64,000 nt of DNA from Mesostigma viride (taxonomy: Eukaryota > Streptophyta > Mesostigmatophyceae > Mesostigmatales > Mesostigmataceae). Within the stretch, counting starts at the first letter, position 1. Each line of letters begins with the position of its first letter. The notes beneath the pieces were generated by a model. That model was not told the origin of the DNA. It searched no databases and saw only the letters and a list, made by a program, of their open reading frames with translations. Made by a program: the position numbers and the translations under genes. Location: positions 1 to 64,000 of the forward strand of contig RPFO01001842.1 in assembly GCA_009746045.1 (NCBI GenBank). Direction: 5' to 3'. This document shows, piece after piece, positions 1 to 64,000 of the stretch.

Positions 1-3000
1 ACTTACCACATGCCACGCCACACCCTCGCCGTCTGATCATATGCATTTATGTAATAACGAGGAATTCAGCTCCCATGGTGTTCTATGGCTGCCTACGTAC
101 ATGATGTCAAGGAATAGTAAATGATAAGATTCAGGCTCCCATGGTGTCATCATGGCCCGTGTACGTACATGGATGGCATGTATGTAATTAATGATGAGGA
201 TTCAGGCTCCCATGGTGTCATCATGGCCCGTCTACGTACATGGATGTCAAAGAAAAAAAAATGATGAGGATTCAGGCTCCCATGGTGTCATCATGGCTGG
301 CCTACGTACATGGATGTTTCATAAAAAAATGATGAGGATTCAGGCTCCCATGGTGTCATCATGGCCCGTCTACGTACATGGTTGGCATTTATGTAATTAA
401 TGAAGAGGATTCAGGCTCCCATGGTGTCATCATGGCCGTCTACGTACATGGATGTCAAGGAATAGTAAATGATGAGGATTCAGGCTCCCATGGGGTCATC
501 ATGGCTTGTCTACGTACATGGTTGGCATTTATGTAATTAACGAGGAGGATTCAGGCTCCCATTGGTGTCATCATGGCTGGCCTACGTACATGGATGTCAA
601 GGAATAGTAAATGATGAGGATTCAGGCTCCCATGGTGTCATCATGGCTTGTCTACGTACATGGTTGGCATTTATGTAATTAATGAGGAGGATTCAGGCTC
701 CCATGGTGTCTCCATGGCTGGCCTACGTACATGGATGGCATTATGTATTTAATGATGAGGATTCAGGCTCCCATGGTGTCATCATGGCTTGTCTACCTAC
801 ATTGGCATTTATGTAACCTGAATCCTCTCATTAAGAAAATGAAGAGGATTCAGGCTCCATTGGTGTCATCATGGCTGCCTACGTACATGGATGTCAAGGA
901 ATAGTAAATGATGAGGATTCAGGCTCCCATGGTGTCATCATGGCCCGTCTACGTACATGGATGTCAAGGAATAGTAAATGATGAGGATTCAGGCTCCCAT
1001 GGGTCATCATGGCTTGTCTACGTACATGGTTGGCATTTATGTAATTAACGAGGAGGATTCAGGCTCCATGGTGTCATCATGGCTGGCCTACGTACATGGA
1101 TGTCAAGGAATAGTAAATGATGAGGATTCAGGCTCCCATGGTGTCATCATGGCTTGTCTACGTACATGGTTGGCATTTATGTAATTAATGAGGAGGATTC
1201 AGGCTCCCATGGTGTCATCATGGCCCGTCTACGTACATGGATGGCATTTATGTAATTAATGATGAGGATTCAGGCTCCCATGGGGTCATCATGGCTTGTC
1301 TACGTACATGGTTGGCATTTATGTAATTAATGAGGAGGATTCAGGCTCCCATGGTGTCTCCATGGCTGGCCTACGTACATGGATGTCAAGGAATAGTAAA
1401 TGATGAGGATTCAGGCTCCCATGGTGTCATCATGGCCTGTCTACGTACATGGATGGCATGTATGTAATTAATGATGAGGATTCAGGCTCCCATGGTGTCA
1501 TCATGGCTTGTCTACGTACATGGATGGCATGTATGTAATTAATGATGAGGATTCAGGCTCCATTGGTGTCATCATGGCTGGCCTACGTATGTACATGGAT
1601 GTCAAAGAAAAAAAAAATGATGAGGATTCAGGCTCCCATGGTGTCATCATTGCCCGTGTATGTACATGGTTGGCATTTATGTAATTAATGATGAGGATTC
1701 AGGCTCCATTGGTGTCATCATTGCCCGTGTATGTACATGGTTGGCATTTATGTATGTAATTAATGATGAGGATTCAGGCTCCATTGGTGTCATCATGGCT
1801 GGCCTACGTATGTACATGGATGTCAAAGAAAAAAAAATGATGAGGATTCAGGCTCCCATGGTGTCATCATGGCCCGTCTACGTACATGGATGTCAAGGAA
1901 TAGTAAATGATGAGGATTCAGGCTCCCATGGTGTCAGATGTCATGGCCTGTCTACGTACATGGATGGCATGTATGTAATTAATGATGAGAATTCAGGCTC
2001 CATTGGTGTCATCATGGCTGGCCTACGTATGTACATGGATGTCAAAGAAAAAAAATGATGAGGATTCAGGCTCCCATGGTGTCATCATGGCCCGTCTACG
2101 TACATGGATGTCAAGGAATAGTAAATGATGAGGATTCAGGCTCCCATGGTGTCATCATGGCCTGTCTACGTACATGGATGGCATGTATGTATTTAATGAT
2201 GAGGATTCAGGCTCCCATGGTGTCATCATGGCTGGCCTACGTACATGGATGTCTCAGAAAAAAAATGATGAGGATTCAGGCTCCCATGGTGTCATCATGG
2301 CTGGCCTACGTACATGGATGTCAAAGAAAAAAAAATGATGAGGATTCAGGCTCCCGTGGTGTCATTATGGCCCGTCTACGTGTTGTTGGCATGTATGAAA
2401 TTAATGATGAGGATTCAGGCTCCCATAGTGTCATCATGGCTGGCCTACGTACATGGTTGGCATTTATGTAATTAATGATGAGGATTCAGGCTCCCATGGT
2501 GTCATCATTGCCCGTGTATGTACATGGTTGGCATTTATGTAATTAATGATGAGGATTCAGGCTCCATTGGTGTCATCATGGCCCGTCTACGTACATGGAG
2601 TGGCATTTATGTATTTAATGATGAGGATTCAGGCTCCCATGGGGTCATTGATGATCATGGCATTTATGTATGTAATTAATGATGAGGATTCAGGCTCCAT
2701 TGGTGTCATCATGGCTGGCCTACGTATGTACATGGATGTCAAAGAAAAAAAAATGATGAGGATTCAGGCTCCCATGGTGTCATCATGGCCCGTCTACGTA
2801 CATGGATGTCAAGGAATAGTAAATGATGAGGATTCAGGCTCCCATGGTGTCAGATGTCATGGCCTGTCTACGTACATGGATGGCATGTATGTATTTAATG
2901 ATGAGGATTCAGGCTCCCATGGTGTCATCATGGCTGGCCTACGTACATGGATGTCTCAGAAAAAAAATGATGAGGATTCAGGCTCCCATGGTGTCATCAT

Positions 3001-6000
3001 GGCTGGCCTACGTACATGGATGTCAAAGAAAAAAAAATGATCAGGATTCAGGCTCCCGTGGTGTCATTATGGCCCGTCTACGTGTTGTTGGCATGTATGA
3101 AATTAATGAGGAGGATTCAGGCTCCCATGGTGTCATCATGGCCCGTCTACTTACATGGATGGCATTTATGTAATTAATGATGAGGATTCAGGCTCCCATG
3201 GTCATCATGGCTTGTCTACGTACATGGTTGGCATTTATGTAATTAATGAGGAGGATTCAGGCTCCCATGGTGTCTCCATGGCTGGCCTACGTACATGGAT
3301 GTCAAGGAATAGTAAATGATGAGGATTCAGGCTCCCGTGGTGTCATCATGGCCCGTCTACGTACATGGATGGCATTTATGTAATTAATGATGAGGATTCA
3401 GGCTCCCATGGGTCATCATGGCTTGTCTACGTACATGGTTGGCATTTATGTAATTAATGAGGAGGATTCAGGCTCCCATGGTGTCTCCATGGCTGGCCTA
3501 CGTACATGGATGTCAAGGAATAGTAAATGATGAGGATTCAGGCTCCCATGGTGTCATCATGGCCTGTCTACGTACATGGATGGCATGTATGTAATTAATG
3601 ATGAGGATTCAGGCTCCCATGGTGTCATCATGGCTTGTCTACGTACATGGTTGGCATTTATGTAATTAATGAGGAGGATTCAGGCTCCCATGGTGTCATC
3701 ATGGCTGTCTACGTACATGGTTGCATTTATGTAATTAATGATGAGGATTCAGGCTCCCATGGTGTCTCATGGCTGGCCTACGTACATGGATGTCAAGGAA
3801 TAGTAAATGAGGAGGATTCAGGCTCCCATGGTGTCATCATGGCCCGTGTACGTACATGGATGGCATGTATGTAATTAATGAGGAGGATTCAGGCTCCCAT
3901 GGTGTCATCATGGCTGGCCTACGTACATGGATGTCAAAGAAAAAGAAATGATGAGGATTCAGGCTCCCATGGTGTCATCATGGCTGGCCTACGTACATGG
4001 ATGTCTCATAAAATAAATGATGAGGATTCAGGCTCCCATGGTGTCATCATGGCTTGTCTACCTACATTGTTGGCATGTATGTAATTAATGATGAGGATTC
4101 AGGCTCCCATGGTGTCTCCATGGCTGGCCTACGTACATGAATGGCATTTATGTAATTAATGATGAGGATTCAGGCTCCCATGGTGTCATCATGGCCCGTC
4201 TACGTACATGGATGGCATTTATGTAATTAATGATGAGGATTCAGGCTCCCATGGTGTCATCATGGCTTGTCTACGTACATGGTTGGCATTTATGTAATTA
4301 ATGAGGAGGATTCAGGCTCCCATGGTGTCATCATGGCCCGTCTACTTACATGGATGGCATTTATGTAATTAATGATGAGGATTCAGGCTCCCATGGGGTC
4401 ATCATGGCTTGTCTACGTACATGGTTGGCATTTATGTAATTAATGAGGAGGATTCAGGCTCCCATGGTGTCTCCATGGCTGGCCTACGTACATGGATGTC
4501 AAGGAATAGTAAATGATGAGGATTCAGGCTCCCATGGTGTCATCATGGCTTGTCTACCTACATGGTTGGCATTTATGTAACCTGAATCCTCTCATTAAGA
4601 AAATGAAGAGGATTCAGGCTCCATTGGTGTCATCATGGCTGGCCTACGTACATGGATGTCAAGGAATAGTAAATGATGAGGATTCAGGCTCCCATGGTGT
4701 CATCATGGCCCGTCTACGTACATGGATGTCAAGGAATAGTAAATGATGAGGATTCAGGCTCCCATGGGGTCATCATGGCTTGTCTACGTACATGGTTGGC
4801 ATTTATGTAATTAACGAGGAGGATTCAGGCTCCATTGGTGTCATCATGGCTGGCCTACGTACATGGATGTCAAGGAATAGTAAATGATGAGGATTCAGGC
4901 TCCCATGGTGTCATCATGGCTTGTCTACGTACATGGTTGGCATTTATGTAATTAATGAGGAGGATTCAGGCTCCCATGGTGTCTCCATGGCTGGCCTACG
5001 TACATGGATGTCAAGGAATAGTAAATGATGAGGATTCAGGCTCCCATGGTGTCATCATGGCCTGTCTACGTACATGGATGGCATGTATGTAATTAATGAT
5101 GAGGATTCAGGCTCCCATGGTGTCATCATGGCTTGTCTACGTACATGGTTGGCATTTATGTAATTAATGAGGAGGATTCAGGCTCCCATGGTGTCATCAT
5201 GGCTTGTCTACGTACATGGTTGGCATTTATGTAATTAATGATGAGGATTCAGGCTCCCATGGTGTCTCCATGGCTGGCCTACGTACATGGATGTCAAGGA
5301 ATAGTAAATGATAAGGATTCAGGCTCCCATGGTGTCATCATGGCCCGTCTACGTACATGGATGGCATTTATGTAATTAATGATGAGGATTCAGGCTCCCA
5401 TGGGGTCATCATGGCTTGTCTACGTACATGGTTGGCATTTATGTAATTAATGAGGAGGATTCAGGCTCCCATGGTGTCTCCATGGCTGGCCTACGTACAT
5501 GGATGTCAAGGAATAGTAAATGATGAGGATTCAGGCTCCCATGGTGTCATCATGGCCTGTCTACGTACATGGATGGCATGTATGTAATTAATGATGAGGA
5601 TTCAGGCTCCCATGGTGTCATCATGGCTTGTCTACGTACATGGTTGGCATTTATGTAATTAATGAGGAGGATTCAGGCTCCCATGGTGTCATCATGGCTT
5701 GTCTACGTACATGGTTGGCATTTATGTAATTAATGATGAGGATTCAGGCTCCCATGGTGTCTCCATGGCTGGCCTACGTACATGGATGTCAAGGAATAGT
5801 AAATGATGAGGATTCAGGCTCCCATGGTGTCATCATGGCCCGTGTACGTACATGGATGGCATGTATGTAATTAATGAGGAGGATTCAGGCTCCCATGGTG
5901 TCATCATGGCTGGCCTACGTACATGGATGTCAAAGAAAAAGAAATGATGAGGATTCAGGCTCCCATGGTGTCATCATGGCTGGCCTACGTACATGGATGT

Positions 6001-8695
6001 CTCATAAAATAAATGATGAGGATTCAGGCTCCCATGGTGTCATCATGGCTTGTCTACCTACATTGTTGGCATGTATGTAATTAATGATGAGGATTCAGGC
6101 TCCCATGGTGTCTCCATGGCTGGCCTACGTACATGAATGGCATTTATGTAATTAATGATGAGGATTCAGGCTCCCATGGTGTCATCATGGCCCGTCTACG
6201 TACATGGATGGCATTTATGTAATTAATGATGAGGATTCAGGCTCCCATGGTGTCATCATGGCTTGTCTACGTACATGGTTGGCATTTATGTAATTAATGA
6301 GGAGGATTCAGGCTCCCATGGTGTCATCATGGCCCGTCTACTTACATGGATGGCATTTATGTAATTAATGATGAGGATTCAGGCTCCCATGGGGTCATCA
6401 TGGCTTGTCTACGTACATGGTTGGCATTTATGTAATTAATGAGGAGGATTCAGGCTCCCATGGTGTCTCCATGGCTGGCCTACGTACATGGATGTCAAGG
6501 AATAGTAAATGATGAGGATTCAGGCTCCCATGGTGTCATCATGGCCCGTCTACGTACATGGATGGCATTTATGTAATTAATGATGAGGATTCAGGCTCCC
6601 ATGGGGTCATCATGGCTTGTCTACGTACATGGTTGGCATTTATGTAATTAATGAGGAGGATTCAGGCTCCCATGGTGTCTCCATGGCTGGCCTACGTACA
6701 TGGATGTCAAGGAATAGTAAATGATGAGGATTCAGGCTCCCATGGTGTCATCATGGCCTGTCTACGTACATGGATGGCATGTATGTAATTAATGATGAGG
6801 ATTCAGGCTCCCATGGGTCATCATGGCTTGTCTACGTACATGGATGGCATGTATGTAATTAATGATGAGGATTCAGGCTCCATTGGTGTCATCATGGCTG
6901 GCCTACGTATGTACATGGATGTCAAAGAAAAAAAAAATGATGAGGATTCAGGCTCCCATGGTGTCATCATTGCCCGTGTATGTACATGGTTGCCATTTAT
7001 GTAATTAATGATGAGGATTCAGGCTCCATTGGTGTCATCATTGCCCGTGTATGTACATGGTTGGCATTTATGTATGTAATTAATGATGAGGATTCAGGCT
7101 CCATTGGTGTCATCATGGCTGGCCTACGTATGTACATGGATGTCAAAGAAAAAAAAATGATGAGGATTCAGGCTCCCATGGTGTCATCATGGCCCGTCTA
7201 CGTACATGGATGTCAAGGAATAGTAAATGATGAGGATTCAGGCTCCCATGGTGTCAGATGTCATGGCCTGTCTACGTACATGGATGGCATGTATGTAATT
7301 AATGATGAGAATTCAGGCTCCATTGGTGTCATCATGGCTGGCCTACGTATGTACATGGATGTCAAAGAAAAAAAAATGATGAGGATTCAGGCTCCCATGG
7401 TGTCATCATGGCCCGTCTACGTACATGGATGTCAAGGAATAGTAAATGATGAGGATTCAGGCTCCCATGGTGTCATCATGGCCTGTCTACGTACATGGAT
7501 GGCATGTATGTATTTAATGATGAGGATTCAGGCTCCCATGGTGTCATCATGGCTGGCCTACGTACATGGATGTCTCAGAAAAAAAATGATGAGGATTCAG
7601 GCTCCCATGGTGTCATCATGGCTGGCCTACGTACATGGATGTCAAAGAAAAAAAAATGATGAGGATTCAGGCTCCCGTGGTGTCATTATGGCCCGTCTAC
7701 GTGTTGTTGGCATGTATGAAATTAATGATGAGGATTCAGGCTCCCATAGTGTCATCATGGCTGGCCTACGTACATGGTTGGCATTTATGTAATTAATGAT
7801 GAGGATTCAGGCTCCCATGGTGTCATCATTGCCCGTGTATGTACATGGTTGGCATTTATGTAATTAATGATGAGGATTCAGGCTCCATTGGTGTCATCAT
7901 GGCCCGTCTACGTACATGGACCGTGGCATTTATGTATTTAATGATGAGGATTCAGGCTCCCATGGGGTCATTGATGATCATGGCATTTATGTATGTAATT
8001 AATGATGAGGATTCAGGCTCCATTGGTGTCATCATGGCTGGCCTACGTATGTACATGGATGTCAAAGAAAAAAAAATGATGAGGATTCAGGCTCCCATGG
8101 TGTCATCATGGCCCGTCTACGTACATGGATGTCAAGGAATAGTAAATGATGAGGATTCAGGCTCCCATGGTGTCAGATGTCATGGCCTGTCTACGTACAT
8201 GGATGGCATGTATGTATTTAATGATGAGGATTCAGGCTCCCATGGTGTCATCATGGCTGGCCTACGTACATGGATGTCTCAGAAAAAAAATGATGAGGAT
8301 TCAGGCTCCCATGGTGTCATCATGGCTGGCCTACGTACATGGATGTCAAAGAAAAAAAAATGATCAGGATTCAGGCTCCCGTGGTGTCATTATGGCCCGT
8401 CTACGTGTTGTTGGCATGTATGAAATTAATGATGAGGATTCAGGCTCCCACAGTGTCATCATGGCTGGCCTACGTACATGGTTGGCATTTATGTAATTAA
8501 TGATGAGGATTCAGGCTCCCATGGTGTCATCATTGCCCGTGTATGTACATGGTTGGCATTTATGTAATTAATGATGAGGATTCAGGCTCCATTGGTGTCA
8601 TCATGGCCCGTCTACGTACATGGGTGGCATTTATGTATTTAATGATGAGGATTCAGGCTCCCATGGGGTCATCATGGCTTGTCTACGTACATGGA
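1..8695. repeat. ~70-bp satellite array with nested segmental duplications
   Basis: The whole segment is built from a unit of about 68-72 bp with the core GAGGATTCAGGCTCCCATGG, then GTGTCATCATGG and CTACGTACATGG, then a variable end (GGCATTTATGTAATTAATGA, GTCAAGGAATAGTAA or GTCAAAGAAAAAAAA). That is roughly 120 units. The variable ends recur in the same order in distant blocks: ~1,440-3,110 matches ~6,760-8,440 (offset about 5,320), 3,878-4,084 matches 5,874-6,080 (offset 1,996), and 817 matches 4,581 (offset 3,764). The array therefore grew by long-block duplication as well as single-unit slippage. All long ORFs here are frame-open readings of the repeat and I do not regard them as genes. 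A centromeric, pericentromeric or subtelomeric satellite is possible, but position on the chromosome cannot be seen. Confidence 0.95.
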
Positions 8696-8965
8696 GTCAT
8701 ATTGATTCATGGAACAATGAGATACCATTCTTAATTGAAAATTGTTCTTGATACTTTCACATGCATGCCCGGAATCGTGAATTTGTGCGGGTTTCCATGA
8801 TGACAATCCTCATTGAATTCTTGAGCACACAATATTGAGCAATTTAGGGGCACTTCGGCAATGTTGACCATTTTCATTCATGATAAAATTAACATTTAAT
8901 GCAATAAATACATATTCCACTCATTTTAATAAACCATGCAAAAACTTTACAAGCACGCTCAAGCT
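8696..8965. other. Unique spacer between two tandem arrays
   Basis: The satellite pattern stops after a last partial unit near 8,695. The following ~270 bp are AT-rich unique sequence with no ORF or motif I recognise. Confidence 0.6.
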
Positions 8966-9470
8966 AGGGGTGGGCTGGCATGCACGCGTGGGTGTGGGGG
9001 TGGGCTGGCATGCATGCGTGGGTGTGGGGGGGGCTAGCCTGCATGCGTGGGTGTGTGGGGGGGCTGGCATGCATGCGTGGGTGTGTGTGGGGGGCTAGCA
9101 TGCATGCGTAAGTGTGGGGGGGGGCTGGCATGCATGCGTGGGTGTGTATGGGGGCTGGCATGCATGCGTGGGTGTGTGTGGGGGGCTAGCATGCATGCGT
9201 GGGTGTGTGGGGGGGCTGTCATGCATGCGTGGGTGTGGGGGGGGCTGGCATGAATGCGTGGGTGTGGGGGGGGCTAGCATGCATGCGTGGGTGTGGGGGT
9301 GGGCTAGCATGCATGCGTGGGTGTGAGTGTGGGCTAGCATGCATGCGTGGGTGTGGGGGGGGGCTAGCATGCATGCGTGGGTGTGGGGGGCCGGGGCCGG
9401 GGCTAGCATGCATGCGTGGGTGTGGGGGTGGGCTAGCATGCATGCGTGGGTGTGGGGGGGGGCTAGCACG
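8966..9470. repeat. G-rich ~30-bp minisatellite
   Basis: About 16 tandem copies of a 30-38 bp unit with the core GCTAGCATGCATGCGTGGGT followed by a G-rich spacer of variable G-run length. The plus strand is strongly G over C biased and has G3-G9 runs every unit, so intramolecular G-quadruplexes are plausible. Several units contain the alternating purine-pyrimidine stretch GCATGCATGCG. ORFs on both strands are simple repeat translations. Confidence 0.95.
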
Positions 9471-11032
9471 CCCCACCCCTCCATCGGCACAGCCAGCCTT
9501 GTGAGTCTACCCTTAACAACAAGGCTGGTAGGACGACACGCCTGAGCAGCATATGTCATGCCTATCTCAGGCTAATAATGTGTGATTTTGTGCCAACAAC
9601 CAAGTTGTTCCACCCAACAACACATTATAAACCCTCTTCCAAAATGCCCAACAAGCCGGACACGTGGAGGACCACACACGCAGTATATAAAGAGAAAATA
9701 AGCTGACTTTTTATCCAGCCAACCTGTGGCTAGCTGCTCTGGTTAGCATGACAAATGCTAACATTTACTCAGTGGGAAAGGTGAAGAGACCATTGGAACA
9801 GCCTACCTGACGCATGTGCCACCAAAGCATTGTGTCCCGCAAAATGCACACTGCCTCCTTTCTAACAAGCACGAGCCGCTCTCTTTAGGAGACAGGTGCC
9901 AGCTCGTCAGTGTCTGGGGAAAATGATGCCGCTGCTTAGGAAGACCGCGTGAATTTCCTCGAACACAACTGTCTATAAAGCAAAAGAAATTTCAGAGAAG
10001 CATGGAAATAAAAGCATTACACCTTCCCGACAGGTTGCGGGCCACGCGCTGCAGAAAGCCAGCCACGTCACAGACGATTAACTAGCTAAAAGACACCCAG
10101 GAATCCAGCGATGCAGCGCCAGGACCCGCAACTTTCTGGCTGCATCTGGCCGGAAAGAAGGCAAAAAGCTTACGCTCAACGAGGTAAGAAAGCAGGAAAA
10201 CGCAAGCTTAAGACGTTTAACACAAGAACGTACCATAACGGGCATTTATTCGTGCCCAGGCGCACAAGAAAGTCCACCCTTTCATGGAGTGGTTGGGCAG
10301 TACGCATCGCGCAGGGCTAATGTTATCTTACCGCAAAATGACGGGAAAGGTAAAGATAGCAGCGGGAATTTTTACGGCTTTAGAAACATCATTAAACTAG
10401 CTTTCCTTACGACCATCAAAACTGGCAACAATCGACAATCAACCCGGCAGGCATCCAATATACTTTATTCATCCCGACAGAAATTCAGGCCGGACCCCCC
10501 CTGCCGATGGCAAAGAAAAAAAGCCCGCGACATTATAGATCGCAACCATCCCGCCATAAATTAGAATCAGTAACTAATTTTCTCCAACAATCGAGCATTT
10601 CTGCTTTCCGCGTGCCAGATTTGTCACGTTTCGTCTAAAGGCAGTCGCCATGGCCCCTACCGCAAGGGGTGCGCGCACCATGCCGACATAGCTTTTGGGC
10701 CTCAATTTGCACCGAAATTTGGTCCGTACCGTCCAGCTCAGTCGGATTATGTATGTGGATCGGCCGTGTTGGTTGCATACGCAGGTATATTAATTCTTGC
10801 ATTCGCCCCGGACCTTCCCCAGGACAGGTCAGGATATAACAATAATTCTTGCATTCGCCCCCGCCCTTTCCTATGGCCTGGTCAGGTTTGGGCGCGACGC
10901 CACTAGCGCGGCGCCCGCGACAGAGTGGCCAGGCTCGAGCACGTTTTCTGGATCCCAAGCACCGGATTGGACACTGTCCGAGGACTGGACAGGAATTGGC
11001 TGACCAATCGGATGCTTGCTCGTCGTCTCCAA
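9471..11032. other. Unassigned intergenic DNA
   Basis: I recognise no gene, RNA or transposon here. ORFs on both strands are short and look random. The phrase AATTCTTGCATTCGCCCC occurs twice (about 10,790 and 10,843), a small local direct repeat. Confidence 0.5.
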
Positions 11033-12753
11033 AAACATATATATTAAAAATATAATTACTTACAGCAGAGTGAAATCACTCAAACCAAAGCAAACGCCCA
11101 GCTATAAACCTATATACAGAGCCATGTCAAAGCTCTATACTACGATAAGACCAATGGAAACGCCTAACGGGAGGAACCTAATAGCCCTGCTGCACCGCAA
11201 AATCAGCCCGCGTACGGCGGAGCATGATGTCAGCCATGGCCCGAGTCAGCGCCACCGACAAGCGCTGACGCCAATATGACGTCCAGGTCCGCGCCGACCA
11301 TGGGGCCCGCTGGCCCTCCAGGTCCAGCCGATCCTCCCGGAGCCGGCAACACTCCTTGAAGAAGGCGGAGGTCAGGGGCCCCATGGCCCCAAACTCCTCC
11401 AGGACAAAGGGCACCACACGATGGTGCCCGACGTCGCCGTAGGCCAGGAGCTTGGCCCGCTCCGCCCGGTCCGCCGTGTAACCTGCCGTGAGGGAGGCCC
11501 CAGCCACGTGGCTAAGAGCCAAGGGCCGCGCCACCGAAACGTCAATAAGCAGATGCCGGCCACCCCCCTCAAAGTCCAGCACCACGATGTCAGGCCGGTG
11601 GTTGGGGGAATAGAAGGCAGCGCCATCCGCATCCTCGGACCGGATGTTCGCGTGGGGGAAAACCGACCGAATCATGGCGAGCACCACCGTCAGGAGGACA
11701 GTGTGCAAATACAAATACCAATTCTGATTCTGTTGGCCCCCCATGCAGGCAAGGTAGTGAGTCCCCGTGGGATCCAGCGGCTGCCCACAGCTACCACAAG
11801 GCCGCCCGGCCGGAACAAGAGGCTGCGGGGCAAATAGCTGGTGCCGGAGCGCCACCGAGTAGTGGCTGGGAGCCAAGGCGAATGGGGGGCCATGGGAAGA
11901 GCACGAAGGTACGCCGAGCCCACACTCCGCAAGGAAAGCGAGAACAGCCACGCACGTCCCTGGGCGTTGAGGTCCGCGAAAAGAGCAATCCAATCAGCCG
12001 TGTGCAGAATACCCGCGTAGGTTTTCTGGTGTTTATCGATGACGCGAGCAGGGAATGCGGCGGGAGATTGAACGGAGGCGACCGAGGGAGTGCCGCGAGG
12101 GAGGTGGCGCTGTACCGCCTGAGCGGCACGGACGGGAGAACAGGCCTGCTGGATCTCAGCATAGGCCTCCTGGATGGCGGTGACGAAGGGCAAAGGGCTG
12201 CTGGGGTCCAGGAGGTCAGGCGCTGCCGTTGCCAAAAGGGGCAGGAGCCGGCAGCTTTCCGCCCACGACTGAGCGACGGAGCCCAAAAATGCTGCTGGGG
12301 CCAGCCGGGCGGCACGAGTCAGACCGCAGCCACCCATCCGTGCAGGCAGGGAGGCAATGCGAATAGCATGTGGCGGGAGGTCGGGGCCCGGGACCAGCTG
12401 CGCCAAGGCCGACTGGATGCGTTCGTCGTGGCCCTCGGCGGCCAGCCGGACCTGAGACGGAAGAGCGCCCCTGAGCCAGTGAACGACGCGAGGGTGAGCG
12501 CAAAACCACAGAAGCAGACCCTTGGTCTGCGAGTCATGAAGGCGCGCAATCAAGGGCAGTACCTCAGTGCGTGCCTCGAGGGCGGCCCGCAGAGCATCGA
12601 TGACAAACGCGGGGTCGCCAACCGGAACGCCGAGGACATCCAACCCATGGAGGCGCTCGTCCCGGCCCAAGAGCTGGGGCGGAAAGCCGGAGCAATCACC
12701 TTGGGGCGAGTACACCGCGCACTTGGCAAGGGTCAACTGGAGAAACATACATA
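11033..12753 (-). mobile_element. 5'-truncated REL-type LINE copy with imperfect target duplication
   Basis: On the minus strand this segment (11,044-12,742) is nearly base-for-base the 3' 1.7 kb of the longer LINE at 36,918-40,639. Identity starts at the shared 3' end (TTAAAAATATAATTACTTAC read on plus) and stops abruptly at 12,742 inside the reverse transcriptase, the usual 5' truncation of a LINE. The flanks AAACATATATA (11,033-11,043) and AAACATACATA (12,743-12,753) form an 11-bp target duplication with one mismatch. The 3' end abuts an ATATATA tract, as in the other copies. Confidence 0.9.
11178..12742 (-). pseudogene. LINE reverse transcriptase/endonuclease fragment (REL type)
   Basis: The fragment encodes the C-terminal half of the LINE polyprotein: the end of the reverse transcriptase (thumb), a CCHC zinc knuckle (CGSC, then H and C after 9 and 3 residues) and the restriction-like endonuclease with RPDIVV and LIDVSV. 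It lacks the YLDD catalytic motif because of truncation. The frame breaks near 11,885, where a G6 run replaces the G7 run of the 36.9-kb copy, splitting it into 11,178-11,993 and 11,690-12,742. Non-functional on its own. Confidence 0.88.
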
Positions 12754-13483
12754 AAGAGCCAAATCGCGCGAACTACGCAAGGATCCTTTAAGCAGCGTTA
12801 CTCTGCCGAAATGTCAACCTAGGCCGGTCAAGTGACGCCGAGGTGTTCACCGATAGTTCAGGTCAGCCACAGCGCGCCTTCGAATGTAGGCACGGTCGCA
12901 TTTTTTTTTAGGAAATGTAGAATTGTTGTCGACCAGCTACCAACGCCCGACCGGACCCATACAACGGAAACATCAAGGCGATGTGATGTAGGTGTGTCTG
13001 ATATGTCATTAATACACAGAGCATCGTGAATATAATATATAATATAAATTATATAATATACTATAATTAATATATAATTTTAATTTTATGTTAATTTTAA
13101 TGTTATTTCATATAACATAATATAGCATAATATAATATAATATAATATAATATTATATAAAGTAGTATATAAAAAATTAAAATGTAAAAGAAAAATATCT
13201 ACCTTATTGGGGTTTAATGTTCCTTTCCAGTTCAGCATAAGTACACTCTTGAGTGTGTGCAATGTTTGGTTATACGCCATTGTCTTAAAATAGCAACCAA
13301 TGTAAACCTCCGTCCTAACCACATTTGGATACAATAAAGACATTGATGCCTGACACATAGCATTCATTGCTTGAAATACCATGCATATTTTGTGTCAATG
13401 TTCTGCAGACCACAGCTTCAAGTGGGCATACTTCGCTTTCCTCAATATAATGGCGACATGGCATTTGGTGAAAGTGGTGAGTG
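12754..13483. other. AT-rich spacer
   Basis: 13,029-13,190 is a degenerate TATAA/TAATA tract that is almost pure A and T. The rest is unassigned. I see no gene. The tract resembles the AT-rich targets that the LINEs in this window use. Confidence 0.6.
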
Positions 13484-14050
13484 CCATGAAGTTGCGCCGG
13501 CCGTCGTTATCCATGACGAACTGAATGGGTTTCGTGCAAATCAAGTTTTTTGTTTTGGTGTTCCAGTTGCGCCGGCCGGCGTTTCCAATGGTATCTTGCG
13601 CGCACTTGCAAAAGCTTGCACGCTTATCAACATTTTGTGTTGGTAAACATTTTATCACCTCTGGGATTTCCGCCTTCACTACCTGAGTTGCTTCTTTGTG
13701 GTTTTCAAATGCAACCGAGTTACGCCGGCCGTCGTTACTCATGACAAATTGTAGGGGTTTTGTGCAAATCACTTTTGTATGGTTTATGTACATGCATCCA
13801 GTTGCGCCGGCCGGCGTTTCCAATGGTATCTTGCAGTTGCGCAATCAGGCCCCATTACCAAAAGTGTGTTTGTACATCTTTTTTACACCTGAAGGATTTC
13901 TGCCTGCATATCCTGAGTTGCTTCTTAATGGTTTTTAATTGCGCCCGAGTTACGCCGGCCGTCGTTATTAATGACAAACTGTATGTGTTTCATAAAATCA
14001 CTTTTGTATGGTTTACATGTATCCAGTTGCGCCGGCCGGCGTTATTAATG
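13484..14050 (+). repeat. Three tandem ~230-bp repeats carrying GCGCCGGCC motifs
   Basis: Units begin near 13,486, 13,720 and 13,946 with GTTRCGCCGGCCGTCGTT followed by ATGACRAAYTG. Each contains, ~95 bp on, a second element GTTGCGCCGGCCGGCGTT, mostly followed by TCCAATGGTATCTTGC. The third unit ends just ahead of the transposase reading frame. The same GTTACGCCGGCCGTCGTT occurs once more at about 21,467, inside the large intron of that gene, and a variant (GTTGCGCCCCAAGGCGTT) occurs in its other intron. Either this is a repeated intron-like module or these are subterminal sites of the transposon. Confidence 0.8.
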
Positions 14051-14054
14051 ACGC

Positions 14055-16642
14055 TTGTCGTTCTTGTTTGATGCCCATCGTTTTCGTCGTGTCTTTAATG
14101 GTGATTATTTATCATTACTCATCCTCAGGGCTTTCGGTGCCGCGGGATTAAGAGGCGAAAAAAATCAGCTGCCGTCTGACCAAAGTCTGATGGCGCGATC
14201 GGGGCGGGGGGCCGTTTCCGACGGTTCGCGTCCCTTGTCCAATGACGACCGGGAGCCTGCACTTCGCGGTCTCTGGAGCGACAAGTACATCGAGAACAAG
14301 GGGTACAAAATTGCCAATGACATCTTTCCTATCATGGCGGAACGCGTGAAAGCAAACAACCACAGGACGCCAGAGATGAGCGCGGAGGTTCTGTCTTGCG
14401 CAGCTTCAAGACTAAATGCCATGGTGGCGGAGAGCAACGGCATTAAGAAGAGGAAGAACTGTGACGCGGGCTTCCTGAAAGTTGGGCGGAATCTCTTCGG
14501 GATACATCAAGAAGGCTTTTGGCGACTTGGGAACATCTGAGAAGGATCGTGGGCTTAGGTGGGCCTTGTGTGGACTTGTTACGAAGGCAATGGAGGGCGT
14601 CCCGGACAGGATTGTGGAGCGCGCGTTCGGGATTGACAGGCGCTTTGTCGCAACTGTTCGGGGTCACAGGGATGGAATGGAAGAAGGGGAGGACGACCTT
14701 TTGATGAGTGCGCCAGAGAGGAGGAGGAGGAAAGACGAGCTTCCGACGGAAGTCATTGCCCTGATACAAGCGTGCTGGAGGGATGATAACTTGACGCGGG
14801 CGTCTCCGAACATGAAGGATGTTCATTGTGAATGGACCAGAAAGGATTACAAACATACACTAGCGTTTTCGGAGGGTGCGCGCTACTATACTGTCTCCAA
14901 GTCGAAGATTTACGAAGTGTTCATTTCCCGCCATCCGGAGTTGAAGCCACCGCGGCGGATGGACAGTAGGGAGGGGGGGGGGGGAGGGAGAGGAGGGTGT
15001 GAGGGGGGGAAATCAGGTGATTTTGGAGACGGAGGCAGGGATGTCAATGCTACGCACGAATCAGAAGAGCACAGTTCATGTGGGATACACTACTTTTTGC
15101 AAGCATATGCCCGCATGCGTCAAGGGGCGGTGGAAAATGCGGAACTTGTGCGCATGCCAGCACCACACTACCATGCAGTCCATGGTTGGGGGGTTGGCCA
15201 AATTTCGTGCAACTTTTCATGCCAGATGCGAGTGCGGACCTGAATGCCACGCGTGCGATCATGGTAGCCAGCTCGACGTGGGGTCGTCCGTGCCCACATG
15301 TTCCATTTTCAAAGCCACTCACACGACAGAGTGGGTGAACAAGTTTACTTGTGAGGTGGAGGGGATGAGGGAGGGGGGAGGTTCGAGGTCGTCTGTGGGG
15401 TCGTCGCGGCCGCAGGTTCAGCCTTTTCAGGGCGAACTTGAGGATCTGCCCATGCATGGGAGGGTGCTGGACGACGAGGAAGGGGTGCCCGATCATGACC
15501 TGGGCGAGGAGTTGGGGGTTTGCTCGATCCGGCGTAAGGCTTGTGTGTTGGGCACTTGCCTGGCTCCCAAGTGTGGAATTCGGAACTTCATGTTATGCGA
15601 ACGGGAGGAGGCTTCCAACCACCTGATTTCATGGACCAGATACGAGATGCAGGATGTGCCGCCGGGTGCGGTTCTTGGGCCAGAGGTAATTTTTAGTGGA
15701 GTGGTTGCGCCCCAAGGCGTTTCTTTTGCAATGTTTCCTGAAGTTCTTGGGCCAGAGGTAATTTTTAGTGGAGTGGTTGCGCCCCAAGGCGTTTCTTTTT
15801 CAATTTTTCCTGAGGTCCTGTCTTTTTTCTTTCTACAGGTCATTGGTGGGTCGAAGTTGATGTCTTTTCTGTATGTGCACACTGCGCATATGCAGGACGA
15901 CTGTGACGAGATCGCAAAGGCTGGTGGGCAGCGATTGACGCAAGTCGACGTCAAGTCCACACCAACGGAGCTAAAGGAGGCAATTGTGGACAAGTGGCCG
16001 GACTTCATCCAGCATTGCTTCAACGCGTGGTGGCAAGCGGACGCCTCCAAGGAATGTCTCTCAAGGATGCGGGTGGGGGACCTTGTATGCCACACAGATT
16101 ACGCCGAGAACTACCAGTCTTACACCTATCACAATCTCCAAGCACAGTATTGGCATCCAGTCACATTCGTCCTTATGCCCTGGATCGTGCGCTACTTGGA
16201 TCCAGCGTCGGGAAAGGTCGTGAGAAGGGAGTTTCACTTCATCGGACAGGGCGGAATGAAAAGGGACGGGCGGGCCCTCCGTTTTGCTATCCTCAAAATC
16301 CTGGCGACACTACGGTCAGAAGGGGTAGAGGTGAAGCGCTTCATTGGGTGGTCGGACAATTGCTCCATGCAGTTCAAGTCAAGGAATGTGATCGCGGAAG
16401 TGGCCCGGCTGCTGACGGAGGATCCGCACCTGGAGTCATTTGAGTGGAATTACTTTGGGGAGCAGCACGGAAAGGGGGAGGTGGATGGAGCTGGTGGGAC
16501 TGTGAAGTGCATGTTGAGGAGGTGGCACATCAGGGAAGAGAACCAGGACAAACAGACGGCCGCCCAGTTGGTGGAGAATCTGGCGTCGGGGGCGGTGGGC
16601 GGGACCACAACGACCAGGCGTAACTTCTTCGAGTTCCCCGAG
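14055..16642 (+). pseudogene. DDE-like transposase, N-terminal and catalytic exons (broken frame)
   Basis: The reading frame passes through three overlapping ORFs (14,055-14,540; 14,482-15,243; 14,999-16,642) that join only by frame changes near 14,480 and in the G-rich run at 14,972-15,010. In order it shows an N-terminal helical region, a Cys/His-rich finger-like segment (CKHMPAC, NLCACQHH), a first acidic motif CHTDYAENY, a second GWSDNCSMQFK, and the block HGKGEVDGAGG. The set of spaced acidic motifs and the HGKG..DG.GG block is what I associate with a DDE-type transposase family of algae and invertebrates. I cannot assign the superfamily. An in-frame intron 15,686-15,838 has donor GAG|GTAATT and acceptor CTACAG|GTC. 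The exon ends at 16,642 (GAG|GTAATT), phase 0, and the downstream exon is at 21,596. Confidence 0.7.
15671..15814 (+). repeat. 72-bp tandem duplication containing the 5' splice site
   Basis: 15,671-15,742 and 15,743-15,814 are near-identical and both contain the exon end CCAGAG|GTAATT. The intron therefore has two equivalent donors 72 bp apart (24 codons, same frame), and splicing at either would keep the frame. Confidence 0.85.
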
Positions 16643-16671
16643 GTAATTAAGTGTACAGTCCTCGTTCAGGG

Positions 16672-17415
16672 TGTCAAATATCTAGCGATGTTTCTCTACT
16701 TTTGTCACGCATTATGTTATCACGCATTATATGCGGGGAAAATTGACGCCGTCAGCTAGGTGTTTATTTACACGACTTGTTGTTGGGTTTGCATCCCTAT
16801 TAATTGCACCCACAGGTCGTTGACTAGTTTAATATCATATACAATGTTTGAGTGTACTAAAATCCGAATGATGTTGCTCGGAAAACAGCAAGCGTTACCT
16901 GTCAGCACCGTTACAGGTGCCGTAATTTACATCGGCTCTCTCCGGATCAGATCAGGTCCGCAGTTTGTGGTGCCGCCCTGGAGGCGATAGGACTTTGAGC
17001 CTATCAGACCACACACACAATGTACCATGATGTGGACAATAGATTACAGGCTGCAAAGTCGTTATTATCTAGTGTTCTTTCCGTGGTTGTAGAGACGCTA
17101 AGCTGCAGTGCCGTCAGATGTAAATCAACGGTGCATAATGCATTAGCCGCCACTACTTTGTGTTCCTAGAGTTGTTTGCTTGCCTAGCCGTGTGTGGCCC
17201 CGACCCAGTGTTGGTCGTGTGACCCTGCCCAGTGTTGGCATTGTCATTTGCCCTGGCCCAGTGTTGGCTATGGTAGACTGCGCCCAGTGTTGGCCGCACC
17301 GTGTTTTCCACTCTCAGTAAACGTATTTTAATACAAGAAGTCTTTTCCATACACTTGTGCAATATCTGGGTCATAACAGGCAAAAGATCTTTCCTCCGAG
17401 CCCCGGTTTCTGACA
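16672..17415 (+). repeat. LTR 1 of TR-GAG array
   Basis: 744 bp, TG...CA ends. At 17,203-17,300 it contains four spaced copies of CCAGTGTTGG, a candidate regulatory repeat of the LTR. Confidence 0.92.
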
Positions 17416-17432
17416 TGGTATCGAGTAGCGAG
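17416..17432 (+). promoter_or_regulatory. Primer binding site (Copia-like)
   Basis: TGGTATCGAGTAGCGAG directly follows the LTR. Its first seven bases equal the TGGTATC start of initiator-Met-tRNA primer sites of Copia elements (usually TGGTATCAGAGC). The rest diverges, so the primer tRNA is uncertain. A second copy lies at 19,436. Confidence 0.6.
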
Positions 17433-17434
17433 TG

Positions 17435-17833
17435 ATGCCTATGAACCCATATTTTCCAATTCCCAACGACCGCAACCTGAGATCTGGAATTGAGCTTTTT
17501 CAATTTCCCGAAGAATCTTGCCCAGACTACCTCGCAAGAGCAAATCTGCTTTTTGCCCAAGTTGAAGACATCTTCCCGGGCGTGTTTCCTGAATCTGCCT
17601 ACTGCCGCTGGCTCCTGCGTGGCATTCGACAAGAATTTTTCAACTGTGTGTGTTTCAGCGAACTTCCAGACTTTTCAATCAGAAATCTACAGGATCTGCT
17701 CGACAACAACGCAGTATCTCTGGAGAGATTAAATCACACTTTACTTCACATTACAAATCTCCAACGCAATCAAGAACATGTCGGGAGGTGCGCCAGCTGT
17801 GGCACGAGAAGTCAAGGAGAGCAGCGTTCTTAG
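17435..17833 (+). CDS. Small ORF upstream of and overlapping gag (TR-GAG copy 1)
   Basis: A 132-codon ORF starting ATGCCTATG twenty bases after the LTR. I do not recognise the product. It has an aromatic/acidic helical region (FPEESCPDYLARANLLF, FPGVFPESAYCRWLL) of gag-like flavour and ends in a Cys/Arg-rich tail produced by the overlap. It overlaps the gag start at 17,778 by 56 bp. gag lies in the +1 frame, so a +1 frameshift or reinitiation could link them. The same ORF is at 19,455-19,853, but because the two copies are recent duplicates this is not independent evidence of selection. Confidence 0.45.
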   Translation: MPMNPYFPIPNDRNLRSGIELFQFPEESCPDYLARANLLFAQVEDIFPGVFPESAYCRWLLRGIRQEFFNCVCFSELPDFSIRNLQDLLDNNAVSLERLNHTLLHITNLQRNQEHVGRCASCGTRSQGEQRS

Positions 17834-18661
17834 TGCTCTCAAGAATCTCAACTTTGATGGGAGCGACCCCAAGAAATTCACCGGATTCCGAATCAAGGCG
17901 GAAGGGCAATTCGACGCCCTCGGATATTCAGATGTACTAGCTGGAAAGGATCCGATCGTGGTAAAGCAGCAAAAAATTGGTTACGCTGCCCTGATTGCTG
18001 GCCTCGACGGCAACGCGCTACTGCATGCCGCTACGGCCCCCAACAAGTATATGCACGAGGCGTGGACCGTCCTGGTTGACGTCTATGGACGTGACGAAAC
18101 GACATCCACCCATCAGGCCGCGACACTTGAGGAACTGCTGTCAGCTGAGCAGATTCCCATGGATTCTGTTCCTGCAAATGTCAATCTCACCGAACGATTG
18201 TACCTGCAATATAATAAATTAAGCAACAATAAACTCCATGATTCCATCCTGGTGACATCACACCGCCGCAGACTTCCTGCCCAGTATGGCCCCGTCCTGG
18301 CGGCGTACAACCTTCCCCCGACTTGACGTGGAAAGACTACAAGACCGCCGTCCTGAAAGTGGACGACCATCTGCGTGTGCACCGCGCGGCCCAAGCTGGC
18401 AGCTCAGATTCCAGTGCACCAGTGTATCATACTGCTGCCTGCCCCCACTGTGCGGGTACTATCGACGAATCAGTCTTCCTCACCAAGGGTGGGAAAGTGC
18501 TGACCTGCAAGCACTGCCACCGTACCGGTCACACTGAGGATCGCTGCTGGTCCAAGAAGGCGGAGAACAAGTCCAAGAAACCTGAGGCGCACTTCACCAT
18601 GGACGGCGAGCCACTGGCTGACGACGTGGCAGATGTTCCTGCTGGTTTTTTCATTGAGTAG
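17778..18661 (+). pseudogene. gag (copy 1), inactivated by a 1-bp deletion
   Basis: Identical to the intact gag at 19,798-20,682 except that a C6 run is C5 at about 18,314-18,318. This shifts the frame and ends the protein at codon 183 (18,326), before the zinc knuckle. The downstream part with the knuckle is still present in another frame up to 18,661. Confidence 0.92.
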
Positions 18662-18691
18662 CCGGAATACGTGACATGCAGTATGGGGGTG

Positions 18692-19435
18692 TGTCAAATA
18701 TCTAGCGATGTTTCTCTACTTTTGTCACGCATTATGTTATCACGCATTATATGCGGGGAAAATTGACGCCGTCAGCTAGGTGTTTATTTACACGACTTGT
18801 TGTTGGGTTTGCATCCCTATTAATTGCACCCACAGGTCGTTGACTAGTTTAATATCATATACAATGTTTGAGTGTACTAAAATCCGAATGATGTTGCTCG
18901 GAAAACAGCAAGCGTTACCTGTCAGCACCGTTACAGGTGCCGTAATTTACATCGGCTCTCTCCGGATCAGATCAGGTCCGCAGTTTGTGGTGCCGCCCTG
19001 GAGGCGATAGGACTTTGAGCCTATCAGACCACACACACAATGTACCATGATGTGGACAATAGATTACAGGCTGCAAAGTCGTTATTATCTAGTGTTCTTT
19101 CCGTGGTTGTAGAGACGCTAAGCTGCAGTGCCGTCAGATGTAAATCAACGGTGCATAATGCATTAGCCGCCACTACTTTGTGTTCCTAGAGTTGTTTGCT
19201 TGCCTAGCCGTGTGTGGCCCCGACCCAGTGTTGGTCGTGTGACCCTGCCCAGTGTTGGCATTGTCATTTGCCCTGGCCCAGTGTTGGCTATGGTAGACTG
19301 CGCCCAGTGTTGGCCGCACCGTGTTTTCCACTCTCAGTAAACGTATTTTAATACAAGAAGTCTTTTCCATACACTTGTGCAATATCTGGGTCATAACAGG
19401 CAAAAGATCTTTCCTCCGAGCCCCGGTTTCTGACA
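18692..19435 (+). repeat. LTR 2 of TR-GAG array
   Basis: 744 bp, same ends as LTR 1. Preceded by GCAGTATGGGGGTG, a weak polypurine-like tract. Shared by the two internal regions as 3' LTR of the first and 5' LTR of the second. Confidence 0.92.
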
Positions 19436-19454
19436 TGGTATCGAGTAGCGAGTG

Positions 19455-19853
19455 ATGCCTATGAACCCATATTTTCCAATTCCCAACGACCGCAACCTGA
19501 GATCTGGAATTGAGCTTTTTCAATTTCCCGAAGAATCTTGCCCAGACTACCTCGCAAGAGCAAATCTGCTTTTTGCCCAAGTTGAAGACATCTTCCCGGG
19601 CGTGTTTCCTGAATCTGCCTACTGCCGCTGGCTCCTGCGTGGCATTCGACAAGAATTTTTCAACTGTGTGTGTTTCAGCGAACTTCCAGACTTTTCAATC
19701 AGAAATCTACAGGATCTGCTCGACAACAACGCAGTATCTCTGGAGAGATTAAATCACACTTTACTTCACATTACAAATCTCCAACGCAATCAAGAACATG
19801 TCGGGAGGTGCGCCAGCTGTGGCACGAGAAGTCAAGGAGAGCAGCGTTCTTAG
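19455..19853 (+). CDS. Small ORF upstream of and overlapping gag (TR-GAG copy 2)
   Basis: Same 132-codon ORF as at 17,435, here ahead of the intact gag. Function unknown. If it is translated, the short spacing after the LTR suggests it is the first ORF on the element RNA, with gag reached by reinitiation or +1 frameshift. Confidence 0.45.
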   Translation: MPMNPYFPIPNDRNLRSGIELFQFPEESCPDYLARANLLFAQVEDIFPGVFPESAYCRWLLRGIRQEFFNCVCFSELPDFSIRNLQDLLDNNAVSLERLNHTLLHITNLQRNQEHVGRCASCGTRSQGEQRS

Positions 19854-20682
19854 TGCTCTCAAGAATCTCAACTTTGATGGGAGCGACCCCAAGAAATTCA
19901 CCGGATTCCGAATCAAGGCGGAAGGGCAATTCGACGCCCTCGGATATTCAGATGTACTAGCTGGAAAGGATCCGATCGTGGTAAAGCAGCAAAAAATTGG
20001 TTACGCTGCCCTGATTGCTGGCCTCGACGGCAACGCGCTACTGCATGCCGCTACGGCCCCCAACAAGTATATGCACGAGGCGTGGACCGTCCTGGTTGAC
20101 GTCTATGGACGTGACGAAACGACATCCACCCATCAGGCCGCGACACTTGAGGAACTGCTGTCAGCTGAGCAGATTCCCATGGATTCTGTTCCTGCAAATG
20201 TCAATCTCACCGAACGATTGTACCTGCAATATAATAAATTAAGCAACAATAAACTCCATGATTCCATCCTGGTGACATCACACCGCCGCAGACTTCCTGC
20301 CCAGTATGGCCCCGTCCTGGCGGCGTACAACCTTCCCCCCGACTTGACGTGGAAAGACTACAAGACCGCCGTCCTGAAAGTGGACGACCATCTGCGTGTG
20401 CACCGCGCGGCCCAAGCTGGCAGCTCAGATTCCAGTGCACCAGTGTATCATACTGCTGCCTGCCCCCACTGTGCGGGTACTATCGACGAATCAGTCTTCC
20501 TCACCAAGGGTGGGAAAGTGCTGACCTGCAAGCACTGCCACCGTACCGGTCACACTGAGGATCGCTGCTGGTCCAAGAAGGCGGAGAACAAGTCCAAGAA
20601 ACCTGAGGCGCACTTCACCATGGACGGCGAGCCACTGGCTGACGACGTGGCAGATGTTCCTGCTGGTTTTTTCATTGAGTAG
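19798..20682 (+). CDS. Copia-like Gag polyprotein with CCHC zinc knuckle (intact)
   Basis: A 294-residue ORF. Residues ~20-120 have the look of the Copia-type gag domain (UBN2-like): LNFDGSDPKKFTGFRIKAEG, then KQQKIGYAALIAGLDGNAL and the LVDVYG segment. Near the C-terminus CKHCHRTGHTEDRC is a C-x2-C-x4-H-x4-C nucleic-acid-binding knuckle, preceded by a CPHC pair. Gag would form the particle and package element RNA, while all enzymes must come from an autonomous Copia element elsewhere. It starts at the ATG inside the upstream small ORF and stops 30 bp before LTR 3. Confidence 0.88.
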   Translation: MSGGAPAVAREVKESSVLSALKNLNFDGSDPKKFTGFRIKAEGQFDALGYSDVLAGKDPIVVKQQKIGYAALIAGLDGNALLHAATAPNKYMHEAWTVLVDVYGRDETTSTHQAATLEELLSAEQIPMDSVPANVNLTERLYLQYNKLSNNKLHDSILVTSHRRRLPAQYGPVLAAYNLPPDLTWKDYKTAVLKVDDHLRVHRAAQAGSSDSSAPVYHTAACPHCAGTIDESVFLTKGGKVLTCKHCHRTGHTEDRCWSKKAENKSKKPEAHFTMDGEPLADDVADVPAGFFIE

Positions 20683-20712
20683 CCGGAATACGTGACATGC
20701 AGTATGGGGGTG

Positions 20713-21456
20713 TGTCAAATATCTAGCGATGTTTCTCTACTTTTGTCACGCATTATGTTATCACGCATTATATGCGGGGAAAATTGACGCCGTCAGCTAG
20801 GTGTTTATTTACACGACTTGTTGTTGGGTTTGCATCCCTATTAATTGCACCCACAGGTCGTTGACTAGTTTAATATCATATACAATGTTTGAGTGTACTA
20901 AAATCCGAATGATGTTGCTCGGAAAACAGCAAGCGTTACCTGTCAGCACCGTTACAGGTGCCGTAATTTACATCGGCTCTCTCCGGATCAGATCAGGTCC
21001 GCAGTTTGTGGTGCCGCCCTGGAGGCGATAGGACTTTGAGCCTATCAGACCACACACACAATGTACCATGATGTGGACAATAGATTACAGGCTGCAAAGT
21101 CGTTATTATCTAGTGTTCTTTCCGTGGTTGTAGAGACGCTAAGCTGCAGTGCCGTCAGATGTAAATCAACGGTGCATAATGCATTAGCCGCCACTACTTT
21201 GTGTTCCTAGAGTTGTTTGCTTGCCTAGCCGTGTGTGGCCCCGACCCAGTGTTGGTCGTGTGACCCTGCCCAGTGTTGGCATTGTCATTTGCCCTGGCCC
21301 AGTGTTGGCTATGGTAGACTGCGCCCAGTGTTGGCCGCACCGTGTTTTCCACTCTCAGTAAACGTATTTTAATACAAGAAGTCTTTTCCATACACTTGTG
21401 CAATATCTGGGTCATAACAGGCAAAAGATCTTTCCTCCGAGCCCCGGTTTCTGACA
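20713..21456 (+). repeat. LTR 3 of TR-GAG array
   Basis: 744 bp, same ends, followed directly by the right target copy CAGGG and then the rest of the host intron. Confidence 0.92.
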
Positions 21457-21595
21457 CAGGGAATAGTTACGCCGGCCGTCGTTTCTAGGGCGTTCTTGGA
21501 GTCCTGGCGATCAGGAGTGCTTAATAAAACACAACTAGCTCGATGGTCTCGTAACTTCAACTTTCCCTTGTGCAAATCTTGTCTTCGACGCGCAG

Positions 21596-22327
21596 GTGCT
21601 TCCTTACAGCCCAGGGCGCGGCGAAATCAAAGGAGTGAAGAAGGCGCACTGGTGGCGCATGGACAAGTCGAATGTGACGCGCTTAATGCTGCGCCAGTAT
21701 TCCTGCTATTGTGGCGGTGCGTGCGCCGAGGAAAGGTGGTGGGATTGTCGAAAGGAGTGGACCGACATGGACGGCTGGAATGTGGGAGGTGCTCGGATGA
21801 AGCTCCACAAACTGGGGGAGCCAGTGCAAAGGAACCCAAACGGACAAGGGGGGCACGCAGGGACGCGACTGAACAGACTACAGGCAGAGAGGACGATGAT
21901 GGGAAGGAGACTGAAGCTGCGAGACATTTTTGCCGTCGAGTCCTACTCTGGTGATGAGTCCCACGATCCAGATCATCCATATTGGCTAGCGGAAGTCTTG
22001 CAGGAGCCTTATCAGGTGGCCGCTACTTTCGTGAGGCGAGTGGCCGACAGAAACGGCAAGGTCGATAGGGAGTTGTTCCGTAAGGGACAATGGGTGGTGG
22101 GGGTGCGCTACTGGGACAGATTTCCGGGTATGGCGACGATGTTCAAAATGGACGCCGATGCGCAAGCTGAACAGCCAAACTTGGTCAATTGCTACCTGTG
22201 CATGGACGCGGGGTTCGAACACACCATTGTTGTCAACCCAGCTAACAATCGCCAGGCCATCTTGACCATTCCGACAGACGTCGAGAAACGGCTCACGAAC
22301 TTGGCCAAGAAGAGACCTGTTGAGTAG
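21596..22327 (+). pseudogene. DDE-like transposase, C-terminal exon
   Basis: Begins after acceptor CGCAG|GTG in phase 0 relative to the exon ending at 16,642. It encodes 243 residues to a TAG stop. The N-terminal part is basic (KGVKKAHWWRMDKSNV). The C-terminal part has DPDHPYWLAEVLQEPYQV and KGQWVVGVRYWDRFPG, a chromo/BAH-like beta-rich module that I associate with the C-terminus of this transposase family. The exon itself is open. I call the gene broken because of the upstream frame changes and the insertion in its intron. Confidence 0.65.
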
Positions 22328-22984
22328 GCCAGCTCGCCCGGGCTTGGTTGGACGAGGTGGACAGCCTTGAGAGCACGTGCTTCGTTGTGAGCACTTGCCT
22401 TTCAGCCGTGATTTGCAAACGAGTTCCTTGTCCTGAATTGTAAAGCTCGATTCATGCTCTTTTAAGGAAGTGTATAATATTATCCAGATCATGTATATAT
22501 TTAGATCTAGACCTGAGTTCAAATAACATTTCTTAGAGGGCTGAGATGCGCGAGGTCCAGCATACATGTATATATCCATGGAGACATGTTACAAACTCAA
22601 ATGTTTCATTGTACGTACCACTAGCTCGTCGACGGGGGTATCCCATGTAATGTATGATTTATGAATTAATTAATCGCTTAATTGTACAATTTAAATGGAT
22701 CATGAACTTGTCAAGTGGCCTAATTTGGTTTATTTGGTTCATCATTTATTGATGTCAATCATTCTTAATTGAATCTCGAGCAATAGCAATCATGAAGCAC
22801 ATCCTAATCATGTGATTCGCATAATGAGAATAGGCAACAAGTGCTAAGTACTTTGAGGAATGCGGGGTTGGTCAGGTTATTATAGAGCTAGAGCTACAAA
22901 CGGCACATATATTGCAAACTTTGCGCTCCAGGCATGGAATTTCAAAAGTACCAAAATTGGAGCAGTAGATGTTGGGGACGCCCC
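22328..22984. other. Unassigned AT-rich DNA
   Basis: No gene seen. It may hold the 3' end of the transposon, but I could not find a terminal repeat matching the 13.4-kb side. Confidence 0.5.
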
Positions 22985-23972
22985 TTTGGGCACCTAATTC
23001 GACCGTGATCGAATATTGCACAATCGCTTTGTCTTTCTAAGACGCACACACTGATATATTTTCCCGAAGCTATTACGCGCAATATATGACGAGCAAATGC
23101 TCCTCTACGCAACGCAGCCTGGCGGCTGTGCTAAGCCCTGAAAATACAGTTGCTGGTTGTCTCCTTGATACGTCTGCAGCTCCGGCTGCAGCTTCGCCCT
23201 CATGCAGGCCCGGAAGGTAGCGGTGACACTAGTCGCGCACCAGTTGGTGGTTGCCCAGCCCCCCACCTGGCTTGCCGATCGCCATATTTTGCATCGCCGG
23301 CCTTCAGGAGCCTAAACGCAGCCGCGCCCTGACGAAATTGCCCCCTGCCGAGCCGGCCGGGGGTGGAATGAAGTCCACTTTGACGTCACCTCAGCCACAT
23401 TAAAAAATTAAATTAAATTATAACATGCCTCTGTTGGGAGATCATGTAGCACATATTCCATGATGGATGGGTGGGGTGGGAGGATCCGCGTTATCGAACT
23501 AACCTAACTCTAAGCTATCTAGTCTAGAAAATCCTAACTACACTACTCATCAAAACGCCTCCTCCGGACGCTTGGGGCCTCCTCAGCCACATGGTGGACA
23601 AATATTGCTGCCAAGCCGCTCCCACCCACTTTATGCACGCCCCAGGGGTTCTACTACGGGTTGCGCATGCACCTCGCTTCTTGCCCTGTGCCAGCACCTT
23701 TACGTCCACCGGGTCGCCTCATTCTGGACACCTGGCCGCAATTGGTTGGTGCTTACTGGCTGTCACGCCGGATCTGCCCAGCTTCCCTCGCGGCCCCCGC
23801 CTTCAGCTCACCGCCCTCTGCTCCCTCCACGGGCGCTCTGTCGCCGAGATCTGGGCCCCCACTTCCATGAGTTCCACCTCTGAAATCCGCTCCATCATCA
23901 ACCAGGCCCTGCATGCAGCACGTGACACCCCTCGCCGCGCAGATGTGGCGGCCATGGGCGGGTAGTAGTCCC
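22985..23972 (+). mobile_element. L1-ORF1-like repeat family, copy A, 5' part
   Basis: From the TCTTTCTAAGACGCACACACTG leader and the ATG at 23,086 (ACGAGCAAATGC) the sequence follows copies B and C, including the Ser/Ala/Pro-rich N-terminal region and the segment corresponding to the QLAALFS/ISATERPW part. The frame is broken many times and the copy stops near 23,970. Confidence 0.75.
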
Positions 23973-24039
23973 CGTGGAAGATGCAGTGCATGGCAGTACG
24001 TGCACGGGGCCATGTTGGTCCAGTCGCACGGTCGTCGAC

Positions 24040-24700
24040 ATTGAAGGGTTGGGGCCGAAAGCGCGGTACGTCTGCTGGGCGACTATACTGCGTTTGGAAT
24101 CAGGTGATGCCGAGGGCGAAGCCGCAGGAGGAGCCTCGAGTAGACTAGTTACTAACGCTTTAGTAGTGTCACCGCTGCCTGCTAGGCCGCGCGGAACTGC
24201 AGCGGGAGCTGCAGGCCTGCGTATTTTCTTGGCTCATCGCAGCCGCCAGACTGCGTTGCGTAGAGCGTTTGCAAGCTCGTTGTGACTGTATTGCGTTTAC
24301 AATATATTATATATATAGCTAGTTTAATTTATATAATATATATGGAGGGCCAGCGGGCCCCATGGTCGGCGCGGACCTGGACGTCATATTGGCGTCAGCG
24401 CTTGTCGGTGGCGCTGACTCGGGCCATGGCTGACATCATGCTCCGCCGTACGCGGGCTGATTTTGCGGTGCAGCAGGGCTATTAGGTTCCTCCCGTTAGG
24501 CGTTTCCATTGGTCTTATCGTAGTATAGAGCTTTGACATGGCTCTGTATATAGGTTCATAGCTGGGCGTTTGCTTTGGTTTGAGTGATTTCACTCTGCTG
24601 TAAGTAATTATATTTTTAATATATATATAGCTATAGCTTCTGGAAAATATATCAGCGTGTGCGTCTTAGAAAGACGAAGCCATAATTGTGATATATTTGC
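24040..24700 (-). mobile_element. L1-ORF1-like repeat family, inverted 5' fragment
   Basis: Read on minus, this repeats the leader and N-terminal coding part of the same family (CTACGCAACGCAG, then the Ala-rich start and GACACTA) in opposite orientation to the flanking copy. It is split by the LINE tail at 24,343-24,620. An internal inversion or an insertion of a second truncated copy explains it. Confidence 0.65.
24343..24620 (+). mobile_element. REL-type LINE, 3' tail fragment
   Basis: A 5'-truncated copy of the LINE seen at 11.0 and 36.9 kb, here on plus. It holds the last ~45 codons of the ORF (to TAG at 24,485) and the complete 3' UTR ending TAATTATATTTTTAA. It lies between ATATAATATATAT and ATATATATAG tracts, so its target was again an AT dinucleotide run. 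Confidence 0.92.
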
Positions 24701-25607
24701 AGCTCGCCGCCCTGAACGCGCCTGACGTCCGGCCCACTAGATCAACACTCTCTCGGCCAAGGTCAACAACATTGAAGCCAGAGTCGCACAGCCTTACGCT
24801 CCAGCCTCAGTTTACTGCTACGCAAGAGCACATTGCCAGCAAAGTTTCCGAGGCCACAGCCACTGTGGCCACCCGCCAAGTAACCAGCTGGAAGGCCGAG
24901 TCGGCCAAGGCACCGCCGTGAAACTTGAGGCAGTTGCTACCAAGGTAGACGCCCTGGCCACGCAGGTCCCCGAGATCTATTGCCGAGCGAACGGCCACCA
25001 TCGCCGCCCAACAACCTGCTGGTTGGGCTAGAGCGATGACCCCTCGACTCGATCGCGCCTCTTGGGCTGACCTGCTCAAGAGCTAGGCATCCTCTACCAC
25101 AACCCCCATCGGCCATAAAGCTCCAGGAGCTGGAAGACACGCGCGCCGCGAGGCCGCTGACCGCGACCGTCGCGCCGCTGCCGGGTCATCCTCAGGCGCT
25201 TCGACATGCAGCCAGAGGAGACCCCAGACTCTCTTCTCGACGAGCTGAAGAATAAACTCTTGGCGTGCATGGCGCTGCCAGGTGCGACACTGCAGGGCGC
25301 CTACGTACCGCCTGCCCCATCCATATGGGCCACGGCCTTGGCTGGGCCCCCTCCAGTGGTCCTCACCTTCAGCGACATCACAGCCCGCGTTCGGTTCCTC
25401 TCTCGCCGCAAAAAGCTGGTGAACACCTCCTGGTTGCTTGACGACGACCTGACGCCAGCCCAGCAGCAGCAACGCCGCGATCAGTGGCCCGACTACATCC
25501 GCCACAAGACCAACCCCGAGAAGCCCCACGTGTACTGGCGGCCGGGGCGGGGACCTTTACGGCCTGTCAACAAGAAACTGTGGAAGCCCCCTCGGACTCC
25601 CCCGGGA
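24700..25607 (+). pseudogene. L1-ORF1p-like protein, C-terminal part (copy A)
   Basis: Continues copy A: a coiled-coil-like stretch (EHIASKVSEATATVATRQ), then from 25,206 an open frame with VVLTFSDITARVRFLSRRKK, DDDLTPAQQQQRRDQWP and HVYWRPGRGPL. This order (beta strand, basic helix, DDLT-x-QQ-x-RR, W-x-G strand) matches the RRM-CTD layout of L1-type ORF1 proteins, which bind retrotransposon RNA. No reverse transcriptase is attached. It is cut at 25,607 by the piggyBac insertion. Confidence 0.7.
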
Positions 25608-25990
25608 TTAACCCTTAAATGGTGGACATCAACTGGAACCACCGAAACGGACTGAGTTTGGGTATCTTTGTGCGCCTGGCAGCGGTAACTAGCCAAATAA
25701 CATTTTCTGGCCCACCCTTGGAACCAAGCATGCTTTTATATCAAATAATGTTTGGGAAATTTGGTTGGTCACATATCTATGCCCTACACCTGCTATAAAT
25801 AGCACCCCCCTCAGGGGGGTACAGCGCACATGGGGTTCGAGACACATATATTGCATTATGGACCATTTATTCAAATCTGCTGGCCCTGGCCCTTTGAAGG
25901 GAGTTAAAATTATTCACAGGCATGCCATCAATGCATTCACAACATGAAATGTCACAAAACTGTGAACGCTACTAACCAAATGGCCCAAGG

Positions 25991-26020
25991 CAGCTGGCAC
26001 CGTTATAACGGTGCCAGCTG
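25991..26020. repeat. Perfect 30-bp palindrome in piggyBac
   Basis: CAGCTGGCACCGTTA followed directly by its exact reverse complement, with no loop. It lies ~380 bp inside the left end, downstream of the transposase stop. Smaller palindromes TGCCAAGTGGCA and ATGCCCAAATGGGCAT follow at about 26,060-26,105. Confidence 0.95.
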
Positions 26021-26363
26021 ACAGGGGTTAATATGGTAGCATAACAACACAAAACAGGATGCCAAGTGGCATAAAATAGCAAGGGATGCCCAAATGGGCA
26101 TAAAACACCATAATCATGCAATAAAACAAGAGACCATGCCATATAACACATGCCAAGATGCCGCAAGGGGCCAAAATGTCACTAGCGCACGCGTGGTAGC
26201 GCATGCATGACTACCCAAGGGTGTAGCTAACTGTCAAGGCTACCTGGCTATGTGCCAAACTAAGTCAGATTGTGCCTCTGGGTGCATGCGCAGAAACTGC
26301 CTCCTACGAGGCCCTGTCAGCTGGGTGCCAGCTGCCAGCGCACGGGTCGTGCGGCCATTGGCC

Positions 26364-28651
26364 TCAGCCCACGCGCGGCCAGCCGGGCTGCGGGATGACA
26401 GGGGCTGCATGGCACGCTGGCGGCGGTCGTCGCCGTCGATCGAGGCCAGCCAGTGGCCCTGCGTGGAACACGTTCCAGCACGCGCCCGCGCACAGTGCCT
26501 GGTCGCAGTCCTTGCACCAGAAGTTGGTGCGCTTGCGCTCGGGGATCGTGGCGCACACCACACACTGCGCCGCCTCCGTCCACGGGATGCGCTCGGGTAC
26601 GAGGTGGGTGCCGCTGAACCGCCCGTCCAGCCCAGGCTGCATGGTGGGCCTCCGCGATGCGGTCGATGTCCAGCCGGGCGCCATGCCACTGATTGTTCAC
26701 CAGCTGCTGTGAGAGCAAGCTGAGGAACCCCACGTGGGAGAGGCAGTCAGGGCGGTTGGCGCGGGTGAGAGTCTGCAGGATGTAGGCGTTGCCGACCGCG
26801 TTGGCCAGGTGCCCCGTGGCGACCCGGTGCCACCACACCCGCGAGACAAGGGCCTTCTGCAGGTCGTAGTTGCTGGCGAGCTGGTCAAACTTGTCCACTG
26901 CCTTGTAGCAGCTCCAGTACGCGGGAATGAGCGAGGGGGCAGTGACCATGACGCGCTCGTCGCGGCCGCCATGGCGGCTGACCATCTCCTCCTCAAAGGG
27001 GATGCCCTTGGCCAGCACCCACACGAGCTTGCGGTCCTGCCACGCGCACAGGGTCAGCCCATCACGGTTGACAGCCCATGCGTAGTCCCCCTGGACTGGC
27101 CTGCGGGGCATGCGGCGCTTGACCTCGGCGACGGGGATGCCACGGCGGTTGGGGAGCACCGTGCCCACCACACGGTGGCCCATGCGGTGGCACGTCTCAA
27201 TCACCTCGCGCCCGGTGTAGAACCGGTCCATGGCCATGTTGACCCCGTGTGGCAGCGTGCTGGCGAGCTCACTCACCACGTGAAAGGTATGGTTGACCTG
27301 GGGTGCCCAGCTTGTCGTACGTGTTGGCATGGTAGAGGTAGCCGGTGGGCCAGTCGTTCAGGCAATACTGCTTCACGTGGAAGGGGGCAGGCTTGCTCGG
27401 GTTGAAGCACCTTATCGGGCACAGCTTGTGCCTGGATGCGATGCTCCTCTCGTCGATGGCGGCCGCGCTGCCTGGGATGAAGTACTTCTTGTAGGCCACG
27501 TTCAAGATGTCCTCCAGCCACAAGAACTGCCACAGTCGCCACTCGCGTGTCTGCGTGTTGGCGGGGCGCTGGGCAGAGTCCCGGAAGTGTAGGAAGCGTG
27601 TAATTTGCTGAAAGCGCTGAAAGGGCATCACGTGCTGCAGGTTAGCAGCATGAGCAGCACCAAGTGGCTGGCCAGAAAAATAATCAGACCGGGCAGGCAT
27701 GGCCACGAGTGACATGGTCAAGAGGAGGCCCAGCCACTTGCCCAGCTCGTTCATGGAAAGAGGCGACCACTCCCGTGCCCCAGCAGATGCCGTGCGCTGC
27801 TTCTCCTCGGCATAGCGGTTTGTCTCCTTGACAATCCGCTCCAGCACGGGGCCAGGCTGCCAAAACAGCAAGAATAGCTCGAGAGGAGAAAACCTGTAAG
27901 GAACCCCCGGGATGTTCTGATACATCGCCTTGCGCTCACCGTCAACCGGCTCAGAATGCCGCGGGCGGGGAAGTGTTGCAGGATCCGGCGTGCCAGTGCC
28001 GAACACCCACCCATCGTCGCCATCGTCGCCACCATCGGGAGCATCGTCCCCCGCCTCCTCCGCCTCAGCATCGCTGTCAACGAGCTCGGGAACGACGTCG
28101 TCATCGACAGAAGAGTCGCTGGCCTCGGAGTCGGGTTGATCCGGAGGGGGCAGCCGCTGCAGACGCCTCCTTGCAGCAGGCGCGATGGCTGGAGTCTTCC
28201 TCGGGTTGCCTGCACGACACTTGGCACGTTTCTTGACCGGGGAAGTGGAGATATCCTCGCTATCCCCCTCGTCATCCGCCTCGGGCTCCGATGCCGGCTC
28301 CGAGGCATCTGGACCGTCACCTGCGCTCCCACCTTCCTGCCCATCGCTGCCTGCATCCCCTTCCTCCTCTACCTCGTCCTCCGCAGGCCTAGAGGTCTCT
28401 CCTACCTTCCTGAACTGAAAAATCTGCTCTTTTGTCAACTTATATTTGCATGGATCGTCGACAAATTTGCACCATCCGTGATTCTTATCGCGTGTCACCT
28501 CCGCTACATGGCCGTCTAGACGATAATGCGCATGATTCTCACCATATTCTTGCACTGCCCACGGCTCTCCGAAGAAGGCCGGAGGCACTGCCACCTTAAA
28601 TCCAAGTTTCAGTCGAAATGTGGCCAGCAGCTGGCCAGTAGGCGACGCCAT
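26364..28651 (-). pseudogene. piggyBac transposase (DDE_Tnp_1_7), frameshifted
   Basis: ATG at 28,651 (MASPTGQ; codons upstream lack ATG). After a short N-terminal domain come a long acidic, Ser-rich linker and the catalytic core. Core motifs are first Asp in AIDERSIASRHK with FHVKQYCLND, second in NMAMDRFYTGREV, and third in KAVDKFDQLAS. The C-terminus has a Cys-rich cross-brace finger (CVVCATIPERKRTNFWCKDC) typical of piggyBac. The frame breaks at about 27,295 (C4 run) and again near 26,650, so the finger lies in a third frame ending at 26,364. All catalytic Asp residues are present, so the copy may be recently dead or carry consensus errors. Confidence 0.9.
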
Positions 28652-28967
28652 GTCTGTCGAGGTCAAACGTCGTTTCGTCGTCGTGCACGTCTTTTTGCAA
28701 AAAACGCAGATTTTTTTCCCGCCGAAAGTACCCCAGGACCAGGGTACCCCCCTGGGTTTGCCAGATCAGTACTCCCTGGCCAAGTGTCCAAAGTACGGTC
28801 TGAAGTGCTCTACGGAAAGCTGAGATCTAGATCTTTCAATCCCGCCAGGTGGCACCATCAAATTATTTTTGGCGCGGCGCCTGCCAAGGCGCACAAACTC
28901 AGTCCGTTAGAGTGGCGCGAGTTCAACTGGTACCACTAAAACGGACTCAGTACCATTTAAGGGTTAA

Positions 28968-31010
28968 TTAATTAAATAATTAATAAGGAACATAACTCCG
29001 GCCATTGGGAGTATATGTAGCACATAGCCCAGAGAAGGGGCATATGGCCTATCATACATTCTAAGCTACTTCCTGCAAGGGTGGGAATGTAAACGACCCT
29101 TGCTCTAGGTGCACCAGGGCACTTGCAGCCCCATGATCTTCAAGCTATGCCCAGCGAAGGGGGAGCCTGTCATGGGGGGGGAGATCAGCATAGCTAGACA
29201 AAAAAGCTAGGGCATGGCGTCTCAGCAGAGAGTTACTCCCTGCATGGGCACAACATAACTAAATAAAGCTAGGCATCATCTGGAGGGTGGCTCATCATAG
29301 GCACACATGTACATGATTAAATAAAGCGCGTGGCTTAGCTGGGATAGTGCCTCTAGGAGGCGTACATATACATGGCCACGGTCTATCTATTCTACACTAC
29401 TACTGCTGTATTCCCCCAAGCTGGGGCGTCTGGAGTCGCTGGGGCTGCGGGGGTCGCCTGCCAGGGCTTGTGGCCGACGAAGATGGCCACCCCCTTCCAG
29501 TACACCGGCTGCCCCGCCTTGGTCTGCCGGAGCTGGAGGTAGGTCGGCCATAGCTCCCGTCGCCGTTGTTGCTGCGCCAGGGTCAAGTCGTCATCAAGGG
29601 TGAAGAGAGTCTTCTCGAGCCGCTTGCGGCGTCTGAGAAAAGAAATCTTGTCCGCCGGGGTAGGGTTAAAGGTGAGAAGGAGCGGGGGCGCCCCTGCCTT
29701 ACCCCGCGCGCAAGGAAGGCGGTGGGCGATCGACCAGCTCGATCTCACCGTTAAGGCCCATGCGACCAAGGATTTCTCTCTCAAACGCACGCGTAAGCTT
29801 CTCGGAATTCTCACCTTCCTCCATGGTGAAGTTCTTGACAATGACGTTGAGGCTGCGCTTGGCGAGCTCGGCCTCCTCGCGGAGGTCAAGCGTCTGCCGT
29901 TGGAGCTGGGCTGCGACGGCGGAGGTGGTCAGTGGAGGTGGTATGTTGCTTAAGCATGTCCGCCCAGGTGGTGATGGGAGGAGCATCGCCGGCCAGGCCA
30001 GCCGGGGCTGGCTTCAGGCGGCAATGTCCTTCACCGCCTGGGCGGTGAGGCCTGCGGTGTTCTGCAGAACCTCGATAGCGATGGCGTTGGTCGATGTCAC
30101 GGGCTGGTCGATGTCACGGAGCTGGGCGGTGATGGCGTCGGAGGTGCATGGTGGTGGCGGTGGAGGAGGCGAGGAGGGTGGAGGTGGCGGTGGAGATGGT
30201 GGAGGTGGCGGTGGAGAGGAGGGGGAGCTCGGCAGCCAGCGTGCTGCCCATGACCGCCACATCTGCAGCGATGGGGGCCACGTGCTGCTCGAGGGCCTCC
30301 TGGAGGAGTGAGCGGATGGAGGATTCGGTTAAGGTGGTGGTGAGGGGCTTTGGGGGCCAAAGCTTCTCGATGGAGCGTCCAAGGAGGGAAAAGAGAGCGA
30401 ATTGCTGGAGGTGGGGGCGGCGGAGGCTGGGAAAGTGGTCGAAAGAGGAGACGTGATTCTGGCGAGGATCAAAGAGGCGACCTCGGATGAAGAGCTGCTT
30501 GCACAATTCAACAAGCTGCGAGGCGTGTGATGACTGTGATCCAAAAACACGCAGCCCAGGATGTGTTCCTCGGTGAACTTGTCCAAGAAGTCGGGCTGGC
30601 GGGCTTCGGCTACAAATTCGATCTCGACCCAGCTCGGCTCGGCAGGGCGACTGCGCTTGGGTTCAGGCGACGCTGCTGGCGAGGCGGGCTCAGCAGGGGG
30701 CTGGGCGACCACTAGAGCTTGGCTAGTGGCGCCGCTGCCTTCTGGGCCGGTTGGCGAAGCTGCAGCCGGGGCTGCAGACGTATTTTCATTGCTGAGCGCA
30801 GCCGCCAGGCTGCGTTGCGTCGAGAGGCGTTTGCTCATCGTATATTGCGTAATAGCTTCGGAAAATTATATCAGCATGTGCGTCGTAGAAAGATCGACGC
30901 GTCGATTGTGATATTCACGGCTAAATTCGGTGCTCAAACGTGAAAGTTATGTCAGAGCTCCGCCGTCAGCCATGGCTACCTCGTGGCTGCATATGATACA
31001 CCCCCGGGAT
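28968..31010 (-). mobile_element. L1-ORF1-like repeat family, copy B
   Basis: Read on minus it starts near 31,005 with CCACGAGGTAGCCATGGCTG and ACGGCGGAGCTC, then a leader with CACAATCGACGCGTCG, the ORF from 30,838, and a ~400-bp tail 28,975-29,395 (GGAACATAACTCC...GGGAGTATATGTAGCACATA). It is the most complete continuous copy of the family in the window. Confidence 0.8.
29392..30838 (-). pseudogene. L1-ORF1p-like RNA-binding protein (copy B)
   Basis: ATG at 30,838 (MSKRLSTQRSLAAAL). Domain order: Ser/Ala/Pro-rich N-terminus; a helical part (LFSLLGRSIEKLWPP); a possible coiled coil (SAVAAQLQRQTLDLREEAE); then LNVIVKNF...EREILGRMGL, PPLLLTFNPTPADKISFLRR, TLDDDLTLAQQQRRRELWP and QPVYWKGVAIFVG. 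The last blocks match the RRM plus C-terminal domain of L1-type ORF1 proteins. At least four frame changes separate 30,329-30,838, 30,114-30,506, 30,014-30,262 and 29,392-29,986. No second ORF with reverse transcriptase is near, so the family is either non-autonomous or these are ORF1-only derivatives. Confidence 0.7.
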
Positions 31011-31084
31011 AGAGCACTCAATATAGTTGTCTAGATGGGAGCAATCGATCAATTAATTAGGCATTACAGCATGCACTTGAAATG

Positions 31085-31486
31085 ATATTAGCGCACAGCG
31101 TTATAGTATACCTGAAGTCAATTAGCTCTGGCACCTTGTGGTCATCAGCTTGCGCCTTAATTAGCCGACATCTTGAGCCCACCTCACGTTTGTAGCATAT
31201 AAGCTATGTGTCAGCCTACCTATGGTATTAATTAATGCTCCGTGACTCCCCAACGGGAGCACGAGTCTAATTAATTAATTATGGTATTGCACTGGTTGTA
31301 TTGCACCCACAGTGTTGCGCCCCGGCATATATGATGCACCATGCTAGGTGGCGAGAGCGCTCTGTGGCCTGCCCACTTGCGGCAGTGAGAGAAGCTAGGG
31401 CGCCCTCCCTCCTTCTCGCTGTGTATATAGGGTTGAAGGTTCCTTTACTCTGTATTGGTACCCACGTGACGCAGTCACGTTCTTAT
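31085..31486 (+). repeat. Dispersed LTR-like repeat, copy 1
   Basis: Shares a long collinear stretch (GCACCCAC, CTGTGGCCTGCCC, GTGAGAGAAG, GGTTGAAGGTTCCTT, GGTACCCACGTGACGCAGTCACG) with 55,570-55,870 inside a ChlH intron. TGTATATAGGG at 31,421 could be a TATA box, so it may be a solo LTR or the promoter part of an unknown element. Confidence 0.65.
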
Positions 31487-31490
31487 TAAT

Positions 31491-32411
31491 TAATTCATTC
31501 ATTCATTCATTCATTCATTCATTCATTCATTCATTCATTCATTCATTCATTCATTCATTCATTCATTCATTCATTCATTCGTTCGTTCGTTCGTTCGTTC
31601 GTTCGTTCGTTCGTTCGTTCGTTCGTTCGTTCGTTCGTTCGTTCGTTCGTTCGTTCGTTCGTTCGTTCGTTCGTTCGTTCGTTCGTTCGTTCGTTCGTTC
31701 GTTCGTTCGTTCGTTCGTTCGTTCGTTCGTTCGTTCGTTCGTTCGTTCGTTCGTTCGTTCGTTCGTTCGTTCGTTCGTTCGTTCGTTCGTTCGTTCGTTC
31801 GTTCGTTCATTCATTCATTCATTCATTCATTCATTCATTCATTCATTCATTCATCATTCATTCATTCATTCATTCATTCATTCATTCATTCATTCATTCA
31901 TTCATTCATTCATTCATTCATTCATTCATTCATTCATTCATTCATTCATTCATTCATTCATTCATTCATTCATTCATTCATTCATTCATTCATTCATTCA
32001 TTCATTCATTCATTCATTCATTCATTCATTCATTCATTCATTCATTCATTCATTCATTCATTCATTCATTCATTCATTCATTCATTCATTCATTCATTCA
32101 TTCATTCATTCATTCATTCATTCATTCATTCATTCATTCATTCATTCATTCATTCATTCATTCATTCATTCATTCATTCATTCATTCATTCATTCATTCA
32201 TTCATTCATTCATTCATTCATTCATTCATTCATTCATTCATTCATTCATTCATTCATTCATTCATTCATTCATTCATTCATTCATTCATTCATTCATTCA
32301 TTCATTCATTCATTCATTCATTCATTCATTCATTCATTCATTCATTCATTCATTCATTCATTCATTCATTCATTCATTCATTCATTCATTCATTCATTCA
32401 TTCATTCATTA
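31491..32411. repeat. 0.9-kb tetranucleotide array, (ATTC)n with a central (GTTC)57 block
   Basis: 31,491-31,580 is ATTC, 31,581-31,808 is an uninterrupted GTTC block (228 bp, 57 units), and 31,809-32,411 is ATTC again with one 1-bp phase slip near 31,853. The minus ORFs reading N-E-R-T repeats are artefacts of this array. Confidence 0.98.
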
Positions 32412-33758
32412 ATTGCGGTATTCAAGGCCGACGTCAAGCCACGAGCCACGAGGTAGCCATGGGTGACGGCGGAGCTCATGAATAACTTTCACGTTTGAGC
32501 ACCGAATTTAGCCGTGAATATCACAATCGACGCGTCTTTCTACGACGCACATGCTGATATACTTTTCCGAAGCTATTACGCAATATACGATGAGCAAACG
32601 CCCATCGACGCAACCCAGCCTGACGGCTGCGCTCGGCAATGAAAATACATCTGCAGCTTCGGCTGCAGCTTCGCCCTCAGGCCCGGCAGGCAGCGGTGAC
32701 ACTAGTCGCGCACTGGTGGTCGCCCAGCACCCTCCCGGGCTTCCTGCCTAGCCTTCAGCCTCGCCCGAGCCCAAACGCAGCCGCCCAACCGAACCTAGCT
32801 GGTCTGAGGACGACTTTGACGTTGACGAGTTATTTTCAATCTTCGACGTCAACAGACCCGGCTATTTCGACAGGGCACCCATCCGGATCCTGGAGCTTTT
32901 TTTTTATTGGTCGTATGCCTCCCTTTTCAACCTGTGCCAGCGCCTCCAACGCCATAAATGCTTCCGCATGCAGCCAGTCTGATGGCAGTTCCAGCCCCGT
33001 GCACTGACCTGTCTGGCTGGACGCGACCGCGCCTTCAGCTTGCCGCCCTCTTTTCCATCCTTCAGCGCCGTGCCACGGACGTCTGGCGCCCCACCCCCCT
33101 GACCGAATCCACCCTCCTCCTCTACCTCAACGAAGCCCTCTCACAGCACGTGACGCCCCTAGCTGCAGATGTGGCAGCTGTGAGTCGCACGCTGGCTGCT
33201 GAGCTCCCCACCATCCCCACCGCCACCGCCACCCTCCTCGCCTCCACCCCCCCCCTCCCTCCGCCTCCACCGACGCTGGCATCACCACCGAGCCGCTCCG
33301 CGACATTGACCAGCGCCTTAAGGACAATGCAATCGCCATCGAGGTCCTGCAAAACACCGCAGGCCTCACCGCCCAGGCGGTGAAGGACATTGCCGCCAAG
33401 CCAGCACCGGCTGGCCTGGCCGGCGATGCTCCTTCCATCCCGACCTGGGCGGACATGCTTAAGCAGCTCACGCCATGGCATTGCCACCTCCATGCACCAC
33501 CTCCGCCGTCGCAGCACAGCTCCAGCAGCAGACGCTCGACCTCCGCGAGGAGGCCGAGCTCGCCAAGCGCAGCCTCAACGTCATTGTCTTGAAAGAACTT
33601 CGACATGGAGGAAGGTGAGAATTCCGAGAAGCTTGCAGTTTGAGAGAGAAATTCTTAGTCGCATGGGCCTTACTGGTGAGATCGAGCTGGTTGCCCACCG
33701 CCTCCCCCGGCCGCGCGCGGGGTAAGGCAGGGGCGCCCCCGCTCCTTCTCACCTTTAA
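32412..33758 (+). mobile_element. L1-ORF1-like repeat family, copy C, 5' part
   Basis: Starts beside the tetranucleotide array with CCACGAGCCACGAGGTAGCC, ATGGGTGACGGCGGAGCTC and ACTTTCACG, then the same leader as copy B and an ATG at 32,590 (MSKRPSTQPSLTAAL). The coding frame is broken repeatedly but keeps the helical, coiled-coil (REEAELAKRSLNVIV-like) and RMGLTGEIELV blocks. A TTAA insertion interrupts it at 33,758 and it resumes at 35,448. Confidence 0.8.
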
Positions 33759-35451
33759 CCCCTAAATGGTCTGAGATCCTGCCGATAAATCGGCTGGATC
33801 TTCACAATTTTGCAAACCAGATGCCATCCAACCTACCCATATCCAATGGCTGTCCTTGGGGGCCAAGCATGTCCATGAGTTGCCCTTCGGGTTGGTATAT
33901 CACAACCTCACATATATGCAGGGTAGGCCATATATAACTGCCGTCAAAGTCAGGGGGGTCAAGACGCGCGTTTTCATTTTTGGTAGAATGTGCATTTTGA
34001 ATTATGTTATAAGACCTAGGCACCTACCACTTCAGGGATGATAAACAATTAGTTGCTGAACAGTTTGAGCCATTGGGGTCATCATTTGGGTGGGTATACC
34101 AGCAGTTACACCCAGTACAGCCCATAGGGGTACCGTTGGTAAAAAGCAACCAAGGGGGTAGGAGTGGGCATACTACCTACTAATATGGCCACCAACCATG
34201 CCAAACAATACATTTCCCTTCCACAATGATGGGGAAACATAACTGCATCATCACACTGCCCTTACATGGCACCTATGTGCAGGTGCTACCTTGTCCATGC
34301 ACGTAGGTAACGTGGTACGGATACCCTACGCAAGGCATGCATTCTAGGAGGCAGCCACCAACAAACTAGTGATGTTGAGCCTATTTCAGCCTGCCCTAGC
34401 AAGGATAAACTAGGCCTAAGCTGCTATAGCTTGCCAGGTGATGGCCAGCACACCTGGTGGCACATGCTGTCAATGGGAAGCTTTTACTCACCAGTTACGT
34501 GCTTGATGATGCCACAGAGACCAGCCAACTGCCTCACACTCATGCAATATGTGTATGGGAAATGTATAACAAACATATATGGAGGTATTCAAACCCATAC
34601 AGCCTCTAAAACTTATCACCATCACCCTGTGGCAGGTCAACTGACTGAGGGAAGCATCTAAGAAGGGTGTTTTAGAAAGGGGCCAGGCCAGGGTCAAGAA
34701 AGAGCATGAATAATGCAAAAAGAATGTGCTACACAAGCTAGAACGTATATATAAACGTCAAACATCGATAGGAAAACGATGCTTAAGCTTTACCAGGCAT
34801 GGATGGCGTTACCTTGGCCCAGGCGGTGGCCGCAAAATGGCGCATTTCGGCACACCAAAGTTGTGCAGCATGGTCGCTGGATTCGGCGATTTCTGGCCAC
34901 CCTTGCACGTTAACGACTAATATGTATCATAAAAAGTACAAAGAAACCGATATATCCTTTAAAATATGCCGGAAAGGTATTGCTGTCAACGTTTCTATCG
35001 TCCGGCCTGATCGCAGTTTTTTCCAGCAAGAACGCTGCCGACACCTATCAAATGGCATTCCCGCGAACCAAAACTTGGCCTGTATGATCTTTAGGACGTA
35101 TAAAATCAATATCCTAAGTTTGGTAAGAAAATTCGAACGAAAACGTAAATGCCATGCGTGGGCGCAAGCCGCCATGGCCAGGTCGTCGTTTTCCGGAATG
35201 CACGTTGTACGTGAAAAAGTACCCTGACCCCTTGTACTTTGACCGGCCAGAACACCTCTATAACTTTGTCAGAAGTATGCAAACCCATATACCATGCTTT
35301 AGAGTATTTTATAAACTTTCGATCTTCTCAGCTAAACGTTTCCTAATTCTCAATAGTTTTCGCGGCATTTGGTCGCCCGAGAAGGGGCCGATGCATCGGC
35401 TGGAACTCGATTTTTGGCGGAAAATCGGCCGCAAGACCATTTAGGGGTTAA
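33755..35451. mobile_element. Non-autonomous piggyBac-like element (1,689 bp)
   Basis: TTAA (33,755-33,758 and 35,448-35,451) flanks a segment with 14-bp terminal inverted repeats CCCCTAAATGGTCT / AGACCATTTAGGGG. Removing it plus one TTAA restores the continuous sequence seen in copy B (CTCACCTTTAA, then CGGCAGACAAG). Both subterminal regions hold a short palindrome: GCCGATAAATCGGC at 33,781 and GCCGATGCATCGGC near 35,386. No transposase is encoded. The first twelve terminal bases differ at one position from the autonomous piggyBac at 25.6 kb (CCCTTAAATGGT), so mobilisation by that family is plausible. Confidence 0.9.
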
Positions 35452-36240
35452 GAACCCGGCAGACAAGATTTCCCTCCTCAGACGCCGCAAGCGGCTCGAG
35501 AAGACTCACTTCACCCTTGACGACGACTTGACCCTGGCGCAGCAACAACGGCGACGGGAGCTATGGCCGACCTACCTCCAGCTCCGGCAGACCAAGGCGG
35601 GGCAGCCGGTGTACTGGATCGAAGGGGGTGGCCATCTTCGTCGGCCGGCCACAAGCCCTGGCATGCGACCCCCGCGGCCCCAACGACTCCAGCCGCCCCA
35701 GCTTAGGGGAATACAGCAGCAGTAGTGTAGAATAGATAGACCGTGGCCATGTACATGTAAGCCTCCTACAGGCCCTATACCAGCTGAGCCACGTGCATTA
35801 TTTAGGCATGTACATGTGTGCCTATGATGGGCCATGCACACTCCAGATGATGCCTAGTTTTATTTAGTTATGCTGTGCTCATGCAGAGAGCTGCTCTCTG
35901 CTGAGATGCCACGCTCTAGCTTTTGTATTCTGATTTTCTGATTTGGCACGCCGCAAAGGTGAAACCATTTGCGTTCAGTGCCGGTCCGCGGAAAACGCGA
36001 TCTGCAAATGAATTTGTATAGCTATGATGATCTTCCCCCACATGACATGCTCCCCCTTAGCTGGGCATAGTGTGATAGATCATGAGGGTGCAGGTGCCCT
36101 GGTGCCCCTAGAGCAAGTGTCGTTTACATTCCCACCCTTGCAGGAAGTAGCTTAGAATGTATTATAGGCCATATGCCCCTTCTCTGGGCTATGTGCTACA
36201 GATACTCCCAACGGAGTTATGTTCCTTATTGATTAATTCA
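35448..36240 (+). mobile_element. L1-ORF1-like repeat family, copy C, 3' part and tail
   Basis: Resumes exactly where 33,758 stopped: ADKISLLRRRKRLEKT, DDDLTLAQQQRRRELWP and QPVYW in frame to 35,725. A non-coding tail of about 500 bp follows. Its last ~180 bp (36,060-36,240) match the tails of copy B (28,975-29,200) and of an orphan copy at 48,771. Confidence 0.8.
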
Positions 36241-36330
36241 AGGCCGTCTTTGGTGCCCAATCGTGAAAGTTATGAGCTCCGCCGTCAGCCATGGCTACTT
36301 TGTGGCTCGTGGTCGTTGTGTACATTGACA
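36232..36330 (-). repeat. Inverted copy of the family's 5' end
   Basis: ATTCAAGGCCG, GTGAAAGTTAT, GAGCTCCGCCGTCAGCCATG and TGTGGCTCGTGG are the reverse complement of the 5' terminus at 32,420-32,500. Copy C therefore has inverted ends of ~90 bp. Confidence 0.7.
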
Positions 36331-36907
36331 ACACGAGAAAAAGCTGGACGGCGCTACGTAGGCCAGCATGATGGGATCCATTTTCAGTGTAGGATATGCA
36401 GTGCACATCCGTAGAGAAGATTTGTACTTTGGGCATGTCACTTATAACTAGTACCATCAAACAGCGTAGATTACAGCTAGTCACGCACTTGGCTTGCACC
36501 AACTAGCTAGACACGTCGTGGGTGGGGCCCAACCGCAGGGCTGCGGCCCTCACAACCAGGGGGGCACCTCGAGCTAGCTCCTTACGTGGGACGGGCCCAC
36601 TGCGATCTGACATGCACATGAACGCCAGGCTGCCCGCACGTTCAAGGAGCACCTAGCAGAGGACATGCTCGGGGCTCAGAGCTTAGCTCTCAGTGATATG
36701 GAGAAAGATGCAGCTTGAATGCAAGGCCATCCATGGGCCCACTGAGGTTGTAGAGGACCATGAGCCCCCCCAGTAGGCAAGAAGCGCGTTGATCACCGCC
36801 TCATGGTCGAAGAACGCCTGGCAGGCGGGACCGCTAGAGCTCGGCACTACGTGGCTACCTGCTACGTGGCGCATGCCCCCTTCAGTTGGTTTGTTAGTTT
36901 CGACATT
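36331..36907. other. Unassigned spacer
   Basis: No gene or repeat recognised between the inverted end of copy C and the LINE target site. Confidence 0.5.
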
Positions 36908-39900
36908 GGATATATATGTTAAAAATATAATTACTTACAGCAGAGTGAAATCACTCAAACCAAAGCAAACGCCCAGCTATAAACCTATATACAGAGCCAT
37001 GTCAAAGCTCTATACTACGATAAGACCAATGGAAACGCCTAACGGGAGGAACCTAATAGCCCTGCTGCACCGCAAAATCAGCCCGCGTACGGCGGAGCAT
37101 GATGTCAGCCATGGCCCGAGTCAGCGCCACCGACAAGCGCTGACGCCAATATGACGTCCAGGTCCGCGCCGACCATGGGGCCCGCTGGCCCTCCAGGTCC
37201 AGCCGGTCCTCCCGGAGCCGGCAACACTCCTTGAAGAAGGCGGAGGTCAGGGGCCCCATGGCCCCAAACTCCTCCAGGACAAAGGGCACCACACGATGGT
37301 GCCCGACGTCGCCGTAGGCCAGGAGCTTGGCCCGCTCCGCCCGGTCCGCCGTGTAACCTGCCGTGAGGGAGGCCCCAGCCACGTGGCTAAGAGCCAAGGG
37401 CCGCGCCACCGAAACGTCAATAAGCAGATGCCGGCCACCCCCCTCAAAGTCCAGCACCACGATGTCAGGCCGGTGGTTGGGGGAATAGAAGGCAGCGCCA
37501 TCCGCATCCTCGGACCGGATGTTCGCGTGGGGGAAAACCGACCGAATCATGGCGAGCACCACCGTCAGGAGGACAGTGTGCAAATACAAATACCAATTCT
37601 GATTCTGTTGGCCCCCCATGCAGGCAAGGTAGTGAGTCCCCGTGGGATCCAGCGGCTGCCCACAGCTACCACAAGGCCGCCCGGCCGGAACAAGAGGCTG
37701 CGGGGCAAATAGCTGGTGCCGGAGCGCCACCGAGTAGTGGCTGGGAGCCAAGGCGAATGGGGGGGCCATGGGAAGAGCACGAAGGTACGCCGAGCCCACA
37801 CTCCGCAAGGAAAGCGAGAACAGCCACGCACGTCCCTGGGCGTTGAGGTCCGCGAAAAGAGCAATCCAATCAGCCGTGTGCAGAATACCCGCGTAGGTTT
37901 TCTGGTGTTTATCGATGACGCGAGCAGGGAATGCGGCGGGAGATTGAACGGAGGCGACCGAGGGAGTGCCGCGAGGGAGGTGGCGCTGTACCGCCTGAGC
38001 GGCACGGACGGGAGAACAGGCCTGCTGGATCTCAGCATAGGCCTCCTGGATGGCGGTGACGAAGGGCAAAGGGCTGCTGGGGTCCAGGAGGTCAGGCGCT
38101 GCCGTTGCCAAAAGGGGCAGGAGCCGGCAGCTTTCCGCCCACGACTGAGCGACGGAGCCCAAAAATGCTGCTGGGGCCAGCCGGGCGGCACGAGTCAGAC
38201 CGCAGCCACCCATCCGTGCAGGCAGGGAGGCAATGCGAATAGCATGTGGCGGGAGGTCGGGGCCCGGGACCAGCTGCGCCAAGGCCGACTGGATGCGTTC
38301 GTCGTGGCCCTCGGCGGCCAGCCGGACCTGAGCCGGAAGAGCGCCCCGGAGCCAGTGAACGACGCGAGGGTGAGCGCAAAACCACAGAAGCAGACCCTTG
38401 GTCTGCGAATCATGAAGGCGCGCAATCAAGGGCAGTACCTCAGTGCGTGCCTCGAGGGCGGCCCGCAGAGCATCGATGACAAACGCGGGGTCGCCAACCG
38501 GAACGCCGAGGACATCCAACCCATGGAGGCGCTCGTCCCGGCCCAAGAGCTGGGGCGGAAAGCCGGAGCAATCACCTTGGGGCGAGTACACCGCGCACTT
38601 GGCCAGGGTCAACTGGAGGTTGATGTCGGCCACCGCGGTCTGCAGTGCCAGCAGAGCCGCGGTGGTGTCCGGCACAGGGCCCAGAAGGTAGATATCATCC
38701 AAGTAGGCCTGAATAGCGACCGCCGGGTGGGCAGCATGGACCGCTTGGAGGCAACCCTGGAGGGGGGCGGCAAAGTACAGGGGTCCCAGGGGGTCCCCTT
38801 GCTGGGTGCCCGACCGCGACAGCAGGCCGCCGCGAGTGCCGTCCTCCATGATGTGAACCAGTTGGCCGGGCTGGCCGTAGCACACGGCTGTCCAAGCGTA
38901 CAAGTCCTCGAAGGACTCCATGACGGCCGCAAACATGCTGGCGCGGGACAGACTGTTGAACGCGTTGTGGCAGTCGACCTTGACGACAGCGTGGGTGGGG
39001 TGGGCCTCGAGGTAGGCCTGCACCGAATGGATGAGGATATCCGCCCCGCCTGGAGTCGTCACCCCCAGCTGGGCCGCCACCGAGGTCTCACCCGCTGCGA
39101 GGGGCGGGCAGAAAAAGGCACGGAGCTCGGGCGCCTTTTGGCGGCAGATCACTTTGCCCACGAGCTTGCGGAGCACCTCACCGCAGGCGATCGGGCGCAC
39201 CTTGCCCTCGGGGGGGGCAAGACACCCTTGAGCAGAGCGAGGAGGCGAGCGCCCGCTAACCACTCGCGCGCAGCGGGAGGAACGCGACCAGCCGCCAGGT
39301 CAATGAGGGTGTCAAAGAGAATGTCCTCGCCCCCATGCCCCACCAGGACCTCCAAGTGCTCGTAGCGCCAGCCCGACGGCCCGGTAGAGGAAGCCCGCGG
39401 GACCGCACGCATCACCTCCAGGAAGCAGTCGCGGTCCAGCCGGAGGGGGGCCGGCAGGGGGTCCGGCACGGGCAGCTGGAATCCGGGCTCCGCAGGGTGA
39501 AGAGCCTCCAAGGCCGCCAGGGTAGCCGCATTGGCGGGGGCCAGCTTGGCCATTTCCAAGCGGGTCATGGCCCGGCTGAGCTGCCCCTCGCGGACGAGGC
39601 GGATGACGTCGGCGGCCACCCGCTCGAAGTTGACCTCCCCCGACAGCCGGGCCGTGCGCGGGGGCGGCACGCCAAACAGCCCCTCCCAGTCCCCCTGCAG
39701 AAAGCGTCGGCAACGGGCAATAACCGCACCCTGGAGGCCGCGCACACCACGCCCGAGAGGGGTGAGGAGCAGGCGGGGGGTCACCATGTGCAGTTTAAAG
39801 CCCAGCGGGTCGTCCGGAGCGGCGTGCATGCGCCGGAGAGAAACGATTGCACATTGCGCGAAAAGGCTACGCGCGCGGTGGGGGAGGTCGGTCAGGGTAG

Positions 39901-40649
39901 ACGTCGGGTTGATGGCGCATGCATCCCAGGGAACCGTGTCAAGCCAACGCCAACTGGCCGAGTAGTCGGGCGGCGGGGGCTGGGAGCCGGTGGGAGCCGA
40001 GGCGGGAGGGGGGAGGGGGCCGGGACTGCTGGCCGGTTGAGGGGCCGTTGAGCAACACAGGCGCGCGCGTGCTGAGCGCGCCCGTGAATGGAGTACACCC
40101 GCTGGCAGTGAGCTTCCGGGCACCGGTAACAGCTCATGGCCTGCAGATCCGCCGCGCCGAGATCGGGGTGCACAGCGCGAAGGTGCTGGCAGAGGAGGTT
40201 ACGGTTGTGGAACACACCAGCACACGGGGACCCCGTGGGAAGCAGCACGGCACACCGGTGAAGGCCGTCGGCGGGCGCTGAGTGGCGGGGAGCGGCGCCA
40301 GCAAAGGCTGGACGTGGGGCCTGCGGCGTCTCCCCAGCCGGGCCGGCAGGCGCGCGCACCACGACCCGACCAGCGCCCGGCATGCCCGCCGGGGCCACGG
40401 AGGAGGCAGTGCCCACCGGGGAGACCCCCAGCGGAGGGGGATCGAGAACGCCGGCGCCCCTCCCAGGGGGACTCGCCAGCGCGCCCGCGACCACCCCAGG
40501 CCCCGGCAACGAGGCCGGGGGCGGCGGCCGAGGGGTCGGGGAGGCAGCTGGCCCCGGGGCCCGGTGGGGACCCGGCAGGGGACCCAGCGAGACCGGGGGC
40601 GGGCCGAGAGGAAGCGCAGTCCCAGGGGGCGGCACAACAGGATATATAT
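36908..40649 (-). mobile_element. REL-type LINE (subfamily 1), longest copy, perfect 10-bp target duplication
   Basis: 36,918-40,639 is bounded by GGATATATAT at 36,908-36,917 and 40,640-40,649. On minus the order is a GC-rich 5' part, Cys2His2 fingers, reverse transcriptase, CCHC knuckle, restriction-like endonuclease, then a ~140-bp 3' UTR ending TAATTATATTTTTAAC at the AT-rich target. There is no poly(A) tail. The single-ORF, C-terminal RPD endonuclease plan is that of the R2/NeSL-like early-branching LINEs. Two further copies of the same subfamily are in this window (11.0 and 24.3 kb). Confidence 0.93.
37053..40639 (-). pseudogene. LINE polyprotein: zinc fingers, RT, CCHC knuckle, REL endonuclease
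   Basis: N-terminal part (frame 39,892-40,639): Pro/Gly-rich region, then two finger-like motifs (CAVLLPTGSPCAG with QHLRAVH; CYRCPEAHCQRVYSIHGR with H and C). Middle part (39,149-40,050): RSLFAQCAIVSLRRMH, ending in the fingers-domain block ASSTGPSGWRYEHL. C-terminal part (37,053-39,263): RPIACGEVLRKLVGKVICR, VDCHNAFNSLSR, the catalytic AYLDDIYLLG, the knuckle CGSCGQPLDPTGTHYLAC, and the nuclease RPDIVV...LLIDVSV. The frame changes at a G/C-rich run about 40,006-40,022 and at a G8 run (39,210-39,217). Otherwise the coding sequence is open, which suggests a young copy or consensus errors. Confidence 0.9.
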
Positions 40650-43600
40650 TCATTGAGAATGATAGATTACGGAGGTGAGATAGGCATGCAACATAAGGAA
40701 AAACCCGATAACTGGGAGAATAACCCTGAAGAAATTAATAGTAATCTGACACAGACATCCAAGGATCACGCCAGCGGCACAAGGTACAACTAACTATACA
40801 TCACAAAACTACACGCAGCAACAGCGCTGCCGGCTCACCATGCAGGCCTGGAAGGGATCTAGACCGCATGGGTCGCGACAAAGTCGGCCCGGGTGCGGCG
40901 GAATAACACATCAGCCACGGTGCGAGTGAGGGCGAGTGACAGACGCTGCCGCCAATACGAGGACCACGTGCGGGCCGACCACGGGGCGGTCTGACCCTCG
41001 AGGTCGAGGCGGTCTTCACGGCGCTGGCAGCACTCGTGGAAAAACTCCGCTGTCTTGGGGCCCATGGCCCCGAACTCCTCAAGGACAAAGGGGATGACCC
41101 GGTGGGGCCCCACATTGCCGTAGGAGGCAAACTTGTCGCGCTCAGCCACAGCGGCAGCAGCGCCGGCATCCACAGCCGCCCGGAGGATGTGGCGACCGGA
41201 AAGCGGCCGAGCCACGGAGACATCGATGAGCAGGTGGCAACCCTGCCCGTCGTAGTCAAGCACGGTAATATCGGGGCGATGGTTGGGTGAGTAGAGGGCG
41301 GCCCCATCCGCGTCCTCGCACTTGATGGTGGAGTGGGGAAAGACCGACCGAACCATGGCACACACCACCCGGAGGAGAGCGGTATGGAGATAGAGGAACC
41401 AGTTCTGGTTCTGTTGGCCACCCATGCACGCGATGTAGTGCGTCCCAGTAGTATCCAGAGCAAGCCCGCAGCTGCCGCAGGACGCACCCGCCGTGATGAG
41501 AGGTTGCGGGGCAAAGAGCTGGTGGCGGAGAGCGATGGCGTAAAGGGCCGGAACCAGTGTGAACAAAAGGGCTCATGGGGAGGGCGCGCAGGAATGCGGA
41601 CCCCACGCTCCCCTCAAGGGAAACGGAGTGAAGCCAAGCCTTCCCCTGATCGTTCAAGCTCGCATGCAGACCCATCCAGTCGGCACAGTGTAGTATACCC
41701 GCGTAGGTCTTTTGTTGTTTTTCATGAACGCAGGCAGGGAAGACACTAGGACTGACGACAGTGGACACGCCGGGCGTGCCCCGGGGCAGGCGACGGTGGA
41801 CGGCCTGAGCGGGGCGGACGAGGTCGCAAGCCTGCTGGATCCCGAGGTAAGAATCCTGCACAGCCTGCACAAAGGGGAAGGGGGATGGGGTGACCAAGTC
41901 GGGAATGGCGCTGACGGCGCTGGGGACCAACCGGCGGATCTCCGCCCAGGCCTGAGCAACAGAGCCAAGGAAGGCGGCGGGGGCGAGGCGGGCGGCGCGG
42001 GTGAGCCCACACCCGGCCGCCCATGCGGCAGGGGAGGGTGGCCAAGCGCATGGAGTGAGCTGGCAGGCTAGGGCCGGGGAGGAGCACCTGCAAGGCGGCC
42101 TGAATGCGCTCGTCATGGCCTTCCGCGGCAAGCCGCACCAAGTGGGGGGGAGCGCCACGGAGCCAGTGAACCACCCGCGGGTGGGCGCAAAACCACAGGA
42201 GGAGCCCTTTGGTCTGGGGGTCCTTGAGGCGCGCCCAAGTCTCGAGGACATGGGTGCGCTGTTCCACGGTGGCCCGGAGCTCCTCTTCGACGTAGTCAGG
42301 GTCACCCACAGGGACGCCCAGGCACGAGAAACCACGCGCCCGCGCCAATGCCCCCGGGATAGCCGCGGGGAAGCCAGAGCAGTCCCCCTGGGGCGAAAAG
42401 ACTGCACACTTGGGGAGGGTGAGCCGAAGGTTGATGGCCGCCATGGCCACTTCAAGGGCAGCCAGGGCGGCAACCACAGCGTCGGCCGGGCCAAGGGCAT
42501 GGATATCGTCCATATAGGCGAGGAGCACGACATCCGGGTGCGCAGCGTGGACACCTTGGAGAGCCTTGTGCAGCGGGGCAGACAGGTAAAAGGGGCCGAG
42601 GGGGTCACCTTGCTGGGTTCCCGTGCGGGAAGCGATGTCGGCGAACGTCCCATCCTCCATGAGGAAGGAGAGTAATGAGTGGGTTCGCCGTAGCAGGCTG
42701 CTGTCCACGCAAGAAGGTCAGGGAACGCCTCGCCGACGGCCTCAAAGATGCTAGCCTTGGTGACAGCATTGAACGCATTGTGGCAATCCACCTTCAGCGC
42801 CACATGGGTCGGATGCGTCTCGAGGTAGGCCTGAACTGTGTGCACGATGATGTCGCTGCCCCCTTTGGTGGCGACGCCAAGCTGGGCCGCGACGGACTCC
42901 TCAGTATCACTCCGGTTGGGGCAGAAGTAGGCGCGAAACTCGGGGGCCTTTTGGCGACAAATGACCTTACTCACCAGCTTGCGTAGGACCTCGCCGCAAG
43001 CAATGGGACGAACGCGGCCAGCAGGCGGGGGGACGTCGTCTTTCAGGAGGGCAATGAGGCGTGCCCCAGCCAGCCAAGGGCGCGCCGCGGGGGCCAGGGA
43101 CCCCGCGGCCAAGTCGGCGGCAGCCTCAAAGAGTGCGGTCGCCCCGCCATGGCCCGCCATCACGCGGAGAGGTGCTCGTAGCGCCAGCCTGAGGGGCCGG
43201 TGGAGGAGGCGTTCGGCAGATCCTTCAGCACAGCCGTGAAGATGTCCAGGTCCAGGACAATAGGCGGGGGCGGGGGGGTGGCCGGGGCGGGCACCGCAAA
43301 GGCCGGTTCGTCGGGGTGAAGGTCGCGCAAAGCCTGCAGGGTCGGGGGAGTGGAGGGAGCCAACGCGGTCAGTTCAAGCTTTTGCATGGCCCGGCTCAAT
43401 TCACCTACCTTCACCAACCGCATGACGTCAGCTTCCACCCGGGCAAAGGAGGCGGCCCCCGACACCCGGGTGGAGGCCGGAGGCTGCAGCGCCCACAGCC
43501 CTTCCCAATCCCCGAGGAGGAACCGCCGGCAGCGAGCGATGACCGCACCCTGTACGCCACGCACGCCCCGCTCCAACGGCGCTAAGAGGAGCCGGGGGGT

Positions 43601-44023
43601 GACGAGAAACAGCTTGTGGCCGAGTTCGTCGAGAGGGTGACTATGCATCCGGGCCAGGGAAAGCAGGGCGCAGCGCGTAAACAAGCTCCGGGCGCGGTGA
43701 GGGACGTCCGGGAGCGTCATGCAAGGGTTGCGCGCACAGGCGGCAAAAGGGAGCGTGGCCAGGAATGCCCAGCCTGCCGAGAGGTCCCCCGGATCGCTCG
43801 TACCCTGCGATGCCGGTGGAGGGGCAGGGGCCGACCGAGGGGCCGCCCCGGACCGGGAGGCCGGTGCGGCCGCCGGGCCGCCGGGCGGGCTGTTCTGGGG
43901 GGTTTGGCGGCGGCACTGCCGCTCATGCTGGTACCGCCCGTGGATCGAAAAAATCCGCTGGCAATGGGCTGCCGGGCAGCGGTAGCAGTCCATGGCGCGC
44001 ATGGCGGCCTCCAGGATATATAT
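40650..44023 (-). mobile_element. REL-type LINE (subfamily 2), 5'-truncated, same target decamer
   Basis: A related but clearly different LINE in the same orientation, directly upstream of subfamily 1. Its 5' boundary is GGATATATAT at 44,014-44,023 and its 3' side ends at the decamer at 40,640-40,649. Coding starts within the second zinc finger, so ~140 N-terminal residues are missing relative to subfamily 1. The 3' UTR (about 40,650-40,857) is unlike that of subfamily 1. Confidence 0.85.
40859..44013 (-). pseudogene. LINE polyprotein, subfamily 2, frameshifted
   Basis: The same domain order as subfamily 1 spread over four frame segments: 43,160-44,013 (CYRCPAAHCQRIFSIHGR finger to SSTGPSGWRYEHL), ~42,680-43,163 (RPIACGEVLRKLVSKVICR, VDCHNAFN), 41,746-42,690 (TQQGDPLGPF, catalytic AYMDDIHALG), ~41,570-42,010 (thumb), and 40,859-41,566 (CGSCGLALDTTGTHYIAC knuckle, RPDITV...LLIDVSV nuclease, stop). 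Catalytic residues are kept but the frames are not, so this copy is dead and looks older than subfamily 1. Confidence 0.9.
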
Positions 44024-45041
44024 GTACAATAGAACTGGTAAGATTGTTTGTCCATCCATCCATGAGTTGGGGTTGATACTCCGTGTTCGAGCCCCCAACG
44101 GGGGCACATGTTTAATTAATTTTAATTAAACATGTTTTTTTACAACGCGATACATCGCGTTGTAGGGTTAGAACGCGATGTATCGCGTTGTAATCTGACA
44201 CGTGGCAAACCTATTAAACATGCGATTTTTGGTCTGAAACTTTCAAGATAGGTCAGAAACATCTCATAGAATTCAAGAAAAAATCCTGGTATTTTTGGTA
44301 TTTTTTTTGTGACAGCTGCAAACAAATATGTACCACTGAAATCAGGCATTTTCGCGGGACGAAGGTGAAGACGACGGCGATGGCGGCAGGTAGATCTCGC
44401 CAGTTTTCGCGCGAATTTCAGTGGCTGTTGGGTAGCACGACCATGATGATGCGTTCAAAGGTTGATAATTAGGTTTCTACGAGTTTGTTGAGGTACTGGG
44501 GCAAAGGAAACGTAGTTTTTTCCAGTTTCTCACCCAACTTTCATGCGGAAACCCTGGAAACCGGCATACATATTATTACGTCAAGACTCGGGTCTGCTGC
44601 GGCACCATGCTTGGTATTTCCATGGTGTTTCGACTTCTTAACACATGTTTATTCATTCCGAACGCCCGGACTCTCGGCTAAACCGAGATTTGTGCAGACT
44701 TTTATTGGGTAGCTCCGGGCATGATGGTGCCTGCAATAGCGTAAGGCGTGACCGTGGCTATTGCTACGGTATGCTGTATTTTCCTGGAAATGGCCTCTGC
44801 CACCGGCTCAATAGTGCTTGCAGGCGTAAGTATATCGTGTTTCTACCTAGTTTCTGCCAGTTTTCCACTTATTTCTACCGACCTCTGCCCAGCCTCTCTA
44901 AGACCGCCATCCTACTCGACGTTGCTTGCATGTCAGCCATAGCAGGTTGCAGTTGTGCAGTATTTAGGTGCTGTATACGTCGTCAAGCCGTGCATATATC
45001 GTGAGGATTGATGTCTTAGCTCTCAGTGCATCTGAATCATC
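44024..45041. other. Flank upstream of the Penelope-like ORF, with a palindrome pair
   Basis: 44,141-44,164 is TACAACGCGAT-AC-ATCGCGTTGTA, and 44,172-44,192 repeats it in reverse complement after a short spacer. The rest holds no ORF I trust. It may include the 5' UTR or terminal repeat of the Penelope-like element. Confidence 0.6.
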
Positions 45042-48000
45042 ATGAAACACCTTATGACTTTCTGGCATGCTCTTACCCTCCACAGAATACGGCAATCCAG
45101 TGGCATTGATTACCGGAAGTACACTGCTATTTCTCGGCAGTTCCCCTATCGTATCTCCTCACAGGCATGGCGGAAGCGTTGTCGCATCAACACGCGCCAT
45201 AACCATCACTGCAAGGATGACCATACTCTACGTCGCCTCCGGCGCTTACAGCGCACGCATTTGTCGCTTACCAACTCCACTCGCCCACACCCCGTAAGCA
45301 CCCATCGCGTCATTTATGCCATTTACAACCGCAGGTACCCTCAGCGTATCTACGTTGGCCAGACGCAACGGGATGCCTGGACGCGTTTTCAGGAACATGT
45401 CCGAGCGGCACGCCGCCTTCATATTGGCCGCCCTGCCGCCAACGACGACACCCCCCTACATGGCGCCATGGCCCAATACGGGTGGTGGGATTGGCGAGTC
45501 GTCCCCTTGGAACATGTCCCCGGCACCTTTACCGGCGCCGCTTTTCGCAAAGCCGCAGGGCATCGGGAAACGTTTTGGAAACGAATGTTACATGCATTTC
45601 TGCCCCACGGTTTTTGCATTGAAGGCAAGAGTTTCAAAGCTCGGTCTCGCCGCCGCCCGCCTCCCCTCCGTCCCCGCCCTCTTATGTTCATCCGTGCCTG
45701 GCGTCTGAAGCACAATCTCCACCCATATCGCCCCTATCCCCCCAGCGTCACCCCGGCCCCTCCACCTTCCACACATGTGTCCACCGATCCTTCCCTTTAC
45801 TCCACCAGTCTCCGCTGCTTACGTCACATGTCTCGGCTTATGCAACGCGGCAACTTTCATGCATCCTATCTCGAAGCCTGCAGCTTGAAGAAGCTTACCA
45901 GCTTACACATTGCCGTCGGGTCGTGCTCCCCAGCTGATCTGCAAGTCCCCCGCTCCCATGCCACTAGTCTGCGAGGCCTTCTCTCACGTATCATTCGGCA
46001 CCGTGTCAATGGGAATGCAGATGCACTGCGTCCGCGCCGTTTGCTGATCTCACCTTTCATTCATGCTGCGATGGATGAGCTGTGTTTGCCACACATTCTG
46101 CATTTGCCGCAAGTGCAGGCTGCGATGCCGCTCGTGGTGCGCAACACTTTCGGCACTCCCATTGCTGCCTGGCATTACTCTCCCACCTTGGGACAAATGG
46201 TTTTCAGCAACGGGAAGGTCAGCCGCGATACAACGCCCACCGAGCTGGCCACCATCTTGGCAGGGCCCTGCCCCTGCCAACAACAACGGTATTTCAAGTA
46301 CCTTGATCCCACCTCACAGCACGTCATGACCGCTGACCTCAGCATCCTGCCGAGCCACACGCTTGTAGACCTTTTTGCCAAAGGCACCAAGTTTCGGCCG
46401 TGGGTCCAGCGCACGTGTGCCAAAGAGGTGAATGCACTGCTCTCCACATCACTGCGCAAATTTTGCAATGCCATGAGCACGGACCTACAGCTTGCTCCCC
46501 TTGCCATGGAACCGTGGTTTCGCGCCGTCATTCACGAATGCAATGCACGTCTCACCAGGCTTGATTACCGTCTCCAGCAGGTCCACCGCACCACCTGGCT
46601 CAACACCACAGATAAAGCACTTCTTGACCACTTCAAGCAGGACTTTATCATCACGTGTGTTGACAAGAGTGCCAACAACTTTGCTTTCATATGCAAGAAG
46701 CACTACCTTGCTACTTTGCAACACGAGTTGGCGTCCAGCCCTACCTATGTTCAGCGTGCACAGTCCACCGCCAGTATCACCGCTGCTCATCGGGCTTTTC
46801 TGCACAGCCAAAACATTTTTGCTCGGGCATTCCTTAAGCGGCAGCGACGCGCCACCACCACTACGTTCCCATATCTGTATCTCACTCTTAAGCTGCACAA
46901 AACTCCTGTTGCTTTGCGCACCATTGCTGCGTCGCATTCAGCCCCACTGATGCCTCTCTCGAAACTCATCTGCCATGCTTTGAATGCTCTTCTCCCCGAA
47001 GCCAATGCATTATGGGTGGAGGTGCTGTCGAATGCCGGGTATGAATGCGCTGGTAGTTGGATCGTCATAGACTCAGCCCAAGTACGCCTACGCCTTGCCG
47101 CCCTTAGCCGTTCTAAGACAGCAGCAGAGAAACGTATACCTATGCCCATAGCCACCTATGATTTCACCACTCTATATACCACACTAGATTTGCACGATTT
47201 GAAAGCTCGTTTAGATAGCCTCCTTACTCGTCTGTATGCACGTAGGCCTCACGGGCGCAACCACCTGCACGTGCGTGTTTCTCAGACCAAGCCCACGGCA
47301 ACGTGGCTCTCAGGGATCGCGGCAGGTGCTATCGTGCGGGATGGTTATAATTATATTATCACGAAGGCTGACCTTGTCCATTGGATCTCTTATCTTGTTG
47401 ATAACACCTTCATCTGTTTTGCGGGCAATGTATACCAACAAGCTATCGGCATCCCTATGGGCACTAACTGTGCCGGGCTCCTTGCAAACCTCTATCTATA
47501 CACTTATGAGCTTGCATTCATGGAGAATCTCATTGCCTCAAACGATGATGTTCTCATCAGGCGTTTTATCCATACATGTCGATACATTGATGATGTCATC
47601 GCTTTCGACAACCCTGATTTCGCAACCCATTTGTATATCACCGCTGGTCTGCCTGGCATCTACCCGCAAGCGTCCCTCACATTAAAGCTCACGTCGGAGG
47701 ATACTCATTGCAATTACCTCGATCTTAACATTACCCATAACAAGAAGGGCTGGCGTACGGCTATCTATGATAAGCGCAAGGATCCTAAATACCAGCAAAT
47801 TCCTTTTATTCGTTACCCCGATATTCACAGTCTCCTTTCCCACACAGCAAAATATGGTGTTGTTCTTTCTCAGTTACATCGTTTTTCCCGTCTTTGTTCT
47901 TATCGTGTTGATTTCATCACGACTCTTGTTGAACTCTTGCAGCGTTTATTGGTCAAAGACTATGACCGAGCCATTATGCTCCGTCAAGTCCGATGTTTTT

Positions 48001-48098
48001 TGCAACGTCACCCACATCTGTTCGGTGCTGCCCCTTGGCACAAGCTCTACAAACAGGTCGTGGACCGGCTGGATCGCATAGTATCTCCGCACATCTGA
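45042..48098 (+). CDS. Penelope-like element protein with N-terminal GIY-YIG endonuclease (Chlamys-like)
   Basis: An uninterrupted ORF of 1018 codons. Residues ~90-190 form a GIY-YIG nuclease: VIYAIYNRRYPQRIYVGQT, then the Arg/His helix WTRFQEHVRAARR and a later Glu. The reverse transcriptase follows: DKSANNFAFICKKHYL, YLYLTLKLHKTP, catalytic IATYDFTTLYTTLD (about residue 704), QAIGIPMGTNCAGLLANLYL, and RYIDDVIAF (about 847, YIDD). It then has LDLNITHNKKGW and a basic C-terminus. Canonical Penelope elements have GIY-YIG after the RT; here it is in front, the permuted plan described for the Chlamys/Naiad clade in green algae and protists. No stop or frameshift, so the copy could be active. Ends of the element are not established. 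Confidence 0.93.
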   Translation: MKHLMTFWHALTLHRIRQSSGIDYRKYTAISRQFPYRISSQAWRKRCRINTRHNHHCKDDHTLRRLRRLQRTHLSLTNSTRPHPVSTHRVIYAIYNRRYPQRIYVGQTQRDAWTRFQEHVRAARRLHIGRPAANDDTPLHGAMAQYGWWDWRVVPLEHVPGTFTGAAFRKAAGHRETFWKRMLHAFLPHGFCIEGKSFKARSRRRPPPLRPRPLMFIRAWRLKHNLHPYRPYPPSVTPAPPPSTHVSTDPSLYSTSLRCLRHMSRLMQRGNFHASYLEACSLKKLTSLHIAVGSCSPADLQVPRSHATSLRGLLSRIIRHRVNGNADALRPRRLLISPFIHAAMDELCLPHILHLPQVQAAMPLVVRNTFGTPIAAWHYSPTLGQMVFSNGKVSRDTTPTELATILAGPCPCQQQRYFKYLDPTSQHVMTADLSILPSHTLVDLFAKGTKFRPWVQRTCAKEVNALLSTSLRKFCNAMSTDLQLAPLAMEPWFRAVIHECNARLTRLDYRLQQVHRTTWLNTTDKALLDHFKQDFIITCVDKSANNFAFICKKHYLATLQHELASSPTYVQRAQSTASITAAHRAFLHSQNIFARAFLKRQRRATTTTFPYLYLTLKLHKTPVALRTIAASHSAPLMPLSKLICHALNALLPEANALWVEVLSNAGYECAGSWIVIDSAQVRLRLAALSRSKTAAEKRIPMPIATYDFTTLYTTLDLHDLKARLDSLLTRLYARRPHGRNHLHVRVSQTKPTATWLSGIAAGAIVRDGYNYIITKADLVHWISYLVDNTFICFAGNVYQQAIGIPMGTNCAGLLANLYLYTYELAFMENLIASNDDVLIRRFIHTCRYIDDVIAFDNPDFATHLYITAGLPGIYPQASLTLKLTSEDTHCNYLDLNITHNKKGWRTAIYDKRKDPKYQQIPFIRYPDIHSLLSHTAKYGVVLSQLHRFSRLCSYRVDFITTLVELLQRLLVKDYDRAIMLRQVRCFLQRHPHLFGAAPWHKLYKQVVDRLDRIVSPHI

Positions 48099-48770
48099 AC
48101 CCTGTGATGCCAGATCTCCTTTGCGGCCGTTCCGAGCTTGGCACTGGATTCGTTGTCCACATCGTCGCGTCGCTGCCGCAACACGATGTTTTCTGGCATC
48201 CGCGGGCTTTTGGTTCCCGCCGCACATTTGAAAGTGCTGTCCTCCGGCTTTTTGCCTTTGCACCGTGTGCAGTTCTTGGACGTTTGGAATCATGGCATGG
48301 CTAACGTGATGACTGACTAGCTAGACCTTTTCAGTGGTTTTCCATTTGCGGGTATTTCCTCGTAAATGGTGGGAGAGCGATCGCAGCAATGGTGCTCACC
48401 ACTAGACACTCCCGGCCAGTTAGGCTAGAAACACACGCCCTGATCAAGCATGCTGTTTCCGGCCCCACCGTCTAGGTCATCTAGTCGCTCCACACGTAAG
48501 CCAGCCATAATTTCAATGCACAAGGATACACATTTCCATCACCATTCATCTTCATCATCCTGAACGACTCGAAAACGCGGAAAAGATAACGGCAGGCTCG
48601 AGCTACCACTCGAGCTACCACTCGAGCTACCACTCATGATGGTCCGGATTCTCCCGATTTCTGGCCTGCGCTGGTTGTCTCTTTGATATATCGTGAGGAT
48701 TGGATGTTGATGGTTTATACTGCGTTGATTGTGCAAGAAGATCAGCTGGGTGCCCATAATTAATTAATCA
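48099..48770. other. 3' flank of the Penelope-like ORF
   Basis: No gene. 48,597-48,636 holds a 15-bp unit (CTCGAGCTACCACT plus one base) in three tandem copies. GATATATCGTGAGGATTGGATGT at 48,685 nearly repeats ATATATCGTGAGGATTGATGT found just before the ORF (44,994), a possible trace of the element's own terminal repeat. Confidence 0.5.
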
Positions 48771-48995
48771 ACAACACTCCGTTAACATCACTCCGTTGGG
48801 AGTCAATGTAGCACATATCCCTGAGAAGGGGCATATGGCTTTTAATACATTCTAGGCTACTTCCTGCAAGAGTGGAATGTAAGCAGCACTTGCTCTAGGT
48901 GCCTCAAGGGCACCGGCACCCTCATGATCTTCACACTATGCCCAGCTAAGGGGGAGTATGTCATGTGGGGGAAGATCATCATGGCTATACAAGGT
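48771..48995 (-). mobile_element. Orphan tail of the L1-ORF1-like family (copy D)
   Basis: Collinear with the tail of copy B: ACTCCGTTGGGAGT stem-loop, then TGTAGCACATA, GAGAAGGGGCATATGGC, CTACTTCCTGCAAG, CTTGCTCTAGGTGC and TATGCCCAGCTAAGGGGGAG. The coding part is absent. Confidence 0.8.
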
Positions 48996-50794
48996 GCCCA
49001 TAATCATGGTGTATAATCATGTGTTGTTAGCATCTTGCCACCATTTGCTAGCATGCATTCCAGCGTCATCTTTGCCTGCATGTAAGCTCATGGATCACTC
49101 AACCTATCCAAGCCTTGCATTACACGTGCCTCTTTCTTTCAGTATTGCACGCGTTATGGAATGAAAACCCAGCACCTCCATTCCCACGAGGCATGTGCTC
49201 AACACGTTGTGAGAGTGGATGATGCTTTGGCTATGGCTGCCTGATTCAGTCATATTAGGTCATCCAGTCATGATGTTTGATGCATGTTTGATGCTGTATA
49301 ACTTATACAACGCCTATGTTCAACGTTTTGACCCTCCAAGCTCACTATGGCCCCGTTTATGGGGCTCGGGTCGTTGCGTAATGTTGTCAAGGGCTCTCAT
49401 GTTTCCCACTGCGTTGTACTGCGTTGTAATTGTGATGCTAATGAAAAATAGCTCCAGTGGCCCAATGGGCCTGAGTTTTGTTTCACAGAGCCTGCATATG
49501 TTGCCCATAGCTCGTGCAAGAAGCCAGATTTTTTTCATGAACCATTTGTGAATAAGCGCATGACTTGTGACCTAGGGTCAAGAAATCGCGGTCATGGTCA
49601 GACCCCCCTGTATTCAAACCAGTGTATCTCTCTAATGAATAAGCAGTTTGTAGGTCTGAGTAGCTCAAAAAATCCTTTGATTTATGGGCTTTCAGGAAAG
49701 TATATACATGACCATGAAAAAAAATTTTCCTTAGGTGCTATACGCGTTCTAAAAAAAGCTTACAACGCGATATATCGCGTTCTAATTAAAAAAACACGAA
49801 TTAGAAAATTATTTGATAGCCAGGTCCAAGATTCCTACCCACGTGATGCAGCTGGTCACGTGCTTACTTTGTGTTTGCAGGCTTTCCAGCACAACCACAA
49901 GATGTCGGCAACGTACACCAGCTCTAGCTGAATATTGGCCCCTAGCTGCAGCCGCGCCCTCACCTCCGAACTGATGGCCCCAGTGCCCCCTTTCCGGTTG
50001 TTGGTGCAGCGACGCAGTTCATACTGATTAGGTCACGGGAATGGTTGTCTCACATGTTGCACGTGTTGGCACCTGATACAGCTAGCGCCACCGCTGAATC
50101 CCAGTCGGTTGACGAACTGTCTTCCGTAATTTCCTTTTAAGTAGGCCATGAGCACAGTTGAGTATCATACATGGAATATGGAACTTGCATTTATGATTGT
50201 AGGCAGGTACTCCAAGGCATGCCCCACGGCATGCTCAGACACTACGAATGCAACTAATGTTCAAGTGTACTGCAGTTTGCTAAGTCCGGGGCTACAACCG
50301 GAAAATGCGACTATGTCGCTGCGATGCCGCCAGACCGCTTGCTGCAAAGCTCGCCTAGGCACCCGCGCGGACACCAGGCCGAACCCACACGATGGTCATG
50401 CTAACTGGACGAGAGGACGTGGGCGCTACGCGGCTGCCGGCTTCCCCTCTCCTGAAGAACATTTGGGAAACAACATAATGCAGGGAAACAGATATGCGAC
50501 GCCCACATCACACCCTGTGCTCGGGGCCACATGGACAGCGACTATTTATTGTATTATCTCAACCAGATGACCGACCCAAGATGAGCCTTCCACTGTAATG
50601 AGACCACCCTCCTTCTCTAAGGAGGTCTATCCTGGGCCCTTCGTGCAGGTACTCCCACCCATCCAAGGCCCTCACAACTGTCTTCCAGTGTAATCCAGGT
50701 CCCTCTTATCAATACCGGCCCCTCGCCGGTCCCGGGCCCAATGACCCGCCCCCCCTCTCGCCTATTCCTGGACCCCACTGTGGGCCACACTCAT
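48996..50794. other. Intergenic DNA downstream of ChlH
   Basis: No gene recognised. 49,757-49,783 contains TACAACGCGATATATCGCGTTCTA, the same palindrome as at 44,141. The ChlH 3' UTR must lie just left of 50,795; I found no TGTAA poly(A) signal on minus within the nearest few hundred bases. Confidence 0.55.
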
Positions 50795-53700
50795 TTACTC
50801 CAGCCCCTCAATACGGTCCTCCACATCCTGGTAAAGCTGGCGCAGCTTCTCGATCTTGTCGTCGGACGCCTCCCAGTAGCCGCGGCCGTTGGCCTCGAGG
50901 AACGTCTGGACCAGCTTGCGGAAGCTGTTCGGGTTGGTCTCCAGCAGCCGCTTCTGCATCGCCTCGTCCTCGATGAACGTCTGGTTGGCTTCGTCATACA
51001 CCCAGTTGTCGACCGTGCCGGAGGTGGCCGACCAGCCCATCGTGTTCGTCAGGCGCTTCTCGATCTCGCGCACGCCCTCATAGCCAGATGACAGCATGCC
51101 CTCGTACCACTTGGGGTTGAGCAGCTTGGTGCGCGCGTCCAGGCGGACTGTCTCCGAGAGGGAGCGCACCTGGGTGAGGTATCCCAGGGTGATGTGGCAT
51201 TTTGACAGTCCGAGGGCTCAATATTGTATGTGAGCCAGGCAGCAACCGACAACTACCAGGAGGCAGCCAACAAGTATAGTTTACAACTGGGCCAGAAAAT
51301 CAAGTGGGCAAGTAGCACAATACAGGAGCAAGAGCACACTAGGCAAGCAAGTAGACAGGTGGGCAGGCGCTTATGCAAGGAAGCAAGGGGGAAAAAAGGC
51401 GGGGAGCTAAGAAATCAAGACGCAATCAGCCAGCAATCAGACATGCATGGGTATAACATGACGCCCATGCCAGTTATGCCACCTTTGCCTGCGCTCTCCC
51501 TTCCCAACTACCCTGCCCTAGAATGAGGTAAAATTTAACCTCACCACCTTGGTCTTCTCATATCTATACCCGACCTGCACGTAGGGCCAACCAAAGGGGT
51601 AGGGCCCAAGGCGCCCGCTCACCTGCGCGTTGGCGGTCGTGGTGTCGGCGATGAAGCTGCTGGGCTTCTTCTTGTCGTCACGGAGTGAGCCGACGAGCTT
51701 GGTCGGGTCGCTGTCGAAGTAGTGGCTGACGTCCGTCAACGAGATCTCGGACGAGTCCAGGTTCTGGAACGTCATGTCCACCTTCTTGAGCGCGCTCTCG
51801 AAGACATCGCGGCGCTCGATGCCACCACGGCCGGGGTTGTCCGAGTCAAACGCAAACGACTTGCGCGCGAGGTACATCTCCTGCAGCTGCTGCTCATTGT
51901 CCCACGAGCTGTTCTCGATCGCCAGGTTCACGTTGGACGAGTAGGAGCCCGAAGCGTTGGAGAAGATGCGCGTCGCGGCCTCGCGCACGGAGCAGTTGAG
52001 CTCCTTGGCCTGCTCGATCGCGTGCTTGCGCACAAAGTTCATTTCGGGCGGCTCGTCCGCCTCGGCCGCCATCTTGACTGCACGGTCCAGCAGGTTCATC
52101 TGGTTCACAAACAGGTCGCGGAACACGCCCGAGCAGTTGACGACGACGTCGATGCGCGGGCGGCCGAGCTCCTCCAGCGGGATGAGCTGGACCTTGTTTA
52201 CACGGCCCAGCGAGTCGGGCATGGGGCGCGCACCTACCATAAGCATGACCTGGTGGGAAGAGAGGGGGGATGGAATGCCAAGGGCATGCAGGCGCAGGGG
52301 GGGGGGAAGACAAGTGGCATGACCAAGGAGGCAGGGGGGGGAAGACAAGTGGCATGACCAAGGGGCCGGTGTTTAGATACATGCTCAGTGTTACAGAGGG
52401 ATATACAGGCTAAGGCATCAACCCCTTGCCGGCTGCAAGTCAAACATCTTCTCAACTCCTTTGTCATGACCACAGCTATGGAACTGCGTCCCATGTCTTT
52501 TGTATGTATTGCAACAACCACTGCTAATCATCCACAGGAGACGTCAGGACATCAGCGGGAGCGTTGGCTCTACCACTCACTATCACTTAGTCACACCCAC
52601 CCCGAAAAGAACGAAATCTTGTGGAAAGTCATATCGAGCAAAGGGGGTTATCATGCGGTCATGACGCTCCCCTCACCTGCGCGAGCGACTCTCCGTACGT
52701 CTTGATGTTGTCCGTGCCCCACAGCACGAGCGCGATCGACTCGGGCCACTTGCCGTCATTCTCCGCGCGCTGGCGGGCCAGCAGGCGCTCCACCACGATT
52801 GAGGCGCTCTGGAGCGCTGCCGCCGTTGGGATGGCCTGCGGGTCAAGCGCGTGGATGTTCTTTCCCGTGGGGAGCACCTTGGGGTTGCGGATCGGGTCGC
52901 CACCAGGGCCCGGCTCCACGTACCGGCCCTCGAGCGCCTGCTTGAGCCCGCCCAGCTCATTGTCGGCCACGATCTGGCGCAGGCAGAAGCCCAGGAAGTC
53001 AAAGGTCGTCTGCAGCTGGGTCTCATCGGCCGCCTTGAACTGGGTCTTGGACAGCGCGTTCACCCACGGCTTGCCACGGCCAAACATGCGCGAGAAGATG
53101 TTCTCGCTCACGTCGACAACCTTGCCGTTGCGGTCGGTGGTGTTGTCGACGAAGGCCGAGACCGCGTCGCGGCATGCCATCGTGATGTCCTGGAGCAGCT
53201 GAACCGACGCCAGCTCGCCCTTGTCCGACTTGCGGTACACGTCCTCGATGTCACGCCCGACCGAGCGCGCGAGGATGCCAGGGAGGCCCATGATGTTGTC
53301 CTCGGGGCGGTCGATGGACGCGATGTTGACCAGCGTGGCCACGGCCTCCGCCGCCGAGGGCGGCTCACCGATGACATGCAGGCCGCATGGCAGGAGGCGA
53401 GACTCGATCTCCATCAGCTTCTGGTACACCTTGCCCACAATCGTGTCGCGCTCCTCTGCAGGGAGGTCGCCCGCAGTCTCCGCCGGGGGGAATGGGATGT
53501 CCTTGTCCAGGTTGCAGGTGATGGCGGTCGAGATGATTGTGCCCACGATCGCGCCCGCGCGGCCCGTGTCCTTGAGCCCCTGGTAGCTGGAGATGAGTTC
53601 GCGGATCTCCTTGAGTCCCTTGTACAGCCCGGCATTCTCGGCCGGTGGGGTCAGGTACGAGATCGTGCTGGCGTACGAGCGGCGCTTGGCGATGGTCGCC

Positions 53701-56700
53701 TCGGACGGGTTGTTGGCGGCGTAGTAGTAGATGTTGGGGATGCTAGCGATCAGCGAGTCCGGGTAGCATGCCTCGGACATGCCAACCTGCTTCCCGGGCA
53801 TGAACTCGAGCGAACCGTGGGTACCGAAATGGAGCACCGCGTCCGCCTTCCAGATCTTCTCCATGTACGTGTAGTAGGCTGCAAACCCGTGGTGGGGCGA
53901 GGCCGACTTGGAGAAGAGGAGTCGCATGGGGTCGCCCTCGTACCCGAACGTCGGCTGCACGCCGATGAAGATGTTGCCGAACTCCTTGCCAAAGACGAGC
54001 ATGTTCTGGCCGTCCGTGTTGAGCTTGCCGGGGGGTGGGCCCCAGTTCTCCTCGAGCGCCTTGGCATAGGGCGTGAGCTTCTGGTACTCCGGCACGGGCA
54101 TGCGGTAGGCAATGTTCAGGTTGGGAGAGTTGAACTGCGCCTCCTTGTCGTGCAGGACGGCCTCCATCATCTCCTCCGACGACGCAGGCAGGTCGATGGT
54201 GTAGCCGTCCGCCTTGAGCTCCTGCCGGAGGAATGAACAGAAAGAAGAAAACGAAATAAAGACAAATAAATGGAAGAACAAAGAAGGTTAGCATGCAGGC
54301 AAGCGAAATAAGGCGCCTGAGAAGGGATACTTCCAGAGCCCTGTGGGTTAGGAAACCTCAACGAGGCTGCATACAAAACTTGCTACAAGTTTCCCACCAG
54401 ATTGCCCAAAGCACGTCCATGTGTCAGTGACTGCATGCAAGGCATTACATTTTAATAGATTGACTGAATACTCTGGCATCCCCCCTTGTCCCTGCCCCTA
54501 GCACACATGTCAAATAAGACGCATGCCAGAAATATGGAGAATCCAGACCACGGTAGCTCAGCCCTGCAGTTATCTTATCCGGGTTGGACGAGTCATTCAG
54601 GATGATGGATATGTATTGAAATGAAAACGGGTGGCCTTGTTCGTTGAAATAATGTCTTGCTAACACTAAGAGATTTTGTCAACCCATGGATGCACGAGCA
54701 TAAACACCCACCTTCATGACGGCGTAGATGGACTTGAACACGTTCAGGTACGCGGCCGTGCCCACGTTGCCCTTGTCTGGCGGGAAGGAGAAGACGGTGA
54801 TGCACAGCCGCTTGTCCTTCTTGGCCTTGCGGCGCAGGCATGCCCACTTGTAAGCACGCGAGGTGACCGCCTCCACACGGTCATACAGCGAGTGCGACTT
54901 GCCCGTCTTGGCGTCACGGCCAGAGAACACGATCGGCTCCAGCCCGCCATCCAGCTCAGGGAGCGCCACCTGGAGGGCCACCTGGACAGGGTGCACGCCC
55001 AGGGTGGACTCCATCCACTCCTCAGTCGTCTGGAAGACGAGCGGGAGGGAGACCATGTAAGGCACGTCCAGCTTCTTGAGCACCTCGATGGCCTTGGGGT
55101 GGTCCTGGCTCGCAGGGCCTCCGACCAGCGCGAACCCCGTCAGGGACACGACGGCGTCGACATACGACTTGCCGGAGATAGGGTTCATGAAGAAGCGCTC
55201 GGCGGGGCCCGAATAGTCCAGCCCGCCCGCAAAGATTGGGATGACCTTGGCGCCACGCGCCTCCAGGTCCATGATGACCGCGCTGTTGTGTGAGGGGAAA
55301 GGGGTTGAAAGAGTTGGGTGTGCAGGCAGGAGTGGGCGGTCAAGGGGTAGGGGTAGGGGAAAGGTGTTGGATGCGATATCATAGACTTGGGTGTTAATAG
55401 ACTTGGTGTTAATAGACTTATTTCATAACCAGCTGGGATCATGAAGCAAAGATTATCCGGCGCAGTAAACCCGCGCCCACACGCCGCAACTAAACCAAAC
55501 CACCCTCGCGCTGGTGAACAAATCATCACAGCCCATGGTTGCGCTGTTTAGATGCGAAGTTGGAATGGCTTACTTGAATTTGTATGTATGATGTTAGATC
55601 CTGTATAAGCCATGGCTAGTTGTGATCATTAGCTTGCACCTCAGCCAACACGTTGCATGCCTCACCTTCCTAGTATCCACTTTGCATCAGCCTACTCCTT
55701 GTTGTATTGCACCCACCGTTGGGCGTGAACCATAATGCACAGAGCCTCCTGTGTGGCCTGCCCGCTTGAGGTAGTGAGAGAAGCAAGTGCAAGCTAGTAA
55801 AGCGCGCCATCCCTATTCTTTGTGTGTAGGGCTTGAAGGTTCCTTGATAGGTACCCACATCATGCAGTCTACTTGCTAATGAATTAACATCATGCAGTCG
55901 ACTTGCTAATGAATTAACATCGTGCAGTTGACTTGCTCACGAATTAACATAATGTAGTCTACTCGCTTATGAATTGGTTAAATCATGGCTGCGCTCACCT
56001 GTAGTGACCCTCGTCGCCCGTGACCAAATGTGAGCGCTGCAGCACGAGGCCGATGACAGGCCCGTTCTTGTCCTTGAGCTCCGGGGACGCATCCTTGCGC
56101 GCGGTCACCCAGTTGAGGTACTCCTTCGGGTCCTCGAACATCTGGGGCGCGAGCGGGTGCCAGATGCCAGAATCGGGGAACACGACGGGCTCGGCCCAGG
56201 TCATGGTGAGGTTGGCCAGCTCAGGCACGTACTGGTTGCTGATCATGACCAGGAAGTTCTCCAAGTTCTCGGGCGACCCGCCCAGCCAGAATTGGAGGGA
56301 CATCATGAACGAGCGCGCATCCTTGGCCTTGTCCGATGGCAGGTACTTGAGCACCTTGGGCAGCGTGCGGATGAGCTTGAGCATGCCCTCCTCGAACCCA
56401 GCGCTGTTCTCCTGGCGCCGCTTCTTCATGAACTGAGCAATCGCGCTCTTGGACTGGCCCAGCTGCGCCATCGAGAACGTGCCCAGCTTGTTCAGGCGCA
56501 TGACCTGGGGGGAGGGAGCAGAAGTGGGGTTGGAGGAGGGGGGCATAGCAGTTGACCGGTAAGTGGAAGGGTTGCATGGCACAGTGATCGGAGTTACAGG
56601 AGCCTTGAGAGCGTTATGAGAGTAGTTGGATTACAGACGTGACGGCTGGGGGCAGCGAGCTCCGGGTGCAAGGGGACACTGGGTGTGCGCATGACCCTTC

Positions 56701-59660
56701 TGGACATTGGTCGCAAACAAACAGTTCACAGGATTTTCTAGCACCGTTGCAGTACACAGGCACTACAGCAGCTAACCAACAACTCCCCTCCTTTCCTTGG
56801 TAATTCGGACATGTCCTTATCACCACCTCAAGAAATCCATGGCTACCGGCTGCCACTGCACCTCAAGTTGTGACCAGGCCCAGGCACCACCCAGGGGTAC
56901 AGAAAGTCATGCCCCTACCTTGGGCATATGCCCACCAAGAGCACATGGAAGGACCCAAGCCCCTGGTCTTTTACATAAACTAACCCTTCTTTGGCAAATT
57001 ACATCTGGCATCAGCTGTATCCATACTTCCAAGATGGAGCCATCGCCATATCCACACAACTGTTACTGTTAGACCCTAAACCCTAACATTCCAACACCTA
57101 TCGGCCTCATACAATGCCACCTCATGCTCCTCCTCCCCCACCTTTGGCTCAGGGTGGGCGTGGCCGACCTATCCACTTACCACCCACACTGCCATCACCA
57201 ACATCGTCGAGTTCCGCTTCTACTCCCCCCCCCCTCCTCACCTCGGGCATGGATGGGAAGACCAGCACGGCATCCAGCTGCGCGCGCAGCGGCTCGATGA
57301 TCTCCTTAACCTTTTCCGCAATCTCCTCGATGAAGATGAGGCTGCCGATGAAGATGTTCGCGTGCTGCACGTCCTCCTTGAACGTGGCCAGGTTCTCTGC
57401 GCTGCGCAGCTCCTCCACCAGGTAGCCCACCAACTCGACGCACATGTCGTCGCGCTTGGCATTGATCGCCCGCACTGCCGCTGTCAATGACGACTGGTAC
57501 TGCGCCTCCAGGACGAGGTACACAATCTTAACAACGGGCCGGCCGCGCGCATCCGGCTTGATGCGGCGGATCTCCGGCTTCACATTTGTGTACCCGGCCA
57601 TCATCATCTGGGTGGGCGCCTGGGGGGTGGTATTGGATGCAGGGTCAGAGACAGCAAGGGATGGGGTACAGAGGGCAAAAATGGGATAGGGTAATGCTGT
57701 GCATGTGAGCGCGAGCCGAAGGGCCACATCCAACAGTAAATGGAATGCCCTGGTTGAGGTGAGAATGGAACAGAACTGAGACCTAGAGCTCCGACCTCCA
57801 ATAAACGGCGAGATTTCTAATAAATTATAAGAAAAGCTTTCTACCGAGGTTTAAATCTGGTATCGAAAAGTTGACGTCATATGATTATTGAGCACAGTAA
57901 ACATGACCAGTTACTTCGCACACGGCCACAATACCTGTGCTCGCACGTTCTGCTTGTTATCCTTCAAGAGCAAGTGACAAATGTGATTTTGATCTGGCCC
58001 CAAGAGCATTTGCACAGGGCCCATGAGTTTGCATCAGTAGCGGACAATGCACTGCTGCACAGCATCCAAGGTCATTTGGTCAGATCTTTGATCTGGAATA
58101 AAACACATTTGATGAAAACCTTTCCCCCTTCAACCACCACCGAGCTCTGTCATCATTGTATGATGGCCCACCCCGAAGTGCGTACTGACATTCAGACCCA
58201 ACCACTTGTCACTCACCTTGGTGGCCTTGGTTGCCACCGACGACGCCGCCAGCTTGGCCGATAGGTCATCGACCTGCACATGTACGTACATGTATTTGCA
58301 TGTGTCAAGAAGGCATAACAGGTCAGCAAGGCAAACTACCAAGTTGGAGGGTCAGGCATATCGCTGGTGCGGGAGAAGGGGCTACACCTTCCCTGCAAGA
58401 CCTTGCCATGCAACAGAGACAGCCATCTGCCTCTACCAACATCCACGGTCAGTCCGTCTGAAAGAGTGAGGGTGGATAGGGTTGAACAGGGAGCGTCAAA
58501 CTGGGAGAACTGCTTGCATGTCAAGGGCCTATTGCTTCTATTGCTGCCACTGACAATTGGTCCCAACTACCGGGCGATTGGCATTGATCACACCGGTTCA
58601 TTAGATGACAAGCTCTTCCCGGGGATGACACTTGCAGTGTCAAAATAGAAAAAAGATATATTTGTTAATAAATGTGCTGATGGAATCGCGTCCATACAGC
58701 ATGTCACTAAGCACATCCTAAACAACACTACTGATTATTCCAGAAGGTAAAATTTTGCAGTGAAAGGCAGTGGACAGGGCCAGCTGGACTAGAAATTAAG
58801 TAACTATTCTACAACTACCGTGATTGTTTGGCCGTGGTAACGAACGCTTCAGCTCGTTGTACAACAAAAGCTTCAAACATTAAATTACCGAGCAAGCACC
58901 AGCGTAACAGCAGTACGAAGCGCAGATTTTCATACAAGGACAAGCAATAAACAATGCAGAATACTGAACATAACGCCCTAAAACACAGGCCGAGTCCTAC
59001 TCAAAGGACAACATCACTGAGGAATGGCAGCTCGCATGCCACGGCTTATCACCTCAGCGTCCGTTTCATCGGTACCAGTTTCTTACCTGGGAGACACGAA
59101 GGCCGTCGACGGCAGATGGACGGCGAAGCCCATCGCACGAGCCAATGACCGGGCGAGCCGAGGGGGCTGCATGGAACAAACAAACAAGGGCGCGGTCACC
59201 ATTTCATGTGCAGCGATGAGTACTTTTGCTTCAGTGGGTTCGCCGCCACTACGTGGGGACTTCCATCGGCTGGAGTCCAATGTAATCTACATGGGTGTAG
59301 AGCTATTTACATCATACTGTCGATGGAGCGCTGCCAAAGTTAGATATAAACCAATCCGGCAATGGCCGTATGCAGGCTCTCAACCCCGAGAAGCGTTGGC
59401 GGCTCGTCCACCCTATCCCAAAAGCTTGCAGCTGCCTCAAGGGATGGCTTGATCTCAACAAGGCAACCGGCTCTCTACCGTTCCGATCAATAAATGAGTA
59501 AGCACATATTTTCCGTGACGTACAACAACGACGGCATTCTACGCCAGTGACTAAGCATACCTGGTCCCTTCTTCCTGTTACATCTAGACGTGGAAAGCGC
59601 GGAAGCAGGCTGTACCCTAACGACCGGGGCAGCCTGCATGTTAACCGCGGCCCCCTGCAT
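50795..59660 (-). CDS. ChlH: Magnesium chelatase subunit H, nine exons
   Basis: ChlH binds protoporphyrin IX and, with ChlI and ChlD, inserts Mg2+ in the chloroplast, the first step committed to chlorophyll. Exons in coding order: 59,561-59,660; 59,087-59,166; 58,217-58,273; 57,242-57,619; 55,999-56,504; 54,712-55,282; 52,677-54,221; 51,623-52,249; 50,795-51,169. All junctions are GT-AG with matching phases, giving 1412 residues, close to the usual ~1380-1400. Residues 1-79 are Arg/Ser/Ala-rich (transit peptide and linker). The N-terminal chelatase domain begins at [15 protein letters not shown]. The CobN/ChlH body includes [14 protein letters not shown]-like [65 protein letters not shown] and the C-terminal [18 protein letters not shown]. 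In-frame ATGs at 59,660 and 59,639 are both possible starts. No frame damage seen. Confidence 0.95.
52300..52362. repeat. 36-bp tandem duplication in a ChlH intron
   Basis: GGGGGGAAGACAAGTGGCATGACCAAG occurs twice, ~36 bp apart, in the intron between exons 7 and 8. Confidence 0.85.
55570..55870 (+). repeat. Dispersed LTR-like repeat, copy 2, inside ChlH intron 5
   Basis: Collinear with 31,085-31,486 (GTTGTATTGCACCCAC, TGTGGCCTGCCCGCTTGAGG, GTAGTGAGAGAAG, GCTTGAAGGTTCCTTGATAG, GGTACCCACATCATGCAGTC). It is antisense to ChlH and lies between its exons 5 and 6, where splicing should remove it. Confidence 0.7.
55856..55976. repeat. Four tandem 30-bp units in ChlH intron 5
   Basis: The unit AACATCATGCAGTCTACTTG plus CTAATGAATT is repeated four times with a few substitutions, directly at the end of the LTR-like repeat. 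It was probably seeded by that repeat's terminal CCCACATCATGCAGTC. Confidence 0.9.
58217..58273 (-). CDS. ChlH: ChlH exon 3 (57-nt microexon)
   Basis: Acceptor CATGTGCAG|GTC, donor ACCAAG|GTGAGT. Encodes [19 protein letters not shown], which runs in phase into [10 protein letters not shown] of exon 4. Confidence 0.85.
59087..59166 (-). CDS. ChlH: ChlH exon 2 (transit peptide)
   Basis: Acceptor TTCCATGCAG|CC after a T-rich tract; donor TCTCCCAG|GTAAGA. The 80-nt exon encodes [19 protein letters not shown] and DGLRVSQ, rich in Arg and Ser. It ends in phase 0, as exon 3 requires. Confidence 0.75.
59561..59660 (-). CDS. ChlH: ChlH exon 1 (transit peptide)
   Basis: A stop TAG lies two codons before the first ATG (59,660). 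A second ATG at 59,639 gives [19 protein letters not shown], a typical plastid transit start. The exon ends GGACCAG|GTATGC in phase 1, which joins the CC at the start of exon 2 to make Ala. Found by phase matching and not by homology. Confidence 0.75.
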
Positions 59661-61536
59661 CAGCTATCGTTTTTTGATAAAAATGGGATGGAGGATGAAT
59701 TGAGCGACGCGGGATGGCGAGGTGATGGCGGTGGTGGTCGTCTTATTCTCGTTGGAAAGGATTTGATCGGTCGAGGCTGAGGGAATAAAATGCACATTGG
59801 AAACGTGGTTGGCCCTACGTTGCCGACAGGGCTCACGCGTGTGGATTGGTCCAATCCGTACTTTCAGTTACCGTCACGGATGACCAGCCTATGTACACTG
59901 AAGATGACGCACCGGGTCGTTATTTAATGGTCATTGTCCCAGACTTGGGCTGCCGTGGCAACAAGCCTCAATCAGGGACCTGGCTTTTATTAAATCAGGG
60001 TTGCCAGGAATACAAGAGGGAAAAGGTTCCGGGTTTGCTTATGAGCCCTGGTGAACCCTGTCATTATTACGCCAAGCTGTTTTTCCCCACCCGCTGTTGT
60101 ACACCTGGCATTCCAGCGCAAAGCGCCGATCAGATCGTGCCAGCCACACAATAAGTATCTTCAGATACTTCTAAAGATCCCGTATCTCTTGTCAACCACT
60201 GAACTAAGGTCATCCCCTATCCTCCAAAGGTCGGTGTCAGAGTGCTACGTAGCGCATTTGGGAAGATCATTCCAGAACTAGATAGCGGTTTACAGTTGGC
60301 AAGAGCAACAACCGAATAAACTGTTGGCAAGGGCAACAACCGAATAATGGACAAGACGTGGACACGTTGGAATAGCGATGCGGGAACGAGATAAGGGAAG
60401 GTGGTATCTCAGACGGCCACGAGTGCGCAGCCCCATGCTGATTATGCGATGTGCGTTATCTCAATTATCTGGTTCCGCACCCGCATCCCTCCGCGCCGCG
60501 CCGCGGCCTACGTACATTTATTAGCCGCTTTTAGGCCTGACGGATCCCTCCTGATGAATCCTGATCGAAGACGTCTGATGAATCCTGATCGAAGTACAGT
60601 GTACACCGACGTACTGTAAACCGTTGGGTCGAGGTTCGAGAGTTAAGACATGAGTTGAGACTTCCGAGTTCTCTGTGCTCAACTCACAACTCTCTACTGT
60701 ACTGTAGTCAATTTGTCATGCCCAGTCTGACTGATGATGACTGTACGGGTGTACATTCTAGTGACCGACGTATGTACAATGTACACCGTATTTGCATCGG
60801 TGACAGGGCATGCTGCGGAGTGCGGATTGCGCAAGCAATGCGTGCGTCAGCATAGATCGCGCATTTACCGCCACGTCACTGCTTCAGTCTTCCAGAACCT
60901 ACTGTACAGTACGGGCACGGGAACAATACAGTATACGCCAGAAGAATGTTTCAGGTTGCCCCAAGGTCATCCAGTCGGTCAGGTCTTCCCCAAGACAAAA
61001 GAGGGCCCCCACCAAATGGGTTCCCCAAGGGTGACCATTTCAAAGAAATATTTACAGCTGTACAGTTGTTGTTGCTGTTGTTGTGTCCCACGCCGCCCAA
61101 GGGCAGCAGCTGTAGTGGCCGAGGGCCGCTCAGTCGTTTATCAGTGGTAACCATTAACCAATCCAGAAACTAATTACTTCAATCAGATACATATCCTGAG
61201 AGATCCGGCTGGGCTACAGTATACACACCCTTCTGCTTGCGGCCAACCCCTTAAAATAGCCGGGCTACGTAATGCGAATTTAACTTCAGCGTTCGTCGGC
61301 CATAGCCAACATAGACTGGCCATTGGACAATCTTCCTTTCGACTCTTTTCACGACCAGGATCCTTAGATCCGTAGATCCGTATTGACAAACCAACGCGCT
61401 TTCTCATCAGGTGAATTCGGATAAATGGCCGCATGGCTTTGAGAGACAAACTATGAATGCAACGGACGACAGGGAAACGCCGCGAATTTAACACGGGATC
61501 TCAGTCAGTTTATGATACGCCGACTTCGTAGTCCTC
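59661..61536. promoter_or_regulatory. Divergent intergenic region ChlH / dynein LC1
   Basis: A 1.9-kb gap separates the two head-to-head starts, so both promoters must be here. I cannot place a TATA box with confidence. Visible structure: a 27-bp tandem pair GTTGGCAAGAGCAACAACCG (60,295-60,348), a pair TGATGAATCCTGATCGAAG (60,552-60,597), and a hairpin TACAGT...ACTGTA near 60,596-60,620. Confidence 0.5.
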
Positions 61537-62099
61537 ATGGCTAAACCAACAACCATAAAGGAAGCCATCAAGGCATTCGAGGCAGCGCAAAATGTGGTTG
61601 CCACGGAAACAGACAAAGTTCTCTTGTACGGCCAAATCCCCCCGATTGAGAAAATGGACGCAACGTTGAGTACCCTGAAGGCCTGCGTTCACCTCAGCCT
61701 TTCCACGAACAATATTGAGAAAATTAGCAGCTTGTCCGGAATGGATAATCTCAAGGTAGCAATTCAGAAATAGGGTTATGCAGGCAAAATGCATCGTTCC
61801 TCGGCAGGAATAAGTCTTTAATGCATATATTCGATGGACGCGCGACCTTGCATTCGGTACCTGAAGATGGGCTCGCACGACATGTTCGTAACTTCTATGC
61901 GCGTCGAGGTTGTCTCTGCATGCGGTGGAACATGGTGCAGATTCTGTCTCTTGGGCGCAACCTGATCAAGAAAGTTGAAAATCTGGATGGTGTGGCCGAA
62001 ACGCTGGAAGAGCTCTGGATGAGTTACAACCAAGTCGAGAAACTTGTGAACATCGACAAGCTCCAGAAACTGAAAGTTCTCTTTTTGTCAAACAACAAG
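61537..62099 (+). CDS. Axonemal outer-arm dynein light chain 1 (LC1/DNAL1), 5' exons only
   Basis: LC1 is a leucine-rich-repeat protein that binds the motor domain of an outer-arm dynein heavy chain and tunes flagellar beating. Exon 1 (61,537-61,755, 73 codons, donor CTCAAG|GTAGCA) starts [15 protein letters not shown] and has [20 protein letters not shown] and [17 protein letters not shown]. Exon 2 (61,941-62,099, 53 codons, acceptor GGTGCAG|ATT, donor AACAAG|GTATGC) has [33 protein letters not shown] and [10 protein letters not shown]. The LRR consensus LxxLxLSxNxI is obvious. Both introns are phase 0. The remaining ~70 residues are not found before 64,000, so the gene is cut by the window edge or has a long third intron. 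Confidence 0.93.
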
Positions 62100-64000
62100 G
62101 TATGCCCTGTTAAACCTCCAACCATTTCTGCCACAACAGCTACAGGTTTTACAGCAGTCAGTATTGCACTGTACATGTACCTATTTTTCCGGGTATTCCA
62201 GTGCTAATCCATCAAATGCGAAGCTGTATCGTGGCAGTTTGCCTCTCTCTCGCCACTACCGCCACCCCTGCTGAAATTACCCTGTATTGTTCCTGCACAC
62301 CCTCGCCTTGTTAGCGGTGACCATGGTGGTGACCATATATAACATGTTGCCTGAGATGTCGGCCATATAGTCGCAATGGCCCCACTGGCAACCCATTGGT
62401 GCGAACAGATGTCACGTGTTTGCAATCGCAGTGCTGCTCTTACATGGGGGATGGAAGAGGAAGCGACCTGTTGTGTTTGTATGTAGGGATTGAATGATAG
62501 ATGACGGAAGTGAGAGCGGCAACTCAAGTTAAATACTGGTATATCTATGCAGGATTTACGTGGTAGTTGGATTCCTTTTGTTGCACCAATGCCTCCCTCG
62601 CATCCTGCAATTTCGAACTGAGAGCTCGCAGCTACACAGAACTTCATCGCAAAACGAATTCAAATGGGAATGGGGGAGGCATGACTGTGAGAAGTCGGAA
62701 TTCCAGCCTTCCCTGGAAGCGTTGGAATGCTGCAATTCTGGAATGCTGGACTTTCTTGTGTATTGGATGGTGCCAGGAGTTTGTATTCTGATCGAATATG
62801 TACTTGTGAGACCACCATGTGTTATCATGGGAAAGTTCCAAATATTCTGGGGCATTTGCTCTACTCAGTCTGCCATCTCAGCTTGGTCGGCAGGGCCATG
62901 CTCATTGTGTGTGACGCTGCGCGCGTGCGGCTGAAGGGTGACTGTCATGATTGAACCCTAAACAGATTACTCCAGTGTCCGACAGGCCTGTCTCTTCCTT
63001 GTTTCGCTATGTGTCAATATAAGTATCAGCATGTCCACCCCTTAATTGGCCACATTATGTGCCAACGAGCCTCATCCCTGCCAAGCCACACGGATACGAC
63101 ACGGGCATATGCACCCCGACATGGCCGCCCTGTAACCACGGTGGCAACTGACAAGGCAGCCTGGTGAAGGTGGACCGTAGTAACTTTCGGTACCTGGTGC
63201 CAGGTCTTTGTCGTCAACTGGCACACCCCGCCAAAAGTGCTCGTGGCCCGGCCACAGAGCCAGACTGAGGCCCAATGGGAGGGTGCAACTTCCCTACCTA
63301 GACATGGCCACAGAACAGAGTTTCTGAAGCTGATTATTTGCAGCCAACTATAAACACCCTCAGCAAGTTAGCCCGTGCAGTCAGCTTGATTTTAGAGGTG
63401 GCTAGCTCATCTTGTGGATTTTGAGGCTAAACTTTGTTCGAAAAGAGCCACATGCAAACATGACAACCTTAGAAATAGTATAACTGAAATGTTTGACATG
63501 GGGTTTGGAAACAAGTGATCCGAGGGCATAGCATCCCTTCATGCAGAACAAAGTGGGATAAAAGTCAAGCCACGCCCTTCCTGGTAGCCCAAACCCATTT
63601 TTAGCTGCTGCAACTTCCCACTCGCTTGCTTGGAGAAGAAGATTCCAAACTGTACTCCGTACAAGCACTCCTAGATTCTCTAGATGAGACCTTTCAGCTG
63701 AGGTATCAGAGGCTTATACTAGAGGCCTGTGCATATGATTACGCAACGCTCTCCCTGACAGGGTGGGGGGTTACCTACAAGCCGCAAATATCAAGATTAA
63801 CCAAGAAAGCAATTGAAAACGTTTTTTTGACAATGTCTAATGTGGACTTTTAGCTGGAGACGGTAACACAACCATATTGGCAACATTAACGTTATTATAA
63901 TAAAATATAGCCCAACTATCGTAGTAGTGCTGGTTTAAAAGTTTCTAAGAATAGCATGCACGTATGTTCATTGACGCCTGCTGCCCCGGTGCCCCCCAAA
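62100..64000. other. Probable intron of the dynein LC1 gene
   Basis: From the GTATGC donor at 62,100 to the window end I find no sequence that resembles the next LC1 segment (xNWxEIxKL, LEDLxLxGNPL). ORFs here are short and unrecognised. Confidence 0.5.

Follow-up and report, generated by a model that had tools for sequence, protein, structure and literature searches.

Three LTRs that alternate with two gag-bearing internal regions, inside what looks like one insertion, raise the question of what kind of element this is and how it came to be a tandem. An earlier note on the Mesostigma viride DNA analyzed here (a stretch of 64,000 nucleotides, hereafter the window) had described three apparently identical 744-bp LTRs and two gag units within one CAGGG pair, and alignment confirmed this description to the base.

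Anatomy of the array and its insertion site

Base-by-base comparison of the array (16667..21461) indicates that the three LTRs alternate with two internal regions, the middle LTR being common to both units, inside a single pair of CAGGG, which is the organization of a tandem LTR retrotransposon of the L3I2 form (Table 1). The LTRs (744 bp each) are 100% identical and have the termini TGTCA...TGACA. The two internal regions (17416-18691, 1276 bp, and 19436-20712, 1277 bp) are 99.9% identical and their sole difference is a run of C that has five residues in unit 1 (C5), where gag is frameshifted, and six in unit 2 (C6), where it is open over 294 aa. Repeats of 744 bp and about 1277 bp with such identities are not due to chance. 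Immediately 3' of LTRs 1 and 2, TGGTATCG... is found, and GTATGGGGGTG lies immediately 5' of LTRs 2 and 3; by sequence and position these are candidates for the primer-binding site behind a 5' LTR and the polypurine tract in front of a 3' LTR. The candidate primer site starts with TGGTATC, which we take to fit Copia, and would presumably be used by a primer tRNA. A single unit of the element measures 2765 bp with its 744-bp LTRs. In the rest of the window no additional copy of LTR, internal region or gag was detected, and what was left are weak matches (one of 40 bp to the LTR with 77.5% identity, and tblastn matches with E values of 1.9 and 4.4).

Table 1. Features of the array and of its putative host gene (window coordinates).
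Feature	Position	Strand	Remarks
Target-site duplication CAGGG, left	16667..16671		single CAGGG in 4/4 empty sites read
LTR 1	16672..17415	+	744 bp; identical to LTRs 2 and 3
Primer-binding-site candidate TGGTATCGAGTAGC, unit 1	17416..17429	+	adjoins 3' end of LTR 1
ORF1 (leader frame), unit 1	17435..17833	+	132 aa from ATG
gag unit 1, 5' part	17778..18326	+	shortened by frameshift; remainder in frame 18323-18661
Polypurine-tract candidate GTATGGGGGTG, unit 1	18681..18691	+	directly 5' of LTR 2
LTR 2	18692..19435	+	744 bp; common to units 1 and 2
Primer-binding-site candidate, unit 2	19436..19449	+	directly 3' of LTR 2
ORF1, unit 2	19455..19853	+	132 aa
gag unit 2	19798..20682	+	open, 294 aa; C-x2-C-x4-H-x4-C knuckle near C terminus
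Polypurine-tract candidate, unit 2	20702..20712	+	directly 5' of LTR 3
LTR 3	20713..21456	+	744 bp; identical to LTRs 1 and 2
Target-site duplication CAGGG, right	21457..21461		single CAGGG in 4/4 empty sites read
Putative intron (GT...AG, phase 0) containing the array	16643..21595	+	GAG/GTAATT ... GACGCGCAG/GTG; frame would run on as FFEFPE/VLPYSP
Downstream exon of putative host gene	21596..22327	+	in stretch matched over its full length at 100% identity at least 40 times

Four of the 40 listed copies of the flanking sequence that lack the array were read, and all four match the joined flanks with one CAGGG. The array is thus one clean insertion and, as had been proposed, one that is present as a tandem. 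Two independent or nested insertions are ruled out by the single pair of target-site duplications and by the absence of CAGGG from the sequence between the two flanking copies. Judged from sequence, the array appears to lie within an intron of a gene with a very high copy number, and this gene itself is probably part of a mobile element.

Copies of the family, its proteins and the absence of pol

In the 440-Mb genome, 79 exact LTR-primer-site junctions were found, and only in the window are two of them about 2 kb apart. From the 77 junctions outside the window 48 copies were fetched, 46 of which could be scored. Direct LTRs with TG...CA ends and a 5-bp duplication, as in TR-GAG elements, characterize the array, and matching 5-bp flanks are present in 38 of the 46 scored copies; gag has 294 aa in 39 and ORF1 has 132 aa in 42 of them. 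LTR pairs without substitution occur in 35 scored copies (shortened pairs included), 29 internal regions are identical to that of unit 2, ten elements are wholly identical to the array unit, and the LTR variant of the array recurs unchanged in 14 of the 48 5' LTRs. The amplification is recent and the family very young, with many identical copies, and the suggestion that it was freshly amplified therefore holds. The fetched copies include a truncated second tandem (L042/L045). Among the LTR starts (190 places in all, with positions for 100), 22 of the 100 listed lack both a second start within 6 kb and a nearby junction or gag match, some of these solo-LTR-like sites being on short contigs where the element may be cut off.

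The earlier note had regarded pol genes in other copies as incompatible with its reading, and none were found in the 46 scored copies, as assessed by length and reading frames. The internal region measures 1275-1280 bp in 44 of them, and the other two, which represent one insertion on two contigs, carry a 2.1-kb insert without a frame of 110 aa. Similarly, none of 134 gag matches lies inside a frame of more than 409 aa. Together with the structure of LTRs and target-site duplications, the absence of pol in the scored copies bears out the proposed type: the element appears to be a non-autonomous, TR-GAG-like, gag-only LTR retrotransposon. Reverse transcriptase, integrase and RNase H probably come in trans from a different element, and the many Copia elements of the genome are the likeliest source. 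RVT_2 matches lie in frames of up to 1755 aa and long frames that encode Copia polymerases are numerous, the RVT_2 match nearest to a gag match being 12.7 kb away among the contigs compared. The suggestion of an active Copia partner is thus supported as far as the presence of Copia polymerases in the genome goes, the partner itself being putative.

The 294-aa gag product has CCHC spacing, is preceded by the second frame ORF1, and is conserved in a related family described below. Distinct changes of gag within the family are synonymous in 8 of 14 cases (P 0.007), and for ORF1 the corresponding 2 of 4 (P 0.21) are uninformative; a leader frame like ORF1 was seen in a fraction of 0.0012 of 20000 order-1 simulations. 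No Pfam gag family was matched by the gag of either family, including the UBN2 or similar families that comprise Copia-type gag, which may reflect divergence. A sequence comparison of gag with solved structures gave no match, and its fold as predicted from the single sequence (pLDDT 36.9) was too poor for a structure search. No relatives of gag or ORF1 were found in viral contigs, nor of gag in prokaryote genome contigs, and the LTR-primer-site word was found in neither set.

Origin of the tandem

LTR-LTR unequal exchange is the likeliest origin of the tandem. The gag-only element would have been mobilized in trans, most likely by Copia enzymes, and a single copy would recently have entered the intron of the high-copy gene, duplicating 5 bp of its target; unequal exchange or break repair between one of its LTRs and the opposite LTR of the sister chromatid or the homologue would then have yielded LTR-internal-LTR-internal-LTR. 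We hold this explanation as a whole with moderate confidence. The solo-LTR-like starts and an array of five LTRs at 2040-bp steps in the related family fit LTR-LTR exchange. A point against it is that the 79 exact junctions include a single full tandem, besides the truncated one, so that in this family tandems would rarely result from exchange.

A ready-made dimer, formed as a tandem transcript or cDNA (when a one-LTR circle is read through, by template switching, or by recombination between cDNAs) and inserted once by integrase, is a less likely alternative. One pair of target-site duplications and identical LTRs fit it equally well, the five-LTR array with its exact spacing could likewise be a multimer, and work on rice keeps both mechanisms open (PMC11899658, excerpts). 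However, it does not predict the solo-LTR-like sites that are present, and the scarcity of full tandems is a weak argument against either model.

An assembly duplication, with an extra unit from misjoined identical LTRs, seems improbable. The contig of the window (C1645) has only 90.6 kb, elements wholly identical to the unit exist, and two contigs that share one insertion show, across some 6 kb, 10 substitutions and 28 gap columns, part of which may be overhang at the ends; yet the array spans less than 5 kb, the related array lies in a much longer contig, and the two units are one base apart, although this base might itself be an error. The C5-type frameshift pattern occurs at five places (C1645, C2045, C1160, C1956 and C998), one such copy carries another LTR variant (G at LTR position 493), and two contigs with the same insertion read C6 in one case and C5 in the other (L031/L032). 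Slippage or base-calling error is therefore the likelier source of the difference, and C5/C6 was dropped as a marker of two parental cDNAs. The least probable of these routes is that a free cDNA recombined, with no part played by integrase, into one LTR of a single copy already present, as is reported for yeast (PMC11899658, excerpts): given the widely shared LTR variant such a cDNA could not be told apart, but nothing speaks positively for this route and the C5/C6 difference is uninformative.

A related family and known systems

The related family has a gag about 60% identical to that of the array family, and the one unit read is also gag-only. Its array of about 8.8 kb, on the 704-kb contig C47, comprises five LTR starts and four gags, spaced exactly 2040 bp apart. 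The leader ORFs (127 aa, compared with 132 aa in the array family) are not alignable beyond chance (z 0.5). The array element seems to be part of a wider gag-only lineage. Tentatively, such elements might form a lasting, self-standing capsid-only lineage rather than recent Copia deletion derivatives, as there are at least two families, gag seems to be kept under selection, leader ORFs of similar size are retained, the genome yielded no pol-bearing relative, and local expansion into tandem arrays is seen in both families. Related gag-only families pose the question of why an element keeps its own gag while borrowing everything else, and a very young family with many identical copies offers a system in which mobility could be tested.

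TRIMs are much smaller than the array element and, to our knowledge, carry no gag. Tandemly arrayed TRIMs have L3I2 and L5I4 organizations, which the window array and the related array resemble, respectively; TRIMs occur in three algae, and the word gag is absent from the main text of that paper (PMC4717578). Tandem LTR-retrotransposon insertions from rice, Arabidopsis, almond and cotton likewise have three LTRs, two internal regions and one pair of target-site duplications, and one rice tandem lies within a DNA transposon (MULE), just as the M. viride array lies in a repeated host; in contrast to the gag-only array, 28 selected Nipponbare rice tandems, mostly Gypsy, have conserved retrotransposon domains (PMC11899658, excerpts).

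Plant TR-GAG elements, of which Arabidopsis AT5TE33540 is reported to transpose, share with the present element two LTRs, a gag frame, the lack of pol and recent mobility (PMC8704663, excerpts). The M. viride family differs in a gag that escapes Pfam recognition and in the 132-aa leader ORF 5' of gag, and, whereas AT5TE33540 has the pol-bearing relative AT3TE48480 (PMC8704663, excerpts), none was found for the M. viride family. A count of TR-GAG elements exists over a species set that includes 18 Chlorophyta (PMC10025401, excerpts). The anticipated extension of the class to an alga stands in its occurrence in a photosynthetic eukaryote that is probably an alga; the tandem form is less new than had been suggested, since arrays of three LTRs and two internal regions are reported to be common in plant genomes (PMC11899658, PMC4717578, excerpts). 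While L3I2 arrays and TR-GAG elements were thus both known from plants (PMC11899658, PMC4717578, PMC8704663, excerpts), TR-GAG-like elements and their tandem form are now placed in a probable alga, with related gag-only families and a leader ORF as further new features.

Anatomy of the array and its insertion site

Base-by-base comparison found the three LTRs of the array, each 744 bp long, to be identical, and its two internals (1276 and 1277 bp) to differ by one C only. Each internal starts with TGGTATCGAGTAGC, ends with GTATGGGGGTG and carries ORF1 (132 aa), a leader reading frame whose start codon lies a short way 3' of the primer site; a frame of this length arose in 0.0012 of 20000 order-1 simulations of the ORF1 stretch. 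Each also carries a gag frame that encodes a CCHC knuckle; in unit 2 (right) it stays open for 294 aa, in unit 1 (left) it is frameshifted. As a Pfam search with gag recognised no family, the name rests on position, knuckle and conservation. A scan of the whole array as assembled found no CAGGG inside it and confirmed the earlier description of three identical LTRs and two gag units within one CAGGG pair.

The array lies within a predicted intron (GT-AG, phase 0); the host gene is on the plus strand, and its reading frame appears to continue from one side of the intron to the other. A motif containing GCCGGCCG is repeated in both predicted introns of this host gene, and a Pfam search with the gene gave no match. 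Its 3' part, the 1239-bp right flank of the array, has at least 40 full-length matches of 100% identity (40 scored of 310 candidates), spread over large and small contigs. Copy number and identity suggest that the host gene is part of a mobile element, which may be a DNA transposon, and its copies appear to be a very recent, large burst. Among the 40 copies listed, four empty sites were read, and over 300 bp all four match the two flanks joined at a single CAGGG. This indicates that a single event inserted the array and duplicated 5 bp, which supports the single insertion proposed in the earlier note.

Features located in the window
Feature	Position	Strand	Basis or remark
Minisatellite, 8.6 kb	43-8695		units about 71/142 bp
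Non-LTR-like retroelement copies	11037-12742, 24343-24628, 36910-40198, 40859-44125		RVT_1 match in one frame
Host-gene introns, predicted	about 13476-14093 and 16643-21595		
Host-gene stretches	14945-16642 and 21596-22327	+	frame continuity
Array, CAGGG-LTR-internal-LTR-internal-LTR-CAGGG	16667-21461		sequence comparison
Transposase match, DDE_Tnp_1_7 (Pfam)	26317-28765	-	two overlapping frames
(ATTC)n tract, 930 bp	31485-32414		
1020-aa open frame	45036-48095		weak reverse-transcriptase match (group II-type model), none in Pfam
Magnesium-chelatase H exons	51-58 kb		Pfam match

The magnesium-chelatase exons imply that the organism makes chlorophyll, and together with the introns this points to a photosynthetic eukaryote, probably an alga. 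Two of the non-LTR-like copies are 99.6% identical over 1.7 kb, and one frame break among the copies falls at a C-run. The transposase is presumably of piggyBac type, and we take the 1020-aa frame to be Penelope-like in appearance.

The family across the genome

The exact 23-base junction of LTR and primer site occurs 79 times in the genome searched (439.9 Mb, 2243 contigs), and among these exact words, which tandems with an altered junction escape, two lie within about 2 kb of each other only in the window. Copies were fetched around 48 of the 77 other junctions and 46 were scored (L018 contains N and L051 runs beyond the stretch fetched). Identical 5-bp flanks border 38; among the other eight, L026 has N upstream, L049 is clipped, the 5' LTR is short in L027 and L033, the LTR ends of L024 and L030 lie beyond the alignment, and L042/L045 is a truncated tandem in which the tail of an extra internal precedes a complete unit. 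The internal equals that of unit 2 in 29 of the 46, ten elements are identical throughout, and 35 have LTR pairs without substitution, truncated pairs included. The window LTR variant is common to 14 of 48 5' LTRs. With so many identical copies, LTR identity alone says little about the origin of the tandem. The same insertion stands on two contigs in L031/L032, L042/L045 and L014/L046 (8 bases either side alike), and L053/L055 have at least a 5-bp flank in common, so that independent insertions are fewer than copies scored. LTR variants with 3-4 changes (L013-L015, L021, L044, L046, L047, L050) have internals identical over 1277 bp, a pattern that may reflect recombination of LTR lineages with internal lineages, or else stronger constraint on the internal.

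Gag measures 294 aa in 39 and ORF1 132 aa in 42 of the scored copies. In gag, 8 of 14 distinct changes are synonymous against an expected fraction of 0.237 (P 0.007); in ORF1 two of four are (P 0.21), which is uninformative. The earlier note had named pol genes in other copies of the LTR family as evidence against its reading; judged by length and reading frames, pol is present in none of the 46. Internals of 44 copies (1275-1280 bp) are too short for it, and the remaining two hold a 2.1-kb insert without any frame of 110 aa. This insert is nested in the gag-only element at L031 (oriented) 1122-3258 and, at the same place and with the same target duplication, in L032. When the genome was searched with the gag protein, 980 candidates came up; the 133 that were scored contain 134 matches, and the frames that hold these do not exceed 409 aa. 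Counted by hand, 38 of the matches stand apart as a second group with 52-67% identity, and more distant, pol-bearing relatives could be among the 847 unscored candidates. For RVT_2, the Copia reverse transcriptase domain, there were 1981 candidates, of which those scored yielded 150 matches; many of these sit in frames of 1000-1755 aa, and on the contigs compared the nearest is 12.7 kb away from a gag match.

Another contig, C47, holds an array of a related family in which LTR starts (five) and gag matches (four) recur every 2040 bp exactly, hence five LTRs and four internals. The one unit read has an LTR of 635 bp, the primer site TGGTATCGCG, a leader ORF of 127 aa and a gag of 287 aa; genome-wide, its LTR start is present at 14 places. 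Alignment of its gag with that of the window scores far beyond shuffled sequences (z about 50), at dN 0.36 and with dS not computable and taken as saturated, and the leader ORFs of the two families gave no alignment beyond shuffles (z 0.5). Short repeats follow one another in the LTRs of both families, and those of the two are similar (CCCAGTGTTGG and CC(T/G)AGTTGG).

Origin of the tandem and comparison with published elements

We favour, with modest confidence, a trans-mobilised gag-only element that inserted once and became tandem by LTR exchange. The element RNA would be transcribed from the LTR, packed with gag, and copied and inserted by the enzymes of another element; after a single insertion, non-corresponding LTRs on sister chromatids or on homologues would exchange, giving one product with a tandem and another with a solo LTR. 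The genome has 190 LTR starts; among the 100 listed, 70 are paired within 6 kb, eight others are close to a junction or a gag match, and the last 22 have neither. Among the gag matches listed, none lies within 8 kb of these 22. By their position they would fit solo LTRs, some being on short contigs that perhaps cut an element. The main rival to LTR exchange is integration of a ready-made dimer, and a rice study leaves both routes possible (PMC11899658). Recombination of free cDNA into the LTR of an existing copy, as in yeast, seems very improbable.

In published reports, tandem TRIM arrays, including L3I2 and L5I4, occur in 35 of 43 TRIM-bearing plant genomes (PMC4717578); larger elements reportedly form three-LTR tandems in rice, Arabidopsis, almond and cotton (PMC11899658). 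For Arabidopsis, mobility of TR-GAG has been described (PMC8704663), and 3,147 TR-GAG were counted over a species set including 18 Chlorophyta (PMC10025401). Within the literature covered, this survey was the only TR-GAG paper to come up for Chlorophyta, and none came up for algae. Tandem arrays and TR-GAG are thus each known separately; added here are the TR-GAG-like and tandem forms together in a probable alga, with a leader ORF and related gag-only families.
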